Assembly: GCA_026929865.2 (NCBI GenBank)
Contig: JAMBYZ020000011.1
Location: 27,240-91,239, forward strand
Direction of reading: 5' to 3'
DNA from: Hyperoplus lanceolatus
Taxonomy: Eukaryota > Chordata > Actinopteri > Uranoscopiformes > Ammodytidae
DNA: 64,000 nucleotides
Numbering within the stretch: the first letter of the stretch is position 1; the number at the start of each line of letters is the position of its first letter. Made by a program: the position numbers and the translations under genes. The notes below the pieces were generated by a model. It saw only the letters and a program-made list of their open reading frames with translations. It made no database searches and was not told where the DNA came from. This document shows, in pieces, positions 1-64,000 of the stretch.

Positions 1-550
1 ACTCTGATTGACCCTAAGCACACACGAATTAGAGAACTGACACATGTGGAACTTATACTGACCCATAGCACTGTAAGGTTGCAGAAGTGAAACGTGGAAA
101 GAACTTTGGTTGACCTTAGAGCGGACACACACACACTTAGAGATTAGATTGACAAAGGGCCCCCTCTTTATGCACCTCGACAACATGCACACATCATCAC
201 TGATAAGAAGAGGAAGATGAACCCTGGAAGAGAGAGAGCCGGTTTGAGTGGCCATACTCAGTGCTCGCACCCAGGCCACGTACAGTAGAATACGCCCCGC
301 CTGCATCATGTTTTGATTTTGACCTATGGGACCTCACAAGAGGAATCTCTATATATACTATGCGCAATATTGTCTAAGCGCCTTTTCTTTGAGAACTTAA
401 CTCTAGGTTGACTTCTCATGTTAAGGACCGTGCACGCTTAACTGTGCGGAGCCATCTATTCTGCTTTTTGGTGAAATTCACTTTATTAACTTTACCTCCT
501 GACTGGAAACTCTGTCCTTCACGCATCCTGGTTGACTTAATTTCACAACA
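1..550 (+). mobile_element. 3' part of an LTR retroelement (probable LTR)
   Basis: The sequence up to 550 is absent from the paralogous segment near 29.29 kb, while from 551 onward the two copies align, so 550 is an insertion edge. The inserted DNA ends in ...cacaaca, has a TATA-like run (tatatatac, about 352-360) and has no open reading frame, which fits the right end of an LTR. Its left end lies outside the window, so solo LTR and 3' LTR cannot be told apart. No target duplication can be tested. Confidence 0.5.
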
Positions 551-723
551 AATTAGCTAACATTAACCTCATAAGATACTTGAACATTTGGTATTTATTT
601 TGAGCCCAACAAAGTCAGTATCTCTCCCCACCACCCAAACTCGACATTAATTACAACTCCATCCTGTCATTTAAAACCATAAAACGTCCATATGTAGTGC
701 TTAAACGTTAGCAGACAGATCTG

Positions 724-1587
724 TAGTGATGGCAGTCTGACACTGAAGCTTCGATACGTGCTTCAAACCCTGACCTACAATTCCCAAGAAGCACTGTTTC
801 GAAGCTTGCTTCAGTACGAAAAAAAATCACGTGACATATGACGTCCGAAGCAGCAACTGCTTCGTTGCCTGAATCACTTGACTGGTCCGCGGCTCGGAGG
901 AGAAGCTTTGAGCTATAAAAGAAACCGGCTCAATCCATAAGCCGTTGAAAAACTAAGGCAGCCTACCTCAATACAAATCTTTGAGTGTTCCCCATCCCAC
1001 ATAATTAAGAGTTAGGCTACTCAAGCACACCCAGCCAACCTTGCCCAAAGCCAGCCTGTCACCGCGGCACGGCCAAATTATTTAATGGAAAAAATTATCA
1101 CACAATCGGCGCTACAACCGTTTTCGGTAGTTGTGTCCAGTATGTAATAAAACTATTCGAAATGTCAATTAGATTAGGCTAGGGGATAGCACACCGACTG
1201 AGGTGTGGAGGTTCGGGGTTCGAATCCCGGTCGGTGGCAGAGGTCATTATATTGTAGGTTTTTATGAAATGCTGTTTCAATTATATCCTAGCCTAAATCA
1301 GTTAGCCTATTTGGACATGGGCTAGGCCAATCCTTTTAAGAACAATTTAGACATCTGTATTTTGATCAATCTTTATTCGTGAATAGATCATGATATTGAG
1401 TATTTGGGTTTGTGGGGTGTGTGTGTGCGTCAAATTATTTTAAAAGCAGGGATACTTTGAATCCACTGCAGCCTCGCACTTCGCCAGCAGAGGTCACTGT
1501 CACTGAAGCTTCGAGTAATGAACCTATTTTCGAAACATTGGCTCAACTGGTTCAATGCTTCATAAAAGCCTCATTTGCCCATCACTA
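724..1587. mobile_element. Non-autonomous hAT-type element (864 bp)
   Basis: The element begins TAGTGATGGC and ends GCCCATCACTA, imperfect inverted termini, and is flanked on both sides by the 8-bp duplication cagatctg (716-723 and 1588-1595). The twin segment at 29.46 kb carries a single cagatctg and no insert, which gives exact boundaries. Inside are subterminal motifs of the type GAAGCTTCGA near both ends. No transposase is present. An 8-bp duplication is characteristic of the hAT superfamily. Confidence 0.9.
1182..1240 (+). other. tRNA-like relic with B-box inside the hAT element
   Basis: The stretch contains a near-perfect Pol III B-box (GGTTCGAATCC) within a CGGG/CCCG T-arm hairpin, preceded by a short tRNA-like 5' region. 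It lacks a full cloverleaf and is too short for a tRNA gene. It is probably a captured tRNA or SINE head. Confidence 0.4.
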
Positions 1588-1751
1588 CAGATCTGCGATG
1601 ACTCACCGTGACAGTAGGCCGCAACAGAGTGTAGCGCAGCGCGAACGTGAAGCTGACGTAGAGTTGGATTGTTTGAGGCGTTCAGGTACACTCGGGAAAT
1701 CTGGCATTACATTACACAGCTTGTACAATTATACTTATCGTTATTTTTTCG

Positions 1752-1792
<41 letters not shown>

Positions 1793-2539
1793 TTACACTT
1801 TTTCAACACCATTTTCCAAGAAATGAAGAATTGCAACTTGGGGAATAAATTGCCGTCGTCTCCCACAATTCAAGAACTTCTGTGTCCTGTCCTTCTCTAC
1901 CCATACCAACCAATAAAACACAACGCAGAGTCCCAGGGTTATAGAGAGGCAGCGGGACATTTGGGTTACATCAACATAACAAATACAATGAATGGCATTA
2001 TTTCACATTGTGTCAATTTAAGAAAACGTTTCAAGAAGTAACATTGAAACAATAATTACGTGAGGCGAAATAAAAGTTGATTTCGTGTTTTTCCGTTAAT
2101 GAGCCATTCTAATACAAGTGTGTGTGCAACCGGAATCACTGTGCTGTTTCCTTCACCTGTTAATATAGCCTATCAATTTGTCATTATTTCTCTCATGCAC
2201 AGACTAAATAAACAATGCTACATAGGCTATGTTATATATATATATGTATGCCTAATTATGATAAAGTAGGATATCGTTTTCTGGTCGAATTCAAACTGTA
2301 ACAGTTGATTTTTCCAATCCTAACAAGGTTTATTCCATAGTAAACAATAGCCTTCTTAATAAAAACGAATAGTAATAGCCTTCAACTGAAATTAAAAGTA
2401 CATATTAAAACCCATTTGTGGCAACTGTATGATTTTTTTTATGCAGAGAAATACAACGTAAATGTTTTAGAATGAAAAGTACTAATGTGCAAGAAAGCAT
2501 TCTGTTTCTGCCTACCAATCCCCCATTCTCTCTCTCTCT

Positions 2540-3417
2540 AAATGAAATGAAGACTTGGATGAGTCTTCTGAGTCATGACAGTAAGACAGAAGGTATAGTG
2601 TTTGGGCGTGTAGAATGTTATGCCGACTGTATTGCTGCTCTACTCCCATCCCTGGGTTTAAAAAACTGCTCTGTCATTAAGAGCCTTGGTGTCATGTTTG
2701 ACAGAGATTTTAAATTTGAAAAGCAAATTGGCTCTGTAGTCAAAGGTGCCTTCTTCCAGCTGAGACTTCTGGCCAAGGTAAAACCTTACCTCTCTCCCAG
2801 TGACCTGGAGAAGGTTATTCATGCCTTCATTTTCTCAAGACTGGATTATTGCAATTCACTGTATGTAGGTTTAGACCAGCGCTCGCTGCGTCGCCTGCAG
2901 CTTGTACAGAACTCAGCTGCTCGTCTTCTGACAGGCACAAAGAAGCGGGAGCACAGAACCCCTGTTCTAGCCTCCCTGCACTGGCTTCCGGTCCGCTTCA
3001 GAATAGATTTTAAGATCCTGATGTTTGTTTTAAATGGTATGGCCCCCGTGTACTTGGCGGATCTCATACAGGTCCATAGACCAAGCAGAGCTCTGAGGTC
3101 TGCAAACAGCTTATCTCTGGATGTGCCAAACAGCAGGCTTAAAACTAAAGGCCATCGTGCATTCTCCGTGGTTGCCCCGAAACTTTGGAACAGCTTACCA
3201 CACCATATTCGCTCATCTGAGTCTCTGGAAACCTTCAAGTCCACTCTTAAAACTCACCTTTTTTCACAGGCTTTTACGTTTTAATGAATTGTTTTGTGTC
3301 ATTGCTGTAAGTGTTTTTTAATGTGTGCTGTTGTATTTTAATTTATGTATTTTATGTAAAGCACTTTGGTGAATTTAGGTTCTTATAAGGTGCTATATAA
3401 ATAAAAGTGACCTTGAC
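2540..3417 (+). mobile_element. 5'-truncated L2/CR1-type LINE fragment
   Basis: An ORF running to 3284 encodes the C-terminal part of a LINE ORF2, downstream of the reverse transcriptase core. Typical strings are FIFSRLDYCNSL, LHWLPVRFRIDFKIL and PSRALRS, followed by a short 3' UTR with ataaataaa. The corresponding part of the large LINE at 21.6 kb shows the same order of motifs. The fragment sits inside the (TC)n tract of the repeat unit. The same tract is uninterrupted at 53.5 kb, so this insertion is private to copy 1. It lacks endonuclease and catalytic RT motifs. Confidence 0.85.

Positions 3418-3482
<65 letters not shown>
3418..3482. repeat. (TC)n microsatellite
   Basis: An almost pure TC dinucleotide tract that ends the LINE insertion. 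The homologous tract occurs in every unit copy (GA at 33.75, 36.97 and 42.41 kb; TC at 53.5 kb) with different lengths. Confidence 0.95.
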
Positions 3483-3486
<4 letters not shown>

Positions 3487-3666
3487 TCATATTTTTATCT
3501 TGACCTGCATATACAGTCAATGTTTGCATAAAACATAAATCATTTGCTCCCTTTAATGTTTTATACAATTATACACATGTTGGTGAGTAATTGTTTTACA
3601 TTTTCTATAAATTCATTATCTAACACTTTTCAAAAGCAGTAGGATTAAATGTTAATTATTTGGGGC

Positions 3667-4168
3667 TGTTACGCGCTCCCACCTTTTTGCTCCTCCCTCC
3701 TCTTCCCTCCTACACTCTCTCACTCTCAGGTGCTCTGGAGCTTGATTGGCGGCAGGTGCTCCTAATTAGGTGGGGCTTAAAGGCTGGCCTGCGCCGGTCT
3801 CTCGCTCTCTCTCCCTGCCTGGCTGCCTGGAGGACGGTGTGCGGCTGACCTGCTGCGGCTGCTGGTTGTCGCCTTAGGTTTGTTGGTTTACTTATGGGGG
3901 GGCTGCTAGACGGTGTTCTTCTTGTTTATCGTAGTTTAGAGGGGCCGGGGTTATAGTTTAGCTGGAGGAAGACCTGGGCAATATTGCAGTCAACTGTGCT
4001 GCCCCAGGTTTTCCTCCCGTTTTCCTTTTTATTTGCAGCCTCCTGCTTGAGTTGTGTTGTGGGATTATTTTGTAATAAATCACCTTATTACTTGGATTCA
4101 TGGTTTCCTTTGGTTTATTTTCATGTTTACTGGCCGGCTAAACGAGCCTGGGATGGCCGGCCGTAACA
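3667..4168 (+). mobile_element. Solo LTR (502 bp)
   Basis: The insert starts TGTTACG and ends CGTAACA, a perfect 7-bp inverted terminus with canonical TG...CA. It is bounded by a 5-bp duplication ggggc (3662-3666, 4169-4173). Copies at 33.57, 36.78, 42.24 and 53.70 kb show the uninterrupted site. A polyadenylation-like aataaa lies near 4073. No internal retroelement genes remain, so this is a solo LTR, probably of a Ty3/Gypsy-like element. Confidence 0.9.
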
Positions 4169-4543
4169 GGGGCAATAATTAATGGCTCTGGATGACATGA
4201 ACCCATGTAAGAAAAACCTACGCCCAACATGTTTTAGCACTAACCGTAGACCTACCTTTTATAAAAGTATGTCCCACCCCCTTCTTTAAAACTGTGTTAT
4301 TTTAGTATTTACTTTGTCTACAATGCTGATTTAATTCTAGGATTTATTTGAGCAGGGTGCACTCTGGATAAAGAAAATGTATAGTGCTATTGTAACATGT
4401 TCTTCCTTTTACTTTTATAGAGTCTACACTTTCAACATATTCGGGGTGAGTAACTTTATTCTATAAACATTTTACAGGCACAATTTTATTTCCATCATTT
4501 TGTTGATGAAACTCTGATAAACTCTGATTCTTTTTTTCAATAG

Positions 4544-4695
4544 AATAAAACTAAAGTAATAAGAGGAATACAAATTTCACGGATGTGTGAGGACCTGGCC
4601 AGCAACAAAAACCGCAATGTCTGGGCGGACAAAGGACTTTGGGGTGAAATATGCATAGGACTTGGCATTCCAAATAGTATAACAAATTGAAAAAG
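4544..4695 (+). pseudogene. Decayed copy of the GLWG-type exon (unit copy 1)
   Basis: After an acceptor (ttcaatag) the frame reads NKTKVIRG, then MCEDLASNKN, then GLWGEICIGLGIPNS, and hits TGA. About 24-30 bp present in the other copies (encoding RKR.HQAH) is deleted before the AAAAAG|gtgtgt donor. Intact relatives lie at 40.83, 41.68 and 54.08 kb. The protein family is not recognised. Confidence 0.75.
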
Positions 4696-4832
4696 GTGTG
4701 TACTTATCATATTGAGCTATTAAGTCAATGATGTGTAAACTCTAGCATCACATTTAGGGGGGCACACAGCCTTACATTAATGCTGGTTGTGTTTCTTTCA
4801 AAGCCCACATCGCCAGTGTGCCCATCCTCCCC

Positions 4833-4884
4833 CCCGGCTCCAGGCGGTGAGCACGCGGGATTTTAACCACTAGACTGCCAGGGA
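4833..4884 (-). pseudogene. tRNA-Glu-like 5' fragment
   Basis: On the minus strand it reads TCCCTGG, then TCTAGTGGTTA (A-box), then a GTGCTCACCGC anticodon-arm region. This matches the 5' two thirds of a vertebrate tRNA-Glu(CTC). The T arm and the 3' acceptor strand are missing. A second copy sits at 41,341-41,390 in the matching place of unit C. Confidence 0.6.
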
Positions 4885-5130
4885 TTCTCTCAAATAAAAA
4901 TTGTTCTTCTTAAACCCACCGTGTTCAGCGTTTCACTTCTTCTAAACGTATTCTTCTATTTTATGAATCCTGTTTAGGTATGAAATGTAACACTTTATAT
5001 TTGATTCAGATAATCATTCACCACTTTTAGGCAGAATATATCTTTCACAAGTTATTTATTTCAGTTTCATGCAGCCTTAAAACGCCTGCGTTAAATCCGG
5101 GAAGGAATTAGAGCATATTCTCTCCTTACC

Positions 5131-6476
5131 GAGAGGTTAGTTGTATGAGGTTGTGTGTGTTTTAAATCAGTAATGTGCCGTAGTGTGGAGTCAATGTACT
5201 TACCTCCCCGGGGGGGAAACGATCTCTTTGTAGAAAAAACCTATACCTAAGGTCTTTCTGTTCCAGCTATAAACTAATTCAAACTGAGGCTTTACAACAT
5301 TTAAGGGATTTTATTTACAAAATACAAGAGAGTATAGAAATATTACATAAAATGGACAAGAAAGGAAATGAAAAGAGGTTTATATGCCTATAAACTCATC
5401 AAAACGGAGTTTTTGCTCATTTCCCCTAGTAGATGTTTTTCTTGGTATTTTTCACATTTTGTCAAAGCCCAAGACCAGAGTTAGTGCATGCACTCCGATT
5501 TTAAACTTGCGCTCTAGCCCTATATAAAATACATCCCGCTAAGTCTGTAAAAATGGTCTGGATTTAAGGAAAATTGTTAACGAATCTAGTCAGTAAATGG
5601 GAGAACTTGTCTCTACCCAATCTCCGTTACTTCCAAACACCATTCTATCAGACTCCTATTCTAATAATCCCCACCTAAAGTTTTAGAATTTTACCAAGTC
5701 ATCTGTGTTTTAAGGAAGTGTTTAAAAAGACTCTGCCTCTAAGTTCTTCGAAGTCAAAATTCTTTCAGAGTATTTTGGACTCAAAGTTTTTCTTCTGCCT
5801 CCATGGTTAAAGGGACAGAGTGTGCTGGAACAGAGCGTGACTAACTATAGAGTATATAGTAGTACCTGCAAAAAGCGGCCCAAAAAGGCCTTGTCCTGCT
5901 TAGAACGAGCTGTTATATAGTAATCTGAGGACCAATGAGACTTGGAAGAGAAGAGAGGGAGGAGTGAAAAAGGCACAGCTGCACGGGGGAACCAGGTAGC
6001 CCCCTTCCTATGGCCAGATAATCCCCCCCCCTTCCTCTACTCCCTCCTATGATCCCAGAACACCTGCACGGGTGAACCCCGGTAGCCCCCTCCCTCTACT
6101 TTATCCTACTGTATGGCCATATAAGGTCCTTCCTCTTCCTCTGGTCAGCTTTTACCCTGAGTCACACTCTATTCTGTTTCATTAAAATGATCCTACTTTT
6201 ACCTATGACAAAAAGATATACAAATGTCACAAGATATGCACAAGTAATAAGTTGCATCAAGGTCACCTCACTCAACACTGTAAACCGTTTTTTTTATATT
6301 CAAGTTTAGGTATAGTATTTAAACTCAAAGCAAACAATTTCTCAATACAGCTGGTTTATTTATCACAGTATATCAATGTTTAAAAAATCAAAGCATGTAT
6401 ACCGATTCAAACAATGTAAATAGGTCTATAGTCAATGAGGTACAATTATATGCAAATCAGGTATATAAATATAATG
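5131..6476. other. AT-rich intergenic stretch, nothing recognised
   Basis: No ORF with recognisable domains and no terminal repeats or tRNA were found. It contains short C-runs near 6025-6035 and ordinary low-complexity sequence. Confidence 0.6.
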
Positions 6477-6689
6477 TACAGTATCTCACAAAAGTGAGTA
6501 CACCCCTAACATTTCTTCAAATATTTCATTATATCTTTCCATGCGACAACACTGAATAAATGACACTTTGATACAATGTCAAGTAGTCAGTGTACAGCTT
6601 GTATAACAGTGTAAATTTACTGTCCCCTCAAAATAACTCGACACACAGCCATTAATGTCTAAACTGCTGGCAACAAAAGTGAGTACACC

Positions 6690-7540
6690 CCTAAGAAAAA
6701 ATGTCCAAATTGGGCCCAAAGTGTCAATATTTTGTTTTGCCATCATTATTTTCTAGCACTACCTTAACCCTCTTGGGCATGTAGTTCACTAGAGCTTCAG
6801 AGGTTGCAACTGGAACCCTCTTCTACCCATTCATGACGACATCAAGGAGCTGGTGGATATTAGAGTCCTTGCGCTCCTCCATCTCCCGTTTTAGGATGCC
6901 CCAAAGATGCTCAATAGGGTTTAAGACTGGAGACATGCTTGGCCAGTCCATAACCTTTACCCTCAGCTTCTTTAACAAGCCAGTGGTCGTTCGGAGGGGT
7001 GTTTGGGGTCGTTATCATGTTGCAGTACTGCCCTGCGGCCCAGTTTATGAAGGGAGGGGATCATGCTCTGCTTCAGTATGTCACAGTACATGTTAGAATT
7101 CAATGAACTGTAGATCCCCAGTGCTGGCAGCACTCATGCAGCCCCAGACCATGACACTCCAACCACCATGCTTGACTCTAGGCAAGACACACTTGTCTTT
7201 GTACTCCTCACCTGGTTGCCGCTCCACACTCTTAACACCATCTGAACCAAATAAATGTATTTTGGTCTCATCAGACCACAGGACATGGTTGCAGTAATCC
7301 ATGTCCGTAGTCTGTTTGTCTTCAGCAAACTTTTTGTGGGGTTTCTTGTGCATCATCTTTAGAATAGGCTTCCTTCTGGGATGACAACCATGCAGACCAG
7401 TATGATGCAGAGTGCGGCGTATGGTCTGAGCACTGACAGGTTGACCCCCCACCCCTTCAAGCCCTTCAGCAATGCTGGCAGCACTCATACGTCTATTTTC
7501 CAAAGCCAACCTCTGTGTACGACGCTGACCATGTGCACTC
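6690..7540 (-). pseudogene. Tc1 transposase, N-terminally truncated and frameshifted
   Basis: The minus strand encodes the middle of a DD34E transposase: the end of the helix-turn-helix region (SAQTIRRTLHHTGLHG), the first catalytic Asp in WSDETKIHLFG, and GGWSVMVWGCMSA. The frame stops after LQFIEF near 7093. Downstream of this the homology continues (NMYCDIL, LQHDNDPKH with the second Asp, then a PIEHLWG-type Glu region) with a frameshift and a stop in the tail. The usual start and first helix-turn-helix are missing because the inverted arm begins near 7543. Confidence 0.85.
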
Positions 7541-7544
7541 AACC

Positions 7545-7894
7545 TTCGTAAACTGGGCCGCAGGGTGGTATTGCAACATGATAACGACCCCAAACACACC
7601 TCCAAGACGACCAGTGGCTTGCTAAAAAAGCTGAGGGTAAAGGTTATGGCCTGGCCAAGCATGTCTCCAGACCTAAACCCTATTGAGCATCTTTGGGGCA
7701 TCCTCAAATGGAAGGTGGAGGAACGCAAGGTCTTTAATATCCACCAGCTCTGTGATGCTGTCATAAATGGGTGGAAGAGGGTTCCAGTTGCAACCTGTGA
7801 AGCTCTAGTGAACTACATGCCCAAGAAGGTTAAGGCAGTGCTGGAAAATAATGGTGGCCACACAAAATATTTACACTTTGGGCCCAATTTGTAA
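7545..7894 (+). pseudogene. Inverted copy of Tc1 transposase C-terminus
   Basis: The plus strand encodes LQHDNDPKHTSK (second catalytic Asp), then SPDLNPIEHLWGILK (catalytic Glu), and ends KYLHFGPNL before a stop at 7892. It is better preserved than the minus-strand version at the other end. It has no promoter or N-terminus of its own and is the right arm of the foldback. Confidence 0.85.
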
Positions 7895-8120
7895 ATTTTT
7901 TCTAAGGGGTGTACTCACTTTTGTTGCCAGCAGTTTAGACATTAATGGTTGTGTGTCGAGTTATTTTGAGGGGACAGTAAATTTTCACTGTTATACAAGC
8001 TGTACACTGACTACTTTACATTGTATTAAAGTGTCATTTATTCAGTGTTGTCCCATGGAAAGATATAAAGAAAAATGTGAAGAAATGTGAGGGGTGTACT
8101 CACTTTTGTGAGATACTGTA

Positions 8121-9320
8121 TGTCTTAGTTTTAGCAGTAGTACAATTACACAAGTCTAGTAAACAATAACAGATAATAGTTAATGTGCAGTCAAGTGTGA
8201 AGATAGCTGCAATCAAAACAAACCCTTGGGGACAAACTTAGTTTCACAGCAGGAAGTCCAGGAACAATAGTGTACTAGTATAAAATATGGATTTTCAGTC
8301 CAGTTATCTCTTGTGTTTATTACTTTCCAATTATATCCAAAGTGTATGATGTATTTTACAATCAAAATGTGTATTTATTCAAAAATGTTTATGTTCAAAC
8401 CTATGTTTATCCAATTTGTGAGTTAAGAAGAGTTAAGCCTCTCAGAGTTATTTTCAAAAGACTGGTTGCTTTTTAAAATGGTTACATAAAAGGTGTGTGC
8501 AGATAACTTTTTCCAAAAAATTGTCCAGAAAATATTTCATAAAGCAGTTCTTAAAATAGTTCTTAAAATGTCCAAAACAGATCTCAAATGTCCAAAGCAG
8601 GTCTCAAAAATTTCCAAAACTTTGTCAAAAGATAGAGTGGATAGATGGAGAGGTGGAGCAAGATAGATATATCCAATACTGTGTAGAGAGAGCCAAAACT
8701 TGTCAAAAGATAGAGTGGATACAATTAGAGGTATAGAAAGGTAGAGGGTCCAAAATCAATGACAGAGCGGTAGATGGGATAGGAGAGCCAGAACACCAAA
8801 TGATAGGGGAGAGGAGACAGCAGGGCACCTGTAAGACACAATGGAAACATAAATTAGACAGTTGTTTCAATAGAAGTCATTCAGATAAGACACTTCAACC
8901 CAAAAGCTAAACATCATTAAAAACCTTTTTCTTCAAATGAATATTTATTCTTTGAGTAAAATAATAACACAAAATACTCTTATTATTACTGAATTTGTAG
9001 TTTCTGCTTCATGTTAATGACACTGGTGCCATGAAATGTACTCAGTGTGGATCTGTTTAAGTCCTGTGTTTCCCTACCACTTTATTAAGTAAGGGAACAT
9101 TACCTTATTATCTTGACTGGAGTCTTTTCAGATATTAACCATGACTCCAAAGTCCCCTGCTCTCCACATACATTTAAAGTCATGTTGAAAAAGTATTTCA
9201 TTGTTTATTGAAGGAGTAGTATGTAACTGTTCATAGACCTCCGTCAGCGTATTGATATGACAGAAAATGATCTCTGAGTACAATGACTTACATCCATAGC
9301 AACGGCCATTATCCTTGATA
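8121..9320. other. AT-rich stretch without recognised genes
   Basis: No domain-bearing ORF was found. Short local duplications such as tgtccaaaacag and agatagagtgga recur between 8540 and 8740. Confidence 0.6.
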
Positions 9321-9321
9321 G

Positions 9322-10110
9322 AAATAATGGACCTAAGAATGCCATAATTGACCAATCAGAACAGAGAATGTATCAGTGCTATGGTTTAACTGTGTATAAG
9401 ACATCTTCAGGGCAGACCACTTATTCAGAAAAACATTACATTCCACAGGTGAACTTACCACAGTGTCACCAACAGTGATAGACTGCAGCTAGGAGAGACA
9501 AGACAGAGGGAGACAAAAGAGATGTTCACTTTCATTGCTGAAAAACAGCAACTCACAGCTAGGGCTTTGACTCCGAACTTTGGTATCCAAACATAATTTG
9601 AATATCAAAAAATAAATCAATATGCCAACAAATATACTGATAATGCGACCAACTATGTCAATGGTGTAGAGAGCTACTTGAGGATCACGGATATCCCGTG
9701 CATGGCTCACATAATTAACCTGGCCAGTGTATTGAGAGCAGAAGTGCTGGGGCTCACTTACAAGCTTCACTGTGCGTGCGTGCGTGCGTGTGTCTGGTTG
9801 GCTGTGAGCTAATCTCTTTGTTTGGGCAGCTCTCTGCCACACACACAGCTAGAAATAACTGACCTAAAAATGCCATGATTGACTAATCACAACAGAGGGT
9901 GTTTAAGTGCCATATTATAACTGACATCTTCAAGGCAGACCATTGATTCAGACAAACATTACATTCCACAGGTGAACTTACTGCACAGCTGCCACAGTGT
10001 CACCAACAGTGATAGACTGCAGCTAGGAGGACGCTGCAAGGGGAGACAAGACAGAGGGAGACAAAAGAGATTTTACTGTCATTGCTGAAAAACAGCAACT
10101 CACAGCTCAT
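9322..10110. repeat. Imperfect direct repeats (about 250 bp, 530 bp apart)
   Basis: Bases 9322-9560 and 9850-10,110 share the order: accaatcagaacagag-like start, cattacattccacaggtgaac, gtgtcaccaacagtgatagac, and a gctgaaaaacagcaactcac end. A weaker third copy of the tail lies at 10,330-10,450. The spacer starts tagggctttgactccgaac, which looks like a MITE terminus. Minus-strand splice-like signals are present, but no continuous coding frame is shared between copies. Confidence 0.65.
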
Positions 10111-10450
10111 TTCAATCCAAACTGTGTTCAGTTTTGGTTTGTCATTTATTTACTAATATATTTTACTGTCTCATATTTCCATCCCTTAAATACTATACAG
10201 TATATGCCGGTTACTGCAGCTACTTTTTACTTAGTAAATAGGTAGGTTGCAGTAATAGGTCATTCTAAACCGTAAATCAATAAAATATCAGTTTAATTGT
10301 AAATACCAAAATTCATGTGTGTGTGAACTTACAGTCAGTAGTCAACGACGGGATGTGATCTGCAGTTGGAGACATGGAGCAGGAGCAGTGGAGGGAGGGA
10401 GAGAAGGAGAGTTTTAGTTCACATACGAAAAACAAACTCACAGCTCATTT

Positions 10451-11426
10451 TAGTTCAAAGTACTATTCAGGGTTGGCAAAGACTCATTCAAGATTCAGAG
10501 TGTTCCAGGGTGTTCAAATTTTTAAATAAATTACTTTTGCTTGATTCATTTTAAATAAAATGTTTTGAGATAAAGAACAATATTTTCTATATTATGCCCA
10601 GATGTGTTGTGGTCTGTTGTCATGGTCACTTACAATAATTCTACTTACCGATAAAAAATCTCCTGGCTGGATTCATTTTCCGTTAAATGAGAGAAAAAAC
10701 AAGAGAGAAAACAATATGTTACAGTGGGTGGGTTCAAACTATTCAGAATAAATATAGCATCTAATCCAAAGATAGAATATATCGTATTTTGTATACTTTT
10801 CAAGAAAGTGTTTAGATGATGACAATAGTAAAATCTACATCTTTAATGTGTGGAATCACTTTTGGTTTATATTCAGGTATATATTCAATGACTGATGTCT
10901 GACTAAATAGACAACAAAATGCAGTTAATCATCTGACCACTTCACATATTAATGTCTCGCTTTTTACTATTTATAGCCATATGTTTGAGTAAAATGAACA
11001 TTTTGGTTTTATTCTATAAACTACTGAAAACATTTCTACCAAATTCCCCCTGAAAATATTGTCATTAAGAGCATTTCCATTAAGTAATGTAGAAATGAAG
11101 ATTGAAGAAAAATCCAGACTGGACTCTTAATAGAGTACATCTATAAGTTACTCTGAAAGAGTGAGTATATGAGCATGGTTTATACATAGGGATAGGCAGG
11201 TGCCTACTAACCGTTTAGAAGAAAAAAAATCTAACAAACTAAAAACTTTTTTTTTAATGACTTCCTTGTGAAAATTGACGTAAGTGGACGTGAGTAATGC
11301 TCTTAAGTAGGTGAAAAGAAACCTTCAACAGTAAAAAGCCTAAACTTTAGCGATCTCCTGTTCAACCTGAATAACCGTGGATTTGTAAAAAGCTGACAGG
11401 CAAGCGACCGGGTTAATGTGTGAGCG
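10451..11426. other. AT-rich flank of the giant transposon, no gene seen
   Basis: There are no recognisable ORFs or RNA genes. The segment ends at the 6-bp duplication cgagac (11,427-11,432). Confidence 0.6.
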
Positions 11427-11432
11427 CGAGAC

Positions 11433-12478
11433 TATGGAAAGCGGAAGGTGCCACAATTCGGCCCGGTATTTGACGCGGTATAAACAACAATCCGCGCGGT
11501 TTAGTCGTTAATCCGCCCGGAAAGGCCCCTTAAACCGCCCGGAACTTCCGCGCGGATTTGTATTTTCCGCCCGGAACTTCCGCGCGGAAAAACCGGGCGG
11601 AATTTCCGCCCGGCATTTCCGCGCGGATTAGACGCTCTAAACCGGGCGGAAATTCCGTCCGGCTTCTTAATATGCAAATGAGCCCCTCCCTCTGTTTTGC
11701 TTGACCACTACATTCAAAGGCTTTGTAACCAATCAGTGAAGAAAAATGACAGACCAAAGTAATGCATTGACGAGATCTGCAGTGCCTGCCTGCCTGTTAC
11801 GCCGTAGCCTAGCTTGAGATAGGATACAAATGATTGTTCTACTTAAAAACGTAACTCGCATGATGCATATTTAACAGTTCTGGATATGATGTGTTTGCTT
11901 AGCTAGTGATAGTAATCAGCTGTGTAGATTCCACAACATATAAGTGTTAATTAATAGGCTGCCACTGTTAAAATAGGACTTATACTTGTAGTGAAGTAGG
12001 CTAACTAAGATAATTGTCACGAGCATAGGCAAACGTAGTCATTATGTACTGAAATGGGCCCTGTAAGACAGTGTTTTTCTGTTCTGATGCTTGTGGATCA
12101 TTCTTTCAGCCAGGCCTACATGAATGTCTTTTACATTTTCCTGCTATATGTTAAGGTTGAGCTCACTAATCTCCGTTGGCTAGTTTAATCTACAGCAATA
12201 CAAACTATATCCAGATAAAGTGTAAAATATGGCACTAAAGGCAGTTACAATCCATCACTAAGGATTTCATAGAGCTGATTCAGTGGATTAAACATGTATA
12301 TAATCTGTATGATCACATTGCCTGCCTTCTCTTATAAAATACCATTTTAATCATGTGTATAATGATCTGTCTGTCTCCGTTGTTGACTGAGGATTAAACA
12401 TTTGCCTTGGACTATTTTCTTTCCTTTTTAACTCACCTTCTTTTAAAATCTCCTTTATTGTTCACCACATGCACTAAG
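11433..12478 (+). repeat. Left terminal inverted repeat of the giant transposon
   Basis: The outer 250 bp is a GC-rich array of short near-palindromes of the form CCGCGCGG and CCGCCCGG, often within TTCCGCSCGGAA, between about 11,490 and 11,670. The rest is AT-rich. It pairs with 27,992-29,003 at very high identity. The right copy lacks two short blocks of the GC-rich array. Confidence 0.9.
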
Positions 12479-14869
12479 GCACTAGGCCTTGGTCGAAAAT
12501 ATGCAGAAATATGGACATATATGAGACCCTTTCTAAGGAAAAAAAAGAATTTCAAAAAAATGTTTTCAGCTATTATGCACTAAATTAAACGTACTTATGG
12601 CTATTATAATTACTTTCTACAAAATCTGCTAGGAAATAAAAACCAAAATTCTACACACTGCAGGTTTAAAGCGGCTACGAGTAACATTTAAATATCTTTT
12701 AAACAGCCGCATGTTTCCTCTGATAATCATAAATTACCTTTAACAGCAAACGAGACCATCAGTGCAAAGAAAGACGTTTTTAAATAGTTTTTATTACTGC
12801 TTTTGGTCTGGTCGCACACCCAGTCCGATTTTCGGTTCGCTCGTGCAGGCTCTATGGTCACATATCCGTATTGATCGCAGATTTCAGTGTGGCGCAGCAA
12901 CGTGAATTGAGAAGCCTATCCCTCCAGGTGAGGGAAGGGGAGCGGGAGCCTTGTTTGTCGTCATAATGACTGATAACGGGGCTGAACCATCAAAGAAAAA
13001 ATGCAATGAAGAAAAGCTAAAAGGGACAGTGATATAGGCTACGGGCGGGACCAGGGCGTTGCCAAGCAACGTGTATACAATTTCACGAGAGCGAAAATAG
13101 ACTGCAGTGTTTACTCCTAAATGAATGAGCGGTTTGGGTTGATGTATCCAATTTGGGATTGCCTTATTTATGGTTGTTGCATTTCTTTACATTTCCACGT
13201 TTATCAATGCACTAATGCAATAATGTCTTATTATTTCTGTTTGGTATCTGATGTGAAAAATAAATCACATCAATCAAATGACTGTTTAATTTAAAATAAT
13301 CGAAACGAGAAAATAATGATATTGATATTCTCAAAACTTGTGTCGTTCACATAGGCCACCTACACACTGTGAAAGTAACATACTTGAATAATGATAATAC
13401 TTAATACTGTAACCATGTCAAATTGCAATAGAATATTACATATGGGTAAGAGACAAAGTCCTTTGGGACCCAAAAGTCATGCAGATATTTGACTGTTGAT
13501 GTGTAGAATTAAGTATAAAAATGGCTCCTTGATAACAAAGCAAACTGGGAAGAATTATTGTTAGACTTCAATATACAGTGTCTTCATGAGGTCAGCCAAT
13601 ATTGTTCAGAGGAATGCTGTGATGCCTAAAACAAAATGTGAAGTTCAAAACACAAAACAAATGTTGCTCCAAAATACTAGCACACTGCCAAAAACTGAAA
13701 ATTACCTCGGTAGATGTCTCTTTGGTCTCAGTACGTTCTTCGCCGATCACAACCAGGTTAAACCGTCTCTATGTCCTTGTCTGAATCTCTCCTATCAGCG
13801 CAGTTCCTCCTTTCAGTTGGAGAGAATGAGAGAGAGAATGTCACCAAGAGAAACACTTTATTTGAAAATGTTATTGCCAACGGCTGTGCATGTAATTGTT
13901 GTGAATATAATAATAAAGAAATCTTGATTTTAGTGTGAAATTTAAAATAACAAAACGGTTTTGTTCTTTACTACTAGCCATGCCCCAATTGTGTTCTACA
14001 ATACTTACTGATCAACAGACTTCTCGCAACTGCATCTGTAAAATCCTTGTCAGTATATTCCAGGTGATTCTTTTGGTGTTCTGTCCTCCTAGCACCATGA
14101 GCAGAACTCTGACAAGACAGACGGGTTTATCAGATAAAAACAATTGACTACAAGTGTGTAATTATTTTGTTGGCTTACAATGTCAGGCCTGAAACTTAAA
14201 TTTAAATATGTGAAAACATTTTCACTGGGATCAGCCGCAGCACCCAAAAGCGCCTTCAAGTGAGATGTAGGTATAGCAGTGGATGTAGCTGTAAAAGTTA
14301 ACCATAATGTGACCTCTAGACTTATTAGACTACTTATATACGTATAATGGCAGTGTCAGGGAGTGATATGTGCCCGGTGTGAATAGTTGAAATGCGGAAA
14401 AAAACAACTGCATTGCAGATTATCGGCAGTCCATCACCACATCTTCACATCTCACTGCCTGGTGTTAAAGGCTCTTAATGATAGCTACCCTACAAACTTA
14501 AGCAACATTATGGTAACTACCACTCAGTGACACCTGCCAACAAGTATTTCAATGCAACTCAGAGTCGGTCAAACCACCTACAGAGCAGTGCACGGTTTCT
14601 TTCTTTCTCCGGAACATGTGGACATTTTCAGGATTTAAAGGACTTAAGACCATTTTAACACCTCTAAAAAGCCAACAGAAATCCACAAACAACATCAGTC
14701 AGCCATATTTTTGGTTTACCTTTAACATTGCTTGGCTGGAACACAATAATTTGACCTGGCTTGGTTGAAAGCCCACTCACCACGGCAAGGTGCAGGCCAT
14801 GAGTGGGAAAAACAAGAGTGTGTGGGCCACTCACGCGCATCCTTCCACAAGTGTGTTTGTGTGGGGCAC
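12479..14869. other. Interior of the giant transposon, AT-rich, no gene recognised
   Basis: Only short ORFs without domains occur here (for example 13,586-13,927). They show no family motif and are not called. Confidence 0.55.
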
Positions 14870-15537
14870 TTCCTCTGCATCACCTCCTTCTCCAGTGCAC
14901 CACCTTCCTCCGCTTCACCTCCTTCTCCTCTGCACCACCTTACTGCGCTTCACCTCCTTCTCCAGTGCACCACCTTCCTCCTCTTCACCTCCTTCTCCAG
15001 TGCACCACCTTCCTCCTCTTCACCTCCTTCTCCAGTGCACCACCTTCCTCCGCTTCACCTCCTTCTCCTCTGCACCACCTTACTGCGCTTCACCTCCTTC
15101 TCCAGTGCACCACCTTACTGCGCTTCACCTCCTTCTCCAGTGCACCACCTTCCTCCTCTTCACCTCCTTCTCCAGTGCACCACCTTACTGCGCTTCACCT
15201 CCTTCTCCAGTGCACCACCTTACTGCGCTTCACCTCCTTCTCCTCTGCACCACCTTACTGCGCTTCACCTCCTTCTCCTCTGCACCACCTTACTGCGCTT
15301 CACCTCCTTCTCCAGTGCACCACCTTACTGCGCTTCACCTTCTTCTCCAGTGCACCACCTTACTGCGCTTCACCTCCTTCTCCAGTGCACCACCTTACTG
15401 CGCTTCACCTCCTTCTCCAGTGCACCACCTTACTGCGCTTCACCTCCTTCTCCTCTGCACCACCTTACTGCGCTTCACCTCCTTCTCCTCTGCACCACCT
15501 TACTGCGCTTCACCTCCTTCTCCTCTGCACCACCTTC
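14870..15537. repeat. 35-bp minisatellite, about 19 copies
   Basis: The unit is cttcacctccttctccagtg followed by caccaccttactgcg. Variants differ at two spots (ccag or cctc; actgcg, cctcctc or cctccg). Because 35 is not a multiple of three and the unit has no stop in any plus-strand frame, all three forward frames stay open for 270-320 codons with the same cycling peptide. These ORFs are a by-product. The array lies just beyond the integrase stop codon, in the position of its 3' UTR. Confidence 0.95.
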
Positions 15538-15595
15538 CACCACTGCACCACATTCTGTGCTGCACCTCCTTCTCCACAGTACCACCGCTGTCTCC

Positions 15596-17885
15596 TCATG
15601 GTGTTGCCAGAAAATTCACAACGTCACGGATAAGATCCAGTCCAAGATCTCTTCTAGGACCAGCAAGAGGGTCAAATCTGCTGTTGAGCTGCTCCAAAAC
15701 AGCATCCCCAACTGCGTACTGATTTGAGGGTACGGTGACCCTCTCAGGCCAGTGCATCTCTCCTGCACCAGCACCACCCTCTCTTGGTGGGTCCGCAGCT
15801 GCTTCCCCTTCTGCCCCTCCTTCCTCTGCAGCCTCTCCTTCCTCTGCAACACCTGGTCCCCCACCAAATAGGGACAGCATTGCAGTAGAGGTCTGCCCCT
15901 GTCGTTCAAGGCAACCTCTAACGAAAATCTGCAGTGGTGTGGCATGCCTTTCCGTCCTCAGACCATGGTTGTTCCACTGGTCAATGAAGTAGCAGAGGTC
16001 ACGGTTGATCCGGGGAAGATACACGTAGTGCAGTGCCCACATGTGCATCTCATTGTCGATGTCCACGATACCTTCACTCTCTAGGAAATTGAAGAGGTCA
16101 TAGTAAACATTGGACATTCCTCGCCACAAGTCTCCCCAGAGTCGTTCAATCCTCTGGTTATGGGTGCTTCGCCCCCGGAGAGCACTGCCTCTGTTTGGCC
16201 CTCTGAATACATTCATCATGAGGCAGACAGAGTTGTTCTCCCCTCCATGGTCAGTCCTGACCCTCGAAGGCACGCCATACTTTGCCACAGCATCTATGAA
16301 GCTGTCCATAACCGTGCTGCTCCGGTTGTTGTCAGAGGCTCGGAGGAACACAACTAAGCGGCTGTATCCATCTATGGCCCCATGAATGACAATTCTCCAC
16401 CTGTAACAGAAGTATTGAAAATATTAAATTAACCACACCTTTAAAGCAAACACCAAAGTCTGGTATGCTAATGTCAATATCTACCTGATCAGCTTGTGGT
16501 TACCATCGAGGTGCCACAAGGAGTTTGGCCCAGCAACTCTGTATGCCCTTCTTTGCAGCGTTTGCGACATTGCCCTTGCCGCAGCTGCTGCAGGGTTCAC
16601 TCGAAGCATGCTTGCACGGACTCTGTCCCTTTGGACATAAATTTGCTGCGCACGCAACTGGGCCCTCACTGACTCAGGACCGATGCGGTCATTCCCAGCC
16701 ACTGTTTCCCTGATGAGGTCATCCAAGGCAGCATCTGAGCCGGTGGAAAATGTCCCTGTGCGCCTCAGGTTGAAGTGCCTATAACATTTGCACATAGAGG
16801 GAATGTTAGACCTATGGTATTTAAATGTACTTTCGCACCTTCAACAAAGTGACCCCTCCAGGATGATTACAACAATTCTGACAAGAGGGCACTGCCATTA
16901 TTGAAACATACCTTAAACGACGTCTCAGTGTACGAACAGATACACACAGAATCTGTGCCATCTGTTTCCCAGAGAAACCACAGGTTCTCAAAAAACACAG
17001 TTGCTCTCGGGATATTTGGAACTGTGGGGGACCACGACCTCCAGTCCAAATGAGCGGGGCATGGTAGCCTGAAAAACATAAAAGATTGATGATTTCACAC
17101 CAGGGTATCTACACATGTTTAAAGTTAAAATTTAAAAAAATACTTTATAGACCTTTTTAATACCTGTAAAAAGGAAAAATTAAGACCACTTCTAATACCA
17201 ATACTGCTGCAACAGAAATCGACAAACTACACTAAGTATATAGCCTATGCCGTTAAGAGTTTCATTAAGTTTGAATAACAAATATCCAATGCACTTTAGT
17301 TAAAAACTGCCAGCGTCTAATTACAGAAAAATAAAACAGCTCAGCAGTCTGAGTGAAGGCAATGTCCCCCCTGCATTTAACATCATAAATATTAGTGACC
17401 ACCGTTAAGGCAACCTGAACCCAGTCATTACAACCTTTCAACATATAATAGAGCCGTATCAAATGATTAACCGAGTAAAAAAAAAACAGTTTAATCAATA
17501 ATGAAAGTATTTCTTATATGCAGCATACAAAAATTTCTGGATGTAAAAAAATCTAGTCATTTTTGGCGAATACTGTTCCTGAAATTTCTGAGAAAGAAGT
17601 GACTGACTGACAGACAAACTGAAAGAGAAGAATTCTTTTGATTTCCTGTTAAGGTTTAAAAAAAATGCATTTGTTTGTTGTTAGTAGTCAGAAAACAAAC
17701 CATACACAGAGTAATTTAGTTAAATAATCCTATGAGCAGCCCCATGCAAGCATACCTTGTTGTCCCGGTGTGGTAGGCCCAGATCTCCGAACTTCATCCA
17801 TTAATTCTCGAAGATCTCTAATTATTAGATCAGCTGAGGAGCTGTCAAGCAGCCTTCCCCTTGACCACTCTAGGCTCCTCTCCAT
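15596..17885 (-). CDS. DDE integrase/transposase of the giant element, four exons
   Basis: Exons at 17,756-17,885, 16,912-17,068, 16,485-16,778 and 15,596-16,400 have GT-AG junctions with matching phases and join into one 461-residue frame from ATG to TGA. An upstream acceptor just before the ATG (cag|GTTGG) suggests another 5' exon. Residues about 64-96 form a helix-turn-helix (ISREQLCFL...SVRTLRRRL). The catalytic core has Asp187 in SLWHLDGNHKL, Asp244 in RTDHGGEN and Glu279 in THNQRIERLW, so 34 residues separate the second Asp from the Glu. The conserved tail follows (ALHYVYLPRIN, WNNHGLRTE). The last 100 residues are acidic and Gly/Ala/Glu-rich. It should cut and join the element ends. 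No disabling mutation is visible. The family matches the 'integrase core domain' proteins common in fish genomes, and the IS3EU label is tentative. Confidence 0.85.
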
Positions 17886-17899
17886 GGTTTCCAACCTGA

Positions 17900-18716
17900 C
17901 AGTTAAAAAGGTTTGGTGAAGTTAGGAAACATTGGTAAGTGTGAATCTGTGAAGATTTTCACGTTGTGTCGTATTTTAATTTAATTATATCCTGTTGAGA
18001 ATAATTATTTTATTATTACATACAGCAAAGCATTGAATTAATTTGAATGTTTTCCGGTTACATTTAACCCTTTGATACACAAGCTAAACACACACCCTTT
18101 AATGGATGACACAGGTCACAGGATGATAAAAATTAATTTTTTGCAAATAGATAGAAAATTAAAAACTCAGTCAGGTCACTTTTCATGTAATTTGTTGAAC
18201 AGATGTTTAATACAAGGTTGGTGGGTAGAATACAACTTTTTGTTTGGTCTGTTAGATTTTTCTCCTGCTATCCTCGATATTCCTATGACCCATGATGCTT
18301 TGCGCGAAAATGAGCGCAGGTTCCGGTGTAGACCGGAAACTCTGCTGTTGTCTCTGACTGAAGCTCCATGGACTGAAGCTGTCTTTCCTTCATTTTGCGA
18401 CCTGATTTATGTTCAAAGTATGGATGTGGGAGCACAGCAAACTAATGCTGATACGAGGCGATGGAGTACTACCTGTGTCTTCTTTATAGAAGGATGGGAG
18501 GACGAAGTAGTGGTCGCGGGTAACATACGCTAGCGTTTTTAGCTTTAGCTAAGTAGCCATTAGCCCAGCCAACAGTGCACGTCCCCCAGACTAGTGGAGT
18601 ATGTCGCTACTGAAACTTATACAGTTTATGATGGTGAGGCGATTACTCCTTTAAAAGGTCTGAGGCATGAACTGTACTATATATTGGAGAAATACTACGC
18701 TAACTGGTTATAATTA
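17900..18716. other. Interior of the giant transposon between integrase and LINE
   Basis: One 153-codon plus-strand ORF (18,072-18,533) has no recognisable domain. A 5' non-coding exon of the integrase could lie here on the minus strand, but I cannot place it. Confidence 0.45.
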
Positions 18717-21116
18717 CAGCACCACTGGCTTCCAGTTCATGTCAGATCTGACTTTAAGGTGCTGCTATTGACCTATAAGGCATTAAATGGGCTTGCACCT
18801 TCATATTTGTCTGACTTAGTTCCGCGATATGCCCCATCACGGGCACTACGGTCTACGACTGCAGAGCTCCTGTCTGTCCCCAGAGTTAAGAAAGCTGCCG
18901 GCAGCAGGGCTTTCTCGTATCGAGCTCCTTCGTTATGGAATACACTCCCGATAGAGATCAGACATTCTGAGTCGATCGAGGTGTTCAAGTCTAAACTTAA
19001 GACTTATCTCTTTGATTTATCCTTTGGTTAGCGCTCGTCCACCTCTCTGCTGGCGCGGGGTCGGTTGTGGGTCACCCTGTCTGGGCTCGGTTCTCTGGCC
19101 TCTGCTGGGGGGGAGTTTTGCTCTGGGGTAGGTGCCGGTCTGTGGCTGTTCCGGTGGGCTGCCCTGGCCGCTCGGGCTGGGGCAAATTGGCGTCTGACCG
19201 TGGGCGCTGCTGCTGGGGGGTGGGATCATGCCTTGCCTCCGGACGTGCGGTCGCGTCGGCCTCCTGGGGCTTGGCTGGGTGGTCATGTCGGCTTGTGGGT
19301 TGGGCCGGGGGCGGGGCGCTGGGGCGGCGGCGCTGCCTGCCGCGGTCGTTGGTGTGCCCTGGGCTGGGGGCGGCCGGGGGGGTGGTGGTGTCGGGCTGCG
19401 TGCTCAGGCGTCTGCAGTGGCGCCGTGCTATGGCCTGACTGGACCGCTGGGTGGGGTTGAAATGGGGCATCGGGTGCACATTGTGTAATTGTTGCACTGG
19501 TTGGTGGGCACTGCGATGTTTTTAATCGATTAGATACGGGTTGCTTTTGACCGCCTCGGGAGAACTGCGGATTGATTGTGCTGGGGCGGTTAAAAGAAAT
19601 CCATGCAATTTGCGTTTTAACTGTTTTTAACTGTTTTTAATTGTTTTTAAGCTGTTTTAATCATTTGTCCCTGCCTGGCGGTCCACTCTGTGGCGTCGCT
19701 GTTGGCGTCTGTGTTTCGCGGCCCGGCGTCGGTGCTCCTCCGGCCGGTCCTAGCTCTGGGTGTGCCGATGGCGGCGGCGGATGCGTCGCGCCCTTTGTGC
19801 TTGGCGCCTCTGGCCTTGTCTCATGGGCTGGGCATGGCCGGTCTGGCCGGCCCGAGTGGGCTGTACGGGCCGCCCCTCCGGGGGTTTTGGCTGTGGTTGC
19901 TCCTCGTGGCTGCGGTGCATTTGGCTATCTCCCTATTCTATACTATCTATTCTCTATCTACGGCCCCGGTCCTCCACTGGACTAGTGCCGCACTGGGGCG
20001 TGCTCTCTGGGGGCGGGGTGCTGGGGGGCAGGCTCTGGGTCTGGGAGGCTGGCGCCGATTGTGTGTTGGTGGGGAACGGTAGAGTGTAAATCAATGTTAT
20101 TTAATGTTAATTGTGTTCATATTGTTGAACATTGTTGTAGCGTTATTATCATCAGCCTGATGAGCTGCCTTCGGTCTCGGTTTGTCAGAGCCTGAGTACC
20201 GGTTATCCTCCCACTGAGAAATTGTCCTGCCGACGCAAAATAAAATAACTGATACCATCTCTCTAACATTTGTGCTCTTCTGTCTATCTTCCATGATTGC
20301 TGAGCGATGCCCTGGGGGTTCTCTCCCCCTGTCTACCTGCTCGACTGACTCCGAGCTCTGTGTGGAATCAGCTGTCCTAGGAACGGATGCTCCCCGCCTG
20401 CTGTTGCCTCACATCAGCACTGTTTCACCGTCCATCAGGATAGTACTATTTCTACTCGCTTGTTTGTTCAATCTTTAAATTCATTTTTGCTTTGCTCATT
20501 GGTTGCTTGTCTGTCCTCTTCCAGTTTTCCCTGGTCATGGTGAGATGGTGTGGATCTGGTCTCCCCTCTGGCAACATCTGAGAATGGATCGCCTACGCAT
20601 GCTGCAGTGGTTAAAGATACCACCTGGAGACGTGGGGTGAAATCCCGGTGCTGGAAACCTTAGTTTTCCCTGGTGGAGACGAGACGTGATGGTGCGGATC
20701 CTCTGGCATCATCTGAATTCGTCCTGCATCCGTACTATTTGCACTTTACTTTAGTATTACCATCTAAACATCTGGACATTGATCAAAATCCTTCGTGATT
20801 TTTCTCTACTTATGACATCTATTGCAGCATGTCCGTCCTGGGAGAGGGATCCCTTACTCTGTCAACTCTCCCTGAGATTTCTTCTATTTATTTTTTTTTA
20901 ATCCCGGTAAAGGGTTTTTTTTACTGGGAGTTTTTTCTCAGCCGAGCTAAGGGTGTAAGGGCAGGGTGTCATATTGTTTCACATATTGTTTCATATTATA
21001 TCATGCTGTGTCATATTGTACCATACTGTATCATATTGTATGGACTGTAAAGCCCATTGAGACGAATGCCATTTGTGATTTTGGGCTATACAAATAAAAC
21101 TGATTTGATTTGATTA
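18717..21116 (+). mobile_element. 5'-truncated L2-type LINE with long GC-rich 3' UTR
   Basis: It opens within the ORF2 C-terminus (HHWLPVHVRSDFKVLLLTYKALNGL ... SLWNTLPIEIRHS), with a stop near 19,031, and finishes with a typical L2 end: gggctatacaaataaaactg followed by a gatttgatttgatt repeat tail. Between them lies about 2 kb of UTR. Parts of it are very GC-rich (19.03-19.45 and 19.68-20.08 kb), and its overlapping ORFs have no domains. Endonuclease and RT domains are missing, so it is a dead insertion inside the giant transposon. Confidence 0.85.
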
Positions 21117-21564
21117 GAACACTAGCTCTTATGCAGTCATTCAGAGTACTTTTGCAGCGCGTAATGAACTGTAATCTGGCCATGGTTCAAGAGTTTCACC
21201 AGTCAGTCCAAAGTCAATGGCTTCAACGGCTTCAACTCATGGAACTATTGGAAGAGCTGCTACTTTATATTTGTTGTTCTTCTTCTTTTGTTTGGTTTTT
21301 TGGCGGTTGGCAACAACCTCTTGATGCATTACTGCCACTAACTGAGGGCTATTCCATAAAGCAAGGCAAGGCAAGGCAAGGCAAGTTTATTTATATAGCA
21401 CAATTCAGACACAAGGCCACTCAAAGTGCTTTACAGGGGCAAGATTAGAATACATAAAACACATTATAAAACATTTAAAAGCGAATAAAAGAAGCAAATA
21501 AAAATAAAATAAAAACTCGATTTAAAAACATAATAAAAGAAGCAAATAAAATGAAAATTGCAAG

Positions 21565-24543
21565 TTAAAAAGGAAACAAAAAAGTCTTCAGACTCGATTT
21601 AAAAGAACTGAGAGTTGCAGCAGACCTCAAGTTCTCTGGGAGTTTGTTCCAGATTGTTGGTGCATAAAAACTAAAAGCTGCTTCTCCTCGTTTAGTCCTA
21701 ACTCTAGGGACTGTAAGTAGACCTGTCCCAGACGACCTAAGGGCTCTGGACGGTTCATAACTTATCAGCATATCAGTAATGTATTTTGGCCCTAAACCAT
21801 TTAGTGCTTTATAAACCAACATCAGAATTTTGAAATCAATTCTTTGAGTGACTGGAAGCCAATGTAAAGACCTCAGAACTGGGGTAATGTGATCCACCTT
21901 TTTGGTCCTAGTGAGGACTCGAGCAGCAGCGTTCTGAATTAGCTGAAGCTGTCTGATTGATTTTTTTGGAAGGCCAGCAAGGACACTGTTACAGTAGTCA
22001 AGTCTACTAAAGATAAATGCATGGACAAGTTTTTCTAAATCTTGCTGAGACATAAGCCCTTTAATTCTTGATATGTTTTTTAGGTGGTAGTAGGCTGATT
22101 TATTGATTGATTTTATGTGTTTCTTGAAATTCAAGTCAGAGTCTACAACAACACCAAGATTTCTGGCTTGGGGTGTAGTTTCTAACATAATGGATGTAAG
22201 CTGTGCGCTGACTTTTAATTGTTCATCTTTGGCACCAAAGACAATTACTTCAGTTTTATCGTTGTTTAATTGAAGGACATTTTGGCACATCCAATCATTG
22301 ATTTGTTCAATGCACTTACTCAGTGCCTGTATTGGACTGTAGTCTCCTGGTGATATGGTTATGTAAATTTGTGTGTCGTCTGCATAATTATGGTAGCATA
22401 ATTTGTTCTTATTCATAATCTGAGCTAGTGGGAGCATGTAGATGTTAAATAGAAGAGGGCCAAGAATGGAACCTTGGGGGACCCCGCATGTAATATTTGT
22501 CCGCTCAGATGTGAAATTGCCTATTGACACATAGTAGTCTCTATCCTTTAAGTAGGATTCAAACCAGCTTAGTACAGTTCCCGAAAGTCCAACCCAGTTG
22601 GCTAGTCGATCTAGTAATATGCTGTGGTCAACTGTATCAAAAGCGGCACTGAGATCCAGTAAAACTAAGACAGAACTTTTGCCACTGTCTGTGTTTAAAT
22701 GGATGTCATTGAGGACCTTAACCAGAGCAGTCTCAGTACTGTGGTGTTGTCGAAATCCTGACTGGAAGACATCAAAGCAGTTATTCATTGCTAAGTAGTT
22801 ATTTAGCTGTTGATAAACAGCTTTTTCAATGATTTTACTTAAAAATGGTAGGTTAGATATGGGCCTATAATTTTTCATGAGTGATGTATCTAGATTGTTC
22901 TTTTTTAAGAGTGGCTTGATGACTGCTGTTTTCAGGGCCTGTGGGAATACACCTGTCTGAAGGGACATATTGACAATTTGTAGAACATCTGAGGCCATAC
23001 AGCTAAAAACAGTTTTAAAGAAGCCTGTGGGCAGAATGTCAAGGCAACAGGATGAGGAGTTCAGGTGTTGTATAATGTCCTCCAGGTTTTTGTGGTTTGT
23101 AAGATACAATTCTGTCATTGCATTTGAATTGATTTTAAGAGGGAACACATATGTTGAACTTGGTATTGATGCAGTGACAGCTTGTCTAATTTTGTGAATT
23201 TTCTCAGTAAAGAAGGAGGCAAATTCATTGCAGGCCCTCGTGGAAAGATGCTCAGACGCTACTGGCACAGGAGGGTTTGTTAATCTGTCGACAGTAGCAA
23301 ACAGGGCACGTGCATTGTTGTTGTTTTTGGTGATGATGTCAGAAAAGAAAGAATGCCTTGCATTTCTCAGTTCTGAGTTAAACGTGCACAGTTTCTCTTT
23401 GAAGATGTCATAATGAACCTGGAGATTTGTTTTTCGCCACCTGCGTTCTGCTTTACGGCACTCTCTTCTTTCTATTCTGACCTGCGGGGCATTTCTCCAA
23501 GGAGATCTTTTCTTACCAGAGACAACCTTCATCTTAGTGGGCGCAATAGCATCTATAACACTTGTAAGTTTGCCGTTAAAGTTGTCTAAGAGCTCCTTAA
23601 CTGAGTTACAGGGGAGGGGTGGTACCGAAGAAAATGCTTGAATGAATGTTTCACTGGTATTTTCTGTAATATACCGCTTTTTGATTACTTTTGACTGATC
23701 AATTGTGTGAACAGACATTGTACTCTCAAAAAATAAACAGGAATGGTCCGTGAGGGGACCCATATCTGCCACTGTTATGTCTGAAAAGTTCATTCCTCTG
23801 GAAATGATAAGGTCCAGCGTGTGCCCTTTGTTATGAGTTGGTTTGTCAACATGCTGATTTAGTCCAAAGTTGTCAAGGACACAGCACAGTTCTTTCGCAC
23901 ATCTGTCCTCTGGTTTGTCAGTATGAATATTGAAATCTCCGACGATTAATACACAGTCAAACTCAGTACAGATTACAGACAGCAGTTCAGTAAATTCATC
24001 AAAAAAGCTTGCATTGTATTGTGGTGGCCGGTAGATATTGATGAAAATAGCTCTAGAGGCTGAATTTAACTGTAGAGCCACATACTCAAATGAATCAAAA
24101 TTTCCATAAGACATCTTTTTGCATTGTAGAGATTCTTTAAACAGAATAGAAACCCCCCCTCCTTTTTTATGCACTCTGGATTCACTCACAAAATTGTAAT
24201 TTGCGGGGGCGGACTCTATAAGAACAGCTGAGCTGTTATCTTGGTCTAACCAAGTTTCAGTTAAAAACATAAAATTAAGATTGTGCCTAGTAATAAGATC
24301 ATTAATTAAAAATGTTTTACCTGCCAAGGATCTGATGTTTAATAAACCTAAATTTAGTGTGTTCGAAGCATTGTCAGCCCGATTTATTTCAGCACACTGT
24401 GGCTGAAGAGGAATGCTTATCAGATTTGATACATTTACAGGATTTAAGAGTTTCCTGTTACTTGAGATACACTTTGAGAAACAGGGCCCCAGCTTATCCT
24501 GTGAGTCGTAGGCGTTAACTAAGTAGCCGCGGCCCGGCACATA
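21565..24543 (-). CDS. LINE ORF2: AP endonuclease plus reverse transcriptase
   Basis: About 990 codons are open. Residues about 60-270 form an apurinic-type endonuclease (LLNIRSL, FLTETWL, IVGDFNIH, HTLDLII, LTDHSCL). Residues about 540-800 form the reverse transcriptase (KNYRPISNLPFLSK, LDLSAAFDTVDH with the first catalytic Asp, GVPQGSILGPLLF, YADDTQIY with the catalytic pair). A long C-terminal domain with LHWLPVTQRIDFKIL follows. All key catalytic residues are present, so the copy may be or have recently been active. No AUG is available near the start: the frame opens directly after the ORF1 UGA, and the first in-frame AUG falls inside the endonuclease domain (FMFLTE). Confidence 0.92.
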   Translation of the reverse strand, partial: YVPGRGYLVNAYDSQDKLGPCFSKCISSNRKLLNPVNVSNLISIPLQPQCAEINRADNASNTLNLGLLNIRSLAGKTFLINDLITRHNLNFMFLTETWLDQDNSSAVLIESAPANYNFVSESRVHKKGGGVSILFKESLQCKKMSYGNFDSFEYVALQLNSASRAIFINIYRPPQYNASFFDEFTELLSVICTEFDCVLIVGDFNIHTDKPEDRCAKELCCVLDNFGLNQHVDKPTHNKGHTLDLIISRGMNFSDITVADMGPLTDHSCLFFESTMSVHTIDQSKVIKKRYITENTSETFIQAFSSVPPLPCNSVKELLDNFNGKLTSVIDAIAPTKMKVVSGKKRSPWRNAPQVRIERRECRKAERRWRKTNLQVHYDIFKEKLCTFNSELRNARHSFFSDIITKNNNNARALFATVDRLTNPPVPVASEHLSTRACNEFASFFTEKIHKIRQAVTASIPSSTYVFPLKINSNAMTELYLTNHKNLEDIIQHLNSSSCCLDILPTGFFKTVFSCMASDVLQIVNMSLQTGVFPQALKTAVIKPLLKKNNLDTSLMKNYRPISNLPFLSKIIEKAVYQQLNNYLAMNNCFDVFQSGFRQHHSTETALVKVLNDIHLNTDSGKSSVLVLLDLSAAFDTVDHSILLDRLANWVGLSGTVLSWFESYLKDRDYYVSIGNFTSERTNITCGVPQGSILGPLLFNIYMLPLAQIMNKNKLCYHNYADDTQIYITISPGDYSPIQALSKCIEQINDWMCQNVLQLNNDKTEVIVFGAKDEQLKVSAQLTSIMLETTPQARNLGVVVDSDLNFKKHIKSINKSAYYHLKNISRIKGLMSQQDLEKLVHAFIFSRLDYCNSVLAGLPKKSIRQLQLIQNAAARVLTRTKKVDHITPVLRSLHWLPVTQRIDFKILMLVYKALNGLGPKYITDMLISYEPSRALRSSGTGLLTVPRVRTKRGEAAFSFYAPTIWNKLPENLRSAATLSSFKSSLKTFLFPF

Positions 24544-26085
24544 TCAACAAGTGCTGACATCATCAGTCTCCCTAGCCTGATGATGAAGACGTAAGAGCCG
24601 GGCACTGTGGCTTAGATTGGCGAGTTGAGGGGGACGTTGACTGCTGGGGGTACATATGATTTCTTTAAATCCCAGATCAGGAGAGGATGGAGAAAGGGTG
24701 GGGGGGGTGGTTGAAGGAGAGAAACGAGGAGAGAGAGGTCGGCTTGGTGTTGACCTGCGTGGTCCAGGGGAGACGGGGATGGGTGGAGCCCCCTCCTCTC
24801 TGCCCTGATATCTCTCCTGGTCTGAGCTGTCATCTGGGGCCGGCAGTTGTCCTTCGGCGCTGCTGCTACGCTGTGTTATCTTCTTCTCCTGGGCCTTGTC
24901 CTTGGCACGAACAGATTGGTGACGTAGGACGTACATCACGTTGGATGTGAATAGTTTGACTCCAGCCTTATTTAGACAAAGTCCATCTGTCTTAAAAAGC
25001 TGCTTGCGGTTCCAGAAAATGTTAAAATTGTCAATAAAATGCACTGAGTGGTCAGGGCACACAGTTGAAAGCCATGTGTTCAGTGCTAACAGTCTAGTGA
25101 ATCGCTCAGGTCCTCTTCTGATTGGTGGCAGAGGACCACTGATAAACACCTCAGCATTCAGTGAGCTGACCGTGTTCAGGAGATTCTTAAAGTCCTGTTT
25201 CAACATTTCAGACTCTTGTTTTACAACATCATTTGATCCGATGTGCAGAATGATGTTCTTTACAGTAGTGTGTGCAGCTGCAATTTCCAGGATTCTCTCT
25301 TCTAGGTCCGACACCATATCATTTGGAAAGCAGAGTACTTTGGTATCAACACTAAACATGCTTTTCATATCTCTAACAGAAAAGTCTCCAACTATCAGGG
25401 TTTCAGGCCTGGTCGTTAGCTTGGTTAGCCCGGTTGTTAGCTCTCTCTGTGGCTCTTGGCTTTCGGGCCTTACCTTGTTGTGTGAAGGCGCTATGCTATC
25501 TTGGTCATCAGAGGGAAATCCAGGGACTTGCATCAGTGGAGTAAACCGGTTCGACACTTGCACACTTGTTTGCTGTGGAAGTTTGTTGTTGTTACCTCTC
25601 TCCCTTGCAGTAATCCATTGCTGCGGCCTCCGAGGCGCGGGGGTTGAGGAGGCACCGTGCCTGAGTGATAACGCAGGCCAGCCATCCAGATCAGTCATCT
25701 CATGGTGCTCGGCCCTGCCGGTTATCCGTCCTCCCTTTTCCAATCTCTTTGGCCTTCCACCAAGACGATTCCAGGGAGGGTTATCACTAACCTGGACACG
25801 GCCCTTTTGTTTCTTCATAGCCTTGTCGGTGCTAGTTAGCTGTGGGTTAGCTCGATCTTGTCCACTGTTTAAAGTCACTGATAGAGTGGTGTCGTTCCCA
25901 CATAGTCCATTCACATCAATGTTCATTTCTATTCGATTAATTTTTGTTTCCAGTGCTGTAATCTTCTGTAGGAGTGTTTGATAGTCCTTGTTAGATAAGG
26001 GAGGCATCTTGCTGCTAATTAGCTTTAGCTGAGCGCCTCGCTTCCAGTCACCACAGGCTTGTCCTGTTGTTAGGCCCCCCCTCAC
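24544..26085 (-). CDS. LINE ORF1: coiled coil plus SGNH/esterase-like domain
   Basis: The predicted protein has 513 residues, starting at ATG 26,085. Residues about 33-60 form a coiled coil (TLLQKITALETKINRIEM), followed by a basic region. An SGNH-hydrolase-like domain spans about 229-400 with TLIVGDFSVRDM (block I), ILHIGSND (block III) and DGLCLNKAG (block V). The C-terminus is Pro/Ser-rich. CR1/L2-clade ORF1 proteins often carry such an esterase domain. Here the block-I serine context is GDFS rather than GDS, and the block-V histidine is not in DxxH position, so catalysis looks doubtful. It shares its frame with ORF2, separated by one UGA. Confidence 0.85.
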   Translation of the reverse strand: MRGGLTTGQACGDWKRGAQLKLISSKMPPLSNKDYQTLLQKITALETKINRIEMNIDVNGLCGNDTTLSVTLNSGQDRANPQLTSTDKAMKKQKGRVQVSDNPPWNRLGGRPKRLEKGGRITGRAEHHEMTDLDGWPALSLRHGASSTPAPRRPQQWITARERGNNNKLPQQTSVQVSNRFTPLMQVPGFPSDDQDSIAPSHNKVRPESQEPQRELTTGLTKLTTRPETLIVGDFSVRDMKSMFSVDTKVLCFPNDMVSDLEERILEIAAAHTTVKNIILHIGSNDVVKQESEMLKQDFKNLLNTVSSLNAEVFISGPLPPIRRGPERFTRLLALNTWLSTVCPDHSVHFIDNFNIFWNRKQLFKTDGLCLNKAGVKLFTSNVMYVLRHQSVRAKDKAQEKKITQRSSSAEGQLPAPDDSSDQERYQGREEGAPPIPVSPGPRRSTPSRPLSPRFSPSTTPPTLSPSSPDLGFKEIICTPSSQRPPQLANLSHSARLLRLHHQARETDDVSTC

Positions 26086-26403
26086 GTTCTATTGAGAAGG
26101 TCGTAAAAGTGTCCAAAAATGCCTGTAGTATCTATAAAAGTAAAAATAAATTACAGTCCCTTTGATTTGTATGTATCCAGGACCTGCTGCTAAATATATT
26201 ATCGAGGAAAAATAAGAATGTAAGCAAAAAGTGCAAGAGGAGGAGAGAGCAAGCAGAAAAGCGTCTGCACAGTAGGAAAGCAGGAAGCGAGCTTTGTGTT
26301 GCAAAAAGAAGGAACAGAGCTTAATAATTATACCTGTAAGCTGTAACATATACTGTATACTAGGTCCATTTCTAGCATACTGCCTACAACCTTTTCTATG
26401 CAT

Positions 26404-26836
26404 GGTTGGGTACAGGCTGATGCTGTTGATGGTGATATGGGCCTAAATGCTGTTAGTAAATTAGTACAATTCCGTAGCCTACATTGACATGTGATTCAGA
26501 AATTGACCTGAGATTGGAATTTGTTGAACTAGAGTGTGACAAAAAGGTCTGAACATGCTGTTTCAGAGGTATATAAATAACAGTGTGATATGCTTTGTGT
26601 TAGCATGGTCGACATGCTGTTGTATGATTGTTGTAGAAATAATACAGAACAACACTTTAAAGGACTGATTTTATTAACAGGTCAGGTCTTACAGACAGGG
26701 CGAGATGAACCACTGTGAGGATTCCTTTCCATCGATGTGTGGAGCCTCCCAGTGTGATCCTATCAGGACGGAAAAAACGATTCATGGAATCACTCCGCCA
26801 GGTGTCCAGGAGTGCTACACACATGTTGTAGGGGAA
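26404..26836. other. Giant-transposon interior flanking the hAT MITE
   Basis: A plus-strand open stretch (26,705 onward) is cut by the hAT MITE. No domain is recognised in either direction. Confidence 0.45.
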
Positions 26837-27200
26837 CAGTGTTGGGTAAGTTACTTCAAAAGCGTAATGCATTATTTATTAACAATTATTGTCATTTCAG
26901 AGTAGTTAGTTACATTACAATATTACTGTCTTTGAATTGTAGGGCATTACACTACTTTTACATTACTTTTGCATTACTTTCACCAAAATAACAGGAAATA
27001 TGGATTTGGTGTTCTTAATAGATCTACTTGTGTTCAATGCAGCTCATTACACAGCAGGAGGTGACATGGTATGGCATAATGACTGAGCTAGGCTTAAGGT
27101 TAACAAAAGTATATAATACAATGTTGTTGTAATGCCTTACATTACCACGTTACAGCAAAACATAATGCATTACAATTGTAACGCGTTACTCCCAACACTG
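26837..27200. mobile_element. hAT MITE (364 bp)
   Basis: It begins CAGTGTTGGG and ends CCCAACACTG (perfect 10-bp inverted termini). It is flanked by an 8-bp duplication taggggaa (26,829-26,836 and 27,201-27,208). The inner ends read gtaagttac and gtaacgcgttac. No ORF. Confidence 0.93.
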
Positions 27201-27208
27201 TAGGGGAA

Positions 27209-27991
27209 CCACTGAACGTGATCACAAAACAGACAGACTTAAATCCCTATTCACAACAACAAACCCCACAACTCAAGACAGATTTATTATATAGGGCTCA
27301 TTTTTATTCATTTATTATAGCATAGCCTTTATACCACCAGATTGTTAGTAAGAGTAATCATTACATAACCAATGAGACAGAATACTAAATGGTGCATTTA
27401 TCAATTACAGAAGCTTTTTACACAGCAGAGGTGCTCTACAGATGTTTAGTTTGAATGATTAACAAGCTTTTTCTTTTTCTAATATCTATGTATGTTTCCG
27501 ATCTCTCATCCTATCAGAAGGCGTTCTGTTGCTGTGGTGATAAGAAGTAGAGCCCTCCATCTCCAACTCCCTGGAAACTTCCTTCTCCTGGGTCAACTTC
27601 ATCCTGTCTGCAGCTTCCTTCTAATCGGACCCTGCTCCTCACATGCACAGCCTACTTTACCCATGACGCATATGTTTTTTTCACTGTTATACCTGAATAA
27701 AGTTTCTCTGATGTGTTACACTGATGTTGCTATACTGTGTGTGCTAGGTGTGGAAATACTTTGTTATATGGTCATTACGTTTACCATTTACAGGAAAAAG
27801 TTGGATATAGTTGGATCTAATTGAGCCTAAATCAATACTAATGTGTCTCATGATAAATGAACATTGGTTGTAGGGAGGGGGGGGGGGGGATGAGATATGG
27901 TTAAGTTAAGGTTTGATCCTGTAATGATTGAATATCTATTTTTCCTCTCAGACCATTAGAATATCAGTTACCTGTGAAAAGAGTAATTTGT
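27209..27991. other. Giant-transposon interior, right side
   Basis: A 110-codon plus-strand ORF (27,492-27,824) shows no domain. A 13-nt G run lies at about 27,876-27,889, and an aataaa occurs near 27,697. Confidence 0.45.
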
Positions 27992-29003
27992 CTTAGTGCA
28001 TGTGGTGAACAATAAAGGAGATTTTAAAAGAAGGTGAGTTAAAAAGGAAAGAAAATAGTCCAAGGCAAATGTTTAATCCTCAGTCAACAACGGAGACAGA
28101 CAGATCATTATACACATGATTAAAATGGTATTTTATAAGAGAAGGCAGGCAATGTGATCATACAGATTATATACATGTTTAATCCACTGAATCAGCTCTA
28201 TGAAATCCTTAGTGATGGATTGTAACTGCCTTTAGTGCCATATTTTACACTTTATCTGGATATAGTTTGTATTGCTGTAGATTAAACTAGCCAACGGAGA
28301 TTAGTGAGCTCAACCTTAACATATAGCAGGAAAATGTAAAAGACATTCATGTAGGCCTGGCTGAAAGAATGATCCACAAGCATCAGAACAGAAAAACACT
28401 GTCTTACAGGGCCCATTTCAGTACATAATGACTACGTTTGCCTATGCTCGTGACAATTATCTTAGTTAGCCTACTTCACTACAAGTATAAGTCCTATTTT
28501 AACAGTGGCAGCCTATTAATTAACACTTATATGTTGTGGAATCTACACAGCTGATTACTATCACTAGCTAAGCAAACACATCATATCCAGAACTGTTAAA
28601 TATGCATCATGCGAGTTACGTTTTTAAGTAGAACAATCATTTGTATCCTATCTCAAGCTAGGCTACGGCGTAACAGGCAGGCAGGCACTGCAGATCTCGT
28701 CAATGCATTACTTTGGTCTGTCATTTTTCTTCACTGATTGGTTACAAAGCCTTCGAATGTAGTGGTCAAGCAAAACAGAGGGAGGGGCTCATTTGCATAT
28801 TAAGAAGCCGGACGGAATTTCCGCCCGGTTTAGAGCGTCTAATCCGCGCGGAAATGCCGGGCGGAATTTTCCGCGCGGAAGTTCCGGGCGGAAAATACAA
28901 ATCCGCGCGGAAGTTCCGGGCGGTTTAACGACTAAACCGCGCGGATTGTTGTTTATACCGCGTCAAATACCGGGCCGAATTGTGGCACCTTCCGCTTTCC
29001 ATA
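27992..29003 (-). repeat. Right terminal inverted repeat of the giant transposon
   Basis: Reverse complement of 11,433-12,478 with a few short deletions inside the CCGCGCGG array and scattered substitutions. It ends CCATA at 29,003, directly followed by the cgagac duplication. Confidence 0.9.
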
Positions 29004-29009
29004 CGAGAC

Positions 29010-29285
29010 GGACGCACAATGAGTCATGACGCCCCCTCTCCTATGAATGAGACATAGCTTAATGCAGCTAAGTTACAAGTTTGCCTGACAGATAGCTTGC
29101 TGTATATAAGAGGAAGATGGCTAACAGATACAATGGCTGATTAAAACTAACCCAGAGACCAAACATTAGCTGACATAAGCCTTAATTCTGATAATATCAG
29201 TTCACTTGCTGCTACTCAAATAAACCGTTTGTGTCAGTTAGTTAGCGTTAGCAACAGCGATCGCCAGTTTATCGTTAGCAACGAC
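29010..29285. other. Right flank of the giant transposon
   Basis: No gene or terminal repeat is seen. This lies between the cgagac duplication and the paralogue of 551-1820. Confidence 0.5.
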
Positions 29286-29621
29286 GCTAGCTAGTTAGCT
29301 AACATTAACCTCATAAGATACTTGAACATTTGGTATTTATTTTGAGCTCCACAAAGTCAGTATCTCTCCCCACCACCCAAACTCGACATTAATTACAACT
29401 CCATCCTGTCATTTAAAACCATAAAACGTCCATATGTAGTGCTTAAACGTTAGCAGACAGATCTGCGATGACTCACCGTGACAGTAGGCCGCAACAGAGT
29501 GTAGCGCAGCGCGAACGTGAAGCTGACGTAGAGTTGGATTGTTTGAGGCGTTCAGGTACACTCGGGAAATCTGGCATTACATTACACAGCTTGTACAATT
29601 ATACTTATCGTTAATTTTTCG

Positions 29622-29708
<87 letters not shown>

Positions 29709-29740
29709 TTTACACTTTTTCAACACCATTTTCCAAGTAT
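29286..29740 (+). repeat. Paralogue of 551-1820 without the hAT insertion (empty site)
   Basis: The sequence runs through gcagacagatctgcgatg without interruption, where the first copy carries the 864-bp hAT element between two cagatctg copies. It includes a long (CA)n tract at 29,622-29,704 that is shorter in the first copy. Homology ends at ttttccaag, as in the other copy. Confidence 0.9.
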
Positions 29741-30806
29741 AGCTGTTAATATAGCAGATATTTTATTAAGAGAAAATGTTACATTTTGGATCTGGCTCTA
29801 GATAAAACTACCCCCAATCCTCAGGTGTTTGCCAGAACAAGACTTTATAAAACAAAACACAAAACTAAACTAGTAACCTTATCCTTGGTCTGTGGCCCAA
29901 TTCTTTACCAAATTTATCTTAGCTTTTTGAGATACCTAACAAATAAACATGACTGAGTATGTCACCTATTTGACTGTAATCAATAAGATTATGAATTGAG
30001 TACTGATCTAACTTTGTCTAGACTTATAATAATCACTATCTGAAAACTGGAAACCAAATAGTGTGCTTGAAGCTGTGACTGCCAGGCGAGTTCCAGACTG
30101 CTCCATCTTCAGAGATCTTCTCACAGGTTCTGGAAAGGCAGCAGGTCACGGTGCAGTGAAGAACCAGCTCTGTCACAGAAACCGTGGACTACATTTATTC
30201 TATGGCGGGAGTACACTATACTTCTCCTTTACAGCAATGTAAAATGCAATGCAATGTAAAACTACAGAAAAAATACGAACACACTAAATGACCAATCTTC
30301 AATTCACTACTGCCTGGACGCAGCGTTTGTTGAAAAGCACCCGCTGCGAATGCTGTTTTACCGGGCTCACTCTACCAACCAACCTAGCTACGTAGGCTGT
30401 GACGTCACGGCAATATGGCGGCGCCAAGGGCGGCGCGCTCGAGTAAAAATGTGCGTTAGTACCACCAGAAAATGTCTTGTAACTTTAAGTGTAATCGTTG
30501 AATATACAATTTTTTTTCAGAATTACTTTGCACACAAATAGTTCCATACCATCTAAAAATAAATTAGACTGTTTCATGTCCACGAAGAAAGAGACGTTCA
30601 GGTTCAAACTGTTGAACATGTTTTTTTACAGGAGAGGAGCAACTGCAGAACAGTGCTTACTGCATTCATGTCATTGTCAATGCAAAATAGAAAAAGCATT
30701 TCCCCCCAAAAAAGAAAAATGAAATTGTGTCATTTTAAAACCCGTTGAAGACTTTACAAAGTTTAATTTGATTTGAAAGCTCAATGTCTTTGTACTTGGT
30801 TAAATG
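29741..30806. other. Intergenic stretch with a CRE/YY1-like cluster
   Basis: No gene is recognised. Around 30,400-30,440 there is tgacgtca followed closely by aatatggcggc, resembling CRE and YY1 sites found in TATA-less promoters. No transcript can be assigned to it. Confidence 0.4.
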
Positions 30807-31058
30807 TTAAAATGGAGTCTGTAGCTGAATATTTAAAAACAGTGAAAAAGGTAAAGAAACAGAACATTTGTGAATGATTATTATTCTTTTATTTTTATAA
30901 GACAAGGAGCCTGCCTGGAGGCCGTCTGCCAGAGGCAGCCAGAGAAAGGCCTGGACCTCCAGGCAGGTGTCATCAGCCAAGAGCAGCTTAAAATAGCCCG
31001 GCCTGCTCTCGTAGGCACCCAGGACGGTGAACTCCTGGGTGCCGCTGCAGGAAGCTTC
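30807..31058 (-). CDS. Exon-like ORF of unknown gene
   Basis: After a good acceptor (tttcctccctacag) the minus strand reads EASCSGTQEFTVLGAYES, then RPGYFKLLLADDTCLEVQAF, then LWLPLADGLQAGSLSYKNKR, and runs to a stop at 30,807. Composition is more gene-like than its surroundings up to SLSY, after which it becomes low-complexity, and no clear donor is seen. I do not recognise the family. It may be the last exon of a gene whose upstream part was displaced by the MITE immediately beside it, or an isolated duplicated exon. Confidence 0.35.
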   Translation of the reverse strand, partial: EASCSGTQEFTVLGAYESRPGYFKLLLADDTCLEVQAFLWLPLADGLQAGSLSYKNKRIIIIHKCSVSLPFSLFLNIQLQTPF

Positions 31059-31091
31059 CTGTAGGGAGGAAATAAGAATACTTTGAGAGTC

Positions 31092-32538
31092 CAGGGGCCG
31101 GTTTCCCGATAACGTCATCTCTTAGCGAGCTACGAAGACTCCTACGTTATGACTTACCAAAGTTGTTTACCTCTGTAGTCGTGGTTCCCGAACGGTCTCT
31201 TAGGAGAAGCACTCCTTACGTCGTACGTACACTGCTGAAATCGATTGCTCAGAGTTCGATTTTCCATTTCCTGCTTATTTCATGCGAAGCTGCATGACAA
31301 GTCTTTGCGAATAAAAGATTACTAGAAATCCTTCTAAGCCAAAACATTTATTTAACACCTCTTGCTTTATAATCTAAGTATCTTTAAGAACAATAATCAC
31401 GTTTCGTGGTGGGTCAGTAAGGAAACTGAAAGTAGATATAATATCGCCAATAGCCTATATCAATAAAAACAGACGGCCCAAACAGCGTCCAAATGAGCTA
31501 AAATCCTAATTACAATAAACAGTAACATGGCACACTTATTTTAAGGTAAGCTTTAATTGATTATTCATTAATGTTTTCACACGTTTACATGTTTTGAGAC
31601 GGAGAATCCGACGCACTCTGCTGTCAGCTGAGCCGGCTCTGCGGAGCTGTCAGCCGGCTCAGCTGACAGCTCCGCAGTGCGATGGTTCTAGTGTTAACCT
31701 TGGTCGAACGTACTACCATAGCCTATACTGATTTAAAAAAGGTAGCCTAGGCTATAGAAAAATATAGAAACAGCGGAGGAGATTAAGATTGTTTCCAGCA
31801 ATTATTTTCTTCATGAATGACTTGTGGCAGTTCCATGCGCAACAGGGATGTCACTCGTGTCCGTTTTACGCATGGTGCTTACGGAAGGATATGTGGGGGT
31901 CTGTAGTAGCCTATCTCTGGCGATGCCACAGCGATCGCAGGGACTTCACTTGTCATTAAATTTACACATCTGACTGTATTTCATATCAAAGGGACACAGC
32001 GATGACTATTAAATATCAAACTGATAAAAACGATCTGACTGTAGGTTATAGTGTATCACGTAGGCCTTATAAAGTATTTTCATATTGACGGACATCGCAT
32101 CCAATCAGTTAATGCTGATTGTCAAGTCAGTTAGATGACTATGTACTTGTTCATATAGTTTGAACACTTTGTGAATCAGAGTGAATGGTATTCTGCTAAA
32201 ATATATAGCTTACTTTAAATGTGATATGTACGCTATACAGTCATCGTTTTTAACAGTTTGTCATTTAATACAGTCATCGCTGTGTCCGTTTGATATGAAA
32301 TACAGTCAGATTTATTAGTTAAATGACACAAGTGAGAGCTGAAACATCCCTACAGTAGAGCTAAGAAGGCTCTGCGGGCGCTCCAGACCAACCTTACCAA
32401 CGTATGACGTACGAAAGAGATTCGTAGCAAAGAACGTTTCGGGAAACAGGCGAAACGTTAAGTAGGAACTCTACGTAGGGGTTACGAATGACGTAGCGTT
32501 AAGAAGACTCTACGAAGGCTTTGGGAAACCGGCCCCTG
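31092..32538. mobile_element. Long MITE with CAGGGGCCGGTTTCCC termini
   Basis: The ends CAGGGGCCGGTTTCCCGA and TTTGGGAAACCGGCCCCTG are inverted over 16-17 bp. Subterminal motifs of the type TACGTAGG/CTTACGTC and gggaaac repeat near both ends. No ORF encodes a transposase. I could not establish a target duplication, so the superfamily is open. Confidence 0.7.
31621..31669. repeat. Perfect 18-bp hairpin
   Basis: CTGTCAGCTGAGCCGGCT (31,621-31,638) is followed after 13 bases by its exact reverse complement (31,652-31,669). It lies inside the long MITE. Confidence 0.85.
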
Positions 32539-33743
32539 TGCTGTTACTGAACAACACATTTAATACACTTTATTTTCTGGTCAAGAGTCTGGAAGCCACA
32601 ACTCATTCTTGGTCAAAATAATTTGCATTTCAACCATTTATTTTTAGGCCACACTTGTTTTTAAAATTCCTATAAAACTAAACATTTTTTTTCCTCTTAA
32701 CTTAAAGACTCCATTCAAACAATTCACATTAATTACAGCTATTAAATTCTTTGACAACTTTTTAAAATCTGCAACTGTCTTTGAACAAACACAGTTTTAA
32801 GCTTTTTTCAGCCTCTTTCTAAATTTATAAGTGGGGGAACCAACTGTATAACAGGACAAAAAACCCCAAATACTTAACTACTTTTTTTTGTATTACATTT
32901 AGCAATTATAACATTATTTCACACAGTCCTATTTTAGTCTGTTAAATTGTGGTAAATTACACAAATAAGCATCTAGAGAGAAAATGCACATTTGGAGAAG
33001 TGTTTTACAAAGCAAAGTTCTACTATGCACAAATGCTTACACGAAAAGTGATGAACTTCTTCTGATCCACTAGCCTGTGGCGATGGGGACACTGGGGATG
33101 TGGGCTTTGAAAGAAACACAACGGAACATTTATTGTTAGGATTTGTGCCCCCTTAAACTGGATGAGAAAACGTACACAGTATCTACTTAATACCTCAGAA
33201 CACCTTTGTCCAGGTGGTCCATCTGTTCCACTGGTCTGTGGCTATGGGGTCAACGGAGATGTGGCTTGGAAAGAATAAAGTTACTCACCCCGAATATGTT
33301 GAAAGAGTAGACTCTATAAAAGTAAAAGGAAGAACATGTTACAATAGCACTATACATTTTCTTTATCCAGAGTGCACCCTGCTCAAATAAATCCTAGAAT
33401 TAAATCAGCATTGTAGACAAAGTAAATACTACAATAACACAGTTTTAAAGAAGGGGGTGGGACATACTTTTATAAAAGGTAGGTCTACGGTTAGTGCTAA
33501 AACATGTTGGGCGTAGGTTTTTCTTACATGGGTTCATGTCATCCAGAGCCATTAATTATTGCCCCAAATAATTAACATTTAATCCTACTGCTTTTGAAAA
33601 GTGTTAGATAATGAATTTATAGAAAATGTAAAACAATTACTCACCAACATGTGTATAATTGTATAAAACATTAAAGGGAGCAAATGATTTATGTTTTATG
33701 CAAACATTGACTGTATATGCAGGTCAAGATAAAAATATGAGTG

Positions 33744-33784
<41 letters not shown>

Positions 33785-34616
33785 GGGGATTGGTAGGCAG
33801 AAACGGAATAGTTTCTTGCACATTAGTACTTTTCATTCTAAAACATTTACTCTGTATTTCTCTGCATAAAAAAAATCATACAGTTGCCACAAATGGGTTT
33901 TAATATGTACTTTTAATTTCAGTTGAAGGCTATTACTATTCGTTTTTATTAAGAAGGCTATTGTTTACTATGGAATAAACCTTGTTAGGATTGGAAAAAT
34001 CAACTGTTACAGTTTGAATTCGACCAGAAAACGATATCCTACTTTATCATAATTAGACATAGCCTATGTAGCATTGTTTATTTAGTCTGTGCATGAGAGA
34101 AATAATGACAAATTGATAGGCTATATTAACAGGTGAAGGAAACAGCACAGTGATTCCGGTTGCACACACACTTGTATTAGAATGGCTCATTAACGGAAAA
34201 ACACGAAATCAACTGATCATGACGGAGGCACGTAAACAGGGCGAGCTGGAGTACCACGGCCACAGGCTCCGGTTCTACGAGGACTACAGCGCGGAGGTAG
34301 TGAAGCAGCGGGCTGAATACAAGCGGGTCATGGCTGAGCTCTATCAGCGCGGACTTCGTCCCTCTCTCCTCTTCCCTGCGAGGCTTCGCATTACTCTCCA
34401 GAGCGGCGAGAGAAAGTGGCTGCGGTCTGTCTCTGGGGTGGGTTCTGGGTGGGATGGGGTGGTGTCAACTGGGGGTTTAGCTGATGGGTTATCACCTGCT
34501 GTGTTTTCAGTTATCTGTGTTTTCCTTTTTTTGTGTGTTTTTTTTTTTTCCTCTGTATTTTGCTACTCTTTTTGTTATCGGAGCAACTCTTTTTACTCTC
34601 ACTATAACTGAGCTAG

Positions 34617-35159
34617 ATGAAGGGCAATCTTAATTTAATTAGTTGGAATGTCAAGGGGCTTAATCACCAAGTGAAAAGGGGTAAGGTCTTAACCCACCTA
34701 AAACGGCTCAGGGCTAGAATAGTTTTCCTTCAAGAAACCCACTTACACGACTCTGACCATGGGCGACTAAGTAAATGCTGGCGTGGACAATTTTTTCATT
34801 CTAATTTCAGGGCTAAGGCCAGGGGCACAGCTATCCTTATTGATAGTAATATTCCTTTTGAGTCCTCAAACATTATATCAGACAAAAATGGACGTTTTAT
34901 TATTGTTTCAGGCAATCTTTACAATAAGTCAGTCATCTTGGCCAACGTCTACGCGCCTAACGTCGATGATGTAGAATTCTTTAAGAGATTTTTTTCTCAA
35001 CTCCCCGATCTCAATTCCCATTCTCTTGTTCTTGGTGGGGATTTTAATTGTTATCTAGATCCAGTCTTAGATCGCTCGTCCCCCAAACCTGCCACTCTTA
35101 GCAGATCTGCAGGTTATATCAAATCATCTCTTGCTGATTATAGCCTTTCTGATCCATAC
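34617..35159 (+). pseudogene. L1 ORF2 endonuclease fragment (unit A)
   Basis: An APE-type endonuclease N-terminus of about 180 codons. It has the metal-binding Asn in SWNVKG, Glu in LQETHL, and the GGDFNC motif. It lacks the SDH motif and everything downstream. The unit B copy differs by very few residues (for example L to P in VKGLNH). Confidence 0.88.
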
Positions 35160-35587
35160 TGTGAGGAGACGGAAGGTTCTCCGTGAGAATGGTGACTGAT
35201 TCCCTCACTGCAATCTGGTGTGTGGCACCGATTGGCTGATTGGACCCAGGTGTGAGGAGATGATATATGCCCTGAGATCCCAGTGCTCTGTGCTGCTCAT
35301 TATCTCACCTTAAGAGGTAGTGAGAGGTTGTCTCTGAGTGCTCCCTGTGTTTCATAGTCTTCTGTTTTGTGTGTGTGTCCGTTCAGCTGCTTGGCAGCGG
35401 TGGTTTTGTTCTTGTTTTAGTTTTCAATATTAAAAGGTAGCCTGTGTGGCCCTGCACAACTTTGTGCTTTTTGTTTTCTCCCCCATCCCAGTGTCGCGTT
35501 GCGATTTAGTGGTTATCTCTCCGGGGATAACTTTTAGAAACCCCTTGGTCCGCACCTGTGTCCCAAACTCCCCCCCGAAGCCTTACA
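35160..35587 (+). mobile_element. Solo LTR in the L1 fragment (unit A)
   Basis: Starts TGTGAGG and ends CCTTACA with flanks catac and cataa (four of five bases shared). The L1 reading frame continues on the far side, which supports an insertion. Contains a TATA-like gatatatgcc and a poly(A)-like aatattaaaa. Confidence 0.65.
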
Positions 35588-35629
35588 CATAAAGGTTTTT
35601 ATACCCCACAGGAAGGGAATATTCGGGAG

Positions 35630-35652
35630 GCCCGCAGTTCTGAATAGCTTTG
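35630..35652 (-). pseudogene. Broken copy of KIFC1 first visible exon (unit A)
   Basis: On the minus strand the acceptor region ccttctcacacag and the first 23 bases of the 54-base KIFC1 exon at 55,575 are reproduced, together with about 70 bp of its upstream intron. Homology stops in mid-exon at the L1 fragment. An identical copy lies in unit B (38,835-38,857). Confidence 0.85.
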
Positions 35653-36231
35653 CTGTGTGAGAAGGAAAGCGAGACAGAGAGTTAGGTTTTTCCTTTTTAC
35701 CTACCAAAATAACAGGACAAAAAACCCCAAATACTTAACTACTTTTTTTTGTATTACATTTAGCAATTATAACATTATTTCACACAGTCCTATTTTAGTC
35801 TGTTAAATTGTGGTAAATTACACAAATAAGCATCTAGAGAGAAAATGCACATTTGGAGAAGTGTTTTACAAAGCAAAGTTCTACTATGCACAAATGCTTA
35901 CACGAAAAGTGATGAACTTCTTCTGATCCACTAGCCTGTGGCGATGGGGACACTGGGGATGTGGGCTTTGAAAGAAACACAACGGAACATTTATTGTTAG
36001 GATTTGTGCCCCCTTAAATTGGATGAGAAAACGTACACAGTATCTACTTAATACCTCAGAACACTGTTGTCCAGGGTCTTCTGATCCACTAGCCTGTGTC
36101 GATGGGGACAACGGAGATGTGGGCTTTGAAAGAAACACAACCAGCACTAATGTAAGGCTGTGTGCCCCCCTAAATGTGATGCTAGAGTTTACACAGCATT
36201 GACTTAATAGCTCAATATGATAAGTACACAC

Positions 36232-36411
36232 CTTTTTCAATGATACGTGCGCTTGATGGACTCTTTTTCTATTAATAGAATTTTTAAGGCCAAGTCCTAA
36301 ACATACTTGACCCCAAAGTCCATTCTTCGCCCAGACATTGCGGTTTTTGTTGCTGGCCAGGTCCTCACACATCCGTAAAATTTGTATTCCTCTTATTACT
36401 TTCGTTTTGTT
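36232..36411 (-). pseudogene. GLWG-type exon, unit B (acceptor mutated)
   Basis: An open 60-codon exon, phase 0 at both ends: NKTKVIRG, MCEDLASNKN, then NGLWGQVCLGLGLK, then NRKRVHQAHVSLKK before a gtgtgt donor. The acceptor reads tcaatcg instead of tcaatag, so AG is lost. The family is not recognised. The conserved Trp/Gly/Arg/Lys pattern could be a small DNA-binding module, but that is a guess. Confidence 0.7.
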
Positions 36412-37409
36412 CGATTGAAAAAAGAATCAGAGTTTATCAGAGTTTCATCAACAAAATGATGGAAATAAAATTGTGCCTGTAAAATGTTTATAGAATAAAG
36501 TTACTCACCCCGAATATGTTGAAAGAGTAGACTCTATAAAAGTAAAAGGAAGAACATGTTACAATAGCACTATACATTTTCTTTATCCAGAGTGCACCCT
36601 GCTCAAATAAATCCTAGAATTAAATCAGCATTGTAGACAAAGTAAATACTACAATAACACAGTTTTAAAGAAGGGGGTGGGACATACTTTTATAAAAGGT
36701 AGGTCTACTGTTAGTGCTAAAACATGTTGGGCGTAGGTTTTTCTTACATGGGTTCATGTCATCCAGAGCCATTAATTATTGCCCCAAATAATTAACATTT
36801 AATCCTACTGCTTTTGAAAAGTGTTAGATAATGAATTTATAGAAAATGTAAAACAATTACTCACCAACATGTGTATAATTGTATAAAACATTAAAGGGAG
36901 CAAATGATTTATGTTTTATGCAAACATTGACTGTATATGCAGGTCAAGATAAAAATATGAGTGTGTGAGGAGAGAGAGAGAGAGAGAGAGAATGGGGGAT
37001 TGGTAGGCAGAAACAGAATGCTTTCTTGCACATTGTACTTTTCATTCTAAAACATTTACTCTGTATTTCTCTGCATAAAAAAAATCATACAGTTGCCACA
37101 AATGGGTTTTTGTACTTTTAGTTTCAGTTGAAGGCTATTACTATTCGTTTTTATTAAGAAGGCTATTGTTTACTATGGAATAAACCTTGTTAGGATTGGA
37201 AAAATCAACTGTTACAGTTTGAATTCGACCAGAAAACGATATCCTACTTTATCATAATTAGACATAGCCTATGTAGCATTGTTTATTTAGTCTGTGCATG
37301 AGAGAAATAATGACAAATTGATAGGCTATATTAACAGGTGAAGGAAACAGCACAGTGATTCCGGTTGCACACACACTTGTATTAGAATGGCTCATTAACG
37401 GAAAAACAC

Positions 37410-38830
37410 GAAATCAACTGATCATGACGGAGGCACGTAAACAGGGCGAGCTGGAGTACCACGGCCACAGGCTCCGGTTCCACGAGGACTACAGCGCGGA
37501 GGTAGTGAAGCAGCGGGCTGAATACAAGCGGGTCATGGCTGAGCTCTATCAGCGCGGACTTCGTCCCTCTCTCCTCTTCCCTGCGAGGCTTCGCATTACT
37601 CTCCAGAGCGGCGAGAGAAAGTGGCTGCGGTCTGTCTCTGGGGTGGGTTCTGGGTGGGATGGGGTGGTGTCAACTGGGGGTTTAGCTGATGGGTTATCAC
37701 CTGCTGTGTTTTCAGTTATCTGTGTTTTCCTTTTTTTGTGTGTTTTTTTTTTTTCCTCTGTATTTTGCTACTCTTTTTGTTATCGGAGCAACTCTTTTTA
37801 CTCTCACTATAACTGAGCTAGATGAAGGGCAATCTTAATTTAATTAGTTGGAATGTCAAGGGGCCTAATCACCAAGTGAAAAGGGGTAAGGTCTTAACCC
37901 ACCTAAAACGGCTCAGGGCTAGAATAGTTTTCCTTCAAGAAACCCACTTACACGACTCTGACCATGGGCGACTAAGTAAATGCTGGCGTGGACAATTTTT
38001 TCATTCTAATTTCAGGGCTAAGGCCAGGGGCACAGCTATCCTTATTGATAGTAATATTCCTTTTGAGTCCTCAAACATTATATCAGACAAAAATGGACGT
38101 TTTATTATTGTTTCAGGCAATCTTTACAATAAGTCAGTCATCTTGGCCAACGTCTACGCGCCTAACGTCGATGATGTAGAATTCTTTAAGAGATTTTTTT
38201 CTCAACTCCCCGATCTCAATTCCCATTCTCTTGTTCTTGGTGGGGATTTTAATTGTTATCTAGATCCAGTCTTAGATCGCTCGTCCCCCAAACCTGCCAC
38301 TCTTAGCAGATCTGCAGGTTATATCAAATCATCTCTTGCTGATTATAGCCTTTCTGATCCATACTGTGAGGAGACGGAAGGTTCTCCGTGAGAATGGTGA
38401 CTGATTCCCTCACTGCAATCTGGTGTGTGGCACTGATTGGCTGATTGGACCCAGGTGTGAGGAGATGATATATGCCCTGAGATCCCAGTGCTCTGTGCTG
38501 CTCATTATCTCACCTTAAGAGGTAGTGAGAGGTTGTCTCTGAGTGCTCCCTGTGTTTCATAGTCTTCTGTTTTGTGTGTGTGTCCGTTCAGCTGCTTGGC
38601 AGCGGTGGTTTTGTTCTTGTTTTAGTTTTCAATATTAAAAGGTAGCCTGTGTGGCCCTGCACAACTTTGTGCTTTTTGTTTTCTCCCCCATCCCAGTGTC
38701 GCGTTGCGATTTAGTGGTTATCTCTCCGGGGATAACTTTTAGAAACCCCTTGGTCCGCACCTGTGTCCCAAACTCCCCCCCGAAGCCTTACACATAAAGG
38801 TTTTTATACCCCACAGGAAGAGAATATTCG
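37410..38830 (+). mobile_element. L1-type LINE fragment with solo LTR (unit B)
   Basis: Duplicate of the unit A fragment at +3205 bp. The endonuclease ORF lies at 37,822-38,364 and the LTR at 38,365-38,792. The shared LTR shows that it was inserted before the tandem duplication. Confidence 0.88.
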
Positions 38831-38834
38831 GGAG

Positions 38835-38857
38835 GCCCGCAGTTCTGAATAGCTTTG
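38835..38857 (-). pseudogene. Broken copy of KIFC1 first visible exon (unit B)
   Basis: Same 23-base exon remnant with acceptor and intron as in unit A, 3205 bp further on. Confidence 0.85.
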
Positions 38858-39688
38858 CTGTGTGAGAAGGAAAGCGAGACAGAGAGTTAGGTTTTTCCTT
38901 TTTACCTACCAAAATAACAGGACAAAAAACCCCAAATACTTAACTACTTTTTTTTGTATTACATTTAGCAATTATAACATTATTTCACACAGTCCTATTT
39001 TAGTCTGTTAAATTGTGGTAAATTACACAAATAAGCATCTAGAGAGAAAATGCACATTTGGAGAAGTGTTTTACAAAGCAAAGTTCTACTATGCACAAAT
39101 GCTTACACGAAAAGTGTGGTTCAGTTTGGGCATTTTGATAAACAAGGAATCTGTCATTCGGGTTTGAGTGAGTGAGTAACTTTGTATTCACAACAACAAA
39201 GACTGCTGAGGCTTTTCAGAGGTGACAATACCTGTGGTAAACAGAAGTTGAGCCGTGCCAACATACCTCTCTTCTTTACGTTGCTGCACTTTTTGTTTGT
39301 CTTCTTCCATTTTTTCAATTGTTTTCTCTTGTCTTCTGATCCACTAGCCTGTGGCGATGGGGACACTGGAGATGTGGGCTTTGAAAGAAACACAACCAGT
39401 TCAATGAAAGTGTGACACTGCCTATGTGTAGGCTATATCTGTTTCTTTGTTCCACTTTCATAGACGGGTTACATTTAAGCATGCATAAGCAAACACCTGC
39501 TTCCTACGGGCACTGCACTAGTCTACTTAATACCTCAGAACACTGTTGTCCAGGGTCTTCTGATCCACTTGCCTGTGGCGATGGGGACACTGGGGATGTG
39601 GGCTTTGAAAGAAACTCAACGGAACATTTATTGTTAGGATTTGTGCCCCCTTAAATTGGATGAGAAAACGTACACAGTATCTACTTAA

Positions 39689-40282
39689 AGAGGACCTATG
39701 ATGCTTTTTGACTTTTATGACCTATAAACGTTGTTATGATGATTCATAGTCATACTTAACCATACTAAATTATCAAATAATGACTTACATGCATTTCGAC
39801 ATATTCCCTGCTGACCGTCTGGGGTGTCTGTGCAGAGCACTAAACACAGTGGAGAAGTTACGTGTTCAAAGCGGTCTAGCCTTTCATAATTTGTGACGTT
39901 GCATAAAAATTTGTGACGTCACCACGCGGATGTTTCCGTGTATGGTAATGCTGTCACTTCCCTGTTCGCGTCTGCCTCGCGCCCTTATAGGTCCATGCTC
40001 GCGCTTCCCGCCACTGAAAGTGTTCCGGAAGGAAGGTAACCAATCACAACGGAGTGGGGTTTGCAGGAGGGGGGGGGAGGGTAGCGGAGATGGCCGAAGC
40101 ACAGGCGGAGGGAGCCGAAGCACACACACTCAAGTGTTGACAGGATGTGCTGGATCGCCAAAATAAGAGAAAGAGCTTCCCGAAAATCTACATAGTTTTT
40201 TGTGATGTGATTCGTGTCAGGTTGCTCTATAGCAGTGTAAAACAAGAAATTAAGACCAGAAAAGTAGCATAATAGGTCCTCT
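39689..40282. mobile_element. TTAA-duplicating MITE (piggyBac-like), left arm
   Basis: Ends are AGAGGACCTATGATGC and GCATAATAGGTCCTCT, flanked by TTAA on both sides (39,685-39,688, 40,283-40,286). The empty site ctacttaatacctcag occurs repeatedly in the unit (for example 36,045). No transposase. TTAA duplication is typical of piggyBac. Confidence 0.88.
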
Positions 40283-40827
40283 TTAATACCTCAGAACACT
40301 GTTGTCCAGGTGGTTCATCTGTTCCACTGGTCTGTGGCAATGGGGACAACGGAGATGTGGGCTTTGAAAGAAACACAACCAGTTCAATGAAAGTGTGACA
40401 CTGCCTATGTGTAGGCTATATCTGTTTCTTTGTTCCACTTTCATAGACGGGTCACATTTAAGCATGCATAAGCAAACACCTGCTTCCTACGGGCACTGCA
40501 CTAGTCTACTTAATACCTCAGAACACTGTTGTCCAGGGTCTTCTGATCCACTAGCCTGTGGCGATGGGGGCTTTGAAAGAAACTCAATGGAACATTTATT
40601 GTTAGGATTTGTGCCCCCTTAAATTGGATGAGAAAACGTACACAGTATCTACTTAATACCTCAGAACACTGTTGTCCAGGTGGTTCATCACTGGTCAACG
40701 GAGACAACGGAGATGTGGGCTTTGAAAGAAACACAACCAGCATTAATGTAAGGCTGTGTGCCCCCCTAAATGTGATGCTAGAGTTTACACAGCATTGACT
40801 TAATAGCTCAATATGATAAGTACACAC

Positions 40828-41010
40828 CTTTTTCAATGATACGTGCGCTTGTTGGATTCTTTTTCTATTTGTTACATTATTTGGAATGCCAAGTCCTGTA
40901 CAAACTTGACCCCAAAGTCCATTCTTCGCCCAGGCATTGTTGTTTTTGTTGCCAGCCAGGTCCTCACACATTCGTAAAATTTGTTCTCCCCTTATTACTT
41001 TGGTTTTATT
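40828..41010 (-). CDS. GLWG-type exon, unit C inner copy
   Basis: A 61-codon exon, phase 0 at both ends, with intact acceptor (tcaatag) and donor (AAG|gtgtgt). It encodes MCEDLAGNKNNN, NGLWGQVCTGLGIPN and NRKRIQQAHVSLKK. On the same strand it is followed by Pro/Thr/Ser exons (about 40,684-40,735 and 40,527-40,577). The gene family is unknown and the rest of the gene is not identified. Confidence 0.55.
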
Positions 41011-41340
41011 CTATTGAAAAAAGAATCAGAGTTTATCAGAGTTTCATCAACAAAATGATGGAAATAAAATTGTGCCTGTAAAAACCTCTCGGTAAGGAGA
41101 GAATATGCTCTAATTCCTTCCCGGATTTAACGCAGGCGTTTTAAGGCTGCATGAAACTGAAATAAATAACTTGTGAAAGATATCTTCTGCCTAAAAGTGG
41201 TGAATGATTATCTGAATCAAATATAAAGTGTTACATTTCATACCTAAACAGGATTCATAAAATAGAAGAATACGTTTAGAAGAAGTGGAACGCTGAACAC
41301 GGTGGGTTTAAGAAGAACAATTTTTATTTATTTGAGAGAA

Positions 41341-41390
41341 TCCCTGGCAGTCTAGTGGTTAAAATCCCGCGTGCTCACCGCCTGGCGCCG
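41341..41390 (+). pseudogene. tRNA-Glu-like 5' fragment (unit C)
   Basis: Plus-strand TCCCTGGCAGTCTAGTGGTT followed by a GTGCTCACCGCC segment resembles the acceptor, D and anticodon arms of tRNA-Glu(CTC). The T arm is absent. Same position as the fragment at 4833-4884. Confidence 0.6.
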
Positions 41391-41678
41391 GGGGGGAGGA
41401 TGGGCACACTGGCGATGTGGGCTTTGAAAGAAACGCAACGGAACATTTATTGTTAGGATTTGTGCCCCCTTAAATTGGATGAGAAAACGTACACAGTATC
41501 TACTTAATACCTCAGAACACTGTTGTCCAGGTGGTTCATCACTGGTCAACGGAGACAACGGAGATGTGGGCTTTGAAAGAAACACAACCAGCATTAATGT
41601 AAGGCTGTGTGCCCCCCTAAATGTGATGCTAGAGTTTACACAGCATTGACTTAATAGCTCAATATGATAAGTACACAC

Positions 41679-41861
41679 CGTTTTCAAGGATGCATGCGCT
41701 TGATGGATTCTTTTACGATTCGTTAAACTATTTGGAATGCCAAGTCCTATGCACATTTCCCCCCAAAGTCCATTCTTCGCCCAGACATTTCGGTTATTGT
41801 TGCTGGCCAGGTCCTCACTCATCCGTAAAATTTGTATTCCTCTGATAACTTTCGTTTTGTT
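41679..41861 (-). CDS. GLWG-type exon, unit C outer copy
   Basis: A second 61-codon phase-0 exon in unit C with good splice signals, encoding MSEDLASNNN, NGLWGEMCIGLGIPN and NRKRIHQAHASLKT. It is followed on the minus strand by a Pro/Thr/Ser exon near 41,535-41,585. Two such exons in tandem in one unit point to local exon duplication. Confidence 0.55.
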
Positions 41862-42408
41862 CTATTGAAAAAAGAATCAGAGTTTATCAGAGTTTCATCA
41901 ACAAAATGATGGAAATAAAATTGTGCCTGTAAAATGTTTATAGAATAAAGTTACTCACCCCGAATATGTTGAAAGTGTAGACTCTATAAAAGTAAAAGGA
42001 AGAACATGTTACAATAGCACTATACATTTTCTTTATCCAGAGTGCACCCTGCTCAAATAAATCCTAGAATTAAATCAGCATTGTAGACAAAGTAAATACT
42101 ACAATAACACAGTTTTAAAGAAGGGGGTGGGACATACTTTTATAAAAGGTAGGTCTACGGTTAGTGCTAAAACATGTTGGGCGTAGGTTTTTCTTACATG
42201 GGTTCATGTCATCCAGAGCCATTAATTATTGCCCCAAATAATTAACATTTAATCCTACTGCTTTTGAAAAGTTTTAGATAATGAATTTATAGAAAATGTA
42301 AAACAATTACTCACCAACATGTGTATAATTGTATAAAACATTAAAGGGAGCAAATGATTTATGTTTTATGCAAACATTGACTGTATATGCAGGTCAAGAT
42401 AAAAATAT

Positions 42409-42446
<38 letters not shown>

Positions 42447-42871
42447 ATGGGGGATTGGTAGGCAGAAACAGAATGCTTTCTTGCACATTAGTACTTTTCA
42501 TTCTAAAACATTTACTTTGTATTTCTCTGCATAAAAAAAATCATACAGTTGCCACAAATGGGTTTTAATATGTACTTTTAATTTCAGTTGAAGGCTATTA
42601 CTATTCGTTTTTATTAAGAAGGCTATTGTTTACTATGGAATAAACCTTGTTAGGATTGGAAAAATCAACTGTTACAGTTTGAATTCGACCAGAAAACGAT
42701 ATCCTACTTTATCATAATTAGACATAGCCTATGTAGCATTGTTTATTTAGTCTGTGCATGAGAGAAATAATGACAAATTGATAGGCTATATTAACAGGTG
42801 AAGGAAACAGCACAGTGATTCCGGTTGCACACACACTTGTATTAGAATGGCTCATTAACGGAAAAACACTA

Positions 42872-43010
42872 ATAGGCCTTTCACACCAAAATGAACCAAG
42901 AGTCAGTTCCAGGCTGGTGTTGGGGTCAGTTCAAAACTGGTTACAGCCTTATCCCAGTTATGAACCGGTTGGTTTCACATCGACCGGAGACAGCCATGGA
43001 GCCGGCAAGA
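42872..43010. mobile_element. MITE remnant (ggcctttcacacc type)
   Basis: Opens taggcctttcacacc and contains aaccggttggtttcaca, a pattern shared with the end at 47,577. It marks where unit C departs from units A and B. No duplication is resolved. Confidence 0.4.
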
Positions 43011-43137
43011 GAGAAATAGTAAGAAAACTTCTTGGCCAAGTGATTTCAACATAACAATTATTGTAACCCAACCACTGCTTATAATACATTTTGTAATATC
43101 CCTAATGATAGAGCTAACATTTACTTTGTTTCCACAG

Positions 43138-43682
43138 CACTGGTGTGGGTCCTGGGGGACAGCTATGTCCGGCGTGGTGCCCAGGGAGCAAAAGGCAGGT
43201 CCCAGCCAGGGATGACCGTCTGCTGGTTTGGGAAGGGTGGGCTTCGGTGGAGAGAACTTCTCAATCTCTTTTTTTTTAATTCTTGGTAAAGGAAGAGTAG
43301 TGCCGGATGTCTTGGTCATTCACTGCGGTGGCAACGACTTGGGGGTGGTTAAGAGTGTAGAGCTGGTGAAGGAAATGAAGGAGGACCTGCTCTTCCTTCA
43401 TTGCCTTCACCCGGCGATGACCATACTTTTTCCGCCCTCACCCCAAGGTGCCATTATAGGGCGACTCGGCGCCCGGGATTGCTTGACAAAGCCAGACGGT
43501 TTGTGAACAGTGTTATGGCAGGTTTTAATTACGGTAATGGAGGACTGATTCCCCACCCTCACATTAGGCGTGACACTCCAGGACTTTTTTTAGCCGACAG
43601 AGTCCATTTGTCTCCTCGGGGAATGGAGTTTTTTATAGATAGTATTTTTAACCGCCTTAGAGACCACCTTCAAAGGGAGTAA
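43138..43682 (+). pseudogene. SGNH-hydrolase exon, left arm (frameshifted)
   Basis: After a tttccacag acceptor the frame encodes VWVLGDSYVRRG (block I Ser), then VIHCGGNDLG (block III), then DRVHLSPRGMEFF (block V Asp/His) and a stop at 43,682. Compared with the intact right-arm copy it has one extra T in a T run near 43,270 and one missing T near 43,432, so the reading frame shifts and then returns. Confidence 0.8.
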
Positions 43683-43689
43683 ATTGTGA

Positions 43690-45330
43690 AGAAGGTCGGG
43701 AGAAGGTGGTCTTTAGGGAAGCCCTCTGTGTCAGGTCTAATATTGAGGTTTTTTGCCATAACCTGTTCGCTAGCTCTTCCTCCTCCCGTTCTTTCCCCTT
43801 CTTTCTGCTCTCCACCACCCACCCCATCAACTGTAGCTCCTTGGGCCCACGTCGGGCCGAGCAGCTGCATCACAACCCTGGGTCAGTCAATTATCCATTG
43901 GCTTACTTTTTTCTTCTACCATTAATCATCTGTTAGTCTTTATTAACGTTGCATGTCCTTAGTCCAGAACCTTAAACTTTGAAAAAAGAAATGTTACTAT
44001 TTGCTGAATGTTATAGCAGCACTAACAGGACAGTATATTTACATATTTTACTTTAACATGGTGCATATTCATAATGGGGACAAACTCAATGTTTTTCTAC
44101 TGGCCTATATGTTAGGGAAGTATGGGGATTGGAACGTGAACATCTTTTTAATACTTTGTGTCCTGTCTGTTATCAGGACCCCATCGTGCAGCCCATCCTG
44201 GACCCCATCTTTACCTTTGCATCTTTAATAAAAATAATGAATGAAAATTAAGATTCCACACTGGCTTTATTCAACATCTAGATTTTTGGATATTAAAAAC
44301 ACGCAAATGCAAAAACTGTGTATTCATTCAAACAATTATGAAAAAGTTGTTTTACCAAAATAAGTATTGTTCTATTGTAAGTAATGAACTAGCAGAGTTT
44401 CATGCTATCTATTATTCCAAAAGTGTACCCTATTCACCTACAGTGCTGCAGCGCTGCAAAACACTACAAAAGGTCAGTCAATTACTGGAAATTGTACATC
44501 AGAGCTACGCTTTTAAATGTTTTATATACTATATGGTTTTAACTGATAAATATCATGATGAAACTCCCATTAAATACATTTTGTTCAGTGTGACGTAAAA
44601 TAAAATAACAGTTAACCCAAGGGATAGATGTTCTTTTAATAAAATAACACATAAAATAGTCTTTATATTTCTTAAAATACATACTAGAGTACATTTAACT
44701 AAAATACTCCTTTTGTATTGTTAAATGTTTATGGTAATATTAAATAAATATTTAATTTTGCAATCAAACAGGGTTAACACGGTGGTTAAACCTTGCTAAA
44801 CTATAAATACAAACCAAGTGTAGAAAAGAAATAATTGAACCTTACATACTGAGAGATGACTACTGTAATAAACCTTGCCTCTGGGTTAGAGGAGATAGAG
44901 AGCAATGTATGGACACAAAACGAGGAGGACACTGAAGTATCACAATCAATTATCTTTATTAAACACTATTTAGGAGACAACGGGTGAATGAACCTTTCGG
45001 TTAATGAGAGATGACTACTATAAGGCTAACGTAAAAAACCTAAACGTAATTTGAACCTTACATAAAGAGAAATAAATAAATCCATCTATCTCTCTAGTTA
45101 GCATACTTGCTAAGCTATCGCGATCGCGATCTTTTAAATGTTGTTAAAGTTTCACACCATCTATCTAGTTAGCTTACACGCTACGCAGCTAAGAGCAGCT
45201 ATCAAGCTTTTAAATTGTGTTTTAGTTTAACACTGTATGCCCCTGCTGTATTTCCAAGTGGTGTTGCCGTAGTTTTTCCAACCCGGAAGAGCGCGAAAAA
45301 CACTTCCGGGTTGACAGATCGGGTAGTGAC
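43690..45330. other. 3'-flank of SGNH exon and inner arm, no other gene
   Basis: Contains aataaaa near 44,227, consistent with a transcript end, then AT-rich DNA. Nothing further is recognised. Confidence 0.5.
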
Positions 45331-45335
45331 ACCAG

Positions 45336-46150
45336 CCCTGCGTTCCAATACCCGTTCAACAGGCCCTCGTTCACTTGCCCTCGTTCACTTGCCCTAGGCA
45401 CTTGCCCTCGGGGGAATCCCCGCCGCCATCTTAAGTGTCATTCCAATTGTCTGGAAACTGAAGTGAACTTGGTGAGATAGACCCTCGGAGGGCTGAGTGA
45501 TCGAGTGAACATCCATGGTCACTCCGAGGTGGATATCACCCACAGTGCATTGCAGTTCGTCTTCTTCTTGTTCTCCTTTTATTTTCCGGTAGACTGTATG
45601 CTTTTAGGGACATCGCGGCCACCCGCAGGACAAATATATATATATATATATTCCAAAACGACTCAATTAGGCTATCCTATTTCCATAGGAACAATCCAGT
45701 GAATGTATTGCAGTTTACACATTGCTGCTATAACACAGATGGCTGCCAATTAGAGGACTATTTAAAACAAATGTTTTTGGTTGAAACTAACATAAATAAG
45801 AAAATATGTCGGAGCAAACAATTTACATGTGTAAGTAACACTATCTTGATGATCTGAGTTACTGTCGAAATTCAATGTTTGTTATGCTATGGAAATGGCG
45901 TTCTGCAACATAGGCTACCTTAGCAGAATGTTATAATTCTGTATTATTTGCATTCAGATTTATGTAACCGACGGTCCATTGCGACTACAAGGGCAAGTGC
46001 CGAGTGCGTTCCATTTAAATCCCCCGCTCCTCCCCCGCCCAGTCTCCCTCCGCACTCCAAGTTCCCTCCGTGCAACGTATGCTGTTACGTCATACCAAGG
46101 GCTGAGGGGAGGTGAACGAGGGGAAGTGCAACTACTAATGGAACGCAGGG
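45336..46150. mobile_element. MITE with CCCTGCGTTCCA termini
   Basis: CCCTGCGTTCCA at the left and TGGAACGCAGGG at the right are inverted. It sits exactly at the centre-proximal edge of the left palindrome arm. The target duplication is not resolved. Internal ORFs are domain-free. Confidence 0.65.
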
Positions 46151-46158
46151 CAGATATG

Positions 46159-46643
46159 CTCGGCTGCCAGATAAGCTCGGGTTGCACAATGATGACGAAC
46201 TTCCAGTAAATTATATTCAAATAAACTTAAAAAAAACAGTTTTCTCTACCTTTTCCTGAAGCGAAAATGTATTTACTGTATCAAAACCAACATTAAGCTT
46301 ACAAGTTTGGCATTCGCCTTTTATTAAATAAAACAGAGAAAAAAGTTTCATGTTCGGGCTGTATTGAACGCTCTCGCGAGATCTCTTGTAACGCCGCGTG
46401 ATCTTGGGGACAATAATTACATATTCCACAATCCCTTTGCTATTACGAACGATAGCTTATCTATTTTTTCCGAAAACTACACGTACTTTCTTTCTACATG
46501 TATCTCTATTGTAATGTTTACATTGTGAATGATAATATTATAATAGATTGCAGTTTGCAATAGATTCATAAGAAAGAAGTGCATCTCGCGTAGTACAGGA
46601 AGTGCGTCATCATTATGCAACCCGAACATATCTGGCAGCCGAT
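46159..46643. mobile_element. MITE-like inverted repeat (about 70-bp arms)
   Basis: TCGGCTGCCAGATAAGCTCG with following sequence (46,159-46,208) is the imperfect reverse complement of 46,575-46,643. The spacer is AT-rich. No duplication identified. Confidence 0.6.
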
Positions 46644-46646
46644 AAT

Positions 46647-47346
46647 GGCCGTGTCTGAACTGCCATACTAGCGTCCTACATCCTACATACTCACCATCTA
46701 TATACTGCATACTCTCTACTCAAAGATCGATTGTGTATGCGAGCTGCGTCTAAAACGTTCTCAGTTGAAGTATACTCAAGCAATGAAGAATTTCTTCTTC
46801 TTCTTATAAGATTCAGGCAGTTTAGACACTGTTAAGCTTATAACCGCCCTCTACAGGTTAGATATTGAACTAGATTTTTACAGTCCTGTGTTCATCATCT
46901 GTGTTTTAGACCTCTTGTTTTATAATAATGATGTTTTGAGGCGGAGGATCCCTCCGACGCTCTCTGTCCGGCTCATCAGCACTCAGCTGTCTGTGAGTTG
47001 AGCTGGACGAGCCGCGGTGTGTGGAACAGCGATCTGTTCTGATCTCTCTCCACTATCAGACTCACAACACTCATTTCACTTAGTGACTCTAATGTTACAA
47101 TGTTGTTGCCTAGCAACTTGCTCGAAAATATTTCATTTTCCTGGGCGGGTAGAATTGACCCAGTGCATTGTGGGGCGGTTGAGTAGGAAAAGTATACGAT
47201 CGATTCATACCCAAAATCTTCCCGGAAGTTAGTACTCATCCGGGAATTTCTCACATACCCAAACTCGCATACCCAACCGTCACATACTCAAATTGAAGTC
47301 AAAATGAGTATGAGTAGGACGTTAGTATGGCAGTTCAGACACGGCC
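46647..47346. mobile_element. MITE with long GGCCGTGTCTGAACTGCC termini
   Basis: The first 33 bases and the reverse complement of the last 33 differ at one position. Length 700 bp, no transposase. Flanks do not give a clear duplication. Confidence 0.8.
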
Positions 47347-47576
47347 TACATCTGGTACTCACACCGGCTCCATGGCACACCAGCCTGGAACTGAAGATGT
47401 CGAAGAAAGAGCGAGGGTGAGGACGGTTCTTTTTCTAAACATGTAAAACCCCTTGTCAACATACTTAATACAATGAATGGCATTATTTCACCTTGTGTCA
47501 ATTTAAGAAAAAAAAATACATAGATTAGGCTAAATTAAAACAATAATTACGTGAGGCGAAATCAAAGTTAACTTAT

Positions 47577-48053
47577 AGGCCTTTCACACCGCCGCAAAAT
47601 CGGTGCTAGTTCTGGGCTAGTTCGGAGTTAGAGCCAGTGAGCCAGAAAGCCTGCTCCGGGCCGTAAAAACCGGTTCAACTCATACCCCAGGATTGAGCAG
47701 GGTTTGAAGTGAACCGCTTGCGCCAGCGGCCGGGGGAGGGATTATCCTGACCAACCAGACCAACTAAAACCTCATGCCCGCCATGTTTAAAAACACCGCT
47801 ACTACGAGACGTAAACATAACATAATTACCGAACGTAGCGATCAAATTGACCGGCGAGAATACGCTGTATGGGTCCTGTTTGGTTAAGAAAGCAAAGCGA
47901 GAGCCAACACGTGCAAAAATAAGACGTATTCACAGCTGTTGTTGTGCTTAAAGCTAGCGGTAGCTTTAGCGTTAGCCACAAGAGCAGCGGCGTCGGGCGA
48001 CGTACACACATGTTTACAGTGACGTCATGACGTTGCTCTCTTGCCGGTGTGAG
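47577..48053. mobile_element. Possible MITE (ggcctttcacaccg ... cggtgtgag)
   Basis: The ends share only the core CACACCG/CGGTGTG. The start matches the motif at 42,872. Weakly supported. Confidence 0.35.
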
Positions 48054-48060
48054 TACCATG

Positions 48061-48545
48061 TCACTACACGATCTGAGGAGCCTGCACGATATGAGGTGCG
48101 CGTGCGCAAAATGGCCGCCATCATTGACAGCCCGCTTAGCTCAAAGTGTTTTGGAGAGCCACAGACTGCACTGAAAGCAGACTGTAACTCGCTCAATTCT
48201 GAACCGATTTTCATGACCTTTAGTTTGTTATGAAGATAGAACAGTTAATCATGCTACAGATTACGTGTTGGAATTAAATTCAGTTACGGGGCCGCTGACC
48301 CACGGACTTTGTGTGTGTGTGTTTGTGCTCACGGGGAACTTTAGGAGGGGGTAACTCGACACCATTGTAAATGAGGGTCACCCCTCAATTGGTCTCTCGA
48401 GGATAAATAAAAGTTAAATGAAATGAAAATGAAATGGGTGAGGACGCTGACGTGCGTTGCCTAGGCGACTGCGGGCTTTCCAAGATGGCGGCCGTTCTGC
48501 GCATGCGGTCCTCATATCGTGCAGGCTCCTCAGATCGTGTATTGA
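48061..48545. promoter_or_regulatory. Inverted pair of YY1/NRF1-like promoter modules
   Basis: 48,061-48,138 and 48,466-48,545 are inverted copies. Each carries an NRF1-like tgcgcatgc or gcgtgcgca motif beside a YY1-like aagatggcggc or gccgccat. Such pairs are typical of TATA-less promoters. No start site or transcript is known here, so function is only suggested. Confidence 0.35.
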
Positions 48546-49174
48546 CATACCAGATGTCACTACCCGATCTGTCCTCCCGGAAGTGTTTTTCGCGCTCTTC
48601 CGGGTTGGAAAAACTACGGCAACACCACTTGGAAATACAGCAGGGGCATACAGTGTTAAACTCAAACACAATTTAAAAGCTTGATAGCTGCTCTTAGCTG
48701 CGTAGCGAGTAAGCTAACTAGATAGATGGTGTGAAACTAACAACTTTTAAAAGATCGCGATCGCGATAGCTTAGCAAGTATGCTAACTAGAGAGATAGAT
48801 GGATTTATTTATTTCTCTTTATGTAAGGTTCAAATTACGTTTAGGTTTTTTACGTTAGCCTTATAGTAGTCATCTCTCATTAACCGAAAGGTTCATTCAC
48901 CCGTTGTCTCCTAAATAGTGTTTAATAAAGATAATTGATTGTGATACTTCAGTGTCCTCCTCGTTTTGTGTCCATACATTGCTCTCTATCTCCTCTAACC
49001 CAGAGGCAAGGTTTATTACAGTAGTCATCTCTCAGTATGTAAGGTTCAATTATTTCTTTTCTACACTTGGTTTGTATTTATAATTTAGCAAGGTTTAACC
49101 ACCGTTTCAACCCTATTTATGTATTTAAACATTACATTAGTATTTTAGTTTAATGTACTCTAGTATGTATTTTA

Positions 49175-50668
49175 CAGTGTTTCCCGCAGGATTTTTTTCA
49201 GCAGCGGTGCTGTGGTCCCCGAACTTTCTAGGGGGGTCCGGGGGCACGCCCCACCAGACGAATTTTTTTTGTACCCTGTACATTGGAATCCATGAATCTT
49301 GTGCACTTTGAGAGGAGAATATGCACTTAAATCCTATTCACACAGTCCTGTGTATTACTGTAGATAGGATTATTGGTGTTGTAACTTTGCCTTTTGTGTC
49401 TTCATTTACAGATTTTGACATTTTTGTATAGAAATTAATATTTAAACAAAAAATGCCACAACGCAAAAATAATTTGCACAATTTATTTACAGATTTTTGC
49501 CTAATGCTTAAACACTAAAAGTGGTTGCTATGCCCAAAGCATCACAACCTCTGACTTTTGTAACCATGCCCTAAACAAAAGCACCAACCCTACAAACACA
49601 ATAAGTGCTTTGCACTGTGTTTGAAATTCTCCAACACACTTCTTTCAAAACACTACACACTGTTTTTTTTACATAAGACACATTGTTCAAAAATTAAATC
49701 TCCTGCAATCATGGACAAAACACCTCTCAGGCTCTACCACTGCACCCTCTCTCTCTTGTTCTCCTTGCTTCTCTGTCACATTCTCTTTCCTACCTTACTT
49801 GGTCTACCTGTATTTTCTGTAATAAACTTGAACACTTAAAAAACAAGTACGAAATGCTAGAAATCTTATTTGTTTCCTTCAAATTACCCTATATACATGT
49901 ATTTGTAATGTTCAAATAATATCACCTTGCATTATGCATTCAAATCCAAAAGAAAATTCTCATTAGCTTGAAAGTTTGCTTCCCTAATTTGCTTCACTAA
50001 CCTCAGCTCCTCCATTGTCCCTGTCTGCCTTTCTTTTTCACCCAGCTTTTTAGACTCCTCTGCAAATGTAATATATATATTATTTAACTATGTATATATA
50101 CATTGTGCATCCCTTAAGAGCTTGTACCAGCCTTTTAACCTTTGAGCCCTAAGCCATTTTTGAGATGTTTTGGTTTACCTGGATTTATTCTCTTATTAAG
50201 ATTGCATTCATCACCCCTATAATGCATAGCTGTCAAGCTATCATTTATTTGGGTCACAACCTGGACTATCAGAATATGTGTGCTGCAGTGATGTCGTTTG
50301 AATGTAGGAAATTATCAATTAGACAGTAAAAAAGCTAAAAATATCTCACAATTATTTATTGATATGACATAAAAAGGCAAATTGATTGAGCTTGTTATTG
50401 CTTAAACACTTCTTCTTTGTCTTGGGAGTCAATAAATGATGTGAAAATTCTAAAATAAATATAAGTTATACATAATAGAAACTATTCATGCTCTTTTAAA
50501 AAGTCCATAGGCTTTTTCCCTTTCCCTGCATTCATGCTAATGCCCACATGCTTACAGGCGATTAGCATAAATCCCTAACTAAAATACGCGATGAAAACAG
50601 ATTTTATATGGCAATAAAGAACAACATCGGATCTAACAGTATGGATTAATTTTTCAAAGTTCCCGAAA

Positions 50669-50732
<64 letters not shown>

Positions 50733-50862
50733 GTCTACTAGAGGAAAAACGGCACGGTTGCGGTTTATAGCCTAGATAAAATTAAATTAAATTACGATAG
50801 GGCTGAGGGTTTTTAACACTGGTGGTCATGTAGCGACACATTTTAGCAACTTACTCTCTCTC

Positions 50863-50893
<31 letters not shown>

Positions 50894-51153
50894 TTCCTTC
50901 TTTCTTCGCTCTTCCGCTTCACTCGCTGCTAGAATCAATGTAACTTTGCAACCGTGTAGGCTACTACTGCCAACAACTGCCACACTCGCTGTTCTTTGAT
51001 GTCGGCTACGTGATTTGTGCCGCATGCTGCGCAATTTACGTTACGCGCTGCCCATTTTCTAAAAGGAGCTACGTACCAAAAAAAAATAAATAAATAGAAA
51101 ATGCGGAGGAGAAGGATCAGCGCCGCTGCTGAATGAACGTGGGGGAAACACTG
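49175..51153. mobile_element. hAT-like element (CAGTGTTTCCC ends) in the right arm
   Basis: Ends CAGTGTTTCCC and GGGGAAACACTG, with AGCAGCGG motifs subterminally. The left arm shows the uninterrupted site (near 44,664-44,676, reverse complement). Comparison gives a 5-bp duplication tttta (49,170-49,174 and 51,154-51,158) rather than the 8 bp expected of hAT. It contains (CA)n at 50,671-50,726 and a TC tract. No transposase is seen. Confidence 0.82.
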
Positions 51154-52260
51154 TTTTAAGAAATAATACTTGACTATTTTATGTATTATTTTATTAAAAG
51201 AACACCTATCCCTTGGGTTCACTGTTATTTTACATCACACTGAAAAAAATGTGTATAATGGGAGTTTCATCATGATATTTATCAGTTAATTTGTTTTAAA
51301 GCGTGGCTCTGATGTACAATTTCCAGCACCAGTAGCCGTAGTAGGTAATTGACTGACCTTTTGTAGTGTCTTGCAGCGCTGCAGCACTGCCATCTACTGT
51401 CCAAACAGCAAACATGCCTACTCACTCACTTAATGTGAGACACTGCAGGTGAATAGGGTACACTTTTGGAATAATAGATAGCATGAAACTCTGCTAGTTG
51501 ATTACTTACATTAAAACAATACTTCTTTTTGTAAAACAACTTTTTCAGAATTGTTTGAATGAATACACAGTTTTTGCCATTTGTAACTTATTATGCATAA
51601 TAACATTTGCGTCTTTTTAATATCCAAAAATCTAGATGTTGAATAAAGCCAGTGTAGAATCTTAATTTCATTAATTATTTTTATTAATTATGTGATTGAC
51701 ATGATTCAGATTGACATTCAGATGGGGTCCAAGATGGGGTCCAGGATGGGCTGCACGATGGGGTCCTGATAACAGACAGAAAAACAAAGTGTTAAAGAGA
51801 TGTTCACGTTCCAATCCCCATACTTCCCTAACATATAGGCCAGTAGAAAAACATTGAGTTTGTCCCCATTATGAATATGCACCATGTTAAAGTAAAATAT
51901 GTAAATATACTGTCCTGTTAGTGCTGCTATAACATTCAGCAAATAGTAACATTTCTTTTTTCAAAGTTTAAGGTTCTGGACTAAGGACATGCAACGTTAA
52001 TAAAGACTAACAGATGATTACTGGTAGAAGAAAAAAGTAAGCCAATGGATAATTGACTGACCCAGGGTTGTGATGCAGCTGCTCGGCCCGACGTGGGCCC
52101 AAGGAGCTACAGTTGATGGGGTGGGTGGTGGAGAGCAGAAAGAAGGGGAAAGAACGGGAGGAGGAAGAGCTAGCAAACAGGTTATGGCAAAAAACCTCAA
52201 TATTAGACCTGACACAGAGGGCTTCCCTAAAGACCACCTTCTCCCGACCTTCTTCACAAT

Positions 52261-52805
52261 TTACTCCCTTTGAAGGTGGTCTCTAAGGCGGTTAAAAATA
52301 CTATCTATAAAAAACTCCATTCCCCGAGGAGACAAATGGACTCTGTCGGCTAAAAAAAGTCCTGGAGTGTCACGCCTAATGTGAGGGTGGGGAATCAGTC
52401 CTCCATTACCGTAATTAAAACCTGCCATAACACTGTTCACAAACCGTCTGGCTTTGTCAAGCAATCCCGGGCGCCGAGTCGCCCTATAATGGCACCTTGG
52501 GGTGAGGGCGGAAAAAAGTATGGTCATCGCCGGGTGAAGGCAATGAAGGAAGAGCAGGTCCTCCTTCATTTCCTTCACCAGCTCTACACTCTTAACCACC
52601 CCCAAGTCGTTGCCACCGCAGTGAATGACCAAGACATCCGGCACTACTCTTCCTTTACCAAGAATTAAAAAAAAGAGATTGAGAAGTTCTCTCCACCGAA
52701 GCCCACCCTTCCCAAACCAGCAGACGGTCATTCCTGGCTGGGACCTGCCTTTTGCTCCCTGGGCACCACGCCGGACATAGCTGTCCCCCAGGACCCACAC
52801 CAGTG
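52261..52805 (-). CDS. SGNH-hydrolase exon, right arm (intact)
   Basis: An open exon of about 180 codons after a ccacag acceptor at 52,806. VWVLGDSYVRRG supplies the nucleophile Ser, VIHCGGNDLG the block-III Asn, and DRVHLSPRG the Asp/His pair, so the whole SGNH set is present. Upstream exon(s) are uncertain: a donor near the left-arm equivalent of 43,019 would keep frame only with a 5' exon lacking an ATG. SGNH domains occur in several LINE and tyrosine-recombinase retroelements. Here the context is a duplicated multi-exon locus and the origin is unresolved. Confidence 0.7.
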
Positions 52806-53493
52806 CTGTGGAAACAAAGTAAATGTTAGCTCTATCATTAGGGATATTACAAAATGTATTATAAGCAGTGGTTGGGTTACAATAATTGTTATGTTGAAAT
52901 CACTTGGCCAAGAAGTTTTCTTACTATTTCTCTCTTGCCGGCTCCATGGCTGTCTCCGGTCGATGTGAAACCAACCGGTTCATAACTGGGATAAGGCTGT
53001 AACCAGTTTTGAACTGACCCCAACACCAGCCTGGAACTGACTCTTGGTTCATTTTGGTGTGAAAGGCCTATTAGTGTTTTTCCGTTAATGAGCCATTCTA
53101 ATACAAGTGTGTGTGCAACCGGAATCACTGTGCTGTTTCCTTCACCTGTTAATATAGCCTATCAATTTGTCATTATTTCTCTCATGCACAGACTAAATAA
53201 ACAATGCTACATAGGCTATGTCTAATTATGATAAAGTAGGATATCGTTTTCTGGTCGAATTCAAACTGTAACAGTTGATTTTTCCAATCCTAACAAGGTT
53301 TATTCCATAGTAAACAATAGCCTTCTTAATAAAAACGAATAGTAATAGCCTTCAACTGAAATTAAAAGTACATATTAAAACCCATTTGTGGCAACTGTAT
53401 GATTTTTTTTATGCAGAGAAATACAACGTAAATGTTTTAGAATGAAAAGTACTAATGTGCAAGAAAGCATTCTGTTTCTGCCTACCAATCCCC

Positions 53494-53532
<39 letters not shown>

Positions 53533-54075
53533 TTTTATCTTGACCTGCATATACAGTCAATGTTTGCATAAAACATAAATCATTTGCTCCCTTTAATGTT
53601 TTATACAATTATACACATGTTGGTGAGTAATTGTTTTACATTTTCTATAAATTCATTATCTAACACTTTTCAAAAGCAGTAGGATTAAATGTTAATTATT
53701 TGGGGCAATAATTAATGGCTCTGGGTGACATGAACCCATGTAAGAAAAACCTACGCCCAACATGTTTTAGCACTAACCGTAGACCTACCTTTTATAAAAG
53801 TATGTCCCACCCCCTTCTTTAAAACTGTGTTATTGTAGTATTTACTTTGTCTACAATGCTGATTTAATTCTAGGATTTATTTGAGCAGGGTGCACTCTGG
53901 ATAAAGAAAATGTATAGTGCTATTGTAACATGTTCTTCCTTTTACTTTTATAGAGTCTACACTTTCAACATATTCGGGGTGAGTAACTTTATTCTATAAA
54001 CATTTTACAGGCACAATTTTATTTCCATCATTTTGTTGATGAAACTCTGATAAACTCTGATTCTTTTTTCAATAG

Positions 54076-54252
54076 AATAAAACTAAAGTAATACGGGGAG
54101 AACAACTTTTACAATTGTTTGAGGACCTGACGGGAACAACGGCTGGCAACAACATCCGCCATGTCTGGGGTCAAGTTTGTTTAGGACTTGGCCTCCCTAA
54201 TAATGCCAAAAATAGAAAAAGAGTCCATCAAGCACATATATCATTGACAAAG
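54076..54252 (+). CDS. GLWG-type exon next to KIFC1 (divergent copy)
   Basis: A 59-codon exon, phase 0 at both ends, acceptor tcaatag, donor AAG|gtgtgt. It reads NKTKVIRGEQLLQLFEDL, TGTTAGNN, then HVWGQVCLGLGLPNN, then NRKRVHQAHISLTK. It differs more in its first half from the other copies than they do from each other. It lies on the KIFC1 strand about 1.3 kb upstream of the first visible KIFC1 exon, but its phase does not fit that exon. Confidence 0.55.
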
Positions 54253-54360
54253 GTGTGTACTTATCATATTGAGCTATTAAGTCAATGCTGTGTAAACTCT
54301 AGCATCACATTTAGGGGGGCACACAGCCTTACATTAATGCTGGTTGTGTTTCTTTCAAAG

Positions 54361-55500
54361 CCCACATCTCCGTTGACCAGTGATGAACCACCTGGACAAC
54401 AGTGTTCTGAGGTATTAAGTAGATACTGTGTACGTTTTCTCATCCAATTTAAGGGGGCACAAATCCTAACAATAAATGTTCCGTTGAGTTTCTTTCAAAG
54501 CCCACATCCCCAGTGTCCCCATCGCCACAGGCTAGTGGATCAGAAGACCCTGGACAACAGTGTTCTGAGGTATTAAGTAGACTAGTGCAGTGCCCGTAGG
54601 AAGCAGGTGTTTGCTTATGCATGCTTAAATGTAACCCGTCTATGAAAGTGGAACAAAGAAACAGATATAGCCTACACATAGGCAGTGTCACACTTTCATT
54701 GAACTGGTTGTGTTTCTTTCAAAGCCCACATCTCCAGTGTCCCCATTGCCACAGACCAGTGGAACAGATGAACCACCTGGACAACAGTGTTCTGAGGTAT
54801 TAAAGAGGACCTATTCTACTTTTCTGGTCTTAATTTCTTGTTTTACACTGCTATAGAGCAACCTGACACGAATCACATCACAAAAAACTATGTAGATTTT
54901 CGGGAAGCTCTCTCTTATTTTGGCGATCCAGCACATCCTGTCAACACTTGAGTGTGTGTGTGTGCTTCGGCTCCCTCCGCCTGTGCTTCGGCCATCTCCG
55001 CTACCCTCCCCCCCCTCCTGCAAACCCCACTCCGTTGTGATTGGTTACCTTCCTTCCGGAACACTTTCAGTGGCGGGAAGCGCGAGCATGGACCTATAAG
55101 GGCGCGAGGCAGACGCGAACAGGGAAGTGACAGCATTACCATACATGGAAACATCCGCGTGGTGACGTCACAAATTTTTATGCAATGTCACAAATTATGA
55201 AAGGCTAGACCGCTTTGAACACGTAACTTCTCCACTGTGTTTAGTGGTCTGCGCAGACACCCCAGACGGTCAGCAGGGAATACGTCGAAATGCATGTAAG
55301 TCATTATTTGATAATTTAGTATGGTTAAGCATGACTATGAATCATCATAACAACGTTTATAGGTCATAAAAGTCAAAAAGCATCATAGGTCCTCTTTAAG
55401 TACATTAATGCTGGTTGTGTTTCTTTCAAAGCCCACATCCCCAGTGTCCCCATCACCACAGGCTAGTGGATCAGAAGACCCTGGACAACAGTGTTCTGAG
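54361..55500 (+). repeat. Four repeated Pro/Thr/Ser exon cassettes
   Basis: Exon-like blocks at 54,361-54,411, 54,501-54,569, 54,725-54,796 and 55,432-55,500 (17, 23, 24 and 23 codons) each follow tttctttcaaag and end in TGTTCTGAG. All are phase 0-0 and encode PTSP...PGQQCSE. The first three have a gtatta donor. The fourth runs into ggtttt, so its donor is lost where it meets the KIFC1 intron. Confidence 0.75.
54804..55395. mobile_element. TTAA-duplicating MITE, right arm
   Basis: Inverted counterpart of 39,689-40,282 with AGAGGACCTATTCTAC and CATCATAGGTCCTCT ends between TTAA (54,800-54,803, 55,396-55,399). 592 bp, no ORF of note. Confidence 0.88.
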
Positions 55501-55574
55501 GGTTTTTTGTCCTGTTATTTTGGTAGGTAAAAAGGAAAAACCTAACTCTCTGTCTCACTTTCCTTCTCACACAG

Positions 55575-58500
55575 CAAAGCTATTCAGAACTGCGGGCGCT
55601 GCCACCGTGGCTGGTGCTCCTTCCAGAGGTAAGACTTCCGGCTGTTGGAGGAAATAAGACGGGACAAGTTTTTTTTTGATGTCTGTGTTTGGCCTAATTG
55701 TTCACGAACACTTACCTGGAGCAGTGATTGATCCTCATTATCATAAGCACTACTAGGTATCATTACCAGGGTAACACATACTGCTGTGAGATATCAATCC
55801 CACTGGGTTCTGTCACATCAAATGAGTTATTGTTTGGAGATTTTTTATTTGCTGTATTTCTGGCAGTAGGGAACTAAAACTACAAGCCATTCTGACAAAT
55901 GACAAATCAGAATTAAGTTAGATTAGTCATTAATATTAAAAGCATTAGCCAGTGATTTAAAATTTTAGTTGAATTAACCTTTTCGGTAGCAATATGTTAC
56001 TTTACAGCATGATTTGTTGTCTAAGTGCATATCCTTATTTAGAATAGAGCATTTTCAAAGCAACATGTGTTCTCTGGAAATGCCGATGTAGAATTTTTAG
56101 GCTGATGTTGCAATGTAAATCTCACACCTGTTGTTGTTGATGTTGTGAACAGTTGTGGGTGGAAACAAAGCAAAGCAAAGCAAAGTGGCTGAGATGGAGA
56201 GAACCTTTCAGAGGCAGAGGAGCCAGATCAGGTACAAGGACCATTCCATTTCTAAAAACGAATTCAATTACTTTTTTTACTGTCTGCTTGAACACTATTA
56301 ACTGTCCTGGTTTTCTATTTTTATTTTTCAGTGACTATGAGGAGCAGCTGCAGGCTATGGCAGGAGTCCGGGAGGAGTTGGAGGGGGTGTTGAGTGAAAG
56401 GAACACTCTTAACAAGGAACTCTCCAACCTGGAGAGAAAATACAAAGTGATGGAGACAGTGCGAGACAGCCAAGAGACCGAGCTGCAAACCCTCAAGGTA
56501 CAAAGTCTGCTGCTTTATAGCTAATGCTGCTTATTTTGGCTTTGCATTAGTATTATAATAAGTAAGTAATATGCCATTTTTCAGACCTGACCTGCCTGAA
56601 GTGTCTTAACCCAAATTGAACTTGTGCAATATCGCTACCTATAGATTTATACAGGACAATTATTTATTTTAGGGCACAGCACGGCATTTATAAACCAAGA
56701 AAGGACTTGAACATTTAAAAACTAAGAATTTAAACAACATTTAAAAGACAAAGATTTTAGTTGAGAGTGTGTGTTTTGTCATTCCCCTTTTGGGCCACCC
56801 TGTCCCGCGTGCAGACGAGCCTCAAAGAGACACAAGAGGAGGTGCGCTCTCTCCGTGGCACAGTGTCCCAGCAAGAGGACAGCCTCCATGCCGGAGAGAT
56901 GGAGCGCAGGCAGCTTCATAATACGATCCAGGAGCTCAAGGCAAGTTACAATGAGGGCTCAACTCAGCCCGGGACAGCACCCTCAAAGGTCTTTCAGCTG
57001 CTCCATCGGCTGGGCCACCTGCTTTGACTTGCCTCCAGTTCTTCTCCAGTTAAAACTCTTCAGAGGAAAAAAATGTTGTAAAATTACTCCTTTTAATTTC
57101 TACGGTTGGTTTTGTCAAATTTGTCTTGACAACCAAAACGTTCTGTTGATTTTACAACAACCAAAGGAACATTGTTTATATTCTCTGACTGATATCACTT
57201 CTTTGCCTATCACCCTTTTCGTGCAGGGAAATATCCGGGTCTTTTGCAGAGTACGTCCTCTGTCGGATGGAGGCCAATCCAAACACATCCAGCTCCCGTC
57301 CTGTGAGAACAACAAAACTATAACTCTGGCCAAAACTGAGAAGGTGAGAATCAGTGATGCCATTTCATCAGAGGCACTTTTTGTTGTTGTGAAGAAAACT
57401 GTTTTCTTCTGTAGGTAATACTACGATTTATGTCTAGAAAAAATGGATGTTCAAGTCACCATAACTAACATGTCTCTTCATGTCAAAGTGATTAAAAAGT
57501 GCCCCGTAATAACAAAAGCACCTCAAAGAAGAAGTGACTGAAAGAAATAACGTTTAGCTTTGTGTGGTGTAACTGAAAAAGTAAATTCTGTCATCTCTAC
57601 TTTTCAGTCTCACACCGGCAAAACTGTGGAAACACAGAAAAAATACACCTTTTAATTTTGACCGGGTGTTCGGCCCACAGGCTTCACAGCAGGAGGTAAA
57701 CAACATCCACACATTGTACATAAAATAAGCTCCAACTGTTTTAAAAAAAAAACTGTTTTTTATTCTTGTGTTTTGTTTTATCAGAGCAGGAAATTCATTG
57801 TGATTGTCACTTTGTTTTCAGGTCTTTGAGGAGATCTCTCTGCTGGTGCAGTCCGCATTGGACGGCTACAACGTCTGCTGCTTTGCTTACGGCCAGACAG
57901 GGAGTGGAAAGACCTTCACTATGGAGGGAGATGAGTTTGATGAAGCCAGAGGCGTCATCCCAAGAGGCGTGCAGCAAATCTTCAAAGCAGCAGAGAAACT
58001 GAGATCACAAGGCTGGGAGGTTAGTGTGTAATGTCCTTTTATACAGTCAATGGTTATGTCATGATGGGGAGGAGGAAGTAGAGTTCAAAATGAATTCAAC
58101 TGATTTTTATTATTTTTTTTTAAGTGCACACGGAACAACACTATTTGTTCACCTAAACTACAATAATAAATGCTCAATACTTTTACAGTGATTATTCAGA
58201 AACATATGGATGATTACTGAAGTCCCAAAGTACATTCTGACACATATTTATAGGACAACACAATGTCGCAATTCAGTGTGAGACAGATTTACAAAAACAA
58301 GCTCATTTAGAGCAGGCTGTAGCACTGAGATTTTGTTTACACCGGTGTGATTTTTCTCAGAGCAATGCAAAAATCAATGTTAAAACTTAGAGATAACTTG
58401 GTTTAGGCTGCTTAGAAGAATCACAGTGAGACACAATGAAGAGAATATTAAGGATTAAACCAAGTAGTTAAACACGTAAAGCCTGACTTTGTTTGTCATA

Positions 58501-60822
58501 GAAGAGATTAAAGATTCAAATATACTTTGCCATTCATAGAAGCTGCCTAACTAATGCTCAACCCAATGCAGTGCCACACACGAGAGGACATTTTCTTTTC
58601 TTTTCTTACACCGATATAGATTAATGCCGTTTCCTTTTTGTTTCTACCAGCCACCAAAACAAACAAGCATACATTTCAAACCACCAAATGTTAGTATATG
58701 TGGAGGTGATGCAAAGTCTGATGAGGGAAACTGGATTGTTTTTATTAAATATTGGAGCCATTTCTGTTCATTCAGTTCAGCTTCACGGCGAGCTTTGTCG
58801 AGATTTACATCGAGACCCTGCGCGACCTCCTGTACACCGGGAATCCCAACGAGAGACCCGAGCACGAGATCAAAAAGTCGGTCAACAACGAAGTGACTAT
58901 CAGCAACCTCATCTATCAGAAGGTCTCCAACGAAGATCAGGTATGACAGGCAGAGGTCTCAGTCACTTTAGTTACGCTACTGTTAAGCATAAAAAGAATA
59001 ATACCTTTTTATATTAATAGATCATAGTAAACCACAGCCGAACTGAGCTCATTAATTTTTATATTCATACAGGTATGATTGACCCATCAGTGTGTGAATT
59101 TGTTATCTCACAGTTAATGTTCTATTTGTTCCCTTCCTCCTGCCAGGTTCTCGGCCTGATTGCATTGGCCAACACGAATCGCTCCACCGCCCAGACGGCC
59201 CAGAATGTCCGCTCCTCTCGGTCCCATTCCGTCTTCCAGCTGGATATCGAGGGAGTGAATGCTGGCAGGGATGTCAAATGCAAATGTGAGTGTAATCCCA
59301 CTCATGTCAGTATCAGGAATGTAGTTTAACTTGTAAGTGGCTAATATCAGAACCCTGTGGCAAGAGTTCATTAAAATCTGGTCTATTGACGCAGCATTCA
59401 TGTTATTGTGAGTCTTGCCAACAGGTAGGTAACTAACAACAGGTATCTTGTTTGATGAGGCAGAATAATTGCAGTTTCTTAGTAATCTGATTTCACTGTA
59501 TACTTTTATTTGACTTGTTTGACACGTTTTTGTTTTTTGCATACAGCCACTTTGTGCCTGGTGGATTTGGCTGGAAGTGAGCGGATGCTGAAGAGCCAGC
59601 CTCAGGGCGAGCGATTCAAAGAGATGACGGCTATCAACGGATCTCTGTCCAACCTGGGAATCGTCATCGCTGCGTTGGCCAACAAGGTTTGTGAACAGGA
59701 GGATTGGTGATAAAGACAACACTTGGTTCAGATAGACTGCAGCTTTTGTGAAGCCAAATATATTTGATTTATGATCTGGGAGTGACAAAATGCTTATCTT
59801 AATTCTGTTAATGTTTCAGTATTTTTTAGTTTATAACATGAATTGGTTTTGTTTGTGTTCCAGGAGAGCCACATCCCATATAGGAACTCTAAGCTGACCT
59901 ACCTCCTGCAGGGCTGCTTGGGAGGAAACAGCAAAACGTGAGTTCTAAATCAACATAGCCTCAGTACACCAAAGTAATAATAATAGTCCATAGTACAGGG
60001 ATCTTAACATATTCATAAACATATTATTCTACAAGTAAGCTCTCAGACTCAGCCGCTGGGCAGGGCAGCCAACTTATTGCCCTACTATGTTTAAAATTTC
60101 ACCCAGTAACAGGGATCCTGCAAATCGTTTGAATGTCTTTAAAAGGCATTCAATTAATCTAACAGTAAAGCCTTGATTGTTATTTTAAAAAATCTTTCAA
60201 AAGTCTTAACATTTCTAAGACATTGAGAGAAGGATTTGATGATTTTCTCTTTTTATGATGTTGTAATTTAAAATCTCAGTCTATCTATTTTTTTTATATT
60301 GTTTCCAAATGTCTCTGTGTAATTTAAGTGACACATTGTTATTATTATTATAACTGGCATTTTAGTTGTGTAAGAAAAATAGAGACATTTTAAGCATTTG
60401 TTTTTTCTTATGAGTTTATTAATGCCGAGTTGTGTTTCTGTTGCTCTGATCCCAGCCTTATGTTTGTGAACATCGCCCCAGAGCTAGACAGTTTTGGGGA
60501 AACTCTTAACTCCCTCCGGTTCGCCAGCGAGGTCAGTGCCTTCTGTGTTTGTTGATGAGACTTCCAACAATTTCTGTTAGGATAAATAAAGTTTATTCTT
60601 ACCTTTTTTTTTTTTTTTTTAATTGAAATCTGTTTACTAGTTTAACAAAATGCATGTATCACTCTGATTGTGTTATAATGTAAAATGATGTGAAATAATT
60701 ATGTAATTGTAGGAAATGTTTGTATAGTTGTGCCTTTGGGATATTTGACATCTAATCTTTTGTGTTTATCTTTACAGGTGAACAGATGTGTTATTGGAAC
60801 TGCAAGTGCCAACCGGAAGTAG
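55575..60822 (+). CDS. kifc1: Kinesin-14 motor protein KIFC1 (5' end missing)
   Basis: Thirteen exons: 55,575-55,628; 56,153-56,231; 56,332-56,497; 56,815-56,940; 57,227-57,343; 57,608-57,695; 57,822-58,019; 58,776-58,940; 59,147-59,285; 59,547-59,686; 59,864-59,937; 60,456-60,531; 60,778-60,822. Phases match throughout. The order is a basic tail end, coiled-coil stalk ([33 protein letters not shown]), the C-kinesin neck [12 protein letters not shown]-loop GQTGSGKT, switch [11 protein letters not shown], switch II DLAGSER, and a C-terminal [14 protein letters not shown] stop. This is the minus-end-directed spindle motor. Oddities: a one-base excess in an A6 run (57,638-57,643) causes a stop at 57,653; the exon ending 56,940 uses a GC donor; EIYIE replaces the usual EIYNE. 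First coding exons are not visible, and the DNA upstream of 55,501 is repeat-derived. Confidence 0.93.
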
Positions 60823-60918
60823 AGCAAAGTGTTTTTTTGGTGCACAATTAATGTACTAGCACGCGCGATGTGTGCTTTTGCATGGTCATAACTGCGCGAA
60901 AGGCCGCGATCTGCAGTA

Positions 60919-60924
60919 AATAAA
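60919..60924 (+). terminator. Polyadenylation signal of kifc1
   Basis: AATAAA about 97 bases after the stop codon, followed by T/G-rich sequence. Confidence 0.6.
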
Positions 60925-61742
60925 TGTGCCCATGTGTCTCCAAGCGTTTCTCTATCAGCTGCTCTGTGTATGCAGCTTTGTGCGTGTGATTGTACAGCAG
61001 TGTAAGTGTATGGTCCATTATTTGTATTTAGTGTGTCTGCATAATATTGCACCTGTAGAACTTTGCTTTGTACTGTCTGCATGTTTGCACAATTTGTACC
61101 TTCACATAGCAAAAAAAATTGCACAATTGTAAAGTCAGTGTCTGTAGTTTTTTGTATTCAAATAAGCAGTTTATTTCTGTACTGTGCATTGGCATCTTTG
61201 AGCAAAATACAGCCAAAATATTCGCCGTCCTGGCCATTGGGACCCTTAACAAACTGACTTATTTTACTGTGTACTAGCATCATAACCGGTGGAAACTGTG
61301 TGTTATTATTCACCGCTAGGTGAACTCCGGCAGTAAAACAAAAAGAAGACAACAAATTCAGAGTAGGTTACAATTCTGACCAATGAAATGAGTTCGGGGC
61401 GTGGCTTCCGGTGGAGCTCCACTTTCAATGGTTTCCCCCATGGGTCTGCAAATAGGTGCCTCTCAATATTTGAAGGAGATACTGTCTCCTCTTTCGAGAA
61501 GCCGCTTAAAAGCTGTATGGTTGAGAGAGAGAAATGAAAATACACACACACACACACACACAGACAGACAGAGAGAGAGAGAGAGAGAGAGAGGAGAAAG
61601 GGGGGGGGGGCGGGGGGGAGATCAGCGAATGTACACGAGTTTAGAGCCTTTAAATGGTAGGATGTAGCCTACAATCATATGAAACAGTTTTGGAACCCAT
61701 CTCAGCCGGATTTATAATTGACTCTGCTTTCATGCAAAAAAG
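60925..61742. other. KIFC1 downstream region with microsatellites
   Basis: No gene is recognised. (CA)n at about 61,541-61,561 runs into (GA)n to about 61,594, then a G-rich run to 61,618. Confidence 0.6.
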
Positions 61743-62916
61743 TAGGGATGCACCGATCCACTATTTTTAGTTCCGATCCGATTCCGATATCTGGGTTTTG
61801 GATATCGGCCGATACCGATACTGTCCGATACGATATCATAATTATTATACAATTCTTTGTTTGTGGTGACTTTATGTGTAAGGCTAGGAAGGCTTAAGCA
61901 ATTCTTATTTAAAAGAGCAAGAAATACACAAATGCATTCGGGCCGGGCCGAATAATTCGAATATCCAAAAACTTGTTTAAGTTTGTATTCGAAGCTCAAT
62001 TCAGTATTCCAAATATATATATTTTATATATATATTGTATGTTTTTTTTTTTTGCACAAGTAGCTTAAACTGCAATATATGTTGTCAGCAAATATTACTA
62101 CTCAGATATACACGTTATATATACAACAATTGTTAAAATATAAATGTAATGCTCATTTAAAATAAATTATCAAATTATTTGAACTTTGACCTAGTTGGCC
62201 ACCGTCCTTTCAAAGAGCAATCGGTGATACACCAGCTGTTGGCTACATAACATTGTCAGAGCGAGGCAAAGTAAAAGCGGCACCAAGCGCAGTAGGAATA
62301 CAGAGAGGGAGGAAGAATATCAGCATATGTGTTTCCCTTAACTTTATACCACAACATTAGCGTGATCTCGGAAGGGAAAGCAGTGCTTGGCGAAATGCTA
62401 ACGTTAGCTTAGCTTAGCTATGCAGCGCTGCTATTGCCAAACAACAGTGACTGCCTTGCATCATAGGAATACGCGGTCAATAATGGATATAATATGGACA
62501 CAGAAGACTAACAATATTGGATCTTTTGTTTGGATTTATAAATCACCGAAAACGCATGTTCCAGGATGGATTAATAAACTTGTTTAAGCTACGATGGCAC
62601 AGCTGATTTGGAACGGAACAACAGCTCTGTTCACTTCCACGGGAAAAAGTAAGAAACTCAGACTTTGGTGTGTTTTTTTAGAACGAGTATTCAAATCATA
62701 TCTCCCTCCACCGAACGTCGGCATCTGCTCGCGCTGGGCTTTCGCTCTTTCATAGTTTAAAAAAAAATAAATAAAAAAAAAATTAAAAAAATTAATTATT
62801 TTTTTTAATTTTTTTTATCGGATTTTATATCGGAGCTGTCAGTCCGATATCCGATTCGTAGATTTCGCCCATATCGGAGCCGATACCGATACTGGATCGG
62901 ATCGGCCCCATCCCTA
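61743..62916. mobile_element. hAT-type non-autonomous element (1174 bp)
   Basis: TAGGGATGCACCGATCC at the left and GGATCGGATCGG...CATCCCTA at the right, with many CCGATACCGATAC subterminal motifs. Both sides carry the 8-bp duplication caaaaaag (61,735-61,742, 62,917-62,924). Internal ORFs have no transposase motifs. Confidence 0.93.
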
Positions 62917-63009
62917 CAAAAAAGGTTAAACTTTAAAAAGGTAAAGCTGTTTTGATGATCGCATTCTGTCTCACTTCAGCAGAGAGTCAAAGAAAAGTGC
63001 AACTTGCAT

Positions 63010-63597
63010 TTAGGCACCTAAAATACATTTTCTCATGATTAAACAGACATTTATGTGGGGTTCAAGGCTTAACAACATAATCCAACCAACTTTGTGTTTA
63101 AAGTCATCCCCCTGGTTCATAAAATTCAGAACTTGCTCATCGATTTCTTGCTCAGGCTTGAACCGGTCCGTGGTGTCCACTTGATGAGCCCAGGGCCCGA
63201 CACTTGCCAGTTCCGAACAGCTGGCTAGAGCATTTGCTGTTACGTTTAGTGTGCCTATTGTGCATACAAGCTTGTGCACTCTGCATCCGTTTTCACCAAG
63301 ATAGCACATGGAACAAACCACGCACCCACACGAAACTTGAATTGGCCTGTTCAGCTGGGTCAGATATTCATAACAGAGCACGGATCTGTTAAAAACAGTT
63401 TGACAGCGAGCACATACAATCAATTGTTTCACAATATCCACCAAACCCGGTGGAACATTAGATCCACGGCTCTGTGCATGCAGACCTGTATGAAATCCGG
63501 GATAAGAAGGTTCAACAGAGTTCTGATTATTTTGAGCATTGACCAATGTCCGTATGAAACACTCAAGCTCACTCTCATTAGGCACATTATTGTCCAT
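63010..63597 (-). CDS. RING-like cysteine-rich protein, unknown
   Basis: An ATG at 63,597 opens 195 codons. Residues about 60-110 hold a zinc-finger-like pattern: CARCQTVF (CxxC), then RPIQVSCGCVVCSMC, then NGCRVHKLVC. The arrangement resembles a RING finger of the Roquin type (the 'CGH.VC..C' core has Cys for His here). The remaining sequence is acidic and Asn/Gln-rich at the N-terminus. The last 25 residues may be intron read-through, as a weak donor could follow FKHK. No neighbour links it to KIFC1. Function unknown. Confidence 0.5.
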   Translation of the reverse strand: MDNNVPNESELECFIRTLVNAQNNQNSVEPSYPGFHTGLHAQSRGSNVPPGLVDIVKQLIVCARCQTVFNRSVLCYEYLTQLNRPIQVSCGCVVCSMCYLGENGCRVHKLVCTIGTLNVTANALASCSELASVGPWAHQVDTTDRFKPEQEIDEQVLNFMNQGDDFKHKVGWIMLLSLEPHINVCLIMRKCILGA

Positions 63598-64000
63598 CTC
63601 CCAATTTCGCTGAGGAGTGAACAGTACCGGATCGGGAAGGACAGAGCTAATACACCCGATATCACCAAGAGGAAATTCTTGGGGATCACTCTCCCGAAGA
63701 TGATATGTAGGCCTATGCTCCGCCCATCGGTCACCGTCAAAGCTGAGGAAATAAAGATTTTACAGGGTAAATTTGCAGATTCGGGAAAAATAAAAACAGC
63801 AGCACACACCCGTGTGGCGTGGAGTACATGTCAGTACGCTGTACTGTTGAAATACATATGTAAAAGAAACAGGAGAACGAAGGAAAATGTTAGAAATTCG
63901 ATTAAAAAAAATTATTCCACGCTTTTACATTAGACTAAAGTATTGGAATATGTAAATATATACTCAGTTCAGAACTAAGGATATCAATTCATGCATGAAA
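63598..64000. other. Window end, no further gene recognised
   Basis: Plus-strand ORFs here overlap the antisense of the RING-like ORF and show no domains. Confidence 0.5.

Follow-up and report, generated by a model that had tools for sequence, protein, structure and literature searches.

A well-preserved IS3EU transposon with a spliced integrase gene in the genome of Hyperoplus lanceolatus

Among class II DNA transposons, the IS3EU superfamily has been little studied in its own right. According to the available portions of two published descriptions (PMC10045372, PMC12730594), complete IS3EU families have TA..TA termini (TAYGG..CCRTA in the fungal ones), target site duplications of usually 6 bp, and a DDD/E transposase that lacks an HHCC motif and has its first D 100–300 residues from the N-terminus. 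The IS3EU/GingerRoot elements of Repbase, as far as these sources describe them, resemble the element reported here in their TATGG..CCATA ends, 6-bp duplications and a DDE integrase without an HHCC finger, the first D falling within the 100–300 range. Styx, from a fungal wheat pathogen, is similar in its IS3EU-assigned DDD/E transposase, its 6-bp duplications and, as a further likeness, its coding sequences besides the transposase, but it is 7.9 kb long and its movement was seen in a pedigree (PMC10853768, in the text available). Fungal IS3EU elements with TET/JBP and alpha-kinase genes share the ends, the duplications and the presence of passenger genes in the accessible part of PMC12730594, whereas the sole passenger candidate here is a Gag-like piece in copies other than the one described below. 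Terminal inverted repeats of fungal families are given, in the passages available, as longer than 30 bp; those of our element are about 1 kb, and those of its relatives are probably 2.5–2.7 kb.

The window analysed is a 64,000-nt stretch of contig JAMBYZ020000011.1, and it contains an element spanning 17,571 bp including both arms (the window copy, C31; Table 1). We assign C31 with high confidence to the IS3EU superfamily of class II DNA transposons; the host segment that received it is itself repeated. The assignment is based on agreement between published feature descriptions and what could be read from the sequence, and it is supported because C31 agrees in every testable described feature: the termini are TATGG..CCATA, 6-bp duplications flank four of the five copies for which both ends are known, the first catalytic D is at residue 187 of the integrase, and the HHCC motif is absent. 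The fit to IS3EU suggested by a first-pass annotation of this DNA is thereby borne out. The superfamily is already known, and C31 is an additional member, with nothing new in principle.

Table 1. Features of the window copy C31 (window positions)
Feature	Position	Strand	Remarks
Left 6-bp target site duplication, CGAGAC	11427..11432	.	single at empty sites
Left terminal inverted repeat, state kept in C31	11433..12478	+	1046 bp
Segment present in copy C21	12479..14550	.	in part (to 13426) in half-copy C14:377321
35-bp tandem repeat array	14880..15536	.	18.8 units; downstream of integrase stop
Integrase exon 4	16400-15596	-	contains D244 and E279; stop TGA 15598-15596
Integrase exon 3	16778-16485	-	contains D187
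Integrase exon 2	17068-16912	-	most of weak helix-turn-helix-like stretch
Integrase exon 1	17885-17756	-	proposed start codon
LINE 3'-fragment	18724..21126	+	GC-rich tail; limits approximate
Inserted LINE retrotransposon	21363..26284	-	two long open frames
Inner part of family right arm	26286..27991	-	inverted partners in C1, partly C14b
Right terminal inverted repeat	27992..29003	-	1012 bp; pairs with left arm
Right 6-bp target site duplication, CGAGAC	29004..29009	.	single at empty sites

The first-pass annotation had delimited a 17.6-kb element by near-identical inverted repeats that start with TATGG and have the hexamer cgagac on the outside, and each of these points was confirmed. The two arms differ by one mismatch in 1012 aligned positions and by two indels (22 and 12 bp), both inside a block of CCGSSCGG repeats, and TATGG forms the first letters of each arm. 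Ten CCGSSCGG palindromes occur in the outer 217 bp of the left arm and eight in the right arm, which together hold 18 of the 19 sites in the window; in 2000 single-base shuffles of the outer 260 bp, which has 10, the mean was 0.04 and the maximum 1. The palindrome arrays are candidate binding sites for the transposase. When the flanks were joined into a 73-nt query (joint at 22/23), positions 4–60 matched across the joint at five paralogous loci of this genome (88–96% identity), with CGAGAC present once, indicating that these are empty sites. The left-hand match is short (19 bp), and one site, C1:43761399-43761455, was confirmed base by base.

The family has few copies: a search of the genome allowing up to 3 mismatches detected at least 16 termini, against none with a reversed-pattern control, and TATGG also stands at the ends of other family copies. 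Both outermost ends are known for five copies including C31, and in four of them they are flanked by perfect 6-bp duplications that differ from copy to copy (CGAGAC in C31, AAGGGA, CTTGTC and CCAAAT), the very observation that the first-pass annotation had named as confirmation. Besides C31, these are C6:35599280-35599639, C7:16311188-16311464 and C10:2365455-2371156, and two of the family copies with duplications of their own are miniatures of 277 bp (C7) and 360 bp. The fifth, the composite copy C20, has no matching duplication. Because three more copies have duplications of differing letters and five empty sites are uninterrupted, the structure of C31 is more than chance and C31 is a real, well-preserved IS3EU DNA transposon in an animal genome.

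The near identity of its arms would fit a very young insertion. Gene conversion between the arms might have produced it instead, which is possible but in our view doubtful. A half-copy, C14:377321, has the same left flank and insertion point as C31; the left arms of the two differ at 7 of 1043 positions and the flanks at 5 of 1493, compared with the single mismatch in 1012 between the arms of C31. However, these counts are small, and the arms of C20 and C1, which differ by 12.75% and 2.0%, respectively, have not been homogenised.

Judging by its relatives, C31 probably arose by rearrangement from a larger member of the family. In both C1 and C14b the succession is arm, integrase, ORF2 and inverted arm, with matching orientations, ORF2 being a piece related to BEL/Pao retrotransposon Gag that lies close to the far arm. 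The inverted arm of C1 consists of six pieces, about 2.1 kb in total (89.9–96.5%), up to the point matching window position 26499, and the inner inverted pieces of C14b extend to 26285–26292; the corresponding inner part of the right arm has no left partner within C31. C1 and C14b suggest family arms of about 2.5–2.7 kb, and ORF2 and the integrase would be parts of one larger element. The 1-kb inverted repeats described in the first-pass annotation hold for C31 as found, but probably not for the family. It is conceivable, though rather unlikely, that C1 and C14b do not each represent one large element and consist of partial copies lying side by side or nested, in which case the integrase and the Gag-like piece would never have moved together and no arm of the family would have exceeded about 1 kb. 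Several observations favour this view: between integrase and ORF2 the two loci lack collinearity, no far end was located for C14b, C10 and C20 combine both ends with ORF2 but gave no integrase match, and C31 has the integrase with ORF2 absent. The identical order and orientation and the extent of the inverted pieces in C1 and C14b argue against it.

The likeness of the family to BEL/Pao elements is limited to ORF2, which over 116 aa is 29% identical to the N-terminal part of Gag in a BEL/Pao element from this genome; the 1877-aa BEL/Pao frame as query returned nothing further (E up to 0.01) in C10, C20, C14b, C1, C2, C21 or the window. ORF2 is free of stops in seven of eight close matches (frames of 150–199 aa), C12 having four stops, and its pairwise dN/dS ranges from 0.09 to 1.62 (10 pairs, 6–13 changes each). 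No in-frame start precedes it in the five copies examined, and in C10 the Gag-like letters continue in other reading frames. ORF2 was rejected as a functional second gene and is taken as a probable relic. We regard it as improbable that an IS3EU lineage with arms of about 2.5–2.7 kb acquired and spread the N-terminal Gag region of BEL/Pao, that the piece is functional in full-length members (for example, in assembly of the transposition complex), and that Gag-less derivatives such as C31 persist on the integrase alone. None of the entries listed by a literature search pointed to a Gag piece within an IS3EU element.

Between the arms, the four-exon DDE integrase recognised in the first-pass annotation was confirmed as a 461-aa protein encoded on the minus strand with three GT-AG introns. 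Its catalytic triad is D187, D244 and E279, with 34 residues separating D244 from E279, and it matches Pfam rva_4 (E 1.5e-92), an integrase core family, in the profile search that the first-pass annotation had proposed. A helix-turn-helix-like stretch at residues 70–99 is weak and under the Pfam cut-offs, and a PDB sequence search gave weak integrase matches only (best E 0.12). Comparison with C1, which counts in favour of the transposon reading, gave 9 synonymous changes per 327.2 sites and 8 nonsynonymous changes per 1055.8 sites (ratio 0.28); comparison with C21, which counts against it, gave two and six (ratio 0.93). Since the C31 and C21 proteins are identical in exons 1, 3 and 4 and in residues 7–51 of exon 2, the latter changes are placed at the exon 2 start or at intron-split codons. 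The integrase-matching stretches of C14b contain no stop codons, two "stop" differences falling outside them. The C31 gene is apparently intact as judged from its reading frame, and C31 could therefore be autonomous. In thirteen other integrase relatives (L036-L043, L055-L059; 38–50% identical), inverted ends were looked for across 3.4–3.6 kb per locus; nine had none, and L036, L055, L057 and L059 had inverted stretches of just 15–62 bp, which is too little to be informative.

DDE integrase-like enzymes are also encoded by Ginger1/2, Polinton/Maverick and IS481EU, and the rve profile matches the C31 integrase at E 6e-07 (30.1 bits, under the cut-off of 32.6). Polinton/Maverick elements carry polymerase B and capsid/packaging genes; a Pfam scan of the 14 unspliced element frames of at least 120 aa detected no polymerase B or capsid family; its matches were to the integrase and to LINE proteins, plus low-complexity hits in the tandem array. 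Polintons do share 6-bp duplications and the lack of an HHCC finger in the published description, as far as available, whereas the duplications given in the accessible accounts are 4 bp for Ginger1, 4 or 5 bp for Ginger2, and about 4, 15 or 25 bp for IS481EU. The TATGG..CCATA ends accord with the IS3EU pattern in the text available, and no HHCC or H-x3-7-H pattern was found upstream of D187. It is thus very unlikely that C31 belongs to one of these superfamilies and shares ends and duplication length with IS3EU by chance. An assembly or segmental-duplication artefact, with host inverted repeats enclosing an integrase gene by chance, is negligible in probability: the window accounts for the greater part of a repeat-rich contig of 91 kb and the C14 half-copy has the left flank of C31, but such an artefact is contradicted by the empty sites and by three further copies, two miniatures among them, each with a duplication of its own.

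For this IS3EU family the ends, the duplication, the empty sites, a spliced reading frame that is open and encodes the triad, and other insertions including miniatures are established; cut-and-paste movement and present-day activity are what we infer. The N-terminal region of the integrase would most likely bind the ends, presumably at their palindrome-rich sequences, and the enzyme would pair two ends and cut at TATGG. The cut ends would be joined to target phosphates 6 bp apart, and host gap repair would then create the 6-bp duplication. C31 itself would have been rearranged from a larger member with arms of about 2.5–2.7 kb and hit by LINEs afterwards. With its open, spliced integrase frame, its clean ends, its empty sites and its miniature relatives, C31 makes an animal IS3EU transposase testable in a simple excision/integration assay; the miniatures also hint that a short stretch of end sequence may be enough (277 bp for the whole of the C7 copy).

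The LINE sequence within C31 entered later than the transposon was formed. Subtraction of 21363-26284 and about 18724-21126 leaves 10.2 kb, close to the 10 kb of original sequence estimated in the first-pass annotation; that estimate stands in size, but the remainder includes the segment 12479-14550, for which no counterpart was found in C1 or C14b. A tandem array related to that of C31 also lies downstream of the integrase gene in C1. The stretch at 18724..21126 was judged to be LINE from reading of the sequence, and at its place C1 and C14b carry about 0.55–0.75 kb of different sequence. The larger LINE is missing at the corresponding point of C1 and C14b, and its two frames are of the GDSL/SGNH type (24544-26088) and of the endonuclease and reverse transcriptase type (21565-24543).

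Alignment of the two arms of the IS3EU-type transposon (window positions 11,433–12,478 and 27,992–29,003) revealed one mismatch in 1,012 aligned positions, plus two indels, one of 22 bp and one of 12 bp. Both arms begin with TATGG and are bordered on the outside by CGAGAC, as the first-pass annotation had described. The palindrome CCGSSCGG occurs 10 and 8 times in the two arms, compared with 19 times across the entire window, and both indels fall inside the palindrome block. The source genome comprises 806.7 Mb in 527 contigs, and the window covers 64 kb of the 91-kb contig C31 (positions 27240–91239). The right flank of the element is part of a repeated host segment. At C1:43761400–43762050, 19 bp matching the left flank (out of the 600 bp used as query) were followed by a single CGAGAC and then by the right flank, with no element between. 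When the two flanks were joined into a 73-nt query, with the joint between query positions 22 and 23, matches crossed the joint at five places (see table), of which those on C31, C14, C6 and C21 leave just three bases of the query to the left of the matched part; a sixth match was the window's own right flank. These empty sites with a single CGAGAC, together with the 6-bp duplication at the window copy, demonstrate a defined insertion.

A 29-base terminal pattern, with up to three mismatches allowed, occurred 16 times in the genome and its reversed control 0 times; 16 is a lower bound, because the right end of the C10 copy and the left end of the C20 copy, which carry small insertions, are absent from this list. 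Both outermost ends were located for five copies (C31, C6, C7, C10 and C20), a count that leaves out C1 (outer 27 bp of one end lost), C2 (truncated), C14b (1384868 to beyond 1402000, far end not found) and the remaining single-ended matches. The proposed search for copies with different 6-bp duplications yielded perfect ones in C6, C7 and C10. No matching duplication was found for C20, though both of its outermost ends were located; 102 bp of another end adjoin one of them, and the difference between its arms is 12.75%. The end-sequence matches span 256 and 105 bp in the C6 miniature, and 158–181 and 63 bp in that of C7. The element has defined ends, a 6-bp duplication, empty sites and miniature copies. 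The C20 copy (28999486–29014138; loci L020, L067 and L010) lies close to one end of a contig of chromosome size. It adjoins the 102 bp of its own end type and has a LINE-like open frame on either side, the two being the same but oppositely oriented.

Copies with perfect target duplications, and empty sites matched by the joined-flank query (88–96% identity)
Feature	Location	Extent	6-bp duplication
Window copy	C31	both ends	CGAGAC
Miniature	C6	360 bp	AAGGGA
Miniature	C7	277 bp	CTTGTC
Copy	C10	5.7 kb	CCAAAT
Empty site	C31:26722	query 4–60	
Empty site	C14:365463	query 4–60	
Empty site	C6:3191	query 4–60	
Empty site	C1:43761399	query 4–60	
Empty site	C21:19461217	query 4–60	

Two LINE stretches, one containing two long open frames (21,363–26,284) and the other a 3′-fragment (about 18,724–21,126), are later insertions, absent at the corresponding points from the related copies C1 and C14b; without these stretches, approximately 10.2 kb of the 17,571-bp element remain, in agreement with the earlier estimate of about 10 kb of original sequence. 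C1 (4913194–4939506) has both ends of the window's right-hand type, with inverted similarity in six pieces (~2.1 kb in all, 89.9–96.5%) up to the point matching window 26,499, and C14b has three inner inverted pieces (160, 272 and 171 bp) extending to 26,285–26,292. When six copies were aligned with the window, the sequences on the side of the integrase and on that of ORF2, a Gag-like reading frame, part at approximately 26,286. Judged from these inverted pieces and this divergence point, the family arm probably measures 2.5–2.7 kb in window coordinates and is probably retained at full length by the window copy on the right only. On its left side, the outer 1,046 bp of the arm are followed by a 2.07-kb segment (12,479–14,550), for which no counterpart was found in C1 or C14b. 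The integrase and ORF2 lie on the same strand in both C1 and C14b, with ORF2 closer to the far arm, but the stretch from integrase to ORF2 is not collinear between them; it is therefore possible that each consists of two adjoining partial copies rather than one large element.

The element may move by cut and paste, with the CCGSSCGG palindromes in the arms as putative binding sites. For Styx, assigned to IS3EU, the authors judged movement to be likely non-replicative (PMC10853768). C31 and the C14 half-copy, which share an insertion point, show 7 differences in 1,043 left-arm positions and 5 in 1,493 flank positions, compared with 1 in 1,012 between the two C31 arms. This hints at arm-to-arm conversion as the source of their near-identity; however, the numbers are too small for a claim, and the arms of C1 and C20 are not homogenised.

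The four-exon DDE integrase noted between the arms was confirmed: it lies on the minus strand, encodes 461 aa, and has GT-AG introns of 687, 133 and 84 bp and a catalytic triad of D187, D244 and E279, with 34 residues separating the last two. A profile search, also suggested earlier, matched Pfam rva_4 (E 1.5e-92) over residues 175–367; helix-turn-helix matches at residues ~70–99 were weak and below cut-offs. The exon-4 frame had at least 45 matches in its own genome (64 candidates scored), with 98–100% identity at four among the matches listed (C9, C21, C31 and C1) and 97% across 96 residues in C14b, where integrase residues 15–282 were matched exon by exon without a stop before the match ended. 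The nonsynonymous-to-synonymous ratio of 0.28 for the integrase of C31 against that of C1 suggests constraint; for C31 against C21 it was 0.93, a value owed to changes at the start of exon 2 or in codons split by introns. C21 and C9 differ from the window copy at the first six residues of exon 2 and are identical to each other over 1,262 exon and 900 intron positions. This C9 locus (L031; 22603239–22607063) is a gene body with introns, in which no exon 1 match was found, and the 17.9 kb read contained no arms of the window-copy family. Another integrase family, 45% identical to that of the window, occurs at three places (L037, L038 and L039) that are mutually 99.8–99.9% alike over 3,564 bases compared; they represent either a segmental duplication or a second element of the rva_4 type that has spread recently.

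The element contains 14 open frames of 120 aa or longer. When all of these were scanned against Pfam, the matches at E ≤0.01 besides the integrase and LINE proteins were confined to frames over a 35-bp tandem array. These matches, to DUF6111 (once over cut-off) and a poxvirus family (under cut-off), were read as low-complexity matches; no single stretch passed alone.

ORF2 is absent from the window. Its genome search gave 29 matches (43 candidates scored), including close ones (71–100%) at eight places and a second piece at C12. Seven of the eight (C10, C2, C20, C14, C17, C1 and C12) are enclosed by family-arm matches or lie at most 19 kb from them, unlike the eighth (C15:29.77 Mb). The remaining 20 were 28–34% matches, many within long open frames; the sole one examined, C14:12435868 (29% identity, 116 aa), is BEL/Pao, with DUF1759, Peptidase_A17, DUF5641 and Integrase_H2C2 over cut-offs and RVT_1 under. 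No in-frame start was found in the five ORF2 copies read, and in C10 the Gag-like letters run on in other frames. ORF2 is probably a captured Gag relic.

Elsewhere in the window, Tc1/mariner-type transposase remnants occupy 7,093–7,894, with HTH_Tnp_Tc3_2 in the frame at 7,093–7,812 and a second open frame at 7,529–7,894. At 32,848–55,597, direct and inverted repeats (about 0.1–3.1 kb, 77–100% alike) form a complex array, in which short open frames related to one another (NKTKVIRG...) occur in either orientation. An open frame at 56,765–57,418 may resemble the beginning of a kinesin motor domain.
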